Below are positions 1 to 47,888 of a stretch of DNA of 47,888 nt, piece by piece (the first letter of the stretch is position 1; each line of letters starts with the position of its first letter). Made by a program: the position numbers and the translations under genes. The DNA lies in IMG/VR virus record IMGVR_UViG_3300008261_000210, positions 1 through 47,888 of that record. One strand, 5' to 3'. The stretch is from a virus. The notes below the pieces were generated by a model, which made no database searches, was not told the DNA's origin, and worked only from the letters and a program-made list of their open reading frames with translations.

Positions 1-2
1 TT

Positions 3-230
3 TGCAATATTAATAATGTTTTTGCTGGTGATTATAAATATACTTCTTCAAGTTCTGGAGCTGGTTATACAAAGGGTGACGCAGTTGTATCAGCCCTGAC
101 CAGGGTCCCGTACGGTGCTAAGCTAGAGAAGGTAAATTGTAGTGGATCTTCTACATACAAGTTCGTTAAGGGAGCCGGATATGTTCAGGTCCAGGGCTCG
201 CATGTTGCGAACGTTATCTACAGTAAGTAA
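3..230 (+). CDS. C-terminal fragment of an unrecognised protein
   Basis: The frame is open from the window edge to TAA at 228-230, giving the last 75 residues of a protein that starts outside the window. The fragment is rich in Ser, Gly, Val and Tyr and ends AsnValIleTyrSerLys. It has no cysteine cluster beyond two single Cys residues and no recognisable motif. The alternating polar/hydrophobic pattern suggests a small beta-rich domain. It lies 8 nt before tRNA-Met on the same strand. Function unknown. Confidence 0.6.
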   Translation, partial: CNINNVFAGDYKYTSSSSGAGYTKGDAVVSALTRVPYGAKLEKVNCSGSSTYKFVKGAGYVQVQGSHVANVIYSK

Positions 231-238
231 TAACTTTC

Positions 239-311
239 GGCCTTGTAGCTCAATGGTTAGAGCAGCCGGCTCATAACTGGTTGGTTGTCGGTTCGAATCC
301 GACCGGGGCCA
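239..311 (+). tRNA. tRNA-Met (anticodon CAT)
   Basis: Cloverleaf: acceptor GGCCTTG pairs with CGGGGCC (with G-U pairs), D-arm GCTC/GAGC, anticodon stem GCCGG/CTGGT with loop CTCATAA, T-arm GTCGG/CCGAC with loop TTCGAAT. The anticodon CAT is compatible with elongator Met, or with Ile if the C is modified to lysidine. CCA is not encoded. Confidence 0.9.
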
Positions 312-324
312 CTTTTTTAAATTT

Positions 325-441
325 GATGACCAGCGTCATAATCTGCGACGTTAGCGAGTTGGTTGTTCAACAGTGTGGTAGCTGTTGTATTTGGGACTCG
401 TTAAGTGAGTGAGGGGTGGTAGCCTAACTCACCTGGTCATC
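325..441 (+). ncRNA. candidate structured RNA, four-way junction
   Basis: A perfect 9-bp stem (GATGACCAG 325-333 with CTGGTCATC 433-441) closes a region holding three further helices. These are CGTC/GACG (334-337, 347-350); CGAGT/ACTCG (355-359, 396-400) enclosing CAACAG/CTGTTG (368-373, 382-387); and GTGAGT/ACTCAC (405-410, 427-432) enclosing AGG/CCT (412-414, 423-425). Two apical loops share the string GTGGTAG. It sits 13 nt after tRNA-Met and no ORF explains it. It is not a canonical tRNA. The fold is inferred by eye only. Confidence 0.5.
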
Positions 442-495
442 CTTCTTTCTTTCAAACAAACAGTAAAGATCTATAGAGAACATAATATATCTAAT

Positions 496-561
496 ATGAA
501 TGAGAATACAGTATACTTTATTATTGGATTAATCATTTGGATTGTTTTTAAACTTAGCTAG
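496..561 (+). CDS. putative 21-residue membrane peptide
   Basis: ATG at 496 opens a 21-codon frame ending TAG at 559-561. After the polar MetAsnGluAsnThr start it is a run of Ile, Leu, Phe and Trp long enough for one membrane span. The stop lies 4 nt before the next gene's start. Several similar micro-proteins occur in the window, which supports it. No family is recognised and it could be a chance ORF in AT-rich DNA. Confidence 0.3.
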   Translation: MNENTVYFIIGLIIWIVFKLS

Positions 562-565
562 CTCA

Positions 566-1165
566 ATGTTAATTTCTCACAGGTATAAATTTGTATGTAT
601 TAATATCCCAAAAACTGGAAGCGGAACAAGAGAAAATGCTTTCAAACCATATTACGATTTATGGTTTCGCGATGGAAAGTTTAAAATCAATCATTATAAC
701 CCAAGGCATACAACAGCAGCTTCAGCCAGAAAAGAATTTATCCATAATAGATGGAACTGGGATAGTTATTTTAAATTTACTTTTGTTAGGAATCCTTGGT
801 ATAGATATATCTCATTATACAATATGTGGATTAACCAGGGGGTGATTCAAAAAGATTTTAATTCTTGGTTGGGACACAATTCATTTCTCGGATCTGACTA
901 TCAAGGTTTTTATTACTTGGAAAACGATGAACTAATTTTAGATAAAATATACATGTATGAAGATCTTGAGAATTCAATTGGTGAGATTTGTAATACAGTA
1001 GGAATAAAAGAATCTTTACTTCCATTACGTAATCCAGGAAACGTACCAATAGGTGGAACTAAATATGATTTATCGAAATATTATACTGATCAAAATATTA
1101 ATAGAATTGTAGAGTCATTAGAGTATGATGTTATAGATAGAATGGGTTATATTATGCCTGAATAG
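566..1165 (+). CDS. sulfotransferase-like protein
   Basis: A 199-residue protein with the two PAPS-binding signatures of the sulfotransferase superfamily. The 5'-phosphosulfate loop is IPKTGSGT at residues 14-21. The 3'-phosphate-binding segment is FVRNPWYRY at about 73-81, with Arg and Tyr at the expected places. It would transfer sulfate from PAPS to a carbohydrate or other acceptor, perhaps on the host or phage surface. ATG 566 is preferred over an upstream in-frame TTG at 542 because homologues start shortly before the P-loop strand. The last 10 nt, including the stop, lie inside the following tRNA-Thr gene. The substrate cannot be predicted. Confidence 0.75.
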   Translation: MLISHRYKFVCINIPKTGSGTRENAFKPYYDLWFRDGKFKINHYNPRHTTAASARKEFIHNRWNWDSYFKFTFVRNPWYRYISLYNMWINQGVIQKDFNSWLGHNSFLGSDYQGFYYLENDELILDKIYMYEDLENSIGEICNTVGIKESLLPLRNPGNVPIGGTKYDLSKYYTDQNINRIVESLEYDVIDRMGYIMPE

Positions 1166-1230
1166 CACAGTGGTAGTGCAACGGTTTTGTAAACCGTAGG
1201 TCATCGGTTCGAATCCGATTTCAGGCTCCA
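1156..1230 (+). tRNA. tRNA-Thr (anticodon TGT)
   Basis: Canonical cloverleaf: acceptor GCCTGAA/TTCAGGC, D-arm GCAC/GTGC, anticodon stem ACGGT/ACCGT with loop TTTGTAA, T-arm ATCGG/CCGAT. CCA is encoded at 1228-1230. The 5' acceptor strand contains the GAA-TAG end of the preceding sulfotransferase-like gene. Confidence 0.95.
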
Positions 1231-1231
1231 T

Positions 1232-1302
1232 GCCAACATAGCCAAGTGGTAAGGCGCGGCTCTGCAAAAGCTGTATCGTCAGTTCGATTCTGACTGTTGG
1301 CT
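1232..1302 (+). tRNA. tRNA-Cys (anticodon GCA)
   Basis: Acceptor GCCAACA pairs with TGTTGGC, D-arm GCC/GGC, anticodon stem CGGCT/AGCTG with loop CTGCAAA, T-arm GTCAG/CTGAC with loop TTCGATT. CCA is not encoded. It follows tRNA-Thr after one base. Confidence 0.9.
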
Positions 1303-1676
1303 CTCTCCCCACGCTCCCCACGCTCCCCATTTGCGAATGATTCGGCCCTAAATAATGCGCTATTTGCGAACGCGAAAGCCCCAAATATGAACTCGAAGGC
1401 CCCAAATAAAGGTACTGATACTCGGATGGTAGCGTGCGCCGATGACGCGCATACCATACGTATAGTATGTAACCCGCTGACACTCAACGACTTAAGTTGT
1501 GTTCACTTACAAAAGATGCGCCCTAAATCGCTTCAGGCTAACATCCTCGTTATCAACCAGCTCTAGTAGGATAATAAAACAATAGGGTAGGGTAAATTAA
1601 ATGATTTTTTATTATTGCACAATTCTATGTATGTATTATGTAATGTTCTAATGTATAAAATTAAGTTGTTGATTAT
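1303..1676. other. gene-free stretch with short repeats and a partial boundary element
   Basis: No convincing gene is seen. It holds a triple tandem CTCCCCACG-like repeat (about 1303-1328), two direct copies of GCCCCAAATA (about 1379-1415), a CATAC/GTATG hairpin near 1453-1469, and an isolated half-site of the boundary repeat (CTGACACTCAACGACTTA, about 1477-1494) without its GC palindrome. The rest is AT-rich without recognised signals. Confidence 0.5.
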
Positions 1677-1729
1677 GAGCCACTTAGGGGGCCGGGGGGC
1701 CCGCAAGTGCCTGGGCGTCAACGATTTAC
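1677..1729 (+). repeat. boundary element copy 1 (GC palindrome plus half-sites)
   Basis: Diverged copy with core GGGGGCCGGGGGGCCC, preceded by CCACTTA and followed by GCAAGTG and then CAACGATTTAC. It lies about 40 bp upstream of the rIIA-like promoter. See copy 2 for the consensus architecture. Confidence 0.8.
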
Positions 1730-1766
1730 ATGGCAAAAGATTTTAGTGTATTCAGTATAAAATCCC

Positions 1767-1795
1767 TTGACCACGATATAAAAAACGTGCATATT
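1767..1795 (+). promoter_or_regulatory. sigma70-type promoter for the rIIA-like gene
   Basis: -35 TTGACC (1767-1772), 17-nt spacer, -10 CATATT (1790-1795). It is preceded by CCC, as at many promoters here. The predicted start near 1802 leaves a leader of about 24 nt made of ACCAACC/CATACC repeats with no Shine-Dalgarno sequence. Confidence 0.65.
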
Positions 1796-1825
1796 AGAGA
1801 CTCAACCAACCAACCATACCATACC

Positions 1826-3961
1826 ATGATAATCGCAGACAAAACCAACAAAGTGCAATTCGAGGGTAACTTCGAGACAATCTCCGTAGGCATCGACCAG
1901 AAGAATATCGCTCACTTCTTCCGCATGATTGCCAACCTATACCAAGACCCCACGATGGCAGTCCTTCGTGAAGTTGGCGCAAATTGCGTTGACGCTACTA
2001 TTGAAGCGGGGACGGAAAAGCTCGGATGGGAATTGCATCTTCCCTCACGACTCGACGGCAATGTTCGCTTCGTTGACAATGGAGTTGGCATCTCTCACGA
2101 TCAAATGATCCGTATCTATTCAATCATTGGCGCATCCAGCAAGCGTGGCAACAATGATCTTATCGGAGGCTTCGGAGTTGGCAAGTGGTCGCTTTGCTCA
2201 CTTGTGAACAATTTCCAAGCAGTCTCACGATTCAATGGCACAAAGTCGCAGTATTTTATCTCGCTTCAATCAAGCGGACTTCCAGACATTCGACTAATCA
2301 AAAGCGAGGCGACAACGGAACGCAATGGATTTGAGGTTAAGTTTCTATGTCCCGACCGAAAAATTTCTGACTTCAACGAGAAGGTAGAAAGGGCTTATCG
2401 TTTCTTTGCAATCAAGCCAAGAGTTTTCCGTGATGGAAAATCCGTGAGTTTGACTTACAATTTCGGAGACGTGATTTTCGATGGAGGTATCAACAACTTT
2501 TCGATCTATAAGGGTTCAAATTCTCCTGTTGTCGTAATGGGCGGCGTAGGGTATCGCTTACCTTCTGAAACTATCTTGGAGAATAAGAAGTTTGAAAAGT
2601 TCCGTGGACTTCTTAATTGCAACATTGCCATTCATGTTCCAATCGGTGAATACAGCATCACCCCATCAAGAGAAGCGATCCAGTTGGACGATCTCACTAT
2701 GTCGCGCATATTCGCAAAACTCGGACAGATAGTTGATTCGTTCGTTCCGAAAATGCAAGTGGACATGGATGCTTTCAAGGGCAACACTTGGGAGGCAAAA
2801 CTTAAACTCAAGGAATTGCGGGACGTGTTCACTTTCCTTCCAGATACTTTGAAACTCGACTGGAATGGCAAGCCATTGACTGCGGCGGCAATGTCCGTGA
2901 AAGATGCAAAGGTTAATCTCTACTCGACCGCATCATGGAATAAAAAAATCTCCATGGATGAAGGGGTAAAGAATATCGAAGCTAATAAAAAAGCATTTTT
3001 ATTCTTGGATGATTTGAAACTCGGAGGCATTGGTCGCGCCAAGCAAGCGATCCTAGAAAAGAAAAAAGCGGACAGCTACGCTTCATGGGCATTCTACATT
3101 CTCAAAGAATCAGAAAAAGCAAAGTTCATTCAAGAGACTGGATGGGTAGGAGAGTTTGCTTTGACCAGTTCATTGCCAAAAGTGTTAGGTAATGGCACGA
3201 CAAGCGTTGGTTCTGGCAAGGTAGCCAAGGGAACATTTCGCCAGCGTTCGGGACGTAACTACGGAATCCATGAGTGCGTTGAGTTTTACAAACCCGCAAG
3301 TCACGTCAAGACTGATCGCTTCATTCTATTCCCTACTGCATCAAACAAGGTGTTCGGAATCCATCAAGCAACCCATGTGGACGATTTGATTAAATTGATT
3401 TCAAGACAATCGAAAACAGAAGTCGCGGCATTATTCCTGCCAACCGCTGAATACAACGATTTCACAGATTCCGACTTCGATTCAAAACCAATCGTGAAGT
3501 TTGAGGAAGTTGTCAAAACTAAAAAGTTCGTTGATGCGATTCAAAAACTTGACTCGGTTTTGCCTTGGGATTCCTTTGTCAATATGTTCAGAGACAAAAC
3601 GAATTGGGCAATGCGTTCGATTCCATTTGTCATCAAAGACCTGCAAGGAAGTTTCGATGAAAATCACATCATCTCAAAGGCTTTTGATTGCATCAAGGAC
3701 ATCGTTGCCGATGACCCAAAATCTCACATAACTCGCTCAATGAAAGCAGTTATCGAATCGGTTGACGCTACTCTTTTCTCTAACAATAAAAGCACAAACG
3801 AGAAGCAATTAGCGGAGTTTCAAGATTGCGCGAATAAGATTGTGGCAACCTATCCGTTGTTCTCGCCAGTTGCCGACGACTACAACATGAGCAATGCCAA
3901 TGTGAGAACATTCAAACAACCCCTCATTGATTATATCAATCTTGTGGATGCTAAAAATTAA
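1826..3961 (+). CDS. rIIA: RIIA-like protein (GHKL ATPase fold)
   Basis: A 711-residue protein with the N-terminal ATP-binding signatures of the GHKL fold seen in phage RIIA proteins. The N-box is REVGANCVDA at about 48-57, the G1 box is DNGVGIS at about 84-90 and the G2 box is GGFGVGKWS at about 114-122. The length matches T4 RIIA (725). In T4, RIIA and RIIB are membrane-associated, control lysis timing and counter the lambda Rex exclusion system. The rIIB-like gene is the next gene, as in T4-like phages, but in its own transcription unit. An in-frame ATG at 1730 lies upstream of the promoter, so the start at 1826 was chosen. The C-terminal half is not recognisable in detail. Confidence 0.8.
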   Translation: MIIADKTNKVQFEGNFETISVGIDQKNIAHFFRMIANLYQDPTMAVLREVGANCVDATIEAGTEKLGWELHLPSRLDGNVRFVDNGVGISHDQMIRIYSIIGASSKRGNNDLIGGFGVGKWSLCSLVNNFQAVSRFNGTKSQYFISLQSSGLPDIRLIKSEATTERNGFEVKFLCPDRKISDFNEKVERAYRFFAIKPRVFRDGKSVSLTYNFGDVIFDGGINNFSIYKGSNSPVVVMGGVGYRLPSETILENKKFEKFRGLLNCNIAIHVPIGEYSITPSREAIQLDDLTMSRIFAKLGQIVDSFVPKMQVDMDAFKGNTWEAKLKLKELRDVFTFLPDTLKLDWNGKPLTAAAMSVKDAKVNLYSTASWNKKISMDEGVKNIEANKKAFLFLDDLKLGGIGRAKQAILEKKKADSYASWAFYILKESEKAKFIQETGWVGEFALTSSLPKVLGNGTTSVGSGKVAKGTFRQRSGRNYGIHECVEFYKPASHVKTDRFILFPTASNKVFGIHQATHVDDLIKLISRQSKTEVAALFLPTAEYNDFTDSDFDSKPIVKFEEVVKTKKFVDAIQKLDSVLPWDSFVNMFRDKTNWAMRSIPFVIKDLQGSFDENHIISKAFDCIKDIVADDPKSHITRSMKAVIESVDATLFSNNKSTNEKQLAEFQDCANKIVATYPLFSPVADDYNMSNANVRTFKQPLIDYINLVDAKN

Positions 3962-3982
3962 ATAAATTATGGTAGTGGTTAA

Positions 3983-4021
3983 GGGGAGCGGAGTGGTTGC
4001 CGCTCCCCTTCTCTTTGCTTT
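3983..4021 (+). terminator. intrinsic terminator after rIIA-like gene
   Basis: GGGGAGCGG (3983-3991) pairs perfectly with CCGCTCCCC (4000-4008) across an 8-nt loop, followed by the T-rich TTCTCTTTGCTTT. Confidence 0.8.
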
Positions 4022-4050
4022 GGAATCTGTCCATGTAAGTGTATCATTAT

Positions 4051-4104
4051 CAACTACTTACGGGGCCCCCGGGCCCGCAAGTGCCTGACACTCAACGACT
4101 TACG
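4051..4104 (+). repeat. boundary element copy 2 (type example)
   Basis: Half-site CAACTACTTACG (4051-4062), GC core GGGGCCCCCGGGCCC (4062-4076), inverted half-site GCAAGTGCCTG (4077-4087) and a third direct half-site CAACGACTTACG (4093-4104). The first two half-sites and the core can fold into one long hairpin. It lies between the terminator and the next promoter. Confidence 0.9.
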
Positions 4105-4129
4105 ATTGAAGAAAGTTGTATAAAAAGAT

Positions 4130-4158
4130 TTGACATGGCAATCAAAACGGACTATATT
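4130..4158 (+). promoter_or_regulatory. sigma70-type promoter for the rIIB-like gene
   Basis: -35 TTGACA (4130-4135), 17-nt spacer, -10 TATATT (4153-4158). The ATG at 4168 lies 9 nt after the -10, so the leader would be about 3 nt, which is effectively leaderless. Confidence 0.75.
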
Positions 4159-4167
4159 TATATTGTT

Positions 4168-5040
4168 ATGAACACAACACCAAACCAAACCAACCCATAC
4201 GCAACGCAAACACTCATTGGACGTTTTATCTCCAAAGAGCAAGTCACGCTTATCTTCTCCGAGGATACTGCGGTCATCGACAACTCCAACCCCAAGTTCG
4301 TGGAAATCTTGCAACTCTGCAAAGAGGGCAAGTATGCAGAAGCGGCAGGATTGGCAACAATCAAAGATCAGATCAATCAAACCTTCGATGGCGACATTGA
4401 GGTTGTAGATGGTGAGGTATTGTTTGAAGGCAAGCCTCTCCACAATGTCATGTGCGAACGCATTCTTGACATTCTCCGCGAGGGTCTTGATGCTACTGGT
4501 CTTATTAAGTTTTTGAGGAACTTGATGGACAATCCATCATACACGGCAGTTCAAGAGTTGTATCTGTTCCTTGAATCGAATCAGATTCCAATCACAGAAG
4601 ATGGTCACTTCCTCGCGTGGAAAAAGATTCGTGGCAACTGGAAAGACATCCACTCAAACTCTGTTGATTACTCTGTTGGCGCAACGCCAAGCATGAAACG
4701 CAACGAGGTTGATCCAGATCGAGATCGCACTTGCTCAAATGGATTGCATTGCGCGGGATGGAGTTACCTCCCAAATTTCGGCTCAAACAGCGATTCGGAT
4801 CGTGTTGTGATTGTCAAGGTGAATCCTGCGGACGTGATTGCTGTCCCTAACGATTACAACAACGCAAAAATGCGCGTGTGCAAAATGGAGGTGATGCGCG
4901 AATACACAGACCGCAAGGTTGAAGCAGATGAGTTCTCTCATTCGGTTGTGTCTTCTGATGGTCGCAGTTTTGAAGAAGGTTATCAGCAGGGATATGATGA
5001 TGCCATTGATGACAACGGATGGTGGGATGACGAGGAATAA
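4168..5040 (+). CDS. rIIB: RIIB-like protein
   Basis: A 290-residue protein whose central and C-terminal parts match the phage RIIB family. It has a GHFLAWKKI segment near 150, a segment ending VGATPSMKRNEVDPDRD, then CSNGLHCAGWSYLP and a VIVKVNPADVIAVP strand followed by DYNNAKMRVCKMEV. In T4, RIIB works with RIIA in control of lysis and superinfection. ATG 4168 is chosen because an in-frame ATG at 4135 lies inside the -35/spacer of a strong promoter. CA-rich codons follow the start (AACACAACACCAAACC). The C-terminal tail is acidic (DDAIDDNGWWDDEE). Confidence 0.85.
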   Translation: MNTTPNQTNPYATQTLIGRFISKEQVTLIFSEDTAVIDNSNPKFVEILQLCKEGKYAEAAGLATIKDQINQTFDGDIEVVDGEVLFEGKPLHNVMCERILDILREGLDATGLIKFLRNLMDNPSYTAVQELYLFLESNQIPITEDGHFLAWKKIRGNWKDIHSNSVDYSVGATPSMKRNEVDPDRDRTCSNGLHCAGWSYLPNFGSNSDSDRVVIVKVNPADVIAVPNDYNNAKMRVCKMEVMREYTDRKVEADEFSHSVVSSDGRSFEEGYQQGYDDAIDDNGWWDDEE

Positions 5041-5055
5041 GATCGTAACAAGGAG

Positions 5056-5085
5056 GAGGGAGTCGAAAGACTCCCTCTTTTTTTT
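5056..5085 (+). terminator. intrinsic terminator after rIIB-like gene
   Basis: GAGGGAGTC (5056-5064) and GACTCCCTC (5069-5077) form a perfect stem with a GAAA tetraloop, followed by eight T residues. Confidence 0.92.
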
Positions 5086-5137
5086 GCATTTTTATTCTTT
5101 AAGGTTCCACATTGTCACCATAGTAAGTAGCTTACAA

Positions 5138-5192
5138 TGAACGACTTACGGGGCCCCCGGGCCCGCAAGTGCCTGAGCATCAACAACTTAAG
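5138..5192 (+). repeat. boundary element copy 3
   Basis: GAACGACTTACG, then core GGGGCCCCCGGGCCC (5150-5164), GCAAGTGCCTG, and third half-site CAACAACTTAAG (5181-5192). It lies between the preceding terminator and the next promoter. Confidence 0.9.
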
Positions 5193-5209
5193 TATTGTAT
5201 ACTTTCGCC

Positions 5210-5238
5210 TTGCCTCCGAATTAAAATTCAATTATATT
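5210..5238 (+). promoter_or_regulatory. sigma70-type promoter, leaderless start
   Basis: -35 TTGCCT (5210-5215), 17-nt spacer, -10 TATATT (5233-5238), then exactly 6 nt (CTTAAC) to the ATG at 5245. The A of ATG is the expected +1. Confidence 0.75.
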
Positions 5239-5244
5239 CTTAAC

Positions 5245-5583
5245 ATGGACAAGAAACAACGAGGCAGGAAAAAAGGATCAGTCAGCTTCATGCAGGTTGA
5301 ACTGAATGAATTGAACAGGATATTAAAACCAGATGCCAAGGTTATTTTATCTATCCGATACGCTCAACTGGTCGGACTGAATGGCAAGCCAGTCAGTTCT
5401 AATCTTGACGTGTTGAGTCATTGCGTTGCAAGCGGCAAAGCGGAAATGCAGTTGGTTGACTTCGATGAGGAGGAGCAGGACGTTCCCGCACCCAATGCTA
5501 ACAAAAAGAAAGATGAGATCAAAGACGACGATCATATTTCCACACAGGCAGAACTTGAAACATTTGACGAAAACGAATTTTAA
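5245..5583 (+). CDS. small basic/acidic protein of unknown function
   Basis: 112 residues. The N-terminus is strongly basic (KKQRGRKKGS, residues 3-12). The middle is a folded-looking segment rich in Leu and Val. The C-terminal third is acidic and low complexity, ending FDENEF. Basic head plus acidic tail suggests a nucleic-acid-associated protein. The acidic-aromatic end recalls single-stranded-DNA-binding protein tails, but no OB-fold can be claimed. The start is fixed by the promoter, since an upstream in-frame ATG at 5137 would read through the boundary element. It heads a unit with the next gene. Confidence 0.75.
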   Translation: MDKKQRGRKKGSVSFMQVELNELNRILKPDAKVILSIRYAQLVGLNGKPVSSNLDVLSHCVASGKAEMQLVDFDEEEQDVPAPNANKKKDEIKDDDHISTQAELETFDENEF

Positions 5584-5601
5584 TTAAATAAAAAAAACAA
5601 C

Positions 5602-5901
5602 ATGAACACAGAAGAATCATTCTCATTGTCAATCAAAAATCTTCGTCGTCGCGGCTGGAAAGTTCGCGTGATGCATAGTCGCAACTACTTCTTGCGCAAC
5701 AGGTTGGATGGCAAATCTACTGAAGTGTCGGCACGTGGAGGCAAAACAGAAATTCAACTCACTAGCCCATGCAAGAACATTAACACGTCTGGCGTGGCAG
5801 TATGTTCGGATGAGGATAACTACAACAGGAAGCTAGGAAACTCAATCGCATTGGGTAGAGCATGGAATAAAGCCATGGATAAAAAGCATGAAAATGTATA
5901 A
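5602..5901 (+). CDS. hypothetical protein, 99 aa
   Basis: 99-residue basic protein beginning MNTEESFSLSIKNLRRRGWK. The Arg-rich segment LRRRGWKVRV (14-23) and a short Gly-Gly-Lys region suggest nucleic acid contact, but no family is recognised. It starts 18 nt after the preceding stop in an A-rich stretch without a Shine-Dalgarno sequence. Its 3' end runs up to the promoter of the RuvB-like gene. Confidence 0.75.
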   Translation: MNTEESFSLSIKNLRRRGWKVRVMHSRNYFLRNRLDGKSTEVSARGGKTEIQLTSPCKNINTSGVAVCSDEDNYNRKLGNSIALGRAWNKAMDKKHENV

Positions 5902-5907
5902 AATTAT

Positions 5908-5936
5908 TTGACTATTGTATAAAAACCTACCATAAT
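5908..5936 (+). promoter_or_regulatory. sigma70-type promoter for the RuvB-like gene
   Basis: -35 TTGACT (5908-5913), 17-nt spacer, -10 CATAAT (5931-5936). ATG lies 8 nt further, so the leader is 2 nt or less. The string TTGACTATTGTATAAAA recurs at the promoters near 10.8 and 12.4 kb. Confidence 0.75.
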
Positions 5937-5944
5937 ATAAAAAG

Positions 5945-6949
5945 ATGAATACAACCGACACAACCAACGACCACTTCTCACACTTAATCGGACAAGATAA
6001 ACTCAAGGCTCAACTGCGATTCTATCTTAACTCTTTCCGTGAAACTCAAATCCTGCCAACCATTCTGTTGGTGGGAGGGCGTGGTTCAGGCAAGACGGAG
6101 TTCGCAGTATCATTGGCTAAAAACCTGCGAATGGAATCTATGGGGGGTCGCCCAAAACCTTTGCTGACGATCAACTCAAGCACTTTAAAAAATGTGCGGC
6201 AGTTTGTAGAAGACATTGTATTGAAGTATGTTAATGACCAGACTTTGACGCTGTTCTTCGATGAGTGCCATGCTCTACCCGAAAGCGTTCAGACTGCTCT
6301 CTTGACAATTCTTAACCCAAACAAGAAGAACTCAAACCTTTTCCGCTACGAGGATAGCGAGATCATGTTTGACTTTAGGAAAGTCAGCTTTGTATTCGCA
6401 ACAACTGACCCACAAAAATTGGTTGGGCCTTTCAAGGATAGGTGTCGCGTATTGCACATGGACGAGTATCAATACTCTGACCTTGGAAAGATCGTGCGTG
6501 AGAATCTCGATACTGGATTGGCTATTCCAGATGAAGTGATGGATCATGTCGCCTCTGTATGTCGTGGTAATGCGCGTAATGCTGTTCTGATGGCGAAGGA
6601 TAACATCGTGCAGTATATGAAGGGAAGCAAGGTTTCTGAACTATGCCATAAGCATTGGGACGCTCTCTGTGACGTATTGGGCATTATGCCTATGGGTCTT
6701 GAGAGTTCCGAGGTTCAAGTGTTGAAAGCATTGAGTGAGTTTCAAGAAGGATGCTCTCTAAACAATCTCTCTGCCAAAACTGGATTCACCAGACAGGCAA
6801 TTATGCTTGAGTTTGAGTCCTACCTTGTCAAGAAAGGATTGATGCAGATCAAATCTGGCGGCAGGGAGATAACCACAAAGGGCAAAGATTATTTGGCTAA
6901 ACACGTTTTCAAAACACAAACAGGAGTATTTACAAATGACCTCAATTAA
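5945..6949 (+). CDS. RuvB-like AAA+ ATPase
   Basis: 334 residues with the RuvB arrangement. An IGQDKLK segment (15-21) precedes Walker A GGRGSGKT (44-51). Walker B is LFFDECHAL (103-111), sensor 1 is FATTD (151-155), an arginine-bearing KDRCR lies at 164-168 and sensor 2 is GNARNA (208-213). A C-terminal winged helix (about 262-320) ends with a GGREITTKGKDYL turn like the DNA-binding domain of RuvB. RuvB drives Holliday junction branch migration as a hexameric motor. No RuvA or RuvC is visible nearby, so it may act alone in recombination-dependent replication. The next gene overlaps its end by 14 nt. Confidence 0.8.
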   Translation: MNTTDTTNDHFSHLIGQDKLKAQLRFYLNSFRETQILPTILLVGGRGSGKTEFAVSLAKNLRMESMGGRPKPLLTINSSTLKNVRQFVEDIVLKYVNDQTLTLFFDECHALPESVQTALLTILNPNKKNSNLFRYEDSEIMFDFRKVSFVFATTDPQKLVGPFKDRCRVLHMDEYQYSDLGKIVRENLDTGLAIPDEVMDHVASVCRGNARNAVLMAKDNIVQYMKGSKVSELCHKHWDALCDVLGIMPMGLESSEVQVLKALSEFQEGCSLNNLSAKTGFTRQAIMLEFESYLVKKGLMQIKSGGREITTKGKDYLAKHVFKTQTGVFTNDLN

Positions 6950-7544
6950 AACAAGCAGACTAGAAAATTTACCGGATGGTGCGCCATTTGTAATTCCAGC
7001 ACTACCAGATCACTTTAAAATCTTGTATCTTATTCGCGGCGGTCAATCCACGTGCAAGGTGCAGGGTTATAAAAAAACAGACGCAGGAGGATATTCCCCA
7101 ATGATTGATTTCTTCGCTCCAGCAACAGCGGTGTTGTATGACAATACGAGGAAGCAATTACCTATCAGTAAAGAAGGAACCATATCTATCCCTAGAGAGT
7201 ATATGGCTCAAGTTTCGAGTGAAGCTAAAGAGGAAAAGCAAGAAGAAAAAAAAGTAAATAAAAAAACTAAAAAAACTAAAGGAGTAAATAAAATGAGTAT
7301 TGAAACAATAAACATGGGTATCCCTACAAAGAATGTAGTAGGACGACCAAAGAAATATAGTATCGAACTTCCACATGGCGAAGAGTTTACGGTGAGTAAT
7401 GTTGCGGCTAAACTTGGTGTAAAGAAGTTTGTGATTAATAACGAGATCGCAAGGATTCAGCGGGAGACGCCAGATATTCTGCAAGTAGTAGGTTCTGTTC
7501 CGCAGGGTAAAGGTAAACCTGCGCGAGTGTTCAAGCTACATTAA
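6936..7544 (+). CDS. two-domain protein with Lys/Glu linker, unknown function
   Basis: 202 residues. An N-terminal domain of about 90 residues is joined by a low-complexity Lys/Glu linker (about 97-120) to a C-terminal domain of about 80 residues. The latter contains FTVSNVAAKLGVKKFVINNEIARI, which reads like a helix-turn-helix and is preceded by a GRPKK basic patch. It may bind DNA. The start overlaps the RuvB-like gene by 14 nt, indicating translational coupling and a possible partnership. No named family is recognised. Confidence 0.75.
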   Translation: MTSIKTSRLENLPDGAPFVIPALPDHFKILYLIRGGQSTCKVQGYKKTDAGGYSPMIDFFAPATAVLYDNTRKQLPISKEGTISIPREYMAQVSSEAKEEKQEEKKVNKKTKKTKGVNKMSIETINMGIPTKNVVGRPKKYSIELPHGEEFTVSNVAAKLGVKKFVINNEIARIQRETPDILQVVGSVPQGKGKPARVFKLH

Positions 7545-7549
7545 GAATG

Positions 7550-7596
7550 TGGGTTGAGGGTTATCCCTACAAGCAAAACCCTAGCCTCCCATTTTT
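7550..7596 (+). terminator. possible imperfect terminator hairpin
   Basis: TGGG (7550-7553) pairs with CCCA (7588-7591), and GGGTT (7558-7562) pairs with AACCC (7577-7581), with an internal loop. The run ATTTTT follows. It is weaker than the other terminators. Confidence 0.4.
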
Positions 7597-7617
7597 AACA
7601 ACCAACCAACACAATTT

Positions 7618-7833
7618 ATGACCAATCCAAAAGACGAGCTGAATGAGCATCTAGTCAATTCTAAAGTCAAGACCGCAATTTTATTCTTAACATCTGACCG
7701 AATACCAAATGAAGAAAACTTTGATTTTGTCCTTGAGCTGATGAGGGAATACGATTTGAAAGAAGCTAGGAATCTTTTGTATGATAATTATTATGATGAG
7801 ATGTTGGAGTGGTCTGACTTCAATGGGTTCTAG
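7618..7833 (+). CDS. hypothetical acidic protein, 71 aa
   Basis: 71 residues, acidic and largely helical by composition, with clustered Asp/Glu/Tyr in the C-terminal third. No family is recognised. Its leader contains AACCAACCAACAC just upstream of ATG and no Shine-Dalgarno sequence. Boundary element copy 4 starts 17 nt after its stop. Confidence 0.7.
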   Translation: MTNPKDELNEHLVNSKVKTAILFLTSDRIPNEENFDFVLELMREYDLKEARNLLYDNYYDEMLEWSDFNGF

Positions 7834-7849
7834 TATAACTCCCTGTAGC

Positions 7850-7904
7850 TGAATAAGTTACAGGGCCCCCGGGCCCGCAAGTGCCTGATATTCAATGATT
7901 TATG
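7850..7904 (+). repeat. boundary element copy 4
   Basis: AATAAGTTACA, core GGGCCCCCGGGCCC (7863-7876), GCAAGTGCCTG, and third half-site TTCAATGATTTATG. It directly follows a stop codon with no other terminator between. Confidence 0.88.
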
Positions 7905-7919
7905 TATGAATAAAATTAC

Positions 7920-7948
7920 TTGACGACCCGATAAAAAACGCATACCTT
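7920..7948 (+). promoter_or_regulatory. sigma70-type promoter, near-leaderless start
   Basis: -35 TTGACG (7920-7925), 17-nt spacer, -10 TACCTT (7943-7948). ATG 7957 lies 8 nt further. Confidence 0.65.
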
Positions 7949-7956
7949 TATTGAGT

Positions 7957-8673
7957 ATGACAACCACTACCACTACACCAACCAAAGAAAAAGCAATCAT
8001 GCAGACGGAGGAAGCGGAGGCTTTCTTTGCTTCGATCACAGACCAAGAGCGCAGATTGCAAGCGGCATACTGGTCAGCACTTAAACCACTCAACGATACC
8101 GAAAGATTTCAAAGAGCATTGTTCGCCTACACTTCCGTTCATACAAGCTGGAAGTCTAACATTACTGCTTATTCGCTCATCAAAGATTGGTGGGTTTGGA
8201 TGAACAAGTGGGACGTTCTTGAAGACAAGATCAAAGAAAGTGGCGCAGGATTGTTTCGCAATCGCGTCCGCTTCATCAAAGATTTTTCAGAAAAGTATTG
8301 GTCTAATCCAACTTTTTATAGTAAGTCCGAAACCGAGACTTGGGTTGATTATCGCAATCGCATCGAAGACACTATCCTTGGTCTTGGCATGGCAAAGAGC
8401 AGTTTCTTTATTGAAATGGTTTATCCTACCGAGGCAGAAATTACTTGTCTCGACACTCATCTGTTTCAGCTTTACGGATTGGATCAGACCAAAAACAGAA
8501 ACCAGTATGAAGACATCGAGCGTCATTGGGTCAGAATGTGTTTTGAATACAAAGTGCCTTGCTATGTGGCGCGTTGTATTTACTGGGATCGCAAGCAGGG
8601 TTACACCGATTCCCGCTACTGGAGTTACGTTCTTGAGAAACCAACTTTCGTATATGATGAACTGCAATACTAA
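7957..8673 (+). CDS. possible HhH-GPD-like DNA glycosylase
   Basis: 238 residues. Residues of about 135-175 read ILGLGMAKSSFFIEM and then ITCLDTHLFQLYG. This resembles the hairpin (GxGxxKA) and catalytic-Asp segment (xLDxHxxR-like) of HhH-GPD glycosylases, which remove damaged or modified bases. The remainder is rich in Trp and Tyr and not otherwise recognisable. ATG 7957 follows the promoter closely. Codons after ATG are CA-rich (ACAACCACTACCACTACACC). The assignment rests on one motif region. The alternative is an unrelated helical protein. Confidence 0.45.
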   Translation: MTTTTTTPTKEKAIMQTEEAEAFFASITDQERRLQAAYWSALKPLNDTERFQRALFAYTSVHTSWKSNITAYSLIKDWWVWMNKWDVLEDKIKESGAGLFRNRVRFIKDFSEKYWSNPTFYSKSETETWVDYRNRIEDTILGLGMAKSSFFIEMVYPTEAEITCLDTHLFQLYGLDQTKNRNQYEDIERHWVRMCFEYKVPCYVARCIYWDRKQGYTDSRYWSYVLEKPTFVYDELQY

Positions 8674-8685
8674 ACAAAAAAACAA

Positions 8686-8760
8686 ATGGAAACAGAAAAC
8701 CTACCAATAGCACTAATAATAACACTTGGAACAATCCTATCTATGTTGATAAGATGGTAA
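8686..8760 (+). CDS. putative 24-residue membrane peptide
   Basis: METENLPIALIITLGTILSM followed by LIRW. This has a charged N-terminus, one hydrophobic span and a basic end. It is 12 nt downstream of the glycosylase-like gene in an A/C-rich gap. Resembles several other micro-proteins in the region. No homologue is recognised. Confidence 0.45.
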   Translation: METENLPIALIITLGTILSMLIRW

Positions 8761-8780
8761 ATTAAATTGAATTAAATATT

Positions 8781-8939
8781 ATGTATAAACTAACCAAAAA
8801 AACAATCGACTTCATCTTGAGCATTATCTTTCCCTATCCAGACCTTGACCCTAGGCCAGACTATTTGTTCAATGAGGAAACCCGCATCCAGAAGCTATTC
8901 AGAACTGGAGAGATTAACCACTTCGCCATTAGAAAGTGA
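8781..8939 (+). CDS. hypothetical protein, 52 aa
   Basis: 52-residue ORF: a short hydrophobic segment (FILSIIFPYP, 11-20) followed by a charged tail with RIQKLFRTGEINHFAIRK. ATG follows AATATT and no Shine-Dalgarno sequence is present. It is the last + strand gene before the convergent junction. Function unknown. Confidence 0.5.
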   Translation: MYKLTKKTIDFILSIIFPYPDLDPRPDYLFNEETRIQKLFRTGEINHFAIRK

Positions 8940-8956
8940 CAACGCAAAAGCCTGTA

Positions 8957-8997
8957 ACTCAACGAGTTACGGGCCCGGGGGCCCCGTAAGGGGCTGA
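8957..8997 (-). repeat. boundary element copy 5 at convergent junction
   Basis: Core GGGCCCGGGGGCCCC (8971-8985), which is the minus orientation. An extra perfect hairpin GTAACTC/GAGTTAC (8954-8970) overlaps it. It lies between convergent + and - genes (stops at 8939 and 9009), so it could end transcription from both sides. Confidence 0.85.
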
Positions 8998-9008
8998 TCT
9001 GCATATAC

Positions 9009-9167
9009 TTATGACGTGCCTTGCCTGTCCCTGTCGCAGAATGGACAGAACGTGGGGCAGTCAGCTTTTCTGTGGCGTTCGTATAACTCTGTATATTTAT
9101 ATGGGTTAGTGGCACAACCTACCATAAAAAGGATAGGGAGGGTTAGTATTAGTGATAGTTTTTTCAT
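9009..9167 (-). CDS. small lipoprotein with Cys-rich end
   Basis: 52 residues. A typical type II signal peptide starts MKKLSLILTLPILFMVGC, giving a lipid-anchored Cys at residue 18. The mature part is short and polar with CPTFCPFC (37-44), a possible metal- or disulfide-forming cluster. The start at 9167 is chosen because it gives the canonical signal peptide. A longer in-frame form starts at 9197. Location would be the cell envelope. Role unknown; small lipoproteins in phages often act in superinfection exclusion. Confidence 0.65.
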   Translation of the reverse strand: MKKLSLILTLPILFMVGCATNPYKYTELYERHRKADCPTFCPFCDRDRQGTS

Positions 9168-9220
9168 ATAATGATTAGATTTTGTTGAATAGTTCAAACG
9201 TGAGTTGACTTATCGTGCAG

Positions 9221-9487
9221 TTACCAATCAATTTCTGCATAGACCAGCTTCCCTTCTTTGGCAAGTCCTCTATACTTTTCCCGTATTTCTGGCGTGTTCT
9301 TATAAGTCTCTTGAACTTCCCATACCTCATCGAAGTTCTCCCCTGTTAGTGGGCCAATTTTGAAATCGTCGCAACTATTGTCATAGTCAGAGAAGTAGTC
9401 CTCTAATTCCAATCGTAGTTGACGGGCAGTTTCGTTTAGAGTCTTGCCTTCTGGCACTCTCTTGATTCTTGTTTCGAGCATTCCCAT
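9221..9487 (-). CDS. hypothetical acidic protein, 88 aa
   Basis: 88 residues, predominantly helical and acidic, beginning MGMLETRIKRVPEGKTLNET. An alternative start at the internal ATG 9481 removes two residues. It starts 4 nt after the stop of the preceding gene (9492-9674), so the two are co-transcribed. No family is recognised. Confidence 0.65.
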   Translation of the reverse strand: MGMLETRIKRVPEGKTLNETARQLRLELEDYFSDYDNSCDDFKIGPLTGENFDEVWEVQETYKNTPEIREKYRGLAKEGKLVYAEIDW

Positions 9488-9491
9488 AATG

Positions 9492-9674
9492 TTATTCTAA
9501 TTCTTTTGTTGTTAGGATTGTGATTTGAATTGCATCTGTATCATCTTCCGCATCAGTATCCATGAGGAACATGGACGATCCCTCTATTACTACTTCTTGG
9601 TTGTCATCGTCAATGATGATTGCACTTGCATCTTCTAGGATTTTGTAGGCATCTTGTAGTGGTATGTCTTTCAT
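9492..9674 (-). CDS. hypothetical acidic protein, 60 aa
   Basis: 60 residues, very acidic (runs such as IIIDDDNQEVVIE and DTDAEDDTDAIQITIL). It looks like a compact beta-strand-rich fold. The leader carries AACCAAACC and ACCAA tracts and no Shine-Dalgarno sequence. Function unknown. Confidence 0.65.
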   Translation of the reverse strand: MKDIPLQDAYKILEDASAIIIDDDNQEVVIEGSSMFLMDTDAEDDTDAIQITILTTKELE

Positions 9675-9701
9675 TTGGTTTTTATTTGGTTTGGTTTCTA
9701 A

Positions 9702-9947
9702 TTAGTAATAAAGGTCAGTATCCTCTACCTCGTCTGCGGTTACGACCCTGTATAGTTCCTGCGCTTCTTCAAGTGATTCGATCATATCCTGCATCTCTTG
9801 AATAGCCTCATGTTCTGTTTCAAAAATCTCTGGTTCGTAGTTTTGACCATCTTCGCTAAATTTCATATCTGCCCATCCCCAAAGGGTGCGCGTTTGGATT
9901 TTATACTTCTCGCTATCTTTTGCGAATGTTAGTTGTTGTGTTTTCAT
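9702..9947 (-). CDS. hypothetical acidic protein, 81 aa
   Basis: 81 residues beginning MKTQQLTFAKDSEKYKIQTR. The C-terminal half is helical and Glu-rich (HEAIQEMQDMIESLEEAQEL) and could form a coiled coil. Part of the five-gene unit led by the SprT-like gene. No family is recognised. Confidence 0.65.
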   Translation of the reverse strand: MKTQQLTFAKDSEKYKIQTRTLWGWADMKFSEDGQNYEPEIFETEHEAIQEMQDMIESLEEAQELYRVVTADEVEDTDLYY

Positions 9948-9960
9948 ATTTGGATTCGTA

Positions 9961-10236
9961 TTAAACTATTTCGGAACAAATGAATGCTGGGGTATTTTCT
10001 CCGACATACGCTCCTTCGACGTTGAAGGAAAAGTATTCCTCTGCTTCATCATAAGACATATCTTTTGCAAGAATGTCGATACACTTGGCGCGATCATACA
10101 CGGCAAACGCTTGATTGAATTGTCTTGCAATTCCTACAAACGCTTCTTCATATCCATCTGCCAGTAGTATATTCTCATCTTCCGACAAGCAGGACTCGAT
10201 TGCGTTTTGTATTTTTTGACTTGGTGTGGTTTTCAT
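9961..10236 (-). CDS. hypothetical acidic protein, 91 aa
   Basis: 91 residues from ATG 10236 (MKTTPSQKIQNAIES...), acidic and helical, with a Tyr/Phe-rich C-terminal part. An in-frame start at 10269 would lie inside the upstream gene and is not used. The leader is ACAACCAACCACTATA. A TTGACA at 10281-10286 inside the end of the SprT-like gene may form an extra promoter, but its -10 is weak. Confidence 0.65.
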   Translation of the reverse strand: MKTTPSQKIQNAIESCLSEDENILLADGYEEAFVGIARQFNQAFAVYDRAKCIDILAKDMSYDEAEEYFSFNVEGAYVGENTPAFICSEIV

Positions 10237-10259
10237 TATAGTGGTTGGTTGTATTATAT

Positions 10260-10805
10260 TTAATTGCATTCTGATAAAAATGTCAAGGTGCTAAAACATT
10301 TAATGCACTTGTATGCTCTTTTATTTTTTTCAATTTTATTGTGGCGAACTGCGCCGATCTCATGTTTGGAGCAGGCGCAAATATACTTGAACTTCTTAAC
10401 CTTCTTGCCAATGCCGTCTGTGTTCATATCGTGGCAACGCAATGGCTCAAGACCATAAACCTTTTTCATTATCATCTTCCAAGTCTTGCCATGATGACTC
10501 TCGGCAGGAAGATTCCTCTTGACAATATATTTCATTGCGAGGATATGCGCTACCTCATGCGGGATGGTATCGTTTGCGAACGCTTGAATGTTAGCCTTGA
10601 GAAGTTCAAGGTTCAAATAGACAATGCTGTTATCGAATGGCTTGACATAGCCAGCGACTTTACTTTTTTTGAAAAATTGCACACCATCGAAAGGCACATT
10701 GATTTTCAATTTGAGTGCGCCGATCTCTAATGCTCGCTTGACGTTCTGTTCAGCGAAATCTTTTACGTCTGATGGAACAAGTAGTGGTGAAACAATGTTA
10801 CTCAT
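10260..10805 (-). CDS. SprT-like zinc metalloprotease
   Basis: 181 residues with the SprT-like layout. HEVAH at 83-87 supplies zinc ligands and the catalytic Glu. HHGKTWKMIM at 104-113 carries the third His. A C-terminal zinc ribbon has CAC (143-145) and CIKC (167-170). SprT/Spartan-family proteins are linked to DNA-protein crosslink processing. Bacterial SprT is poorly understood. The start at 10805 is fixed by the promoter, because an in-frame start at 10838 overlaps the -35. First gene of its unit. Confidence 0.82.
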   Translation of the reverse strand: MSNIVSPLLVPSDVKDFAEQNVKRALEIGALKLKINVPFDGVQFFKKSKVAGYVKPFDNSIVYLNLELLKANIQAFANDTIPHEVAHILAMKYIVKRNLPAESHHGKTWKMIMKKVYGLEPLRCHDMNTDGIGKKVKKFKYICACSKHEIGAVRHNKIEKNKRAYKCIKCFSTLTFLSECN

Positions 10806-10816
10806 AACTAAAATAA

Positions 10817-10845
10817 AATATATGGCTATTTTATACAATAGTCAA
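10817..10845 (-). promoter_or_regulatory. sigma70-type promoter for the SprT-like unit
   Basis: On the minus strand: -35 TTGACT (10840-10845), 17-nt spacer, -10 TATATT (10817-10822). The leader is about 5 nt. Confidence 0.75.
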
Positions 10846-10863
10846 GGGATTATTATTCTAATA

Positions 10864-10919
10864 CGTAACCTGCTGGCGCCAAGGCACTTGCGGGCCCGGG
10901 GGCCCCGTAAGTAGTTGAT
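10864..10919 (-). repeat. boundary element copy 6
   Basis: Minus-strand reading TATCAACTACTTACG, then core GGGGCCCCCGGGCCC, then GCAAGTGCCT, matching copy 2 base for base over this part. The third half-site is degenerate. It lies 8 nt after the 3' end of tRNA-Met. Confidence 0.9.
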
Positions 10920-10926
10920 AACAAAA

Positions 10927-11002
10927 TGGTAGCGGGTGTGGGAATCGAACCCACCTAAAGATGCTTATGAGACACCTCAATTCGCCAGAATTGTAACCCG
11001 CA
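10927..11002 (-). tRNA. tRNA-Met (anticodon CAT), second copy
   Basis: Acceptor TGCGGGT/ACCCGCT with a T-T mismatch at position 1:72, D-arm CAAT/ATTG, anticodon stem GGTGT/GCATC with loop CTCATAA, T-arm GTGGG/CCCAC. ACCA is encoded. An unpaired 1:72 is typical of initiator tRNA, but the three G-C pairs of the initiator anticodon stem are absent, so the elongator/initiator assignment is open. Confidence 0.85.
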
Positions 11003-11011
11003 GAAAATTGG

Positions 11012-11130
11012 TTACCGAGACCTCTCATTCTATTGCTAGGAGAAGTTCCCTACAGATTAAATGTTGATTTCGAACTCATTGCATTGTCATCTGTCGCGGA
11101 TATGGTCTTGCAAACCTATGCGCTCGGTAA
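11012..11130 (-). ncRNA. candidate structured RNA inside the tRNA cluster
   Basis: An 8-bp perfect stem TTACCGAG/CTCGGTAA (11012-11019, 11123-11130) closes the region. On the minus strand it holds a CGC/GCG-based hairpin containing GGT/ACC with a short loop, a 6-bp stem ACAGAT/ATCTGT (11052-11057, 11089-11094) and TAGG/CCTA (11037-11040, 11049-11052). It lies between tRNA-Met and another candidate RNA. No ORF is supported. The fold was drawn by eye. Confidence 0.35.
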
Positions 11131-11134
11131 ATTA

Positions 11135-11239
11135 TTTGGTAAGTGGCTGCGATGCATACGAATGCACACGAAACGCCTTATTAAGCACCACTCCTCTTTC
11201 GATGGCACAGGGATAGGTATTACTACTCTATCTACCAAA
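11135..11239 (-). ncRNA. candidate structured RNA, three-way junction
   Basis: A 7-bp closing stem TTTGGTA/TACCAAA (11135-11141, 11233-11239) is directly continued by AGTGG/CCACT (11142-11146, 11188-11192), which encloses TGCAT/ATGCA (11153-11157, 11162-11166). GATAG/CTATC (11212-11216, 11228-11232) abuts the other strand. The 7-bp outer stem is acceptor-like, but D- and T-arm sequences are missing. Confidence 0.35.
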
Positions 11240-11249
11240 CAAAAAACGG

Positions 11250-11365
11250 AAGAAGTGGTTGGGATCGAACCAACGGCTTGCTTTACCACCCAGCGTTGCG
11301 GTCCTTTACCGAGAGGCGTGAGCCTCGTGAGGGTGTTGCTGCTCTACCAACTGAGCTACACTTCT
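11250..11365 (-). tRNA. tRNA-like gene with about 43 extra nucleotides, anticodon unclear
   Basis: Acceptor AGAAGTG/CACTTCT, positions 8-9 TA, D-arm GCTC/GAGC with AGTTGGTA loop and T-arm GTTGG/CCAAC with TTCGATC are canonical. Between D- and T-arms there are 66 nt instead of about 23. This insert folds into CACCC/GGGTG enclosing GAGGC/GCCTC (TCAC loop) and CGGT/ACCG hairpins. The first five bases, GCAAC, have no GTTGC partner, so no normal anticodon arm can be drawn. It could be an intron-bearing, insertion-bearing or degenerate tRNA. Confidence 0.55.
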
Positions 11366-11370
11366 TGTTT

Positions 11371-11443
11371 CTGCAATGAAGGGACTTTAACCCTCAACCT
11401 CCCACTTACAAAGTAGGACTCTAGTCATTTGAGCTACATTGCA
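11371..11443 (-). tRNA. tRNA-Thr (anticodon TGT), second copy
   Basis: Acceptor TGCAATG/CATTGCA, D-arm GCTC/GAGT, anticodon stem CCTAC/GTGGG with loop TTTGTAA, T-arm GAGGG/CCCTT with loop TTAAAGT. It shares its anticodon with the tRNA-Thr at 1156-1230 but the sequence is clearly different. Confidence 0.8.
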
Positions 11444-11636
11444 TACTAAAAATGATGAGTTCAGCCTGCGTCATTACATCCGGGAATGTTACTGCGATCC
11501 CTCTCTTTCATGGCGATCAACCCACTTATGAGATCGCGCTGTCCTCATCGAAATTAAAATATAAAAGATCAATTTCCGATTTTTGTATTCGACCGAGAAT
11601 TCCCAGTCCCATCGGCTCATCGGGAACCACTATCTA
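11444..11636 (-). other. untranslated leader of the tRNA cluster
   Basis: About 190 nt between the promoter and the first tRNA, with no ORF. It contains inverted GCGATC/GATCGC repeats (around 11503-11544) and an ACAT/ATGT hairpin near 11472-11485. One segment carries CTCATAAG, like a Met anticodon loop, so it may include tRNA remnants or processing signals. Confidence 0.35.
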
Positions 11637-11665
11637 TTTATACATCCATTTTATACTATTGTCAA
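11637..11665 (-). promoter_or_regulatory. sigma70-type promoter for the minus-strand tRNA cluster
   Basis: -35 TTGACA (11660-11665), 17-nt spacer, -10 TATAAA (11637-11642) on the minus strand. No start codon follows, which is consistent with a stable-RNA promoter. It overlaps the end of the upstream small gene. Confidence 0.8.
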
Positions 11666-11895
11666 ATAATAATCGCTACCTCATTCTCTATTTTAATATC
11701 AGATGCCTTCCCAGCCATAACGCAACGAGGCTGAAGTTTTCTGTTTCTTGTCTTAATAGGCACTCGGCAGTCTAATCCTTCCACGAAATGACAAACGCCA
11801 TTGAAGTGGACTGTCAATATGTTTTTCTTCCTCTGAAGCGATAGCGGCTTATTGTAGTGAAACCAGAAGGCTTGCTGTTTGGTTGTGGTGTTCAT
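11662..11895 (-). CDS. hypothetical basic protein, 77 aa
   Basis: 77 residues beginning MNTTTKQQAFWFHYNKPLSL, basic, with the beta-like segment ILTVHFNGVCHFVEGLDCRV. Its start overlaps the stop of the preceding 49-codon gene by 4 nt (ATGA), so it is translationally coupled. Its 3' end overlaps the tRNA promoter -35. No family is recognised. Confidence 0.7.
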   Translation of the reverse strand: MNTTTKQQAFWFHYNKPLSLQRKKNILTVHFNGVCHFVEGLDCRVPIKTRNRKLQPRCVMAGKASDIKIENEVAIII

Positions 11896-12041
11896 AATTC
11901 GTAGGGTATGTCTATAAATTGCAATGTATATTTGCTTTTGCGACTATAACATTTTTTATCTTTTAATACTTTGGTTGGAGGTGTGGCTTTCTTTCTAGCC
12001 TTTGGTGTTTTAACCTCTATTTTAAATGGTTTTATTTTCAT
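11892..12041 (-). CDS. hypothetical basic protein, 49 aa
   Basis: 49-codon ORF. The first half is Lys-rich (MKIKPFKIEVKTPKARKKAT) with a Pro-rich stretch, and the second half ends QFIDIPYEL. It starts 13 nt after the upstream stop and ends in the ATGA overlap with the next gene, so it fits the operon exactly. The basic composition suggests nucleic-acid binding. Family unknown. Confidence 0.6.
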   Translation of the reverse strand: MKIKPFKIEVKTPKARKKATPPTKVLKDKKCYSRKSKYTLQFIDIPYEL

Positions 12042-12053
12042 GGCGTGTTTGCT

Positions 12054-12353
12054 CTATGATGACCAATATGTTTCTGAAGCTATTGAACAATTGAATGGGG
12101 TATTCTTGTCTTCTGCCGCCCATGTTCCGTCAAATGCAGACATGACGACTTTCATCCCCTTCATTTTCTCTGAACAAACACTAGCCAAGATTTCTTGACT
12201 GAATGAATGCCCGCACGTTCCCTTGATGCTCATAATAATTTCGTATGGGAAAATGGAATCGTAAACGATTTTTCCGTCAAATAGAACTCTGTGGTATTCT
12301 CCCCCGATATTGAGCGACATTAGCCATTTCTCTGATGATGTTGGATTTTTCAT
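12054..12353 (-). CDS. hypothetical protein, 99 aa
   Basis: 99 residues beginning MKNPTSSEKWLMSLNIGGEY. Mixed alpha/beta composition with three Cys. First gene of a three-gene unit (12353 to 11662). The leader is about 16 nt (TTGAAACTACCACA) without a Shine-Dalgarno sequence. No family is recognised. Confidence 0.7.
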   Translation of the reverse strand: MKNPTSSEKWLMSLNIGGEYHRVLFDGKIVYDSIFPYEIIMSIKGTCGHSFSQEILASVCSEKMKGMKVVMSAFDGTWAAEDKNTPFNCSIASETYWSS

Positions 12354-12375
12354 TGTGGTAGTTTCAACTAAAATC

Positions 12376-12404
12376 AGTATCGGATAATTTTATACAATAG
12401 TCAA
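12376..12404 (-). promoter_or_regulatory. sigma70-type promoter
   Basis: -35 TTGACT (12399-12404), 17-nt spacer, -10 GATACT (12376-12381), minus strand. The spacer begins ATTGTATAAAA, as at the promoters near 5.9 and 10.8 kb. Confidence 0.6.
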
Positions 12405-12507
12405 GGGGATTTTTTCCAGATTACGGCCCGGGACTACCTAAATAGAGTAAATAAGCGTAACTGCACAAAACATTGCAAAATGTGCAAGTTTATGTAGACC
12501 CTTAACG

Positions 12508-12571
12508 CGTTGAGTATCAAGCACTTGCGGGCCCGGGGGCCCCGTAAGTCGCTGATATTCAACCACTTGCG
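12508..12571 (-). repeat. boundary element copy 7
   Basis: Minus reading: CGCAAGTGGTTG, ATATCAGCGACTTACG, core GGGGCCCCCGGGCCC, GCAAGTGCTTG, then CTCAACGCGTTAAG. One additional outer half-site is visible on the upstream side. Confidence 0.9.
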
Positions 12572-12585
12572 TTTCCCATTGTGGC

Positions 12586-12621
12586 AAAAAGAGAGCGCGC
12601 CCCACCACAAGGCGCGCCCTC
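12586..12621 (-). terminator. intrinsic terminator after the 107-aa gene
   Basis: Minus strand: GAGGGCGCGCC pairs with GGCGCGCTCTC across a TTGTGGTGG loop, followed by TTTTT. It contains two GGCGCGC-type palindromes. Confidence 0.85.
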
Positions 12622-12638
12622 ACCCATTGCACTACAAG

Positions 12639-12962
12639 CTAGCCAATCACAAAGTCCTCAACATCAGAGAGTTTGAAACGCTTGATCGAGCGTGTCGTGT
12701 CATTGTTTGGAAGTCCCTGAAGATAGAGGCTTTGCTTGTGTTCCACAAGTGCGCCGTTGGCGTAGGATTTACCCCATGAGCCGCCGCCAGAGCCGCCGCC
12801 GCTGGAGCGGTCGGCAAGTTTTGCCCCAAGTGTGAGGTTGCGGCGTTTGCCGTTGTAGGTGAAGCCAGCGAAACAAGTTCCCTTGTTGATGACGATTTCG
12901 GAGACTAGCGAAGCCAGTTGTTGAGCTTTGCGGTTTTGGGTTTGGTTGGTTTGGTTGTTCAT
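12639..12962 (-). CDS. hypothetical protein with Gly-rich segment, 107 aa
   Basis: 107 residues starting MNNQTNQTQNRKAQQL. The Gly/Ser run SSGGGSGGGSWG (about 54-65) separates two basic, beta-like halves. The start is set by a promoter whose -10 ends 7 nt before ATG 12962. A longer in-frame extension to 13115 would cross this promoter. Downstream codons are CA-rich (AACAACCAAACCAACC). Unknown family. Confidence 0.7.
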   Translation of the reverse strand: MNNQTNQTQNRKAQQLASLVSEIVINKGTCFAGFTYNGKRRNLTLGAKLADRSSGGGSGGGSWGKSYANGALVEHKQSLYLQGLPNNDTTRSIKRFKLSDVEDFVIG

Positions 12963-12969
12963 AATCTTA

Positions 12970-12998
12970 TTTATAGTATTTTTTGCTTTGTTTGTCAA
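12970..12998 (-). promoter_or_regulatory. sigma70-type promoter, near-leaderless start
   Basis: -35 TTGACA (12993-12998), 17-nt spacer, -10 TATAAA (12970-12975), then 7 nt to ATG 12962, minus strand. Confidence 0.78.
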
Positions 12999-13020
12999 TG
13001 CTATTTTTAATTCATTTAAT

Positions 13021-13089
13021 TTATTTGCGTTCATTGTAGAGCATAAAAGCTCCGAGAAGTATTCCGATAATGATGACGGCTTCTTGCAT
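13021..13089 (-). CDS. putative 22-residue membrane peptide
   Basis: MQEAVIIIGILLGAFMLYNE plus RK: acidic start, one clear hydrophobic span, basic end. It competes with an overlapping open frame in another phase (13115 downward, MKTKPKT...), whose product is low-complexity and would cross the next promoter. The peptide looks more protein-like. Upstream ACCAAACCAAAAAC fits the CA-rich leader pattern. Confidence 0.45.
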   Translation of the reverse strand: MQEAVIIIGILLGAFMLYNERK

Positions 13090-13117
13090 ATTTTTGTTTT
13101 TGGTTTGGTTTTCATTT

Positions 13118-13786
13118 TTATTTGACTACAAAACCCGACACGTCTTTTTTGCCTTTGCCTTTTGCTTTCAGCCCGACGATGATTCCCTTTGGATCAAGAA
13201 AGCGTAGGTCGGTCGCGTCTCCGTCGATCACTTGCTTTCCGAGATAGCTTTGCGGGAGCTTGTCGAAGACGACAGCAATGTTTCCGCCCATTGATGCCAC
13301 AAGCTCAACCTTGGCTTGGTTATTTTCTTTCCGCGAGAAAGTCAAATGATAGTTGGCGGGAAGCTCGCCATTCAAAAACTGAATCATGCGCGCAAGGTTT
13401 GGCGTGTAGTCATAGAAGCGGAGATTTTCAAATGATGCCATGTCGATCATATTGTGCCAAGGCAGATCAGAAAGCACATTCAGACGGACGGCGATTTTTT
13501 GTCCTTTGTTGGCGCGCTTGTTCAGATTCACAAGCTCTTTATTCAAAGCGGCGAGGAAGTCGGCGCGCTTTTCAATTAGAAAACGAGTTTTGTTGATTCG
13601 TGCCTCTTGAACATTAGAAAAGATTCCCATTCCTGCGGTATTGAGGCAAGCCAATTCACAGCCAGCAGAGCGATGTGGACAAAGTTGTTTTCCAGATAGA
13701 CCAGCAGGCGCAAGGGAAAGCCCCTTCGTTGTCCAGTCAAGTTTAGTTCCTTTTTCGAGTTTGGTATTTGTGGCGAGTAGTGTCAT
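13118..13786 (-). CDS. phage Gp88-like protein
   Basis: 222 residues. An N-terminal cysteine motif, LCPHRSAGCELACLNTAGMG (35-54), is followed by a conserved-looking EARINKTRFL helix and an IAVRLNVLSDLPWH strand-turn. This pattern resembles the phage family named gene product 88 in actinobacteriophages, whose biochemical role is not established. The three Cys may bind metal. ATG 13786 is preferred because an in-frame start at 13837 lies in the -35. First gene of its unit. Confidence 0.6.
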   Translation of the reverse strand: MTLLATNTKLEKGTKLDWTTKGLSLAPAGLSGKQLCPHRSAGCELACLNTAGMGIFSNVQEARINKTRFLIEKRADFLAALNKELVNLNKRANKGQKIAVRLNVLSDLPWHNMIDMASFENLRFYDYTPNLARMIQFLNGELPANYHLTFSRKENNQAKVELVASMGGNIAVVFDKLPQSYLGKQVIDGDATDLRFLDPKGIIVGLKAKGKGKKDVSGFVVK

Positions 13787-13808
13787 GGTGTTATTGATTA
13801 CAGATAAG

Positions 13809-13837
13809 AGAATAGTCTTATTGTATAAAAAGCGCAA
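13809..13837 (-). promoter_or_regulatory. sigma70-type promoter for the Gp88-like gene
   Basis: -35 TTGCGC (13832-13837), 17-nt spacer, -10 TATTCT (13809-13814), minus strand. The leader is about 16 nt and ends AATAACACC before ATG. Confidence 0.65.
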
Positions 13838-13877
13838 GGGGTTTTTTTATTTTTTTTGCATTTTAATTTTCGAGGCA

Positions 13878-13926
13878 ATCGGGAATCGTGCCAGGCCCGG
13901 CGTTGCGCCATTCAAGAATCGTGCCA
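13878..13926 (-). promoter_or_regulatory. tandem sigma54-like motifs, unit C
   Basis: Minus strand: TGGCACGATTCTTGAAT (from 13926) and TGGCACGATTCCCGATT (from 13893), spaced 33 bp. The -24-like TGGCACG is perfect, but the -12 position reads GA instead of GC. Confidence 0.5.
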
Positions 13927-13939
13927 AGTTTTTCCATAC

Positions 13940-14006
13940 GCAAGTCGTTCAGCCTCAACCACTTGCGGGCCCGGGGGCCCCGTAAGTCGTTGGTATTCAA
14001 CAACTT
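13940..14006 (-). repeat. boundary element copy 8
   Basis: Minus reading GAAGTTGTTGAATACCAACG, then ACTTACG, core GGGGCCCCCGGGCCC, GCAAGTGGTTG, then CTGAACGACTTGCG. It starts 17 nt after the stop of the 166-aa gene with no other terminator between. Confidence 0.9.
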
Positions 14007-14022
14007 CGGGGGTTTGTTAAGT

Positions 14023-14523
14023 TTAACTAACGTATGCGTGAGACGAGAAGAAGTTTAGGGATGACATATCTAATGAAGGAGCACCCCCATCAAGTTTCTT
14101 AAACGCAATCTGTTCCGACGTTCTGTAAAGCATGAAGTTTTCGCGTTTAAGGTTTTTGTAAGTTTCCTTTGCGAGTTCGACAACCTCTTTCAGAATGCCG
14201 TCTTTTTTACCTTTATATTGAGGATTTGAATGTGAGTTAATTTCAACAAGTTGTTCGGTTTCAAAGGCTTTAACCATTGCTTCCTCACTTGAAAGAAAGT
14301 ATGCGAAGTTGTCGCTCATGTAGTGAAGGTAATTATCTCCAGTATCATAATCTTCGGAGCAAAAAGCAGAAGTGCAGTTTGGGGCTGCTCCTCCCATGTT
14401 AAAGAAGCGGGTAAATTGCTGTTCGATCTGCTCTTTTGTGCCTTCGATGCCCACGGCAATTTCTGATCCGTAGAGACTCACGATGACATTTTCGTTGCTG
14501 GTGTTTGGTGTTTGTGTTTTCAT
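14023..14523 (-). CDS. hypothetical protein, 166 aa
   Basis: 166 residues starting MKTQTPNTSNENVIVSLYGS. Mixed alpha/beta, with a Gly-Gly-Ala-Ala turn and two Cys near 49-54. No family is recognised. The promoter lies just upstream with a CA-containing leader (AAAAACTCAAAC). Last gene of its unit; the boundary element follows the stop. Confidence 0.75.
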   Translation of the reverse strand: MKTQTPNTSNENVIVSLYGSEIAVGIEGTKEQIEQQFTRFFNMGGAAPNCTSAFCSEDYDTGDNYLHYMSDNFAYFLSSEEAMVKAFETEQLVEINSHSNPQYKGKKDGILKEVVELAKETYKNLKRENFMLYRTSEQIAFKKLDGGAPSLDMSSLNFFSSHAYVS

Positions 14524-14535
14524 GTTTGAGTTTTT

Positions 14536-14564
14536 AATTTAATGGATTGAGTTGGAGTTGTCAA
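14536..14564 (-). promoter_or_regulatory. sigma70-type promoter
   Basis: -35 TTGACA (14559-14564), 17-nt spacer, -10 TAAATT (14536-14541), minus strand. The leader is about 6 nt. Confidence 0.72.
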
Positions 14565-14567
14565 GGA

Positions 14568-14822
14568 TTATTTCGCTGGAACGAACTCGACCCAAGACAG
14601 GAAGATTATATCTTTGGGAGAAGGAAAGCAGGGATTTTCTGGAACATCCCCTTGGTAGTATTGAAAAAACCAATTCTTGAGTGTTGCGCCTCTAGTTTGA
14701 CCAACCGCGAAGGTTTCCGTGATTTCCTGCCCTGCCCAGTAGGATACGGCTAGACTCCACTTGTGGGCGATCTTTTCGCTGGTGGTGATGGTGGTATTTC
14801 TGCTTCTTGGTGTTCTTTTCAT
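14568..14822 (-). CDS. hypothetical protein, 84 aa
   Basis: 84 residues. A basic N-terminus, MKRTPRSRNTTITTSEKIAH, is followed by a compact aromatic-rich part (WSLAVSYWAGQ, NWFFQYYQGD). The leaderless start is set by the promoter 6 nt upstream. Unknown family. Confidence 0.65.
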   Translation of the reverse strand: MKRTPRSRNTTITTSEKIAHKWSLAVSYWAGQEITETFAVGQTRGATLKNWFFQYYQGDVPENPCFPSPKDIIFLSWVEFVPAK

Positions 14823-14828
14823 GTATTC

Positions 14829-14856
14829 AAGGTATCAAAAACCCTTGGATTGTCCA
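14829..14856 (-). promoter_or_regulatory. sigma70-type promoter, leaderless start
   Basis: -35 TGGACA (14851-14856), 16-nt spacer, -10 TACCTT (14829-14834), then 6 nt (GAATAC) to ATG 14822. The same -10-to-ATG string recurs at 20830-20842. Confidence 0.72.
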
Positions 14857-14895
14857 GATATTTTTTTAAATTATTTTCACGCCATGTTTTGCGCT

Positions 14896-14944
14896 TTCAA
14901 TTATCGTGCCAGGCCCGGCGTTGCGCCATTCAAGAATCGTGCCA
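14896..14944 (-). promoter_or_regulatory. tandem sigma54-like motifs, unit D
   Basis: Minus strand: TGGCACGATTCTTGAAT (from 14944) and TGGCACGATAATTGAAA (from 14911), 33 bp apart. Confidence 0.5.
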
Positions 14945-14956
14945 AGTCGTCCGTGT

Positions 14957-15010
14957 TGTAAGTTGTTGAGGCTGAGGCAATTACGGGCCCGGGGGCCCCG
15001 TAACCCGTTG
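14957..15010 (-). repeat. boundary element copy 9
   Basis: Minus reading CAACGGGTTACG, core GGGGCCCCCGGGCCC, GTAATTGCCTC, then CTCAACAACTTAC. The upstream gene's stop (15014) lies only 4 nt away. Confidence 0.9.
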
Positions 15011-15013
15011 GGG

Positions 15014-15352
15014 TTAAGGGACTTGCATTGCTTCCGCCATAGCTGCCGCTTCTATGAATTGCTCGATGGTGCGTGGGGTTTCGGGTAGTGAGTGGTCGAG
15101 TTCCATGAACATTATTAAGTGCCACTTACCGAACTTGTCAATGCTTGGCGATGAGTATTGACCGCGATCATTATTATCGTAACGGCGCATGATTTCATTT
15201 TGCGACAAGTTGCAGTCTGGGAAGAAGTAATCCAAGCCGCGATCTTGGTCATTCATAAACACTCCACCATCAACGGCAATTGCCGCAATTCGTTGACCAT
15301 GAGCGGTGTATGGTCTGCCAGTATTAAACTTTAGGATATTTTTAAGGTTCAT
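15014..15352 (-). CDS. hypothetical protein, 112 aa
   Basis: 112 residues: MNLKNILKFNTGRPYTAHGQ, then strands IAAIAVDGGVFMND and a helical C-terminal part ending AAAMAEAMQVP. No motif of a named family. Third gene of a three-gene unit, 29 nt downstream of the previous stop, in AT-rich DNA without its own promoter. Confidence 0.7.
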   Translation of the reverse strand: MNLKNILKFNTGRPYTAHGQRIAAIAVDGGVFMNDQDRGLDYFFPDCNLSQNEIMRRYDNNDRGQYSSPSIDKFGKWHLIMFMELDHSLPETPRTIEQFIEAAAMAEAMQVP

Positions 15353-15381
15353 ATTATTTATTTAATTTTTAGGGGTTTATG

Positions 15382-15594
15382 TTACCAGCAGTTCACAGCG
15401 TCGGCTTCTCTCTCCGCATGAACTCCAGCAACGCTCCTGAAGCTCTCAAGTGCTTCTTCTTTAGTTTCATCATCTTCCAGAGAGTCCATGATAGCTTGGA
15501 TTGTCCAGCATTCAACTATAGCATCCCACCCTCCATGATTGTAATGCTCTTCTGCGTAGTTATATATATATTTAGCGATTTCTTCTTTGTTCAT
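15382..15594 (-). CDS. hypothetical acidic protein, 70 aa
   Basis: 70 residues, acidic and helical (MNKEEIAKYIYNYAEEHYNH, later SLEDDETKEEALESF). Middle gene of the unit. No Shine-Dalgarno sequence. Function unknown. Confidence 0.68.
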   Translation of the reverse strand: MNKEEIAKYIYNYAEEHYNHGGWDAIVECWTIQAIMDSLEDDETKEEALESFRSVAGVHAEREADAVNCW

Positions 15595-15618
15595 ATTATT
15601 AAGGATTAGTGTGTTTTT

Positions 15619-15960
15619 TTAAGGTTGTTCGGTCATAAAGCCATTATAGTTTTCGTATAAAGCAACTTCATCGTTAGGCTTGATGTAGGGTTTGATGTAG
15701 CGTTCAATGATTCCGAGGTCATGCAGGATGTGGGAGATATGATCAACCCAGTTCAGCCCATAAGAATCGCCGAGTTCTTGGTCATGGTAGGCTTGCAGGA
15801 TCGTCTCCTTGCTTGCCCCCTCATAAAGACCATCTCCGTTCATTGTGGACTCGATCTGGGCATAAACTTTCTTCTCGTCTTCTGGAGTCAAGCCGATGAG
15901 TGTGCGGGAGGCAATGTTGAACAGGACGATGTTGTGTGGTGCTTGTGGTAGTGTTTTCAT
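15619..15960 (-). CDS. hypothetical protein, 113 aa
   Basis: 113 residues starting MKTLPQAPHNIVLFNIASRT. It contains LIGLTPEDEKKVYAQIES and a C-terminal IKPYIKPNDEVALYENYNG segment. The start at 15960 is chosen because an in-frame start at 16017 lies in the promoter. The leader has ACAACCAAACCAAACAAACC and no Shine-Dalgarno sequence. Unknown family. Confidence 0.7.
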   Translation of the reverse strand: MKTLPQAPHNIVLFNIASRTLIGLTPEDEKKVYAQIESTMNGDGLYEGASKETILQAYHDQELGDSYGLNWVDHISHILHDLGIIERYIKPYIKPNDEVALYENYNGFMTEQP

Positions 15961-15988
15961 GGTTTGTTTGGTTTGGTTGTGAGTCTTT

Positions 15989-16017
15989 AAGATAGTCTTA
16001 TTGTATAAAATTAGCAA
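15989..16017 (-). promoter_or_regulatory. sigma70-type promoter
   Basis: -35 TTGCTA (16012-16017), 17-nt spacer, -10 TATCTT (15989-15994), minus strand. The leader is about 22 nt and CA-rich. Confidence 0.68.
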
Positions 16018-16057
16018 GGGATTTTTTTATTTTAATTTCATTTTTATTTTAGGGGCA

Positions 16058-16073
16058 TTCAAGAAGCGTGCCA
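16058..16073 (-). promoter_or_regulatory. single sigma54-like motif, unit E
   Basis: TGGCACGCTTCTTGAAT on the minus strand. The expected second motif is replaced by an 8-bp hairpin GACGGAAA/TTTCCGTC (about 16087-16114). Confidence 0.45.
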
Positions 16074-16122
16074 GGCCCGGGGTTTTGACGGAAAAAGACC
16101 CTAGTATTTCCGTCAATTCTCT

Positions 16123-16176
16123 CAAGTCGTTAAGCCACAAGCACTTACGGGCCGGGGGGCCCTGTAAGTCGTTGAC
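16123..16176 (-). repeat. boundary element copy 10
   Basis: Core diverged to GGGCCCCCCGGCCC (minus reading), flanked by CAACGACTTACA and GTAAGTGCTTG, then CTTAACGACTTGAG. Confidence 0.88.
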
Positions 16177-16191
16177 TGGCAGGGGTTTATG

Positions 16192-16371
16192 TTACTGGTC
16201 GAAGCGTTCAGCCTCTGTCAGCTTCTTGGCTTCTTCACGCGCAAGGCTCTTGAACAGGTAGTCGAACTCATCAACTTCACCGCCAAAGCGAGCGTTGCGG
16301 TTGTAGTAGTTCTCCCCAGCGTAGTCAGAGAGTCGGTCGATCATTTCGTCTTGGTTTAGGTATCTTTTCAT
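16192..16371 (-). CDS. hypothetical protein, 59 aa
   Basis: 59-codon ORF starting MKRYLNQDEMIDRLSDYAGE. Charged and helical, ending LTEAERFDQ. Leaderless start 6 nt after a promoter -10. Its stop lies 16 nt before boundary element copy 10. No family is recognised. Confidence 0.65.
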   Translation of the reverse strand: MKRYLNQDEMIDRLSDYAGENYYNRNARFGGEVDEFDYLFKSLAREEAKKLTEAERFDQ

Positions 16372-16377
16372 ATTTTT

Positions 16378-16406
16378 AATTTACTATAATCGTTTTAAAT
16401 TGGCAA
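16378..16406 (-). promoter_or_regulatory. sigma70-type promoter, leaderless start
   Basis: -35 TTGCCA (16401-16406), 17-nt spacer, -10 TAAATT (16378-16383), 6 nt (AAAAAT) to ATG 16371, minus strand. Confidence 0.78.
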
Positions 16407-16424
16407 GGGTTTTTTTCGAGTATT

Positions 16425-16628
16425 TTACCAGCCTCTGCGGTTTTCCGCAAAGTTGAAGTCGGAGAGATCGCTTTTGACGTGATCCTCAAAGCCGCAACTT
16501 GGGCATTCGATGAAGGTTTCGCCGCCCTGCACACTCCCGCCAGCGTATTCTTGGTATGCTGGTTCGTAGCTGGCAATCGCCGCTTCGCGGCACTCTGGAC
16601 ATTTGACGTTGTATTGGTTGTGGGTCAT
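16425..16628 (-). CDS. small zinc-ribbon protein, 67 aa
   Basis: 67 residues with CPEC (10-13) and CPSC (42-45), a four-Cys zinc ribbon with a 28-residue separation, and an acidic C-terminus. Such ribbons often bind nucleic acid or a partner protein. The leader has AACACCAACACAC before ATG. An overlapping reading in another phase is rejected because it breaks the Cys pattern. Confidence 0.75.
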   Translation of the reverse strand: MTHNQYNVKCPECREAAIASYEPAYQEYAGGSVQGGETFIECPSCGFEDHVKSDLSDFNFAENRRGW

Positions 16629-16645
16629 GTGTGTTGGTGTTTAGG

Positions 16646-16912
16646 TTAAATTGCTCCAGCGCGTTTGGCGTAAGCTTTAAGCTTCTTGAATACAAGGTCT
16701 TGAGATACCTTGTCCGTAGGGAAGTTGGTCAATCCCCTCTGGCACATATCGAACTCGTGAGTCTCGGAGCCGTAACCCCCTGGGGCTTCATCATTAGCCA
16801 AGATTGTGCCTTTAGCTTCGTTGACTTGCGTGACTCGGAATGGAATGTCAGTTCGTGTTCCGTGGTATCTGTAGAGGACAAGATCCCCTACCTTCGGTGT
16901 TTGTATTAGCAT
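16646..16912 (-). CDS. hypothetical protein, 88 aa
   Basis: 88 residues from ATG 16912: MLIQTPKVGDLVLYRYHGTR, then beta strands (PFRVTQVNEAKGTILAND) and a basic C-terminal helix. The VGDLVLYRY start resembles small SH3-like barrels. A longer frame to 17020 overlaps the upstream gene and is rejected. The leader is ACCACAACACCAAC. Confidence 0.7.
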   Translation of the reverse strand: MLIQTPKVGDLVLYRYHGTRTDIPFRVTQVNEAKGTILANDEAPGGYGSETHEFDMCQRGLTNFPTDKVSQDLVFKKLKAYAKRAGAI

Positions 16913-16931
16913 GTTGGTGTTGTGGTTGAGA

Positions 16932-17102
16932 TTAGCTGTTGGCTTCGTCTGCGAGCCGTTCCAGAACCTTTCTGTTCTCTGGCTGATCCATGATCTCCCC
17001 AAGAATCCAAAGGCAAACATCCTGCCATTGCTGGGTTGTCCGCTCGCCCCGATTGAGGCTGGTGAGGTTGTTCAGGTAGTGTTCAATCAGTTCAACTTTC
17101 AT
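16932..17102 (-). CDS. hypothetical protein, 56 aa (paralogue of the gene at 19072)
   Basis: 56 codons starting MKVELIEHYLNNLTSLNRGE. It shares the pattern IE-x-Y-x-N ... GE-x-T-x-Q-x-W-x-D-x-C-x-x-IL with the 48-aa protein at 19072-19218. Helical, with Trp and Cys conserved between the two. Leaderless start set by the promoter. Function unknown. Confidence 0.68.
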   Translation of the reverse strand: MKVELIEHYLNNLTSLNRGERTTQQWQDVCLWILGEIMDQPENRKVLERLADEANS

Positions 17103-17108
17103 GCTCTA

Positions 17109-17137
17109 AAGATACTATGATCTCGCTGTAATCGCAA
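17109..17137 (-). promoter_or_regulatory. sigma70-type promoter, leaderless start
   Basis: -35 TTGCGA (17132-17137), 17-nt spacer, -10 TATCTT (17109-17114), 6 nt (TAGAGC) to ATG 17102, minus strand. Confidence 0.75.
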
Positions 17138-17177
17138 GGATTATTTTTTATTTTTTTAATTATTTTTCTGCGCCGTA

Positions 17178-17226
17178 AGCAATCGCCATGCCAAGTCTGC
17201 ATTTTCGCCATTCAGGAATCGTGCCA
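17178..17226 (-). promoter_or_regulatory. tandem sigma54-like motifs, unit F
   Basis: Minus strand: TGGCACGATTCCTGAAT (from 17226) and TGGCATGGCGATTGCTT (from 17193), 33 bp apart. The second matches the sigma54 consensus, with GG and GC separated by 10 nt. Confidence 0.55.
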
Positions 17227-17229
17227 AGT

Positions 17230-17284
17230 GTAAATCGTTGAACCACAAGCACTTGCGGGCCCGGGGGCCCTGTAAATCGTTGAC
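17230..17284 (-). repeat. boundary element copy 11
   Basis: Minus reading GTCAACGATTTACA, core GGGCCCCCGGGCCC, GCAAGTGCTTG, then TTCAACGATTTACA. Confidence 0.9.
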
Positions 17285-17303
17285 TCACAGGTGTTTGCGC
17301 TTA

Positions 17304-17498
17304 TTATTTATTGCGCTTAGGTAGCGGCTTATCTATTGAATCAAAGATGGCCTCAACGTCTCTCCGCATCTGTTCCTTTTCTTTGTTTTGTTGATGCTTA
17401 TCAACTGCTCCAGCATAGAAGGCACAGGAACACATTGCAATTAAGACATTTAGATAGAAACATCCAACCATGATGATTTTTGCTTTTTTAGTTTTCAT
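17304..17498 (-). CDS. small membrane protein, 64 aa
   Basis: 64 residues: a basic start (MKTKKAK), one hydrophobic span with three Cys (about 8-30: IIMVGCFYLNVLIAMCSCAF), then a charged cytoplasmic-type tail rich in Lys, Glu and Arg. The MVGC could also act as a weak lipobox. Last gene of its unit. Function unknown. Confidence 0.65.
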   Translation of the reverse strand: MKTKKAKIIMVGCFYLNVLIAMCSCAFYAGAVDKHQQNKEKEQMRRDVEAIFDSIDKPLPKRNK

Positions 17499-17502
17499 TT
17501 TG

Positions 17503-17553
17503 TTATTGCTTTAAGAGAAAGATACCCAGTGCAAATCCTATTAAGAAGACCAT
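17503..17553 (-). CDS. putative 16-residue membrane peptide
   Basis: MVFLIGFALGIFLLKQ, encoded between two genes with 8-nt and 4-nt gaps. The hydrophobic composition matches other micro-proteins here. Too short for firm support. Confidence 0.25.
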   Translation of the reverse strand: MVFLIGFALGIFLLKQ

Positions 17554-17561
17554 ATAAGTTA

Positions 17562-18065
17562 TTAGTCAGCAACAAGTTCCAGAGTGTGTTTTTTGATAGC
17601 CGCATCAGCTTCTTGTTTCCAGCGTTCTATTTGATTGTCATGGAACTCTTTAAGAAGGGTCTCTTCGAGAAAGATTTCGCCTGTCTCGACTTCTATTTCT
17701 TCACATTTCATATTAAGTGCGTGATATGTGAGATCACACGCCTCGTCTCGGCTAATTCTCCAAAGTTGAGCGAGGTGTCCAATGTTTGATTCTGACCATC
17801 TTGTAAAGCCAGCCCAGTATTTGCCATTTTCAAAAGAGTGCATGGGTTTTCCGTCAATGTCGGAAAGGTGAAGGGCGGCAATGTCCGCGAGTTGGGGAAA
17901 GGCGGCAAGAATTTCCTTGTGAATTGCTCCGCTCACGGATTCGCGCCCCTTTTCTACAATGCGACCAGTAAGCGAGAAGTATGGTTTTTGATTTCCGATC
18001 TTGTGAAGGATTGCTGTCGCTTCGATGTAGTTTTTAGGGTCTTGGTTTTTAGTGGTTAGTTTCAT
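17562..18065 (-). CDS. hypothetical protein, 167 aa
   Basis: 167 residues starting MKLTTKNQDPKNYIEATAIL. Features are YFSLTGRI (29-36), a helix GAIHKEILAAFPQLADIAAL and the segment LHLSDIDGKPMHSFENGKYW (about 65-84), followed by a helical, charged C-terminus. I recall similar LSDIDG-x-PMH segments in uncharacterised phage proteins, but no function can be assigned. The start lies 8 nt after a -10. Confidence 0.75.
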   Translation of the reverse strand: MKLTTKNQDPKNYIEATAILHKIGNQKPYFSLTGRIVEKGRESVSGAIHKEILAAFPQLADIAALHLSDIDGKPMHSFENGKYWAGFTRWSESNIGHLAQLWRISRDEACDLTYHALNMKCEEIEVETGEIFLEETLLKEFHDNQIERWKQEADAAIKKHTLELVAD

Positions 18066-18073
18066 GGTGTTTT

Positions 18074-18101
18074 ATTGTAGTGGTTGAGATTTATATTGCA
18101 A
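18074..18101 (-). promoter_or_regulatory. sigma70-type promoter, near-leaderless start
   Basis: -35 TTGCAA (18096-18101), 16-nt spacer, -10 TACAAT (18074-18079), 8 nt to ATG 18065, minus strand. The -35 lies next to the stop of the upstream gene. Confidence 0.68.
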
Positions 18102-18104
18102 GGT

Positions 18105-18257
18105 TTAATTTTCGTATTCGCCAAAAAGCTCATAGCGTCCATCAAGTAACTCATGCGCCCCTTCAAAGCAGATTGCCAGATTGCCATTTGCCACGCGCAT
18201 TGCGTATGCGTCATCATCTTCTTGTTCCACTTGGTTGTTGTTGTTTGTATCGTTCAT
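18105..18257 (-). CDS. hypothetical acidic protein, 50 aa
   Basis: 50 codons starting MNDTNNNNQVEQEDDDAYAM, acidic throughout, ending GEYEN. Leaderless start 6 nt after a -10. The first codons are CA-rich (AACGATACAAACAACAAC). No family is recognised. Confidence 0.6.
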   Translation of the reverse strand: MNDTNNNNQVEQEDDDAYAMRVANGNLAICFEGAHELLDGRYELFGEYEN

Positions 18258-18263
18258 GTTTTT

Positions 18264-18291
18264 AATGTATCAAAAACCCTAAAAAACGCAA
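18264..18291 (-). promoter_or_regulatory. sigma70-type promoter, leaderless start
   Basis: -35 TTGCGT (18286-18291), 16-nt spacer, -10 TACATT (18264-18269), 6 nt (AAAAAC) to ATG 18257. The spacer end AGGGTTTTTGA matches the promoter at 14829-14856. Confidence 0.78.
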
Positions 18292-18322
18292 GGATATTTT
18301 TTTGATTTTAATTTTTTCTTTA

Positions 18323-18371
18323 AGCATTCGCCATGCCAAGTTTGATATTTGGCTAATCAAGAATCGTGCCA
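18323..18371 (-). promoter_or_regulatory. tandem sigma54-like motifs, unit G
   Basis: Minus strand: TGGCACGATTCTTGATT (from 18371) and TGGCATGGCGAATGCTT (from 18338), 33 bp apart. The second has GC at the -12 position. Confidence 0.52.
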
Positions 18372-18373
18372 AC

Positions 18374-18428
18374 TGTAACTCGTTAGCTCCCAATCACTTA
18401 CGGGCCCGGGGGCCCTGCAAGTCGTTGA
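18374..18428 (-). repeat. boundary element copy 12
   Basis: Minus reading GTCAACGACTTGCA, core GGGCCCCCGGGCCC, GTAAGTGATTG, then CTAACGAGTTACA. Confidence 0.9.
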
Positions 18429-18445
18429 CTCGCAGGGGTTTGCGT

Positions 18446-18679
18446 TTACGAGGGCAGAGCCATCTCGTCCTCGGGTTCTTCCTCCTGTCCGCCGAAGAGT
18501 TGATCCCACTCCTCTCCTGTGATGCCAGTCTTGACGAACTCCCTATCATCCGCGCACAGATGAGGCATGGCGTTTTGGATTAGCGCGCCCTGTTCCCACG
18601 CAAGGATTTGCTCCTCGGTGACGTTGATTTCCTTCGTGCGGGTGATTCCCGTGAGTTGTGATTTGCGTGTTAGTTGCAT
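18446..18679 (-). CDS. hypothetical acidic protein, 77 aa
   Basis: 77 residues from ATG 18679: MQLTRKSQLTGITRTKEINV, then a helical middle (EEQILAWEQGALIQNAM) and the acidic tail GGQEEEPEDEMALPS. A longer open frame to 18796 overlaps the upstream gene and is not used. The leader is rich in ACCAAAC/AACAAC. Function unknown. Confidence 0.68.
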   Translation of the reverse strand: MQLTRKSQLTGITRTKEINVTEEQILAWEQGALIQNAMPHLCADDREFVKTGITGEEWDQLFGGQEEEPEDEMALPS

Positions 18680-18710
18680 GGTTTTGTGTTGTTTGCTGTT
18701 TGGTGCTTGG

Positions 18711-18893
18711 TTACTTGTGAACTCCGCAAGCCGCCTTGAATCTTGCAGAATCAAAAAGGCTGTTGATATTCTTAAAGGTTTGGCAAAGGTCGTCAACGAT
18801 ATTTTCGATCAATCGCAATTCTTTCGTTGTTGATGCTTGGCTATATTGTAGGCTAATGGTTTTTGCTACTTCTGTGAAGTGTTTTTTTGTCAT
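18711..18893 (-). CDS. hypothetical helical protein, 60 aa
   Basis: 60 residues starting MTKKHFTEVAKTISLQYSQA. Helical, with two Cys, slightly basic at the end. The leader ends AAAAACACC. No family is recognised. Confidence 0.6.
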   Translation of the reverse strand: MTKKHFTEVAKTISLQYSQASTTKELRLIENIVDDLCQTFKNINSLFDSARFKAACGVHK

Positions 18894-18921
18894 GGTGTTT
18901 TTCTAGTTTATTGTTGAGAGA

Positions 18922-19032
18922 TTAAAGTCCATTGCGTTCAACATATCCAACAAAAGCCACAAAGAGGCTAGACATTGCATAGATGAAGATTGCTGTGATG
19001 ATGTATGGTGTTATTTGTTCTAGTGTTTTCAT
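18922..19032 (-). CDS. small membrane protein, 36 aa
   Basis: MKTLEQITPYIITAIFIYAM and then SSLFVAFVGYVERNGL: one long hydrophobic span with a short charged end. Leaderless start 6 nt after a consensus promoter, which is strong support for expression. Function unknown. Confidence 0.62.
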   Translation of the reverse strand: MKTLEQITPYIITAIFIYAMSSLFVAFVGYVERNGL

Positions 19033-19038
19033 GTTTTT

Positions 19039-19067
19039 AATTTATAGGTTGAAGGTTATTTTGTCAA
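19039..19067 (-). promoter_or_regulatory. sigma70-type promoter, leaderless start
   Basis: -35 TTGACA (19062-19067), 17-nt spacer, -10 TAAATT (19039-19044), 6 nt (AAAAAC) to ATG 19032, minus strand. Confidence 0.82.
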
Positions 19068-19071
19068 GGGA

Positions 19072-19218
19072 TTATTTTACCGATTTTTTAGGATAATGTT
19101 CTTCCATCAAGTCGCAGAGAATAACAGAGCAGTAGTCATACCACATTTGGGCTGTCCATTCACCCTTCTTGAATTTCTCAAAGTTGATGTAGAATTGTTC
19201 AATCGTTTCGTTGTTCAT
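19072..19218 (-). CDS. hypothetical protein, 48 aa (paralogue of the gene at 16932)
   Basis: 48 codons starting MNNETIEQFYINFEKFKKGE. It shares IE-x-[YF]-x-N, GE-x-T-x-Q, W-x-D-x-C and IL with the 56-aa protein at 16932-17102. Leaderless start. Its stop lies just before the -35 of the next promoter. Confidence 0.66.
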   Translation of the reverse strand: MNNETIEQFYINFEKFKKGEWTAQMWYDYCSVILCDLMEEHYPKKSVK

Positions 19219-19224
19219 GTTTTT

Positions 19225-19253
19225 AAGATAGTTCAAAACCTCGAAAATGTCCA
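19225..19253 (-). promoter_or_regulatory. sigma70-type promoter, leaderless start
   Basis: -35 TGGACA (19248-19253), 17-nt spacer, -10 TATCTT (19225-19230), 6 nt (AAAAAC) to ATG 19218, minus strand. Confidence 0.72.
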
Positions 19254-19284
19254 GATATTTTTTTAATTTATTTTCATCGGCATA

Positions 19285-19334
19285 AGCACACGCTATGCCA
19301 GGCCCTGTATTTTACCTATTCAAGAAGCGTGCCA
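19285..19334 (-). promoter_or_regulatory. tandem sigma54-like motifs, unit H
   Basis: Minus strand: TGGCACGCTTCTTGAAT (from 19334) and TGGCATAGCGTGTGCTT (from 19300), 34 bp apart. The second has GC at the -12 position. Confidence 0.5.
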
Positions 19335-19346
19335 ACTTCCTCGTGT

Positions 19347-19400
19347 TGTAAGTCGTTAAGCCTCAACCACTTGCGGGCCCGGGGGCCCTGTAACACGTTG
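19347..19400 (-). repeat. boundary element copy 13
   Basis: Minus reading CAACGTGTTACA, core GGGCCCCCGGGCCC, GCAAGTGGTTG, then CTTAACGACTTAC. Confidence 0.9.
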
Positions 19401-19417
19401 ATACAGAGCGACTTATA

Positions 19418-19618
19418 TTAGCCGAAGTAATGCACCTTTTGGTATCGCGTGCCTGCTGGCATCCTAGTAACGTCATGCAATCCATCATGTTGGCGCATTT
19501 TGTTATACGCCCACAGGATATTTTTCTTATAGCTCTCATAGATGCTACAAGTGCCTAGAATAGAGCAACTTCCTTGGTGTTTAGTGGCTGGCACAATGGC
19601 TTTTAGTATGTTTTTCAT
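19418..19618 (-). CDS. hypothetical basic protein, 66 aa
   Basis: 66 residues from ATG 19618: MKNILKAIVPATKHQGSCSI, with two Cys and a basic aromatic C-terminus ending GTRYQKVHYFG. The leader ends AATACTACC. An in-frame start at 19666 overlaps the upstream gene and is not used. Function unknown. Confidence 0.65.
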   Translation of the reverse strand: MKNILKAIVPATKHQGSCSILGTCSIYESYKKNILWAYNKMRQHDGLHDVTRMPAGTRYQKVHYFG

Positions 19619-19659
19619 GGTAGTATTATTTATATGGTTGATTTTCAGTGATTTAGGGG

Positions 19660-20040
19660 CTACCATCCTTCGTCGCCTCCATAGTAGCCGTAATCCTCAT
19701 CTGTGCCGTAGCCAGCACCCGCCAACACGTCCGCGTCAGCCTCCGCATCGCTACGGAAGTTATCCTCGCGAGGTTCGCGGTTGAAGCCGTGCTTGTCATC
19801 GTCATCGTCGCCGTCATCCTGCTGGTCGTCGTCGTATTCGCTCATATCGTCGCCGTGAGGGTCGCAGATCAATTCCTCCTGCTGGTCGCTCAACTGCGCA
19901 TCACGTTGCGCGTCATAGTCAGCCAAGTCCTTGGCGCGGAGTTCATCCATCCAAGATTCATAGGATGAGTCAAATTCCTCACAGCTAACGTGAGCGAGGT
20001 CGAGGATTTCGTTTTCGGTGGTGTGATTTCGCGTATTCAA
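19660..20040 (-). CDS. highly acidic low-complexity protein, up to 126 aa
   Basis: Up to 126 residues, dominated by Asp, Glu, Gly and Tyr in the second half (DDDQQDDGDDDDD; YGTDEDYGYYGGDEGW at the end). The upstream limit has only a TTG codon at 20040. The first ATG is at 19950 (MDELRAKDL...), so the start is uncertain. No sigma70 promoter of the local type precedes it, but a TGGCACG motif pair does. Acidic proteins like this can mimic DNA or bind basic partners; nothing more can be said. Codon usage is more GC-rich than its neighbours. Confidence 0.6.
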   Translation of the reverse strand: MNTRNHTTENEILDLAHVSCEEFDSSYESWMDELRAKDLADYDAQRDAQLSDQQEELICDPHGDDMSEYDDDQQDDGDDDDDKHGFNREPREDNFRSDAEADADVLAGAGYGTDEDYGYYGGDEGW

Positions 20041-20085
20041 TTATCGTGCCAGGCCCCCTATTTCACCTATTCAAGAAGCGTGCCA
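20036..20085 (-). promoter_or_regulatory. tandem sigma54-like motifs, unit I
   Basis: Minus strand: TGGCACGCTTCTTGAAT (from 20085) and TGGCACGATAATTGAAT (from 20051), 34 bp apart. This unit lacks an obvious sigma70-type promoter before the acidic gene. Confidence 0.5.
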
Positions 20086-20097
20086 AGTCGTCTGTGT

Positions 20098-20151
20098 TGT
20101 AAGTCGTTGAGGCTGAGGCACTTACGGGCCCGGGGGCCCTGTAACCCGTTG
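20098..20151 (-). repeat. boundary element copy 14
   Basis: Minus reading CAACGGGTTACA, core GGGCCCCCGGGCCC, GTAAGTGCCTC, then CTCAACGACTTAC. Confidence 0.9.
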
Positions 20152-20168
20152 ATACAGAGCGACTTATG

Positions 20169-20528
20169 TTAGTCGCTCCAGCAGTCGTAACTGCCATTGT
20201 AGACGAAAGAGCCGTCGTCTAGCTTAACGCCGTCGTCACAGGTAAGTATTTGACCGCCAACGCTATACATAGAGCAGATAAACTTAATTGCGTCTTCTTT
20301 TTGCTTTACTAGGCGTATACGTTGCGTCTCGCCTCCGTGGTAGTTGCCGATGTAAGAGCCGTCTGGTTGCTTGACAGCAAGAACGCTGAACAGACGGGTA
20401 GATGAGTGAATCTGGAAGTCTCCGCTTTCGTGATTTCCTCCCGCCCTAGAGATGCGCGTTGCGCTGAATTTCACGAAGTGCTGTGGATGAGTTACAACGT
20501 GTAGTGGTGTTTTGTTTATTGGTATCAT
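20169..20528 (-). CDS. hypothetical protein, 119 aa
   Basis: 119 residues from ATG 20528: MIPINKTPLHVVTHPQHFVK, beta-rich, with a Gly/Asp-rich C-terminus (VKLDDGSFVYNGSYDCWSD). Leaderless start set by the promoter 6 nt upstream. A longer frame to 20606 lies inside the upstream gene. No family is recognised. Confidence 0.7.
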   Translation of the reverse strand: MIPINKTPLHVVTHPQHFVKFSATRISRAGGNHESGDFQIHSSTRLFSVLAVKQPDGSYIGNYHGGETQRIRLVKQKEDAIKFICSMYSVGGQILTCDDGVKLDDGSFVYNGSYDCWSD

Positions 20529-20534
20529 ATTTTT

Positions 20535-20563
20535 AATGTAGTCTAAAAGCGTTAGTGTGTCAA
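20535..20563 (-). promoter_or_regulatory. sigma70-type promoter, leaderless start
   Basis: -35 TTGACA (20558-20563), 17-nt spacer, -10 TACATT (20535-20540), 6 nt (AAAAAT) to ATG 20528. The -35 overlaps the last codons of the upstream gene. Confidence 0.82.
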
Positions 20564-20698
20564 GGGATTCGTTTTGTTGTATTCTTTTTCCCAAGCGGAA
20601 AACCATTTCATTGCGTATCTCCAGCCGTGGTGTTTGCCGAGCCTAGCGCGATACATGAGGGCGTTGCAGATGTCTTTCTGTCTTTGTTCGTTGTTCAT
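20552..20698 (-). CDS. hypothetical basic protein, 48 aa
   Basis: 48 codons starting MNNEQRQKDICNALMYRARL. Basic and aromatic (GWRYAMKWFSAWEKEY), helical. Leaderless start 6 nt after a -10. The C-terminal codons contain the TTGACA -35 of the downstream promoter. Function unknown. Confidence 0.62.
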   Translation of the reverse strand: MNNEQRQKDICNALMYRARLGKHHGWRYAMKWFSAWEKEYNKTNPLTH

Positions 20699-20704
20699 AT
20701 TTTT

Positions 20705-20733
20705 AATTTAGTCTAAAAAGTATTTTTTGTCAA
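20705..20733 (-). promoter_or_regulatory. sigma70-type promoter, leaderless start
   Basis: -35 TTGACA (20728-20733), 17-nt spacer, -10 TAAATT (20705-20710), 6 nt (AAAAAT) to ATG 20698, minus strand. Confidence 0.82.
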
Positions 20734-20746
20734 AGGGTTTTTTTAA

Positions 20747-20830
20747 TTATCTTTCGAGGGCAATCTTTGTGAGGATACCAATCGTGCAGATCCAAACCAT
20801 AAAAACCATGTAAGCTATTTCGTTTTCCAT
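20747..20830 (-). CDS. small membrane peptide, 27 aa
   Basis: MENEIAYMVFMVWICTIGIL then TKIALER: an acidic start, one hydrophobic span and a basic end. Leaderless start after a promoter. It is the first gene of the minus-strand early block. Function unknown. Confidence 0.58.
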   Translation of the reverse strand: MENEIAYMVFMVWICTIGILTKIALER

Positions 20831-20836
20831 GTATTC

Positions 20837-20864
20837 AAGGTATCACAAAACTGGATTCATGCAA
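20837..20864 (-). promoter_or_regulatory. sigma70-type promoter, leaderless start
   Basis: -35 TTGCAT (20859-20864), 16-nt spacer, -10 TACCTT (20837-20842), 6 nt (GAATAC) to ATG 20830. The -10-to-ATG string is identical to that at 14822-14834. Confidence 0.75.
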
Positions 20865-21330
20865 GGGATTTTTTTATTTTAATTCATTTTAATTATTGGC
20901 GTGAAAAAGATTTCCCTTGACACCCCCCCCAATTTTTCGAATTTAGGGTGCGGTCGCCGGCCCAAAACGCGCGGGGGTCTTAAAATTCACTCTCCCCCAA
21001 TAAAAATATATTAATTCAATTTAATTAAACCAATAACAACAAGATAACAATACATAATAATAACATAATCCAATTACAACCCAATAATAATAAACAATAA
21101 CCTTGTCGATATTGTTATACTGTATCTTGTATCTGTATCTGTATCTAAGTCTGTACGTGGGTACCCCCCCCTATTTCTCAAAAAAATAGAATAAAGGTGG
21201 TCAGATTTATGTTTCGAGCGGTTTGGGCCCCGGGGCCGGTTTTGCGAATTGTGGAATTCCAATATTTCAAAAAATTAAAGCGGCGCGCCATCTTTGGTGT
21301 ATTGTATAATACTACAATTGCGAATACTGA
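20865..21330. other. gene-free divergent control region, possible replication origin
   Basis: About 465 bp without a supportable gene between divergently transcribed blocks. It contains CCCTTGACA followed by eight C (20923-20940), a GC-rich patch (about 20946-20977), a very AT-rich stretch of AATAATAAC-type words (21000-21105), tandem GTATCT repeats (about 21121-21147), a seven-C run near 21165 and the perfect palindrome GGCCCCGGGGCC (21226-21237). A TATAAT at 21305-21310 may serve the + strand gene. Confidence 0.5.
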
Positions 21331-22731
21331 ATGATAAAGCGTGCTCCAAAGATATTTATGATCGAAAATGGGCGATTAAAATCGCGTTTGGGATCATTCG
21401 GGCAGAACGAAGTCGAAAATGCCGATGTGGGCAACGCAGATGTGGGCAACCAAGAAAATATGCAAAATATGAATACAGATAATTTACCATTACTCTCTCA
21501 ATCTGGTGACGAAACACAACATAGCACTCTTTTTGGATTTGCTACCAAGAATGTATTCGCTTCTAAGTGTCTGAATTTAATTTATATAATTGTGATGCTG
21601 GTCGCGACGGCTTTTGCCTTCCATGCTTTGTCTCTAATTTTGACAGGATGGAATCCGGGTCTTATATTGATGGCTGCTGTGTCTGTTGTTGGACTTCCTT
21701 ACTGTATAAAAATAATAATGTACGGAAGAGAAACCTTCGAATACAAGCACGCCATGCTTTGTCTTATAATAAGTTTATTGCCTACGATTTTTGACTTTGT
21801 TGGGCTCTATTCTGAAACAAGCGTTAAGGCTTCATTGCAATCAACTAAATTTGAAGTATTGGAGAAAGTTAATTTCTTCGACAAGGAGGTTAGAAAGTCT
21901 ATTAATAAACAGATTATTATGCTCGAGAGCGAAACCTCAAAACTTAAAAATAAAACAGAGCAGGATTTTGTAGTCAAGACTAATGAGGCTAATAATTTAG
22001 CAAATTCTCTCATGGACGAGTCAGACAAGCAGTTTAGCTCGTCAATTAAAGATCTTAATAGTAAAGTTAATGAATCTGAACAGGCGTACGTTGATGAGAC
22101 TGAAGGCGTTAGAGGAAAATCTACAAGCGGCGTGAGCGGAATGGGTCCGCGAGCCAAAGAATTACAAGCCGACGTGAGAAAAGCCAAGTCCGAGGTTGAC
22201 ATTGCAAAAAAAGAACTGGAAACTAATAAAGCAAAACAGTCTGAGGCTTTGAAAAACAAATTGACGATCCAAGAAAAAGAATTAGAGTCTCTTAAAAATA
22301 AAGAACTTGAAAAAATTGAAAAAGAATACCAAATAAAGAAAAGCTCTTACGACCAAGGTGTTCAAGCTATCGATGGGTTGGTTTCAAATATGGACGGAGA
22401 GGACGGATTGATATTCAGTGTTAATAAAGCCAAAACATTTGAAGAATTAGCTGACGTGTCGGTTAAATTAAATGGCGCTATTAACGTAATTAGTTCAAAA
22501 ATTGGAACTGAGCCTGAATTTATAAAATTTAAAACCGATAATGTTATTAATCTGTCTTTTGGTGCCCTATTGGCTGGCGATATAACCGCAGTAATATGTT
22601 TCTTATTGGCTGTCTTATTAGAGGTAGTTGATACTATTATTGTTTATATCGTAAGAGGGGTAAAAATAAAGCCTGTTATAAAATCTAATTTTAGAAATAT
22701 AAGGGAAAGTGTTAGATATACTAATTTTTAA
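21331..22731 (+). CDS. membrane protein with long coiled coil, 466 aa
   Basis: 466 residues. A polar N-terminus of about 75 residues with a short ADVGN duplication is followed by three hydrophobic spans (about 79-97, 103-125, 138-158). Then comes a long Lys/Glu-rich coiled coil (about 170-350) and a final hydrophobic segment (about 410-440, LLAGDITAVICFLLAVLLEV). The layout of membrane helices flanking a coiled coil recalls DUF4407-type proteins, but this is not certain. It is the first gene of the + strand late side. It could be an envelope-associated or superinfection protein. Confidence 0.7.
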   Translation: MIKRAPKIFMIENGRLKSRLGSFGQNEVENADVGNADVGNQENMQNMNTDNLPLLSQSGDETQHSTLFGFATKNVFASKCLNLIYIIVMLVATAFAFHALSLILTGWNPGLILMAAVSVVGLPYCIKIIMYGRETFEYKHAMLCLIISLLPTIFDFVGLYSETSVKASLQSTKFEVLEKVNFFDKEVRKSINKQIIMLESETSKLKNKTEQDFVVKTNEANNLANSLMDESDKQFSSSIKDLNSKVNESEQAYVDETEGVRGKSTSGVSGMGPRAKELQADVRKAKSEVDIAKKELETNKAKQSEALKNKLTIQEKELESLKNKELEKIEKEYQIKKSSYDQGVQAIDGLVSNMDGEDGLIFSVNKAKTFEELADVSVKLNGAINVISSKIGTEPEFIKFKTDNVINLSFGALLAGDITAVICFLLAVLLEVVDTIIVYIVRGVKIKPVIKSNFRNIRESVRYTNF

Positions 22732-22752
22732 TTTTTAAGTTTTCAAAAAAAA

Positions 22753-22783
22753 CCCTCTCACGAGCTTAAAACTCATGAGAGGG
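22753..22783. terminator. bidirectional terminator
   Basis: CCCTCTCACGAG (22753-22764) and CTCATGAGAGGG (22772-22783) form a 12-bp stem with one mismatch and a 7-nt loop. It is flanked by eight A on the left (U-run for minus transcripts) and a T-rich tract on the right. It separates convergent genes. Confidence 0.88.
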
Positions 22784-22807
22784 TAATTTGATTTTAACTT
22801 GATTTAA

Positions 22808-23578
22808 TTACTGATTCGAAGCGAAGACATTCAAATAAGTACCTGCCTCTTGGACGTCATCTGAAAGATAGATGTCGAACCCGGACACTGTGCAATTTTT
22901 TATTACAGATTGATACACAACATCGCCCTCAAGTGTCACCTGAACTGATGGAGCAGAGGTAAAGGCGTCACCGGGAAATGAAATACCGGCTGTATCGACT
23001 CCAGTTGCAAGCAGGATCCTGAATTGTTTCTGGGTAGAACTCGAAACTTTTGTATCAATACCGGATTGTAAATAACCGCTAACATTTGTTAAAGCAGAAG
23101 CATTTGCTCCGCCAAGAGACGCAATTCCTGAACTAAGACTGCCACTGATGTTAGTTAATGTATTTGTTAGGTTAGAAGCGAAATTTTCATCATCACCGAG
23201 AGCAGCAGCTAACTCATTGAGAGTATCAAGAGCTGCTGGAGCCATGTCAATAACGCCACTAATACTATTATCAATATATGATTTTAAATCTCCAGAAGTG
23301 GCTAAAAGTCCACTGTTTAAAGAAGCAACTTCCGAGGTAATTCTTAAATCAAGAGCCGAACCGGTTGATGCTATGTTGCTAGAAAGAACACCACTTGCGT
23401 CAATAAGGGCTTGGTTACTGGATGAGCCAAGAGATGAAATTTCAGAAGAAAGAACTCCGCTAACAGCTTGCAACTCAGAAGAAAAAGCGAGAGTGCCGCT
23501 ATTTCCAATGAAAATTCTACCGTCTTGACCGCTAACGTTGACGTTACTTAATCTAATTTGTTTAAATGCGTTTATCAT
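22808..23578 (-). CDS. tail fibre / receptor-binding-like protein, 256 aa
   Basis: 256 residues, low-complexity Ser/Ala/Gly repeats with SGVLSS-type units (about 40-105), then VIDMAPAALDTLNELAAALG (about 108-127), a motif widespread in phage tail fibres. The C-terminal 70 residues (from KQFRILLATG) match those of the + strand protein at 34440-35186, with shared F-x-x-x-P-x-V and SG-x-DIY-x-SD-x-[VI]QE segments. This is probably an adhesin or trimerisation domain. It is the only structural-type gene on the minus strand. Confidence 0.75.
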   Translation of the reverse strand: MINAFKQIRLSNVNVSGQDGRIFIGNSGTLAFSSELQAVSGVLSSEISSLGSSSNQALIDASGVLSSNIASTGSALDLRITSEVASLNSGLLATSGDLKSYIDNSISGVIDMAPAALDTLNELAAALGDDENFASNLTNTLTNISGSLSSGIASLGGANASALTNVSGYLQSGIDTKVSSSTQKQFRILLATGVDTAGISFPGDAFTSAPSVQVTLEGDVVYQSVIKNCTVSGFDIYLSDDVQEAGTYLNVFASNQ

Positions 23579-23850
23579 ATTAATTTTAATCTAATTGTTT
23601 ATTTTAGTAATTTTGAATATTATACAATATAAATTACTTCAAAAGCTTACATTAAAATTTTTAATTTTAGAACTTTTTTTCAAAGAAAAGTGTATATATT
23701 TTATATGAATAAACTTAATGGAGTAGCGAAAATTTAGGGATTTCGGTTATTTTCGACTAATTTAATTGACAACTGATATAATTTGCATTTCATTAATAAT
23801 TATAACTATCAAATATTGGATTAATATTAATAAATAGTTATTATTATATA

Positions 23851-24465
23851 ATGTATATACAAAATTTAGAAAATTATTTTGCCGTTAAGAAGCCTAGAGG
23901 AGTGATACATATCGGCGCTCATAACGGTGAAGAAAAACCTTTTTATACAAAAAATAAATTTGATAAAATAATTTGGATCGACGCAGATCCTCAGTACGAG
24001 CAGTTTTTGAAATCGTCCTTTCCAGAAGACATGGTTATAATTTGCGGAATTGGATCAAAAAGAGAAATAAAAAATTTTAACAGGGCTAATAATGGAGAAT
24101 CTTCCTCGTTCTTGGATTTGGATTTGCACAAACGGTATCATCCCGGAATTTCATATGTTAATAATTTGCAAATTCAGGTTAAGCCGATGGTTTACATCGT
24201 GGAAGAGTTTAATATAAATATCAAAGATTATAATTTTTTAAATCTAGACGTGCAAGGTGTTGAATTGGATGTTTTAAAGGGATTCGGTGATTTACTGGAT
24301 AACTTTGACTATGTATATACTGAAATAAATACTAATTATATATACAAAAACTGCTCGCTTGTTGGAGAGATCGATACTTATCTTAAGGAGTTCAATTTTA
24401 CTAGATCTGAGACTTACATTACCCCATGGGAGTGGGGAGATGCGTTGTATACTAAGTCAAATTAA
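23851..24465 (+). CDS. FkbM-type SAM-dependent methyltransferase
   Basis: 204 residues with the Rossmann methyltransferase order. GVIHIGAHNG (17-26) is the SAM-binding motif I, WIDADP (about 42-47) the acidic ribose-binding strand, NLDVQGVELDVLKG (about 130-143) the FkbM signature, and DYVYTEIN the next strand. FkbM-family enzymes O-methylate sugars and related small groups. Together with glf and the sulfotransferase-like gene it suggests glycan modification. It is preceded by about 270 bp of AT-rich DNA without a gene. Confidence 0.82.
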   Translation: MYIQNLENYFAVKKPRGVIHIGAHNGEEKPFYTKNKFDKIIWIDADPQYEQFLKSSFPEDMVIICGIGSKREIKNFNRANNGESSSFLDLDLHKRYHPGISYVNNLQIQVKPMVYIVEEFNINIKDYNFLNLDVQGVELDVLKGFGDLLDNFDYVYTEINTNYIYKNCSLVGEIDTYLKEFNFTRSETYITPWEWGDALYTKSN

Positions 24466-24503
24466 ATTAAAGAATAAAGTTACTATTGTGTTATAATTAA
24501 TAT

Positions 24504-25230
24504 ATGTCAAAAAATAAAAAAACCACTAACTCTAGAAGCCCAGTCACAAAGTCGGACAACTTGGAGAAGTCTAGCCCCCAAAATAAGGATACTTCTATGC
24601 ATGTGACGCAGCGTCCAAAGATAAGTTTTTCTCTAAGTATAAAGGAGCGATCTGATTTAACTGAAAAACAAAAACATCTACTGGAAACATCTCTGAGTAA
24701 GAATTCCAAGTGTGTATTTATTGATGGTCTGTACGGAACCTCTAAATCATACTTGGCGGTTATGGCGTCATTAAAGTTATTGAACGCAAAGAAGGTTGAT
24801 GAAATTATTTTTATAAGAAATCCTGTGGAGTCTTCTACAACTGGCAAAATCGGATTTATTCCTGGAACTAGCGAAGAAAAGATGGCTCCATATAATGCTA
24901 TTTTATTTGATAAGTTGGAAGAGATGTTGCCAGAAGCAGATATTGCGAAATTAAAGAAAGATAATAGAATAAATTGTCATCCAGTTGGATTTGTGAGAGG
25001 TCGCTCTTGGAACTGTAAGGCTGTTATAGTGGATGAAGCGTCCTCCATGACGTGGGATGACCTTTTTCTTGTTTTGACAAGATGTGGAGAGTTTACAAAG
25101 ATCTTTTTTATATTTTGGTATTCACTGTTTTGAACTAAGAGAATATACTGATATAGTTAGATCTGGACTGCTTAGATTTGTAATGGAGAAAACTGGATTG
25201 ATCAAAAAACCATCTAATGTTATTCAATAG
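24504..25230 (+). pseudogene. phoH: PhoH-like ATPase with internal deletion and frameshift
   Basis: The intact frame (24504-25133, 209 aa) has the PhoH P-loop variant GLYGTSKSY (75-83), Walker B VIVDEAS (174-180) and the LTRCGEFTKI segment (about 191-200). It then runs off into FFIFWYSLF and stop. The expected C-terminal motif resumes one frame on at about 25117 as GIHCFELREYTDIVRSGLLR and ends at TAG 25228-25230. The GD-x-x-Q-x-D segment usually found between these parts is missing. So about 25-30 codons are lost plus a frame change. PhoH proteins are P-loop ATPases common in phages, of unclear role. Either a real decay or an assembly error. Confidence 0.75.
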
Positions 25231-25245
25231 TTTAGTATTTAAATT

Positions 25246-26400
25246 ATGAAAGTAAATATAATTGGGTGCGGGCTATCTGGAATAACTGCAGCTATACTTT
25301 TGAAAGAAAGAGGTCATGAGGTAGAGATTTTTGAATCTAGAAATCATATTGGTGGAAACTGCTTTGATAGCAAGTTGGCTGGAACGCTTGTTCATAATTA
25401 TGGTCCTCATATTTTTCATACTGACGATGAGGAAGTTTTTTCTTTTTTAAGTAGATACACAGAATGGTTTGATTTTAAGTATCAACCAATTGGTGATACA
25501 AAAATTGGGAAAATATCACTTCCGTACAGTAAAAAAACTATAAAAGAAATTGGTAGAGAATTATCTCAAGAAGAAATAGTTGATATAATTTTCAAGGACT
25601 ATTCTGAGAAGCAGTGGGGTGTGCCATTTGATGAAATACCTAAATCTATAACGAACAGAATACCAAAAACCAAAGATGATGAAGATCCCACGTGGTATAA
25701 AAATGAAAAATATCAATGTATGCCAAAAAAGGGCTATACATTCATGATGAGCAATATGCTTAAAGATATAAAAGTTAATTTATCATGCGCGAAAGAAGAT
25801 TGGAAGAAAGTTAAGTCCGACTTGGTTATTTATACTGGTAAAATAGATGAATATTTTAATTTCCGATTCGGAAGGCTTCCATATAGGTCTTTAGATTTCG
25901 TATTTAAAACCAGTTGTGAAAAATTACCAGCCGTTGCAATAAATCAAAATACAAAAAATACAAAATCCACTCGAGTTTATGATCATAGCTATTTTAATTA
26001 TAATCATAGTGGAAAAACCATAATAACTGAGGAATTTCCAAAAGAGTGTGGCGATGATGACGTGCCGTTTTACCCGATGCCGTTCGGAGACGGAATTCAA
26101 ATGTATAATGAATATAAAAAATTAGCAGATCTTGAATCTGGAGTAATTTTTGCTGGAAGATTGGCTACTTATACGTATTTGGATATGTGGATGGCTATAT
26201 CTGCCCAGTACAAATACTTATATAATATAATATTAGCCTTTGATGAGTACTCTTTTTTATCAACCGGAAGTTTATATTTATTAATTAAGTTTATTGCTGA
26301 CTTGTCGCAGTCTAGTTCCATTTTTATTATGGAGTCTGACAGTTTTAATCTATTCTGCTTGGTTAATTTTTTAATACTTTTGCTATTTTTAAAAACTTGA
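25246..26400 (+). CDS. glf: UDP-galactopyranose mutase, altered C-terminus
   Basis: 384 residues. The FAD-binding GCGLSG (8-13) and ESRNHIGGNC (30-39) are followed by NYGPHIFHTD (51-60), QWGVPFDEIP (about 124-133), MPKKGYTFM and a late FAGRLATYTYLDM block. This is the Glf order. Glf converts UDP-galactopyranose to UDP-galactofuranose, a precursor of Galf-containing surface glycans. Family similarity fades after about residue 320. The last roughly 65 residues read antisense through the overlapping metalloprotease gene and are hydrophobic, unlike normal Glf tails. Confidence 0.85.
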   Translation: MKVNIIGCGLSGITAAILLKERGHEVEIFESRNHIGGNCFDSKLAGTLVHNYGPHIFHTDDEEVFSFLSRYTEWFDFKYQPIGDTKIGKISLPYSKKTIKEIGRELSQEEIVDIIFKDYSEKQWGVPFDEIPKSITNRIPKTKDDEDPTWYKNEKYQCMPKKGYTFMMSNMLKDIKVNLSCAKEDWKKVKSDLVIYTGKIDEYFNFRFGRLPYRSLDFVFKTSCEKLPAVAINQNTKNTKSTRVYDHSYFNYNHSGKTIITEEFPKECGDDDVPFYPMPFGDGIQMYNEYKKLADLESGVIFAGRLATYTYLDMWMAISAQYKYLYNIILAFDEYSFLSTGSLYLLIKFIADLSQSSSIFIMESDSFNLFCLVNFLILLLFLKT

Positions 26401-26696
26401 TTTAAATCATCTATGCTTGATACTTTTTTTTGAAAATCAGTCCAGTATTCGTTCTCGTCAATGCATTGCAGGAAATGCGAGTACTCATGCGCGAGAACTC
26501 CAATCCAATAGGTTGAAGAAGTATCTAAAAAGCACTTTATTGTCATATCGAATTCTGAAAACTCTCCATCTATTTCGTTTTTATTTAAAACTGGATTTTT
26601 AAAGATCACTCTTCCATTGTGCTTTTTTAAATGATTTCTTACATCATTTATAAATGGACCTATTTTATATTTTTTAATTATATCTTCTATTTTCAT
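26169..26696 (-). CDS. HExxH zinc metalloprotease-like protein, 175 aa
   Basis: 175 residues. WIGVLAHEYSHFLQC (64-78) contains the HExxH zinc motif. A downstream IKMELDCDKSAINL segment (about 123-136) supplies a likely third ligand (Glu) in an ELxxD context, as in many gluzincin-like peptidases. There is no signal peptide, so it would act in the cytoplasm. It is antisense to the 3' end of glf (232 bp overlap). Its substrate is unknown. Confidence 0.7.
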   Translation of the reverse strand: MKIEDIIKKYKIGPFINDVRNHLKKHNGRVIFKNPVLNKNEIDGEFSEFDMTIKCFLDTSSTYWIGVLAHEYSHFLQCIDENEYWTDFQKKVSSIDDLNQVFKNSKSIKKLTKQNRLKLSDSIIKMELDCDKSAINLINKYKLPVDKKEYSSKANIILYKYLYWADIAIHISKYV

Positions 26697-26803
26697 GCGT
26701 ATATTTCATGAGTACATATTGTATTACATCAAGTAAGGCAAATACGATTAAATAATAAATAGATTATTTTGTAATTGTATTTATAATTTATATATATTAA
26801 ACT

Positions 26804-27289
26804 ATGAATCTATATTGTAATAAATGTTTTGCTAAAAGCGAGTACAAGTTTTCTAAACCTAAGTTTTGCCCGCAATGTGGAGAAAGGGTCTCGGATTTGA
26901 TAGCTTCAAGTGATCACGTAAATTCAAATAAAGTCAAACCCGATACGAAAATACCCGCAATTGAAAAGCAACGACCTGTTCACTTGTCGCAAAATGATGA
27001 GGATGACGATTATTATGACGACTATGATGAGACTCAGCGACATATAGATAATTTTAAAAGATTTAAAAATAAATCTAGCAAATTCGGTATAACAATTGAA
27101 AAAGATGATTTAAATAAGGGGGTTTCTTTTGGGCAGTTAATTGAAAACTCTAATGGTAACTCTTCTGCCCGAGAGGAGTTCAAAATGACTGAGGATAATA
27201 TTCATACTAACAAAAAAACAAAACAACAAATTCTAGAAGAAATAAGATTGGAAGCATCAAGCAAGCCAAGAGTGATTGATATTGAATAA
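26804..27289 (+). CDS. zinc-ribbon protein, 161 aa
   Basis: 161 residues. The N-terminal ribbon has CNKC (5-8) and CPQC (22-25). A disordered acidic middle (DEDDDYYDDYDE) and a C-terminal helical basic part (KKTKQQILEEIRLEASSKP) follow. It is 6 nt upstream of the sigma-like gene and probably co-transcribed, so a role in late transcription is possible but only inferred. Confidence 0.7.
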   Translation: MNLYCNKCFAKSEYKFSKPKFCPQCGERVSDLIASSDHVNSNKVKPDTKIPAIEKQRPVHLSQNDEDDDYYDDYDETQRHIDNFKRFKNKSSKFGITIEKDDLNKGVSFGQLIENSNGNSSAREEFKMTEDNIHTNKKTKQQILEEIRLEASSKPRVIDIE

Positions 27290-27295
27290 TAAATT

Positions 27296-27958
27296 ATGCT
27301 TGATGAAAACAACTTTGCTATAAATAAGCCGGAATTTCGCGAATGTCTTTACATAATAGATAACGAATTGCACAAAAGAAAGTCGAGATGGCGTTTAAAT
27401 TCTATAGCGTGGATGGACTATGACGACGTGTCACAGAAAATAAGGGTTCATATTTTTAATAAGTGGGATCAATGGGATAATAAAAGACCCCTTAGACCAT
27501 GGATAAATACAATCATTACCAATCAGATGACTAATTTGATTAGAAATAATTATTCTTCTTTTTCAAAGCCATGTTCTCAGTGTAAATATAATCAAGGTGG
27601 AGATTTGTGTTCAATGTACGGAACTCAAAATTCTGTATGTGCTGAATATTCGAAATGGGAATCTGGAAAAAAGGATGCTTATTCAATAAAGATGCCATTA
27701 AGCCTTAATTCTAATTTTAAAGATCCTGATAACCCTGATGATAAACGCGAAGACATGGATGTACCGGATAGCTATTCGTATATTGACTATGAGGATAAGA
27801 TCCAAAGCTTTCATGAAGCTGTGAAAAATAAACTTTCAGTTATTGATTGGAAGGTTTACAATCTACTTTATATACAGAATCTTGATGAAATAGAGGCTGC
27901 TAAATTGATGGGCTACAAAACCACTGAAAAAAACAGATCGCCAGGATACAAGCAATGA
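27296..27958 (+). CDS. phage RNA polymerase sigma-like factor with Cys-rich insert
   Basis: 220 residues. Residues 30-85 match sigma region 2: an aromatic/basic start, DYDDVSQKIRVHIFNKW (about 42-58) and RPLRPWINTIITNQMTNLIR (about 64-83). A four-Cys segment C-x2-C-x8-C-x9-C follows (about 96-118). The C-terminus (LSVIDWKVYNLLYIQNLDEI, then EAAKLMGYKTTEKNRSPGYK) resembles a short sigma region 4 helix-turn-helix. Phage sigma factors such as T4 gp55 direct host polymerase to late promoters. It lies immediately upstream of the packaging genes. The following gene starts 4 nt after its stop, with GTG. Confidence 0.72.
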   Translation: MLDENNFAINKPEFRECLYIIDNELHKRKSRWRLNSIAWMDYDDVSQKIRVHIFNKWDQWDNKRPLRPWINTIITNQMTNLIRNNYSSFSKPCSQCKYNQGGDLCSMYGTQNSVCAEYSKWESGKKDAYSIKMPLSLNSNFKDPDNPDDKREDMDVPDSYSYIDYEDKIQSFHEAVKNKLSVIDWKVYNLLYIQNLDEIEAAKLMGYKTTEKNRSPGYKQ

Positions 27959-27962
27959 AATA

Positions 27963-29102
27963 GTGCTTACTCCTGATCAGGAGCAGATAATAAGGTCTTC
28001 ATTCATTGATGGAGCTACGCCTAATTTATCTGAATTGACTAGGCTAGTTTTTAAAAATGACCTATTAGATGGAAGGAGTAAGCAGGGTAGATGTATAAAA
28101 GAATATATATCAGAATTTAAAATTGGAAAAATTAAGGTAAATATTATTGAAAAAGTTGAACCTTATATACTTAGTGATGATCAAAAAAGCAAAATTTCAT
28201 CTGCTGTAAAAGATTTAGATTTTAGCAGTTTAATATTTACTAGAAAGTTACTCAATGATGAATCCATAAGCGCTCTTCACAGAGAGCATCGAGCTGTTCA
28301 GGGTTATATAAAATTTCTAGATGATCAAGAGGATAAAAAGAATTTAAGATTAGACGAGTCGGGGGATTTTCAGTCTATAGTTTATAATCCGTCTAGTAAC
28401 GCAAAGAGACCTCAGATAGCTTCTGACCAATATAGACCACCGGCTACATTCATACAGGTAATAGCGAGAATAAACAAGTATTTGAATTACGGTTGGAGGG
28501 AAGAAAATTTAAAACGCGCGCAAATAAAGTCCGCTGAAGCTTTATCCACATATCTCAAAATATTTAGATTTCTTTATCAGATAAATAGTTATTCCAGACA
28601 GGAGGATAGGGAATTATTCGAGGATGCATTTATTCGTTATACTCATGATAAAGATGATCTGTCTCAAGAGGAAATAGATCAGTTTATAACTCTTTCAAAT
28701 GAGGTTGTAATAGCTGCGGATATCCAGAGACGGATAGAGTATCTAAGAATTTCTTTAGATGAGATGGCTTCTGAATCCGATGGTAAAAAAATAAGCATGA
28801 GTCTTAATGAAGCAATTAACAATGCGCAAACGGAATATAATCAATGTATTTCGCGTCAGGATAAATTATATAAGAGTCTTACTGTTAATAGATCCAAAAG
28901 AATAGAAGAAAAAAGAAATGAAAATGCCTCTATCTTGAATTTGGTTTATGCATGGAAGCAGGAAGAGAATAGGGATAGAATGATTGCGCTAGCGGAAAGA
29001 CAAAGGGAAGCGCTGAAGGAAGAAGTTGAAAAACTATCTTCTGTTGATGAATTTAAGGCTATTATTCGCGGAATTGACCCAAAGGAGATTTTCAATACTT
29101 AA
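27963..29102 (+). CDS. hypothetical protein, 379 aa, coupled to the sigma-like gene
   Basis: 379 residues starting at GTG (LTPDQEQIIRSSFIDGATPN). An N-terminal helix-turn-helix-like stretch (LSELTRLVFKNDLLDGRSKQ, about 22-41) is repeated more weakly near 90-110. The rest is helical, with a long coiled coil toward the end (about 260-360). It starts 4 nt after the sigma-like stop, which suggests coupled expression and a possible role as its partner. No family is recognised. Confidence 0.65.
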   Translation: MLTPDQEQIIRSSFIDGATPNLSELTRLVFKNDLLDGRSKQGRCIKEYISEFKIGKIKVNIIEKVEPYILSDDQKSKISSAVKDLDFSSLIFTRKLLNDESISALHREHRAVQGYIKFLDDQEDKKNLRLDESGDFQSIVYNPSSNAKRPQIASDQYRPPATFIQVIARINKYLNYGWREENLKRAQIKSAEALSTYLKIFRFLYQINSYSRQEDRELFEDAFIRYTHDKDDLSQEEIDQFITLSNEVVIAADIQRRIEYLRISLDEMASESDGKKISMSLNEAINNAQTEYNQCISRQDKLYKSLTVNRSKRIEEKRNENASILNLVYAWKQEENRDRMIALAERQREALKEEVEKLSSVDEFKAIIRGIDPKEIFNT

Positions 29103-29107
29103 TATAT

Positions 29108-30040
29108 ATGGAATTTTCTTGTAAGGAAAAAAACTGCACTTATTCATGTGGTGATAAGGATGAATTTATTAATCATGTTAAAGATATTCATGGTATTAAA
29201 ATTGATCAGTATCTAAAATGGAATTTAAATAAGAAAGACTTGCTGACTAAAGAGGCGATTGATTATAAAAGCTTTGAACAGTACCTACTAACTGACTTTG
29301 CCAATAAGAAGAATATGCTCGCGTGGCTGAAAATAGAAAAAGACGGCTTGGCAAAAAAATTCTTATTGTATAAAATTATTGAACATTCTAAATTAAAAAG
29401 TGTATGCAATTTTCCCTCGTCTTCTGAGATCAGAACCATATCGTATCTGCCATCCATCAAGACATACCAATTTTTCTTTGAAAATTTAAATGAATTTATT
29501 GAATCTACTGGTCTAAATAGAAGATACAACTATAATAAAAATGAATTAAATTTTAATTTTATTCGTAGAAAAAACGTGACGGTTGACACCAGAGAACAGA
29601 AGCCAATAAAGCTTGCTGATTACGAAATTATAAGTAAAAAACTTGAATTTGGAGACTACTCTTATGATGGCTTGCTTGCGGTGGAGAGAAAGTCACTTAA
29701 CGATTTAGTTTCAACTCTATCTTCTGGTTTTGATAGATTTAATAGAGAAGTTGTAAGAGCAAAGGAGGCTGGGGGATATATAGTAGTAGTAACCGAGTGC
29801 GATATTAATAAGTTTTTGTCATTTTCTTATTCTAGGGCTGGAAAGTATGGAAGGGCTTCTTCTGATTTTATCTTTCATAGGTTTAGAGATATATGCAAAA
29901 GCTTTCCTGAAAGTATTCAGTTTTGTTTTTCTGGCGGGAGAAAAGAGTCGTCTGAAATTATTCCTAAGATACTTTCTCTTGATTGCGAAACTGCACAAAC
30001 ATTAGATTTTCAATACTTGATAGAGCATAAACTTATTTAA
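29108..30040 (+). CDS. ERCC4/XPF-type nuclease with N-terminal zinc finger
   Basis: 310 residues. An N-terminal C2H2-like finger (C5-x4-C10 ... H23-x5-H29 region) is followed by a helical middle and a C-terminal ERCC4 nuclease domain. The latter has VDTREQKP (about 160-167), LEFGDYSYDGLLAVERKSLN (about 180-199, the GD-x(n)-ERK-x3-D core) and the strand GGYIVVVTE. ERCC4 nucleases cut branched DNA. The position directly before terminase suggests resolving branches before packaging, as endonuclease VII does in T4. That link is an inference. Confidence 0.8.
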   Translation: MEFSCKEKNCTYSCGDKDEFINHVKDIHGIKIDQYLKWNLNKKDLLTKEAIDYKSFEQYLLTDFANKKNMLAWLKIEKDGLAKKFLLYKIIEHSKLKSVCNFPSSSEIRTISYLPSIKTYQFFFENLNEFIESTGLNRRYNYNKNELNFNFIRRKNVTVDTREQKPIKLADYEIISKKLEFGDYSYDGLLAVERKSLNDLVSTLSSGFDRFNREVVRAKEAGGYIVVVTECDINKFLSFSYSRAGKYGRASSDFIFHRFRDICKSFPESIQFCFSGGRKESSEIIPKILSLDCETAQTLDFQYLIEHKLI

Positions 30041-30043
30041 TAT

Positions 30044-31975
30044 ATGTGGGAAATAGGAAATCAAGACATTATTATTCCGGACAGGCACTTCAATGAGGAG
30101 CTTTTGGAGATGCGCGGCGAGATGGACGATCCCACGGCTCGCATAACGCTTGCTAAATTTTTAAAATCCAATATCGGATTAACTACCGAGTTATTTTTGG
30201 GAATAAAGCTTGAAAAGTATCAAGAAATAACTATTAAGGCGATGTTTAATAGGAATTTTAGCATGTTGACTTGGGGGAGAGGCGCGTCCAAGAGTTTTTG
30301 TGCGGCTGTTTTTTGTATACTCCAATGTATTTTTGAACCTGGAACTAAAATACTAATAGCTTCGGCCAACTTTAGAACTTCTAGAAGGTTGTTTATGGAG
30401 GTTGATAAAATGATCAATGCCAAAGATGCCGGATTGGCAAGACAGTGCTTTAAAGATCCAGTTAAGAGAAATGATGAATACGTTTATCCGGTTGAATTGC
30501 CACATGGCGGATCTATAACTGCTATTCCGCTTGGCGGTGAAAATACTAGAGGTTACCGCGCATCTGTTTTAATTATTGACGAATTTTTATTGATGCCAAA
30601 AGATATTGTTGAGCGTGTTCTGATGCCGTTTATGAGTTCTCCTCTTGATGTTGCGGAAAGAATTAGAGTTAGAGAAGTAGAAGATCAAATGATCAAAGCT
30701 GACAGACTAAGCGAAAAAGATAGAACGGTATTTAAGAATGCCAACAAGATGATAACGCTGAGCTCTGCTAGTTATACGTTTGAATATCTTTTTGAGCTTT
30801 ACTCTATTTGGTCTGATATCATTAGGGATCCTGGTTTATTGGGGGATAGCGAAAGAATAGGAGAGGATAGAATGGAAGCCATGAAGAACTCTACTTATTT
30901 TGTTTCTCAAATGAGTTATGAGTCACTACCCGAGCATATGATTGATCAGGGCGTTATACAGCTAGCAAAAAGCGGTGGAATAAGTCATTCTGCGTTTCTC
31001 AGGGAATATTGCGCAAGATTTGTAGATGGTGGAGATGGTTATTTTTCACCTAAAAAAATGACACTATGTACGGTTCCAAATGGGCAATATCCGACTACTA
31101 AAATAGTTGGAGATAAGGATAAAAAATATGTATTGGCTATAGATCCAAGTTTTAGTGCTTCTAAAAGTTCAGATTATTTTGCCATGGCGGTTTTAGAATT
31201 AAATCAAGAAGATGGTACCTCTATTTATGTTCACGGGTATCAGAAGGCTGGAACAAGCATTCAAGACCATATAAAGTACTTTTATTACTTACTAACTCAC
31301 TTTAATATAGAATTGGTAATAATTGATAACGCTGGTGGTGATCAATTCATAGAGGCTGCAAACGGATCAGCTATTTTTAAAGCAAAAGGAATGAAGGTCG
31401 GCTTTTTTGAATTCAATTCTGATAAGGAAGGTGACGAGTATATTGAAATGCTTAAGGATGCTAAAACTCAATATAACTTAGACACTAAAAGTATATGCAT
31501 TAAACAATACTTTACTTCTTCATTTATAGGCAGAGCAAATGGCTATCTTCAAAGCTGTATAGATCATAAAAGAATATGGTTCGCCAGCGCTTCTTGCGCT
31601 CATCCGGATATAGTAAATCAAATGTTTTCTTTGAATATTCCTATTGATTATATCTATCCTAAGGGTATTGATGATGCGCCAGATGACGCTTCTGAAAGAG
31701 CCAAACTCGGCATTAGGGATTTTATGGAACAGCAGGATTTTATAATAAAAGATACAAAGGATCAGTGTGCTTTGATACAGGTTTCATCAACAGCTCGCGG
31801 AACGCAGAGTTTTGATCTTCCATCTCACTTGAGAAGGCTAACGACGGCGAACAAACCAAGAAAAGATAACTATTCGGCTTTAATGCTTGGTAATTGGGCT
31901 GTTAAGGTATACTTTGATCTGCACTCTGATAAGGCAGAAAAGCCTAAATATAATTTTACGCCCTTTTTTCTATAA
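30044..31975 (+). CDS. terL: terminase large subunit
   Basis: 643 residues. The ATPase part has the phage-type P-loop WGRGASKSF (77-85), Walker B VLIIDE (175-180) and a coupling segment ITLSSASY (237-244). The C-terminal RNase H-like nuclease has AIDPSF (365-370), a strand ending VIIDNAGGD (about 427-435) and acidic residues late in the chain. TerL powers DNA translocation into the prohead and cuts the concatemer. No small-terminase gene is obvious next to it. Confidence 0.92.
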   Translation: MWEIGNQDIIIPDRHFNEELLEMRGEMDDPTARITLAKFLKSNIGLTTELFLGIKLEKYQEITIKAMFNRNFSMLTWGRGASKSFCAAVFCILQCIFEPGTKILIASANFRTSRRLFMEVDKMINAKDAGLARQCFKDPVKRNDEYVYPVELPHGGSITAIPLGGENTRGYRASVLIIDEFLLMPKDIVERVLMPFMSSPLDVAERIRVREVEDQMIKADRLSEKDRTVFKNANKMITLSSASYTFEYLFELYSIWSDIIRDPGLLGDSERIGEDRMEAMKNSTYFVSQMSYESLPEHMIDQGVIQLAKSGGISHSAFLREYCARFVDGGDGYFSPKKMTLCTVPNGQYPTTKIVGDKDKKYVLAIDPSFSASKSSDYFAMAVLELNQEDGTSIYVHGYQKAGTSIQDHIKYFYYLLTHFNIELVIIDNAGGDQFIEAANGSAIFKAKGMKVGFFEFNSDKEGDEYIEMLKDAKTQYNLDTKSICIKQYFTSSFIGRANGYLQSCIDHKRIWFASASCAHPDIVNQMFSLNIPIDYIYPKGIDDAPDDASERAKLGIRDFMEQQDFIIKDTKDQCALIQVSSTARGTQSFDLPSHLRRLTTANKPRKDNYSALMLGNWAVKVYFDLHSDKAEKPKYNFTPFFL

Positions 31976-32044
31976 AACGTGTAGAATTATACAATAATAC
32001 AATTGTTAATTACGTTTTAAAATTGATAAAATAAAGGAAAATTG

Positions 32045-34081
32045 ATGTCTAAACAAAAGCTAGAAAATACTTCATTCGCTACTGGAACAGTTTCTAAGTC
32101 GTCTACTAGGCGCGAGAAAGTGGAGCTTCCGGAGGCGGTTATGGCTTCGCTAGATGATAATTTAAGTGTGTCTTTGGGTTCCAGCTGTGAGAGGTCTGGT
32201 GATACGTCTATGAGACGAAACTCGTCTGGATCGATAACTAGAAGTGATAGATTTTCTAACCTTGAGCGAGGCGTTGTTCCTTTTATTTATGGAAGCGGTA
32301 AGGGTAATTATGATTCCAATATATCTGCAAAAGATACTATTGTACTTTGCCAAAAAGCTTACTGGAATGTGCCAATATTTAGAAATACTATTGACTTAAT
32401 GACCGAGTTCAGTCTTTCGGATGTATATTTAACTGGGGGCAATGAGCAAAGTAGAAAATTTTTTGACCTATGGTTACAAAAAATAAACTGTTGGGATTTG
32501 CAGGATCAATTTTATAGAGAGTTTTATAGAAGTGGTAATATTTTTATATATAAATTCAGAGCCGAATTTGGCAGAGAGAGTATGATGAAGATTCAGGACG
32601 CTTTCGGGTCGGCTGCTTCAAAGCTTTCTGATTCTACGGCAACAATTCCAGTAAAATATATAGTTCTCAACCCCGCTGATATAAATATAATAACATCTTC
32701 ATCGTTCTTAGATAACGTATATGTTAAGATGCTGAATGATTACGAACTTCAAAGTTTGATTAATCCAAGAACTGAATCCGACAGGCAAATAGCAGAAAAA
32801 ATTCCGGAAATTAAAAATATAATAGACAGGAACAAGAGTAAGGTATCTAAAGGCATACCGTCTGGCTTAAATAATGTTGGATTAGAACTGGATAAGGATA
32901 GACTGGTTGCTGTTTTTTATAAGAAGCAGAATTATGAACCGCTTTCCGTCCCTATGGGTTTTGCGGTACTTGAGGATATAAATTCCAAGCTTGAATTAAA
33001 AAAAATAGATCAAGCTATTGCTAGATCTGTTCAACAGGCGGTTTTGATGATTACCATGGGTGATGAAAAAGTTGGAATGCCTAGTGCTCAGAATTTAGTC
33101 TCTATGAGAAAACTTTTTGAGAATCAAAGCGTTGGAAAAGTTCTTGTTGCTGATTACACAACTGATGCCAAATTCGTTATTCCTGATATTGGTAATTTGC
33201 TCGACCCCAAAAAATATGAAATATTGGATAATGATATACGAATGGGTCTTAATAGTATTCTTTTCGGTGAAGAAAAATTTTCAAATACTTCAATAAAGGT
33301 AAAAGTGTTTTTTGCTCGTCTTAAATATGGTCGCGAGAAGTTTTTGAGAGATTTTTTAATACCCGAAATGAAAGAGGTCGGGAAAGCTCTTGGATTTAAG
33401 CAAATCCCAACTCCAAAACTTGAAGATATTGATTTTGAAGACAATGTGTTGATGAGTCGCGTATACTCCAGACTTATAGAGTTGGGCGTTTTAACTCCAG
33501 AAGAGGGATTTGACGTTTTTCAAAGTGGTAGATTGCCAACTCACGAAGAAAGTATCGAATCACAAAAAAGATATAAAGATTTAAAACAAAAGGGTTATTA
33601 TCAGCCGATTATAGGTGGGGTAAAAGATCCGGCCGAATCTGCATCACCTTCGTCTAGCGGTGGTAGTAAAAATCCGGCTGGCAATTCTGGAAGACCCGCC
33701 GGAACAGGTGGAAATAAACAATCTGTTACTAGAAAGCAGGCGTCTGCTTCAGAAGTTGAAGAATCCGCGAATAAATTCAGCTGTGAAAAAATGAAAGTTG
33801 TTATTTCTTCGATCACGGCGCTTGAAAAAAATATACAATCCGAATTGAAAGCTAAATTTAAAATTAAAAAATTAAATGCTCAACAGATTGAAGTTGCGTC
33901 CGATATTGCTATTTTAATTGCTCAAAACGAACATTTGTCCGACTGGGATAAGAGTTATAAATCATATACAGATGATCCATCGAGATGTAATTTGGAAATT
34001 TCTAATAAAATAGATGAATTGGCAATTTCTCACAACTTGGATACTAGGTCCGCGTCAATTCTTTTTCACAGTATAAAATAA
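32045..34081 (+). CDS. portal protein
   Basis: 678 residues. After a Ser-rich N-terminus the region KAYWNVPIFRNTIDLMTEFS (about 97-116) and the FYREFYRSGNIFIYKF stretch (about 155-170) match phage portal proteins. A helical stem and a low-complexity Gly/Ser/Pro segment near 550-575 precede the C-terminal helices. The portal forms the dodecameric DNA gate and docks TerL, the preceding gene. ATG 32045 has GGA about 7 nt upstream, one of the few Shine-Dalgarno-like sites in the window. An in-frame TTG at 32042 is ignored. Confidence 0.8.
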   Translation: MSKQKLENTSFATGTVSKSSTRREKVELPEAVMASLDDNLSVSLGSSCERSGDTSMRRNSSGSITRSDRFSNLERGVVPFIYGSGKGNYDSNISAKDTIVLCQKAYWNVPIFRNTIDLMTEFSLSDVYLTGGNEQSRKFFDLWLQKINCWDLQDQFYREFYRSGNIFIYKFRAEFGRESMMKIQDAFGSAASKLSDSTATIPVKYIVLNPADINIITSSSFLDNVYVKMLNDYELQSLINPRTESDRQIAEKIPEIKNIIDRNKSKVSKGIPSGLNNVGLELDKDRLVAVFYKKQNYEPLSVPMGFAVLEDINSKLELKKIDQAIARSVQQAVLMITMGDEKVGMPSAQNLVSMRKLFENQSVGKVLVADYTTDAKFVIPDIGNLLDPKKYEILDNDIRMGLNSILFGEEKFSNTSIKVKVFFARLKYGREKFLRDFLIPEMKEVGKALGFKQIPTPKLEDIDFEDNVLMSRVYSRLIELGVLTPEEGFDVFQSGRLPTHEESIESQKRYKDLKQKGYYQPIIGGVKDPAESASPSSSGGSKNPAGNSGRPAGTGGNKQSVTRKQASASEVEESANKFSCEKMKVVISSITALEKNIQSELKAKFKIKKLNAQQIEVASDIAILIAQNEHLSDWDKSYKSYTDDPSRCNLEISNKIDELAISHNLDTRSASILFHSIK

Positions 34082-34120
34082 TATTGGATTCAGCTTGTAA
34101 TAATGTGTATAAACATTATT

Positions 34121-34426
34121 ATGAATCATTTTTTAATTCAAAGTAAGTTTTTATTAAGTGGTCAAAATGCTCCATTTACTGGTGAACCTCAGAACATAGC
34201 CAGATTTAGAGACGCTGGATTTACAGTTTACTCTAGCGGAAATGGAGCAGTGACCCTTCAGTATAGCAGTCCAATTTTTGAAAAAGATTGGGTTGATTTT
34301 TACACATTTTCTGCATTGACAACTGGATATGCTGAGCCCGCATATTTAACTACTCCATTAACTCAAGTAAGAGCTGTATCGAGTGGCAATGGAAAATTTT
34401 GGTGCGCATTTACAGCTCAGAACTAA
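34121..34426 (+). CDS. putative small virion protein, 101 aa
   Basis: 101 residues from ATG 34121 (MNHFLIQSKFLLSGQNAPFT), beta-rich with aromatic and Gly/Ser content, ending GKFWCAFTAQN. An in-frame ATG at 34103 would add six residues. Position between portal and tail-fibre-like genes suggests a structural role. No family is recognised. Confidence 0.65.
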   Translation: MNHFLIQSKFLLSGQNAPFTGEPQNIARFRDAGFTVYSSGNGAVTLQYSSPIFEKDWVDFYTFSALTTGYAEPAYLTTPLTQVRAVSSGNGKFWCAFTAQN

Positions 34427-34439
34427 ATGATTTAAGCAG

Positions 34440-35186
34440 ATGATAAATACTACTTTTATAAAGCAAATAGAAAGAATTGGAGGCTCTCAGTCTCCTTTGG
34501 CTGGTGGTATTTTACCAGGAGGTTTATCTGGACAAGTTCTCGCTAAATTAGGTAGCGGTGATTTTGATGTAGCGTGGGTTGAGCCAGTTACTCTTTCTGT
34601 TTCTGGAGTAGATATTTCATCTCTATATCCGAGGAGTAACCCAAGCGGTTTCATTACTGGCGTTGACACGTCGAATTTTTACACGAACGATAATCTTAGC
34701 GGTTTCATAACTGGCATTGCGAATTTGGTATACACAACTGGAGATCAAGATATCTCAGGAAGAAAGTCGTTTCCGCAAGGACTTGATGCCGGATTGCAAA
34801 CAGATGTTGCAACATTATATGTTGGATCTGGAGTTGTAGGAATAAATACTGAAAATCCACAGGGCGCACTTGATGTTTCTGGGTCTGTTCTATTTAATCA
34901 AAGACCAACGGTTAACGGAAGTGGCGTCTTGCTTATTGACGAGCTTCAGGAGCAGCTTAATGAGAAAAAAATGTCACTACTTCTATATAGTGGTATGACA
35001 TATACGGGAATTGCGTTTACTGGCAAGGAATTTTTATCTATTCCTATTGTTTATTGTAATATAGATGGTGATAATGTTATATATCAAACTCTTGTAAAAA
35101 ATAAAACGATATCTGGTTGTGATATTTATTTCTCTGATACAATTCAGGAAGATAATTATTATTTAAATATTCACGCATTTAACTAG
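34440..35186 (+). CDS. tail fibre-like protein with shared C-terminal adhesin domain
   Basis: 248 residues. It starts with a Gly-rich SPLAGGILPGGLSGQVLAKL region, has NPSGFITGVD/NLSGFITGIA units (about 67-95), a short beta-helical middle, and a C-terminal domain of about 70 residues (from KKMSLLLYSG). The same domain ends the minus-strand protein at 22808-23578. The start at 34440 follows the preceding stop by 13 nt. Probably receptor binding. Confidence 0.75.
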   Translation: MINTTFIKQIERIGGSQSPLAGGILPGGLSGQVLAKLGSGDFDVAWVEPVTLSVSGVDISSLYPRSNPSGFITGVDTSNFYTNDNLSGFITGIANLVYTTGDQDISGRKSFPQGLDAGLQTDVATLYVGSGVVGINTENPQGALDVSGSVLFNQRPTVNGSGVLLIDELQEQLNEKKMSLLLYSGMTYTGIAFTGKEFLSIPIVYCNIDGDNVIYQTLVKNKTISGCDIYFSDTIQEDNYYLNIHAFN

Positions 35187-35219
35187 ATAATTCCTATAAT
35201 ATAGTAAATTAAAAAAATT

Positions 35220-36641
35220 ATGACACCATTTAGAACTAGAGTTTTATATAGCGAAAGCGGAGTATTTCAGAATATTTCTACTAATGAAATAATTGCTAAT
35301 AATTTATTGTATTTAACTGGTGATCAATCCATAAGTGGGGTTAAGAGCTTTGAACAACGCCCTATTGTTTCTGGTAATGCTGTTTTATTAAGTGGGGATA
35401 TCGATTTGTCTAATTTCTACATGAGCGATAACCCTAGTGGTTTCATCACCGGCATTGAAAACTTGGTTTATACTACTGGTGACCAGAATATTTCTGGGGT
35501 TAAGAATTTTTCGCAAAGACCCACTGTTAATGGTACTGAGGTTCTTCTTAGCGGGGAAATTCAAAGCAATACTATTATTAGTGGCGTAGTTTATTCTGCT
35601 CAAGTTAATATTAAGAATGACCACGGCTCAACTATTTACAAGGGTCAACCTGTTTATATTAAGGGTGCAAGTGGTGGAAACATATTAGTTGGATTAGCTT
35701 CTAATGCTAGTGAGGGAGCATCTTCAAAAACTTTGGGACTTGTTGCTCAGGACTCTTTAGTTCAAAACGCGTCTGGAACAGTTGTAGTGGATGGATTATT
35801 GGAACATTTTGACACAAGTTCTGCTGTAGCTGGTGATCCTATTTGGCTTGGACCTACTGGAAGCTTGATATATGGATTAAGCAATAAACCTTATGCGCCA
35901 AATCATTTAGTTTATCTTGGCGTCGTTACGCGAGCTCAAAATAATGGGGAAATTTTTGTAAAAGTTCAGAATGGATATGAGCTAGAAGAGTTACATAATG
36001 TTGAGGTTACCGGCGCTTTAAGCGGGCAATTCTTGGTGAAGAAAAATGGATCTTGGGTCGGTAAAACCGCAACTGTTTCTGATATATCAGGTTTACAGCT
36101 ATCCCTAGATTCAAAACAGGTTACTGGCAACTACTATCTGGATAGCAACCCAAGCGGTTATATTACTGGTTACGATACTGGACTTTTTTACGCATCCAGT
36201 AACCCTAGCGGTTTCATTACTGGCGTTGATACCACGAATTTCTACACGAACGATAATCCTAGCGGTTTCATTACTGGCGTTGACCTTTCGAGTTACGTGA
36301 CCAGTATGCAAACTGGCGAGTTTTACCCCGCGTCAAATCCTAGCGGTTTCATTACTGGCGTTGATACCACGAATTTCTACACGAATGATAACCCTAGCGG
36401 TTTCATTACTGGAGTAAATCTTTCAAGCTATGTGACTAGCGCGCAAACTGGTGAGTTTTACCCTGCGTCAAACCCTAGCGGTTTTCTTACTGCTGCCTTG
36501 GCTGCCTCTGGATATGTCTCAAGTAATATAACAAATATCAGTGGCGCTACAGCACTTACAAACCTTATTCAAATAACTCAGTCTGGTTATAATGCTATAG
36601 TTAATCCAGCAACTGGAACACTTTATATAATAGTCGGCTAA
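35220..36641 (+). CDS. tail fibre-like protein with NPSGFITG repeats, 473 aa
   Basis: 473 residues. The N-terminal part has TGDQSISGVKSF-type repeats. The middle domain (about 120-260: INIKNDHGSTIYKGQPVYIK type, then GLVAQDSL, VDGLLEHFDTS, VYLGVVTRAQ) is common in phage tail fibres. The C-terminal third has six or more units built on SNPSGFITGVD and NFYTNDNPSG. The repeated units would form an elongated trimeric shaft. It is flanked by other adhesin genes. Confidence 0.78.
   Translation: MTPFRTRVLYSESGVFQNISTNEIIANNLLYLTGDQSISGVKSFEQRPIVSGNAVLLSGDIDLSNFYMSDNPSGFITGIENLVYTTGDQNISGVKNFSQRPTVNGTEVLLSGEIQSNTIISGVVYSAQVNIKNDHGSTIYKGQPVYIKGASGGNILVGLASNASEGASSKTLGLVAQDSLVQNASGTVVVDGLLEHFDTSSAVAGDPIWLGPTGSLIYGLSNKPYAPNHLVYLGVVTRAQNNGEIFVKVQNGYELEELHNVEVTGALSGQFLVKKNGSWVGKTATVSDISGLQLSLDSKQVTGNYYLDSNPSGYITGYDTGLFYASSNPSGFITGVDTTNFYTNDNPSGFITGVDLSSYVTSMQTGEFYPASNPSGFITGVDTTNFYTNDNPSGFITGVNLSSYVTSAQTGEFYPASNPSGFLTAALAASGYVSSNITNISGATALTNLIQITQSGYNAIVNPATGTLYIIVG
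36139..36490 (+). repeat. tandem coding repeats (NPSGFITG units)
   Basis: Near-identical units built on AACCCTAGCGGTTTCATTAC occur about every 50-100 bp at 36201, 36253, 36346, 36398 and 36470, with diverged units at the start and in the neighbouring gene at about 34636 and 35431. Nucleotide identity is high, suggesting recent expansion. Confidence 0.85.
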
Positions 36642-36649
36642 TTTAGAAT

Positions 36650-39600
36650 ATGAAGCTTGCAGACTCAACGGCAGCTAAGTGTGGTACTAATAACGTGAAT
36701 GCTATGGTATCCATAACAAGTGCTAGTCTTCACAATTTTCATGTATATAATACTTTACTGTTATCAAAAACAATAAGCGGTGTAGTTGGACTGGTTAAAA
36801 ATGGTGATGGAATTCTAACTTTATCTGAAAACAATACATATTCTGGCAATACATATATTAATAATGGCGTACTTGTTCTCACAAATCTATCTTGTCTGCC
36901 TGGATATAATATAAATGGTCGATACAATGTGGCGCCTGGTTCTACGCTTGCAGTTTATAATGCTATTACTGATGCTAATATTGCAACGCTTTTAGCTACA
37001 ACAAACTTTGCTGCAAACTCTGCAATTGGCTTCGATACTACATCTGGAAATAGAACTTATGGAAACTCCATAGTTAATACTTCGCAAGGAGCAATAGGTA
37101 TTACAAAACTTGGAAATGGTATATTAACCCTATCAACTGGAAATACATATACTGGTACTACGCTTATTTTAGCAGGTACATTGTCTACCCCGTCGGCAAA
37201 TATTATACCAGACTCTTCTGCTGTTACAATCGCTTCAGGGGCAATACTTGCTCTAGGTGGAACCGAACAGCTTTCTACAATTTCAGGCGGGGGGACTTTA
37301 AATTGCGGAACCAATGCGCTGACGCTTTCTTCTTCTTCAAATGCTACTTTTGCTGGCACGTTAACAAGTAGTTTGGCTGCTGGCGCGGCAATAACAAAAA
37401 ACGGAATAGGTACACAAACATTTTCTGGAACTGTTAATGTTATTCGACAAGTGTCGCATAATACTGGTGGAATTGCGGTTGTTGGTGGTACATTTACACA
37501 AAATTTAGCGGTTTCGACAAGAAACTATCAAATGGCAGTTCAGCCTTCCTATGCTGCTACTTTAACTGTTAGTGATGGTGGTACGATGAATTTGGTGGGC
37601 TTTATGTTTGGTGAAAATTCCGGAGGAACCTCTATTGTCAATGTATTAACTGGTGGTATAATATCTAATGCAGGCGATGCGTGGATGTCTGGAGTTAGCG
37701 AAACTTTAAATGTGAATGGTGGAACTTGGATAAATGGAAGCACGTTTGATATTGGAGGTGGTACACTTGGTACAAATATTATTAATATTACAGGTGGAAC
37801 GTTTTCAGTGTCCGGTACTATGAATTGGAATCGTGGCAATGTGGCTGGTACAGTTAATACAATAAATCTTGACGGCGGCACTATAGTTATCGCTGGTTTC
37901 TTTCAGCAAGGAACAGGGATAAATACATTTAATTTTAATGGTGGCACGTTTTCAAACTCTATTAATTTGACTATCAATCACAGCGCAATAACCACAAATG
38001 TAAAATCTGGAGGCGCAATATTTTCTTGTCCTGGTGGAACAACGCTAACATTTACAAATATTCTAGTCAATGCTGGTGGAGGTGGTGGGGTTATTAAAAC
38101 TGGTCTTGGAAGGCTTGTCTTAAACGGAGTAAATACTTTTACGGGACAGGTTTCTGTGCTGGAAGGAACGCTTTCTGTTGCTTCAGTAAATAATAATTCT
38201 GCTAATGGAGTTTTTGGAAATAGCACCTTATCTATTGTTTTAGGAAGTGACGGAAAAACAGGAATTTTACAATACACTGCTGCTGCTAATGCTACTACTA
38301 CAAAAGGAATCATATTGCCATTAGGCGCTATTGGAACTCTTGATATTACTGGAGCTACCAATGCTGGATTAACAATAACTGGTAATATTAGTGGTTCTGG
38401 TTCACTTGTTAAAACAGGTCAAGGTGTAATGACATATTCAGGAAACAATACGTATACAGGAGGTACGACTTTATCTGAAGGAATAAATGTTGTGGCTTCT
38501 GATACAGCCTTTGGCACAGGTACAGTTAATTTTAATGGGTGTAGTATACGTGCTCATACAACATCGCAAAGAACGCTTGCCAATAATATTATTATAAATG
38601 CTAATACCACGTTTGTTACTACTGTCGGTGAAAAGTCTTTAATTCTCGCTGGACCTGTTACGATAACTGGGCTTAGACAATTAGCTGTTGCAACTGGATC
38701 GAATGATGCAACCCAACCTTTGATAATTTCAGGTCCAATTGGAGATGGTGGAAATAATTATCAAATTAATAGATCAGGAGCTGGTATATTAGTTTTAAGT
38801 GGACAAAACACATTTGGCGGGCCTTTGGTCCTTCAAGCAGGAAATACTAGAATTTTATATCCAACGATTGGAGATATTAGAACCACAGCAGGCAATCTTC
38901 AATTTGCATCAGGAATTACAAACGATATCTCTTCTAGTATTAGAAATAATACACAAGCTATTAGAATTGATACTAATGGACAAAATGTAACATTTGCATC
39001 ATTATCTTCTTCCAACTCCGGCGGATTAATTAAAACTGGGGCAGGTACGCTTACACTAACGGGATCTAATAACGCCTTTAGGGGGTCTCCAATTTCAAAT
39101 GTAGGAACACTTATTATTGCTGGAACTTTTTCATGTGCGTCAAGAATAGCTGTTTCTGATATTGCTGGTTCTACTACTGGTGCTATTACCGTTAGCGGAA
39201 CTCTAATTCAAACAACAGGCGCGACAGGGAGCTCAAGAGCTTTCCAAATAGCATTGCAGGCTGGAAATTCTGGAACATTTAATGTTGTAAGCGGCGGTAA
39301 TGTTACATTATTTAGTGGATGTATGCTTGGTGAAAATGCGGGGGGTAATGGTACCTTCAATATGACTGGCGGAACCGTATCGACAAATGGACAGTTTTGG
39401 TTTTCGGGCGCTAATTCAACACTGATAGTTACCAATGGTACTCTGAATTGTGGATCTACTATTTATATTGGTGGCGGTAGTGGGACAACAATCAGCACGT
39501 TGACAATTTCTGGTGGAATAGTATCAACTCCATCAAATTTAATTTTTGGTCTTGGAGCTGCAACATCTACGATGACTGTTAATCTCGACGGAGGAACATT

Positions 39601-40126
39601 TTCTTGTGCTACTTTTGAATATAACCAGGGAACTGCAACTATAAATTTAAATGGTGGAATACTTTCGTTCACCGGCGCAGGAAATACTCCTTTAGCTTCG
39701 CAACTTATTTTTTCTGTAAAATCTGGAGGCGCCATTATTAATATACCAACAATGGGAAGAATTGTAACTATACAAAGCGTGCTTGCTGATGGTACTGGAG
39801 GTGGGGGTATAACAAAAACGGGAGTAGGCTTATTATCTCTTAGTGCAATTAATACGTATACTGGAACAACTAATATTTCGGAAGGGACGCTCAGGGTAGT
39901 TAAAAAGATATCTGGCACTGGCTCTGATGCAAGCTTCGCTCAGGCTGATTTTACACAAACCACTTTATCAGTAACTTTTGTTTCTGGGAATCCTCCATCT
40001 GTTGGAGATACATTTAGATTATTTCCAGGAACTACGCAACAAACATACGGTACTGTTACTCTTATAAATTATGCAGGAACGGCATCTTATGATTCTACAA
40101 ATTCAACTTTAATAATTAATACATAA
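36650..40126 (+). CDS. giant beta-helix adhesin with autotransporter-associated repeats
   Basis: 1158 residues made mostly of autotransporter-associated beta-strand (PATR-type) repeats. Units include LVKNGDGILTLSENNTYSGN (about 46-65), LGNGILTLSTGNTYTGT, GLGRLVLNGVNTFTGQ, KTGQGVMTYSGNNTYTGG, KTGAGTLTLTGSNNAF and KTGVGLLSLSAINTYTGT. Gly/Thr/Asn content is extreme. There is no signal peptide and no C-terminal autotransporter barrel, so it is not exported that way. Position among tail genes suggests a phage adhesin or tail fibre. It starts 8 nt after the previous stop. Confidence 0.82.
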   Translation: MKLADSTAAKCGTNNVNAMVSITSASLHNFHVYNTLLLSKTISGVVGLVKNGDGILTLSENNTYSGNTYINNGVLVLTNLSCLPGYNINGRYNVAPGSTLAVYNAITDANIATLLATTNFAANSAIGFDTTSGNRTYGNSIVNTSQGAIGITKLGNGILTLSTGNTYTGTTLILAGTLSTPSANIIPDSSAVTIASGAILALGGTEQLSTISGGGTLNCGTNALTLSSSSNATFAGTLTSSLAAGAAITKNGIGTQTFSGTVNVIRQVSHNTGGIAVVGGTFTQNLAVSTRNYQMAVQPSYAATLTVSDGGTMNLVGFMFGENSGGTSIVNVLTGGIISNAGDAWMSGVSETLNVNGGTWINGSTFDIGGGTLGTNIINITGGTFSVSGTMNWNRGNVAGTVNTINLDGGTIVIAGFFQQGTGINTFNFNGGTFSNSINLTINHSAITTNVKSGGAIFSCPGGTTLTFTNILVNAGGGGGVIKTGLGRLVLNGVNTFTGQVSVLEGTLSVASVNNNSANGVFGNSTLSIVLGSDGKTGILQYTAAANATTTKGIILPLGAIGTLDITGATNAGLTITGNISGSGSLVKTGQGVMTYSGNNTYTGGTTLSEGINVVASDTAFGTGTVNFNGCSIRAHTTSQRTLANNIIINANTTFVTTVGEKSLILAGPVTITGLRQLAVATGSNDATQPLIISGPIGDGGNNYQINRSGAGILVLSGQNTFGGPLVLQAGNTRILYPTIGDIRTTAGNLQFASGITNDISSSIRNNTQAIRIDTNGQNVTFASLSSSNSGGLIKTGAGTLTLTGSNNAFRGSPISNVGTLIIAGTFSCASRIAVSDIAGSTTGAITVSGTLIQTTGATGSSRAFQIALQAGNSGTFNVVSGGNVTLFSGCMLGENAGGNGTFNMTGGTVSTNGQFWFSGANSTLIVTNGTLNCGSTIYIGGGSGTTISTLTISGGIVSTPSNLIFGLGAATSTMTVNLDGGTFSCATFEYNQGTATINLNGGILSFTGAGNTPLASQLIFSVKSGGAIINIPTMGRIVTIQSVLADGTGGGGITKTGVGLLSLSAINTYTGTTNISEGTLRVVKKISGTGSDASFAQADFTQTTLSVTFVSGNPPSVGDTFRLFPGTTQQTYGTVTLINYAGTASYDSTNSTLIINT

Positions 40127-40127
40127 T

Positions 40128-40502
40128 ATGATTATACAACCAAATTGGACAATAACTGATAGCGGACCGTGGCAGCTTATCTATAATGGTACTTCTATTA
40201 TATCGTTATTAGAAGTTAGGGGAATTACTTCTACTCAGGAATATGTTTTTGCTGGTACTAAAGAAGAATGTGAAGCAGAAATAATTAGATTAAATTTACC
40301 TTGGGCTTCTGGATCTGTTTTGCCAGTTGTTGGAGAAAATACGGTGATACAAACCACTTATAAATTAATTCATGACGGTACACATATTTTGTGTTTTTCT
40401 GCGGACGCAGACTCTTCCAATGTAGAAGGGATAACGGTTATTGGTACTTTTCAAGAATGTCAACAAGAAATAACTAGATTGAATTTAACTTGGCTTGATT
40501 AA
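40128..40502 (+). CDS. two-repeat protein, 124 aa
   Basis: 124 residues in two similar halves: LIYNGTSIISL...ECEAEIIRLNLPW and LIHDGTHILCF...ECQQEITRLNLTW. Each half is about 55 residues of beta strands followed by one helix. It starts 1 nt after the adhesin stop, so it may be an assembly or attachment partner of the adhesin. No family is recognised. Confidence 0.7.
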   Translation: MIIQPNWTITDSGPWQLIYNGTSIISLLEVRGITSTQEYVFAGTKEECEAEIIRLNLPWASGSVLPVVGENTVIQTTYKLIHDGTHILCFSADADSSNVEGITVIGTFQECQQEITRLNLTWLD

Positions 40503-40522
40503 GTGTAATATAAAGAATTATT

Positions 40523-40858
40523 ATGATTATTAAAAAAATAAAAGACGTTATTGAGGGTAAAGCCTCTATTGGGCATGGTAGATCATCAAAATGGCCATCT
40601 GTAAGAAAAAAGCATTTGGATGCAAATCCCGAGTGCGCGCTATGTGCTGGGAAAGACAAATTAGAAGTACATCACATTAAACCGTTTCATGAGCATCCCG
40701 AATTAGAACTCGAACCGACCAATTTAATCACTCTGTGCGAGTCTTACAGTTACGGAATATGTTGTCATAGAACCGTTGGGCATCTTGGTAATTATAAAAA
40801 AATAAATCCTCATGCTGTAATTGATGCAAAGATTTGGAATAAGAAGTTGACAACCTAG
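40523..40858 (+). CDS. HNH endonuclease
   Basis: 111 residues. CALC (about 38-41) is followed by LEVHHIKPFH (about 47-56), PTNLITLCE and CCHRTVGH, the His-Asn-His metal-finger layout with structural Cys pairs. HNH enzymes nick or cut DNA. In several phages one acts with the terminase in packaging. The distance from TerL here leaves a homing or other role open. Confidence 0.85.
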   Translation: MIIKKIKDVIEGKASIGHGRSSKWPSVRKKHLDANPECALCAGKDKLEVHHIKPFHEHPELELEPTNLITLCESYSYGICCHRTVGHLGNYKKINPHAVIDAKIWNKKLTT

Positions 40859-40869
40859 AATATATACAT

Positions 40870-41475
40870 ATGAAAAAGCTATCTCTATTTTTGGGTTTTT
40901 TGCTTCTTTCTTCTTGTACGGTTTATACTGAAAAACAATCCGAAGCTTTATCTAAGGTTGTGTATGCTTCAAAAGATTCAATGGAAGCTGCCAGAATAGA
41001 TTTAGCCGATAAGTATATAACTGAAACAACAAGGATTGTCAGACCTCCCAAGAATAGAATTCCAATCGAGTCCGTATATAAAAAAATAGATCATCATATT
41101 GGTACGGTTTCTAGCGGAAGTAAACTTGATCCTGTTCCCGTTGGAAAACATAGAACAGTCATAATTCCAGAAAAATATAGGAATGATACCGTTATTGTTG
41201 TTAATACCGACGAGTATAATCAGCTTTTGAAGGATAAGGAAATATTTATTCAGATTCAAAAAGATACAGCAGATCTACTTGATGCTAAAAAGCAAGTTGA
41301 TGACGAATTAATCCGACAGATGGAAAACCGAGATAAGATGATTAATGATCTCAACATGATGCAGAAAAAATTAGTCGAAAAGGATTTAGCTATACTTCGA
41401 AGAAACATTCTTATAGTATTGTTGATTGCCGCAATGGGAGGGGCAACGTATTTAAGAATAAAGGGAATATTATGA
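40870..41475 (+). CDS. u-spanin-like lysis lipoprotein
   Basis: 201 residues. A type II signal peptide, MKKLSLFLGFLLLSSC, puts a lipidated Cys at 16. A long periplasmic region with a helical stretch (about 130-175) follows, and then a C-terminal transmembrane helix (about 178-197, NILIVLLIAAMGGATYL). An N-terminal lipoprotein plus a C-terminal inner-membrane anchor is the hallmark of unimolecular spanins, which fuse inner and outer membranes in the last step of lysis. It implies a Gram-negative-type host. The gene lies beside holin- and lysozyme-like genes. Confidence 0.75.
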   Translation: MKKLSLFLGFLLLSSCTVYTEKQSEALSKVVYASKDSMEAARIDLADKYITETTRIVRPPKNRIPIESVYKKIDHHIGTVSSGSKLDPVPVGKHRTVIIPEKYRNDTVIVVNTDEYNQLLKDKEIFIQIQKDTADLLDAKKQVDDELIRQMENRDKMINDLNMMQKKLVEKDLAILRRNILIVLLIAAMGGATYLRIKGIL

Positions 41476-41588
41476 AAAAAGAAAATCAAATTGAAGAAAA
41501 AATAAAAGAGTTAATATGGAATCACGCACTTAAAATTATTTTTGCACTTGGTTTTATTTTTGGCTTTATTATAAGATCTATATTTTAA
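41472..41588 (+). CDS. small membrane protein, 38 aa
   Basis: 38 residues: a charged amphipathic start (MKKENQIEEKIKELIWNHAL) and one hydrophobic span (KIIFALGFIFGFIIRSIF). Its ATG overlaps the spanin stop (ATGA), so it is coupled. A role in lysis (holin or accessory) is plausible from position only. Confidence 0.6.
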   Translation: MKKENQIEEKIKELIWNHALKIIFALGFIFGFIIRSIF

Positions 41589-41634
41589 TTATTTAATGTA
41601 ATAATTTATTACAAGTTTTAATAATATATAAATC

Positions 41635-42282
41635 ATGATTTCTTCATTCGTTTCAACAGATTATGCGGTGCCGGTATTGATAGCGTTTCTAACTGGTATA
41701 ATTGGACCAGCGGTAGTTACTTATATTAAGTATATTTTAAGTTTGAAGAAAATAAAAGATATAAATAAAAGAAGGGACGATTTTAATATAACGATAAGTA
41801 CTCAACAAAAAATAAATGATACTTTAAATGATTTGCAATCGAAGTATGGTTTAGATAGAATTTGGATTGCTCAATTTCATAACGGTGGCAACTTTTATCC
41901 TGGAAATAAGAGTATGAAAAAAATGTCGGCAACTTTTGAGTCTACAAGGGCTGGCGTTTCAACAGACTTTATGAAACTTCAGAATCTTCCCGTTTCTTTT
42001 TTTAGCAGCGTTCTTCAGCGAATGAATGAAAATCAAAGCGGCGTTATAATTGAAACAGATGAAACTAGCGATAACGCCTTTAAGGATTTTTGGTTACACC
42101 GTGGAATAGTTAGATCCTACATGTTTCCAATTATTTGCTTGGAGGGTGATTTTATAGGAGTGCTTGGGGTGGATTTTAATAGCGATACTGGTAACTTGAG
42201 CGATGAGTTATATATGGAGCTGGAAAATGAATCTAGAATTTTAGCTGGGTATGTTGCGATAGTATCTATTGAAAAACACTGA
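41635..42282 (+). CDS. membrane-anchored GAF-like domain protein
   Basis: 215 residues. One N-terminal membrane span (about 12-36) is followed by a short coiled coil and a soluble domain of about 140 residues with GAF-like strands: RIWIAQFHNGGNFYPGN (75-91), then SGVIIETDETSDN and FPIICLEGDFIGVLGVDFNS. GAF domains bind small ligands or act as dimer modules. It lies within the lysis gene group. Function unknown. Confidence 0.65.
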   Translation: MISSFVSTDYAVPVLIAFLTGIIGPAVVTYIKYILSLKKIKDINKRRDDFNITISTQQKINDTLNDLQSKYGLDRIWIAQFHNGGNFYPGNKSMKKMSATFESTRAGVSTDFMKLQNLPVSFFSSVLQRMNENQSGVIIETDETSDNAFKDFWLHRGIVRSYMFPIICLEGDFIGVLGVDFNSDTGNLSDELYMELENESRILAGYVAIVSIEKH

Positions 42283-42290
42283 TTAATTGT

Positions 42291-42716
42291 ATGATTTCGT
42301 TAATAAAAAATGCGGCGATGAGTGCGGTTTCTTTTTTGAGCAATAGTCATGTCCCGCCAAATACACCAGCTCAAGACATGGATAGATTAAAATCCATAAA
42401 CCATATGGAATCTAAAAAATTCTTTATTGTTCTTACGTCTGTTGCTATTTTAGCATTTTTTTATTTTATTAGTATAGGTATAATGTTTTTATTGCCTCGT
42501 GAAGCTCCAGAATTCGTCAGCGGATTCGTTACTATATTTTCAAAAACTATTGAGATTTTAGCTATTATTATAGCTTCTTATGTTGGTGCTCAGGCTGTCG
42601 TGGATTTAAAGTATAGTAGTAAATCAAGCGCTTCACTTGAGGGAGTGACTGAAACTATTGATGAGGTAACTGTTATTCAAACAAATGCTAAAGAAGAAGA
42701 TTATGAGCTCGTCTAA
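42291..42716 (+). CDS. two-span membrane protein, holin candidate
   Basis: 141 residues with two hydrophobic spans (about 43-68 and 77-105) and charged ends. Size, topology and overlap with the lysozyme-like gene fit a holin, which would release the endolysin through the inner membrane. There is no sequence-specific motif, so other membrane roles are possible. Confidence 0.5.
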   Translation: MISLIKNAAMSAVSFLSNSHVPPNTPAQDMDRLKSINHMESKKFFIVLTSVAILAFFYFISIGIMFLLPREAPEFVSGFVTIFSKTIEILAIIIASYVGAQAVVDLKYSSKSSASLEGVTETIDEVTVIQTNAKEEDYELV

Positions 42717-43320
42717 ACCGTCACCTAAAACATTAGATCTTTTGCTTCAATATGAAGTGGGAGGCGGTAAATCTTATTACGAAAAATATCTTTCTAAATT
42801 TACTTGGCCAGGTGGGGCTTCTGGTCCAACAATTGCCATTGGCGTAGACTGTGCTTATTATTCCGAATCAGAGTTGTCTGAAATATTTTCATTTCTTGCA
42901 AAAGATCAAGTAAAGAAAATTCAAGCAGCCTCGGGAAAATCAGGAGAAGGGGGAAAAGAATACGCAAAAAGCTTAAGAGCGGCGGGGATTGTTGTTGGCT
43001 GGGATAAGGCATTGGAGATTTTTCAAAAACTTACTTGGCCAAAATTTACAAAACTTGCAGAAAAAACATTTCCAGGTTTAGCTAGTTTGCATCCAGATGC
43101 TTATGGGGCAATAATTTCATTAGTATTCAATAGAGGAACCAGTCTTAAAGGGGATTCGAGAAAAGAAATGGTTAACATAAAAAATCTAATTCCTAAAAAA
43201 GATTACAAAAAAATTGCAAAAGAATTTCGTAACATGAAACGAATTTGGGTCGGCAAAAATTTAGATGGATTATTGGAAAGAAGAGAAGCTGAAGCTAAGC
43301 TTGTTGAACAATGCATATGA
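42703..43320 (+). CDS. endolysin, T4 lysozyme-like glycoside hydrolase
   Basis: 205 residues. The catalytic Glu lies early in LLLQYEVGGG (about residue 18). GPTIAIGVDCAYYS (about 42-55) corresponds to the active-site beta strands, YGAIISLVFNRGT (about 138-150) to the conserved Asn/Arg/Gly helix, and RREAEAKLVEQ lies at the end. It would hydrolyse peptidoglycan and lacks a signal peptide, so it would need a holin. The start overlaps the holin candidate by 14 nt. An in-frame ATG at 42685 is an alternative. Confidence 0.8.
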   Translation: MSSSKPSPKTLDLLLQYEVGGGKSYYEKYLSKFTWPGGASGPTIAIGVDCAYYSESELSEIFSFLAKDQVKKIQAASGKSGEGGKEYAKSLRAAGIVVGWDKALEIFQKLTWPKFTKLAEKTFPGLASLHPDAYGAIISLVFNRGTSLKGDSRKEMVNIKNLIPKKDYKKIAKEFRNMKRIWVGKNLDGLLERREAEAKLVEQCI

Positions 43321-43403
43321 TACATTTCATACAGTATAAAAAATATGTGACATTTTTTATATAATTGTGTAAAATTATATTACAATAAAATAAATTATTT
43401 AAA

Positions 43404-45107
43404 ATGCCTACATTCGAAAATTCTTATATTTGGGTAAAAGATTTGGTGGCAGAAGAATATAGACCATCAGTCAAAATTAAGTTTCCACTTGAGACTATTT
43501 TTGCATCTGATCCGGTCAAAGTTTTTTTACCTCAAGATGATGATATTAATATTGCAAAAGCTGGTATAGATTCTTTAAAGCCATTTTTAGACCCATCTGT
43601 CGATTTGGAAAAAAACTATGACTTGATTGGTGTTGCTTTTAATGCTTTCGTTGTGAACAGAGCCAATAAGAATGGTCAAGTTATTTCTACTGAAGTTGCT
43701 CTTTCTTCCGTTGAGAATTTTAAATTTAAGCCGATGAATATCGAGCATAAAAGAAAGAATGTTGCTGGGTTGATAACTAATTATGGCTTCAGCGAATACG
43801 GGACTGATAAGCCGTTAACACTTGATGAAGTAAAAAATAAGAAAGATCCATTTAATGTTGTTTTAAGTGGTTTTGTTTGGAGAATTGTTAATGATGAGTT
43901 TGCTGCGAAATTGGAGGAGTCCTCAGATCCTTCTTCTCAATCTTATTTAACTATATCAACCAGTTGGGAAATGGGCTTTAGAGATTTTAATATAGCTAAG
44001 GGGTCTGAAAATCTTTCCGAAGCTGTTATTTTCACCGATAGCGGAGAAATCGACCAGCTGAAAGACAAGCTCGCCCATTTTGGGGGGAAGGGTCTTGACG
44101 AAGATGGTAGACCTCTTTACATAAATTTAGTTGGTGAGGTTTTGCCGCTTGGAATAGGATTTACAACCAATCCTGCCGCTGATGTTAAGGGCGTTAAAGT
44201 ATTTGGTTCAGACGACTTAGAAAATAAACTTTCTGATGAAAATGATACTAAAGACGATGCTGATTCGGCGCCTGCGGAAACAGAGGTTTTAACTAGTAGT
44301 TCCCAATTAACCGAAAACCATGTAGAAACAAATATAAATATAATTTCAAATAAAATAGATTCGCAACAAATAGCCGCGTCTGAAAATTTTGAACAAGAAA
44401 AAAACGAAAAGGAAAATAATAAAATGCTTATAAAATCTATTCATGATTTAAACGATGATTCTTTGAAGCAAGTATGCGCAACGGATATTCGTTCGCTATT
44501 TGAAGAAGAGATCAAAAAAGCCAGCGAAAAATTCTCAGAGGAGCAAGCTGCTAAAGATAGCGTTATTGCCGAGGCTGAAAAAACAAAAGCTGAACTCGAA
44601 ACTCAACTCGAACAATTGAGGGAAGTTGGTGAGCAGCTTAAGGCTGAACTTGAAAAAATTAAAAATGAAGCTGAAGCTCGCGAACTTCAGGAAGCGTTCC
44701 AAAATAGAATGGCTACTTTAGATGAAGAGTTTTCTTTAGATGATGAAGACCGTCAGGCTATCGGTGAGCAAATAAAAAACCTTGACCAAGACTCTTTTGA
44801 GAAATGGTATAAAGCTTTTAATGTTTTTGCTAAAGGCAAAAATAAAAAAATGATGATGGAGAAAAAAGCAGCTGAACAAAAAATGAAAGAAGAAAAAGAA
44901 GGCTGCGCTTCATCTGAAAAAAATGAATCTGCTGAAGTGATTGCTTCAGAGCAGCATGAAAAAGAGCAAGAGGCTGCTATTGTACTTGAAAAAGTTCAAG
45001 CGCATGAAGTTGCTCTTCCTAATGGAGCAGTTGCAGAAGACAGCCTTAGACAAAAATATGCTAAAGCTTTCAACAGCAACACTATTAAAATACAATTAAA
45101 CAACTAA
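43404..45107 (+). CDS. prohead protease-like domain fused to scaffold-like coiled coil
   Basis: 567 residues in two parts. Residues 1-285 include MNIEHKRKNVAGLITNYGF (about 112-130) and SYLTISTSWEMGF (about 178-190). This spacing of His and Ser resembles phage prohead maturation proteases. After a disordered acidic/Gln-rich linker comes a Glu/Lys-rich coiled coil (about 345-500), as in scaffold proteins. An internal ATG at 44424, after GGAAAATAATAAA, could start the scaffold part alone (227 aa). It precedes the decoration and capsid genes. Confidence 0.7.
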   Translation: MPTFENSYIWVKDLVAEEYRPSVKIKFPLETIFASDPVKVFLPQDDDINIAKAGIDSLKPFLDPSVDLEKNYDLIGVAFNAFVVNRANKNGQVISTEVALSSVENFKFKPMNIEHKRKNVAGLITNYGFSEYGTDKPLTLDEVKNKKDPFNVVLSGFVWRIVNDEFAAKLEESSDPSSQSYLTISTSWEMGFRDFNIAKGSENLSEAVIFTDSGEIDQLKDKLAHFGGKGLDEDGRPLYINLVGEVLPLGIGFTTNPAADVKGVKVFGSDDLENKLSDENDTKDDADSAPAETEVLTSSSQLTENHVETNINIISNKIDSQQIAASENFEQEKNEKENNKMLIKSIHDLNDDSLKQVCATDIRSLFEEEIKKASEKFSEEQAAKDSVIAEAEKTKAELETQLEQLREVGEQLKAELEKIKNEAEARELQEAFQNRMATLDEEFSLDDEDRQAIGEQIKNLDQDSFEKWYKAFNVFAKGKNKKMMMEKKAAEQKMKEEKEGCASSEKNESAEVIASEQHEKEQEAAIVLEKVQAHEVALPNGAVAEDSLRQKYAKAFNSNTIKIQLNN

Positions 45108-45126
45108 ACAATAAATAAATAAAAAT

Positions 45127-45660
45127 ATGACAATTAGACCTTTTAGAGATTACAGCGAGCATGAGGTGATTAACCTTTTTGCTCTTGAAGGAGAAACAAA
45201 CAAGGGGACATTCGTTACTGCTAAAGATAACGGTTTTGACCTTACTGCTCAACCAAATTTTGAGAACGATAGCTTTATTGATAATACTATTTCTGCTCGT
45301 TTTAACGTTGCGAATAGACTTGTTCCTGCTCCATCTGGAACCATTCCATCTATGGTTCTTGGAATGACCCTTAAAGACGTTAGAAGCCTCGATGAAAATG
45401 GTTACCCATTAAAATTTGAACCACGTAAGGCTGCCGAGCGTGATCTTATCATCAGCGGCGAGGCTGTGCCAGTTGTGAAGCGTGGCGTTTTCTTGTATAG
45501 CGGAATACAGGGATCCCCTGTATTTGGAGATGGTCTTGCTATTTCCGACGCTGGAGACGGTTCGCTTAAGGTTGTTGCTCCCGGCAACACAAGCGCTGTC
45601 GCTAAAGCCCTTGGACCAAAAGACGTAAACGGTTTTGCATTAATAGATATCAAGCTTTAA
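45127..45660 (+). CDS. head decoration-like protein, 177 aa
   Basis: 177 residues, beta-rich and Gly/Pro-containing, without Cys. Sequence DGLAISDAGDGSLKVVAPG and the position between the scaffold-like and capsid genes fit phage head decoration/stabilisation proteins. Codon choice is closer to that of the capsid gene than to other late genes, consistent with high expression. The specific family is not certain. Confidence 0.6.
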   Translation: MTIRPFRDYSEHEVINLFALEGETNKGTFVTAKDNGFDLTAQPNFENDSFIDNTISARFNVANRLVPAPSGTIPSMVLGMTLKDVRSLDENGYPLKFEPRKAAERDLIISGEAVPVVKRGVFLYSGIQGSPVFGDGLAISDAGDGSLKVVAPGNTSAVAKALGPKDVNGFALIDIKL

Positions 45661-45694
45661 TCTTAACAAAAAATTTAGAAATTAAGTAAAAAAT

Positions 45695-46810
45695 ATGAAA
45701 ATTAAATTTGAAAAAACACCCGAGCAAGTTGAGTTGGTTAGAGCTATGGGCTCAAGTAACAAAGTTCAGGCTCTCGAGGCTCAAGACGCTTTTGCGGCAT
45801 TTATTGCTCCAGTCATTCAGGAAGTTCTTCTTCAGGCTGGTTCGGCTTCCGCGATTTATGAAGACATGACGTACGATGAAGATGATTCTCCATCTATTCC
45901 TGTTGATCTTTATTATGGTGAACCAGAGGGAACCTTCTCTGTTTGGCAGCAAACAGTAGCTGGTGGACTTCCAACTCAACAGATTGGCAGTTTCCAAGAG
46001 ATTAAGGTTTCGACCTATCCTCTTGATTCGGCTATCAGTTTTGATAAAAGATATGTCCGCAAATGTCGTTTGGACGTTGTTGCTAGAGGTCTTGAGAGAC
46101 TTTCTAATGACGTTCTTCTTAAGCAAGAAAGAAACGCTTGGTATGTCATATTAAAAATGCTTGCTGATGCTAGAACAAAGAATGTTAATCACGCTTTTAG
46201 AGCTCAGACATCAGGCGTTTTTCAAATCGACGACATCAATAAAGCTATCACTCTTCTTAAAAGATTGAATGCTGCTTATACTGGCGGTACTCCAATCGGC
46301 AATGAGGGGCGTGGATTGACTGATCTTTATGTTTCTCCTGAGATAATGGAGCAAGTTCGTGGATTTGCTTATAACCCAGTGAATACAAGACAAGCCGATG
46401 GCGGAAATACCTCTATTCCTCTTACTGATTCAGTTCGTGAGAGAATTTTCAACGCTGCTGGGATGAGCGATATTTGGGGTGTTACTCTTCACGAGCTTCT
46501 TGAACTTGGTGTTGATCGCAAATATAACGTTTTATTTGATGAAATCGCTTCTAGTAAAACATTTGCTAAGCCAGACGGCACAACGGATCTCGCGTTTGAT
46601 TCCACTGCTGATCAAATCCTTGTGGGGGTTGATCGTTCACGTAGATCATTCATTCGCACCTTAGCTGTTAATGCCGAAACCGGCGGAAGTTTCAATCTTC
46701 GCCCCGACGACCAGTTCTTGGCTCGCTCTGGCAAAGTTGGATTCTACGGCGGACTCGAAGAGGGTCGCGTGGCTCTCGATTCTCGTGCTGTTGCTGGCAT
46801 CGTGGTATAA
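45695..46810 (+). CDS. major capsid protein (HK97-fold type)
   Basis: 371 residues. An N-terminal helical arm, an E-loop region with aromatic/Pro segments (YYGEPEGTFSVWQQ, about 74-87), a long spine-like helix around 125-160 and a late LYVSPEIMEQVRGFAYNP strand-helix fit the HK97 capsid fold of tailed phages. Position after protease/scaffold and decoration genes and before a strong terminator supports it. Codons are more biased and GC-richer than in neighbouring genes, as expected for the most abundant protein. Confidence 0.8.
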   Translation: MKIKFEKTPEQVELVRAMGSSNKVQALEAQDAFAAFIAPVIQEVLLQAGSASAIYEDMTYDEDDSPSIPVDLYYGEPEGTFSVWQQTVAGGLPTQQIGSFQEIKVSTYPLDSAISFDKRYVRKCRLDVVARGLERLSNDVLLKQERNAWYVILKMLADARTKNVNHAFRAQTSGVFQIDDINKAITLLKRLNAAYTGGTPIGNEGRGLTDLYVSPEIMEQVRGFAYNPVNTRQADGGNTSIPLTDSVRERIFNAAGMSDIWGVTLHELLELGVDRKYNVLFDEIASSKTFAKPDGTTDLAFDSTADQILVGVDRSRRSFIRTLAVNAETGGSFNLRPDDQFLARSGKVGFYGGLEEGRVALDSRAVAGIVV

Positions 46811-46830
46811 AATACCAATTAAGGTAAAAC

Positions 46831-46862
46831 AAAAAAGCCCCGATGAAAATCGGGGCTTTTTT
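46831..46862 (+). terminator. strong intrinsic terminator after the capsid gene
   Basis: AAAAAAGCCCCGAT and ATCGGGGCTTTTTT form a perfect stem with a GAAA loop. The A-run and T-run make it active in both directions. Confidence 0.95.
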
Positions 46863-46953
46863 ATTTATTCATTTATTTTTAATGACTACAATCATTATTA
46901 AGCGTGTAAGCTATTAGGTTACTGTTTGATCTTTTTATTTAAAAATTTACAAT

Positions 46954-47421
46954 ATGATTCCTATTGATTATAATTTGCCGACTGCTTATAGGGGAGATAG
47001 CTATGGTCCAATTACTTTTGTGCCGCTAGCTAGCAATGGTAGTTATCTTAATCTTTCTGGATATGATATAAATGTCCATGTTAAAAATAAAAAAAATTGT
47101 GCTATTGTTTTGTCTTGGTCTACAGATGACGGGTCCGTCGAAATCAAAAATTTAATTTCTGGTGCGATATATTCTGGTGCTCAATTTGTTTTGAATAAGG
47201 TTGGCGCATGTAATATGCAAATGCCACCAAATTCTTATGTTTATGATATTCAAATATCAAACAAGAATAATACTTCTACGTACTTTAGGGGCGAACTGCC
47301 TGTATCTGGAGATGTCACTATGATAATGGATTGTGATTGCAAATACATCTCTGGATCTGCTGATAGAATGAGTGAATCTTACTGTTCCATGTCAAATAGT
47401 TTTTTTGCTTATCGAATATAG
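46954..47421 (+). CDS. putative tail/baseplate protein, 155 aa
   Basis: 155 residues, beta-rich: an N-terminal YRGDSYGPITFVPLASNG segment, strands around YDINVHVKNK and SYVYDIQISN, then TYFRGELPVSGDVTM. This arrangement resembles small N-terminal domains of phage baseplate/neck proteins in which a RGD-x-x-x-PITF start and a closing DVT strand recur. The C-terminus is Ser/Cys-rich. Function inferred. Confidence 0.6.
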   Translation: MIPIDYNLPTAYRGDSYGPITFVPLASNGSYLNLSGYDINVHVKNKKNCAIVLSWSTDDGSVEIKNLISGAIYSGAQFVLNKVGACNMQMPPNSYVYDIQISNKNNTSTYFRGELPVSGDVTMIMDCDCKYISGSADRMSESYCSMSNSFFAYRI

Positions 47422-47451
47422 AAAAATACTGTGTATATATAAAATAATATA

Positions 47452-47888
47452 ATGAATGTCTTGTTAACTTTAAATAATCCATTGGGTGAAGGACTTGGTC
47501 CTAACTTTTCTATTATTCCGGACGTAGGTCAGGCTACTCCATCTATTTTAACAAAACAGCAAATTATAGACGGCACTGTGATATCAGTGAGCGATTGCGC
47601 AACTAGAATTACTGTGAAATCTTTGGGCAAGTGTACTAATTCTATTAGTTTTGATATAGGTTATCTTCCCACTTCTACGCCTACTCCAACTCCAACAGCT
47701 ACTGTTACGCCAACTCCAACTTCGACGCCAACCAGTACTCCTACGGAAACCCCTACGCCAACGCCTACGGAAACCCCTACGCCAACGCCTACGGAAACCC
47801 CTACGCCAACACCAACTAGCACGCCTACAATTACGCCAACACCAACTAGCACGCCTACAATTACGCCAACACCAACTAGCACGCCTAC
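47452..47888 (+). CDS. structural protein with Pro/Thr stalk, partial
   Basis: ATG 47452 opens a frame running off the window (145 codons seen). About 73 residues of beta-rich sequence ([20 protein letters not shown]...) are followed by a mucin-like stalk of [12 protein letters not shown] and STPTIT units. Such Pro/Thr stretches act as extended spacers in surface and tail proteins. The C-terminal part is outside the window. Confidence 0.7.
47671..47888 (+). repeat. tandem coding repeat of a Pro/Thr stalk
   Basis: 24-nt units (ACGCCTACGGAAACCCCTAC type) near 47740-47810 give way to 30-nt units (CCAACACCAACTAGCACGCC type) near 47810-47888. The array continues beyond the window edge. Confidence 0.9.

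Follow-up and report, generated by a model that had tools for sequence, protein, structure and literature searches.

A conserved four-way-junction RNA upstream of rIIA in uncultured large phages

Does a short segment of an uncultured phage genome, lying beside a tRNA-Met gene, give rise to an RNA in its own right, and what might such an RNA do? The segment occupies positions 325 to 441 (+ strand) of the window, by which we mean the whole 47,888-nt stretch analyzed (IMG/VR virus record IMGVR_UViG_3300008261_000210). The matter touches a long-standing puzzle, namely what leads phages to retain stable RNAs other than tRNAs, rnaC and rnaD of T4 for instance, next to their tRNA genes. A first-pass annotation, made from the letters alone, had described a 117-nt region with a 9-bp perfect closing stem, a four-way junction, a nested hairpin and two hairpin loops sharing GTGGTAG. 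Each of these is present where it had been placed, and the element is made up as follows.

325 to 441, + strand: whole structured RNA, a four-way junction
325 to 333, + strand: 5' strand of P1, GAUGACCAG, in nine perfect pairs with 433 to 441
334 to 350, + strand: P2, a CGUC/GACG hairpin (stem 334-337/347-350) with the 9-nt loop AUAAUCUGC
351 to 404, + strand: P3 arm, consisting of P3a (351-358/397-404), an internal loop and the nested hairpin P3b (368-373/382-387)
359 to 367, + strand: 5' strand of the P3 internal loop, UUGGUUGUU, conserved and unpaired, UGGUUGG-like in relatives; a candidate antisense segment
374 to 381, + strand: P3b octaloop, UGUGGUAG
405 to 432, + strand: P4 hairpin (405-410/427-432 and 412-414/423-425) with the octaloop GGUGGUAG at 415 to 422
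433 to 441, + strand: 3' strand of P1, CUGGUCAUC, paired with 325 to 333

The two GTGGTAG heptamers fall at 375-381 and 416-422, within the P3b and P4 octaloops, both of which are closed by a G-C pair. The annotation had proposed a comparison with shuffled sequence as a check. At -49.6 kcal/mol, 325-441 folds more stably than its shuffles, which average -31.2 kcal/mol (sd 3.4); z is -5.4, and none of 200 shuffles folds as well.

The same fold occurs, one copy each, in five other IMG/VR phage records, which contribute four further distinct sequences. One of them, L005, was found with a two-loop DNA pattern and four more records through the rIIA-like neighbor protein; in L091, L092 and L094/L095 the RNA was then recognized by inspecting the stretch 5' of rIIA. 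The five distinct sequences, the window included, went into a covariance model, which returns exactly one strong copy per record in all six (112-128 bits), one of these records being 134 kb long. Each relative also folds better than shuffled sequence (z of -5.4 in L005, -4.2 in L092, -3.7 in L094 and -5.2 in L091). On a MAFFT alignment of the five sequences made without reference to structure, 96.5% of cells pair, and both partners have changed in 15 of 40 pairs spread over all five helices: two pairs in P1, 5/8 in P3a, 4/10 in P3b, three in P4, and one in P2, which is U-A in the window vs C-G in the relatives. RNAalifold counts 14 such pairs, in agreement. The number 15 is reached in none of 500 shuffles and falls to 0-2 when partners are slid by 1-3 columns, with the caveat that only five sequences enter the count and that the structure was derived from the very alignment tested. 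The covarying homologues that had been named as a check on the proposal thus exist. Palindromes that are short and GC-rich abound in these phages, so one might ask whether 325-441 is a chance fold, or a DNA-level element devoid of a functional RNA. The compensatory changes in every helix, their collapse on sliding and the consistently low z values in the window and four relatives refute that reading, which we consider scarcely tenable; judged by this comparison of sequences, the RNA fold is evolutionarily real.

Nor does the segment encode a protein. Reading frames over 325-441 are short or broken by stops, none crosses it in a conserved manner, and the relatives differ from the window by 1-2-nt insertions or deletions; such single-base indels and scattered stops exclude a coding explanation, as the annotation had maintained. 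The phage probably produces it as a small non-coding RNA.

Is it one of the RNAs already described? Rfam release 15 holds no family matching 325-441 at the gathering threshold, and permissive searching yields only a chance match at 412-444, to a togavirus element, which scores 16.6 bits (E 2.7) against a gathering threshold of 40; the presumed novelty with respect to Rfam has therefore held up. Relatives were likewise not found among 50,697 phage records: blastn with three family members as queries gave tRNA or chance matches only, at 17-32% coverage, and no homologue turned up in cultured phages. Scans of viral and genome collections by pattern or neighbor protein produced six records in total, window included. 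The covariance model found nothing above chance in the 80 genome-scan loci that were listed out of 118, or in the other viral pattern matches; one match, in L167, scores 26 bits (E 0.05). Within the window a second copy was considered at 3892-4017 and taken as chance (16.7 bits, E 0.16 per genome); this weak match spans the end of rIIA and a hairpin between rIIA and rIIB.

Three kinds of known RNA invite comparison. The four-way junction and the tRNA-gene neighborhood are reminiscent of tRNA, but the arms differ in size, there is neither T-loop nor CCA, and the element is called by neither ARAGORN nor the Rfam tRNA model. T4 rnaC (species 1) and rnaD (species 2), as annotated in NC_000866, are stable phage RNAs of 119-139 nt next to tRNA genes; their predicted folds lack the four-way junction and GUGGU loops described here, and the covariance model does not match them, scoring at most 5 bits with its filters disabled. 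Some structured RNAs found by comparative genomics lie near phage tRNA genes. Comparative genomics has revealed structured RNAs in phages and metagenomes, GOLLD and others (PMC2864571, PMC12286853). They were likewise discovered by covariation in uncultured DNA, GOLLD being far larger than the present RNA. On sequence grounds, 325-441 represents a new family within a known kind. Like phage small regulatory RNAs, it is a non-coding, structured unit that phage genomes conserve, and the family, from uncultured large phages, is well supported by compensatory changes in every helix.

The surroundings of the RNA help to narrow down what it might do. In all phages it lies between a small secreted-protein gene and rIIA/rIIB, on the same strand, and the parts that matter in the window are these.

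1 to 230, + strand: small secreted-protein gene, 3' part, its product 49% identical to that of L005 435-704; precedes the RNA in all phages
239 to 312, + strand: tRNA-Met (CAU), 12 nt upstream of the RNA, absent at the matching site in L005, L092, L091 and L094
320 to 324, + strand: AATTT directly 5' of P1, AATTT or AATTTT in 5/5 sequences despite a differing preceding gene
442 to 453, + strand: U-rich, pyrimidine-only tail, CUUCUUUCUUUC, U-rich in 5/5 sequences
1796 to 1825, + strand: rIIA 5' leader ending in GACUCAACCAACCAACCAUACCAUACC, a candidate target, with a promoter-like TTGACC-17-CATATT at 1767-1795
1826 to 3961, + strand: rIIA-like gene (HATPase; PHROG 612 RIIA, E 5e-72)

The annotation had placed the RNA in a tRNA array and supposed that it is processed together with the array. 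A tRNA-Met gene does end 12 nt upstream, but the array is a loose one, the next tRNAs (1156-1303) lying beyond a sulfotransferase-like gene. The small secreted-protein ORF lies directly upstream of the RNA in L005/L093, L092 and L091, L094/L095 have another gene there, 2OG-oxygenase-like by eye, and in none of these does a tRNA adjoin. Co-processing with tRNA-Met is therefore not a conserved property. Most RNA-bearing records do have tRNA genes nearby, but the RNA is tied to no tRNA in particular, which makes its adjacency to tRNA-Met an accident of this genome. The sulfotransferase-family gene itself (542-1165, + strand), situated between tRNA genes, runs about 10 nt into tRNA-Thr, which starts at 1156.

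Downstream, the nearest gene conserved in all records is the rIIA-like gene (65-71% identity among phages). Immediately 3' of the RNA, three phages carry a single-pass membrane microprotein of 21-26 aa (window 496-561, + strand, MNENTVYFIIGLIIWIVFKLS; L091 424-501; L094 near 7686-7766). A riboswitch-like cis leader of a downstream gene, for example of the 21-aa microprotein at 496-561, would fit these three, whereas L005 and L092 have unrelated ORFs at the site, and no alternative terminator or structure sequestering a ribosome site is seen. Since the downstream gene is not conserved we reject this reading, which is very improbable.

What stays constant across the five distinct sequences is a unit of AAUUU, the RNA and a U-rich tail, pyrimidine-only over at least its first six bases. 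That this unit persists while the genes on both sides change speaks for an independent RNA and against a leader that serves one gene. The AATTT at 320-324 is possibly a processing site. The unit could, as the strongest rival account has it, be a cis-acting module that ends or protects the transcripts of the upstream gene, by termination at the U-rich tail, by blocking exonucleases or by marking a processing boundary, and has no target of its own. In every phage the preceding gene ends within about 15 nt of the start of the RNA, the two are always on the same strand, and a U-rich tract follows. A plain 3'-end element, however, would need neither sequence-conserved loops nor a conserved internal loop; the tail after P1 was scored in a terminator scan as no canonical intrinsic terminator; and the module is not reused at other gene ends, each record holding a single strong copy. 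We regard this account as somewhat unlikely.

The unpaired segments, which are G/U-rich, are among the most conserved columns of the alignment, and conservation of this kind suggests a role in recognition. The identical loops noted in the annotation survive in part: a GUGGU core is kept in both loops in 5/5 sequences, but the full heptamer stands in both in only three of the five, the P3b loop reading CCGUGGUUGU or ACGUGGUUGU in L094 and L091 and the P4 loop GGUGGUAU in L091; the protein or RNA target that the annotation had suggested for these loops is putative. One partner for such loops could be the tRNA machinery. Both octaloops are similar to the tRNA-Thr D-loop of this phage (AGUGGUAG), in which GUGGUAG recurs at 1170-1176; UGGU, which each RNA shows unpaired in at least three places, might base-pair with CCA ends; and most records are rich in tRNA genes around the RNA. 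The element might then be a decoy that binds a tRNA-handling enzyme, a host nuclease or uncharged tRNA, for instance in counter-defense. Its want of a T-loop and CCA end and its failure to be called as a tRNA speak against this, as does a P3b loop that is not D-loop-like in L091 and L094, and resemblance between short loops easily arises by chance, so that a decoy seems unlikely.

The other possible partner is mRNA. The six 7-mers most enriched upstream of gene starts are CTCAACC, ACCAACC, CCAACCA, AACCAAC, TCAACCA and CAACCAA; these most enriched 7-mers are of the CAACCAACC type, and the internal-loop segment of P3, UUGGUUG(G), is their complement. In the window, P3 segment 359-367 is complementary to the CAACCAAC leader of rIIA, a match that is suggestive only. 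G-poor 5' leaders of the CTCAACCAACC type stand right before the ATG of many genes (1796-1825 and, for example, 7599 on the + strand and 10250 on the - strand), in places directly 3' of a promoter-like site.

Ranked by duplex energy among initiation regions, the rIIA leader comes 1/53, 1/75, 1/38 and 2/165 in four phages and 5/55 in the window; shuffled P3 segments match its rank in 5-10% of trials in the four and in 28% in the window. The whole RNA has no more complementary 7-mers than random genomic 117-mers, and each RNA pairs no better with the leader of its own phage than with those of other phages. Some complementarity is to be expected between leaders rich in A and C and an RNA rich in G and U, and gene starts called mechanically blur all antisense pairing tests. 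Given the weakness of these tests, a stand-alone, phage-encoded structured sRNA acting in trans is retained as the best reading, tentatively, and the rIIA leader, on the strength of its complementarity, as a rather doubtful candidate for its target.

How such an sRNA would be made and act, from transcription and processing to trans action and target, we infer as follows. The RNA would be the last part of a transcript starting upstream of the small secreted-protein gene (in L092, a promoter-like TTGACA-17-TATTAT lies 5' of the small ORF); its 5' end would probably be trimmed at the conserved AAUUU and its 3' end set by P1 and the U-rich tail. The four-way junction would display G/U-rich single strands, namely the UUGGUUGG-like strand of P3 and the two GUGGU loops, and trans action would proceed through these segments. 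The favored candidate target would be the CAACCAACC leader with which the mRNAs of rIIA and other phage genes begin, and antisense pairing would take place beside their start codons. The c4 antisense RNA of phages P1 and P7 carries target-complementary stretches in its loops that bind around a ribosome-binding site (PMC12197685). By analogy the present RNA may work in a like manner, differing in target and phage group, in having no Rfam match and in that pairing here is putative. That one multi-loop sRNA recognizes a shared (ACCA/CAACC)n leader, and thereby holds rIIA and other genes of a virulent phage in one post-transcriptional regulon, is quite unlikely; if true, trans action on shared leaders would be an uncommon example, among virulent phages, of mRNAs controlled as a set by the phage's own sRNA.

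Several other features of these genomes deserve mention. In all phages, short repeats of the TATTTGCGAACGCGAAGTCGCCAAATAATA type form clusters, both in the interval that separates the RNA from rIIA and around tRNA genes (window 1329-1408; L005 1140-1205; L092 8490-8590; L091 510-650; L094 8430-8530). Intergenic palindromes built around CTTGCGGGCCCGGGGGCCCCGTAAGTCGTTGA occur in at least 11 copies in window 1661-20166 (e.g. 4035-4102, 10865-10920 and 13940-14007) and also in L005, L091, L092 and L094, often just 5' of promoter-like sites. A tRNA at 11250-11365 (- strand) is matched by the Rfam tRNA model over 116 nt (44 bits); ARAGORN misses it at default settings and otherwise calls it as tRNA-Arg (ACG) with a 32-nt intron in the anticodon loop. 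In G001, near 12360, there is a very similar sequence. An intron or other insertion inside a phage tRNA would be unusual. Near the end of the window, in the 47727 region (+ strand), CCAACTCCAACG-type repeats stand in a row and probably encode a stretch rich in Pro/Thr.
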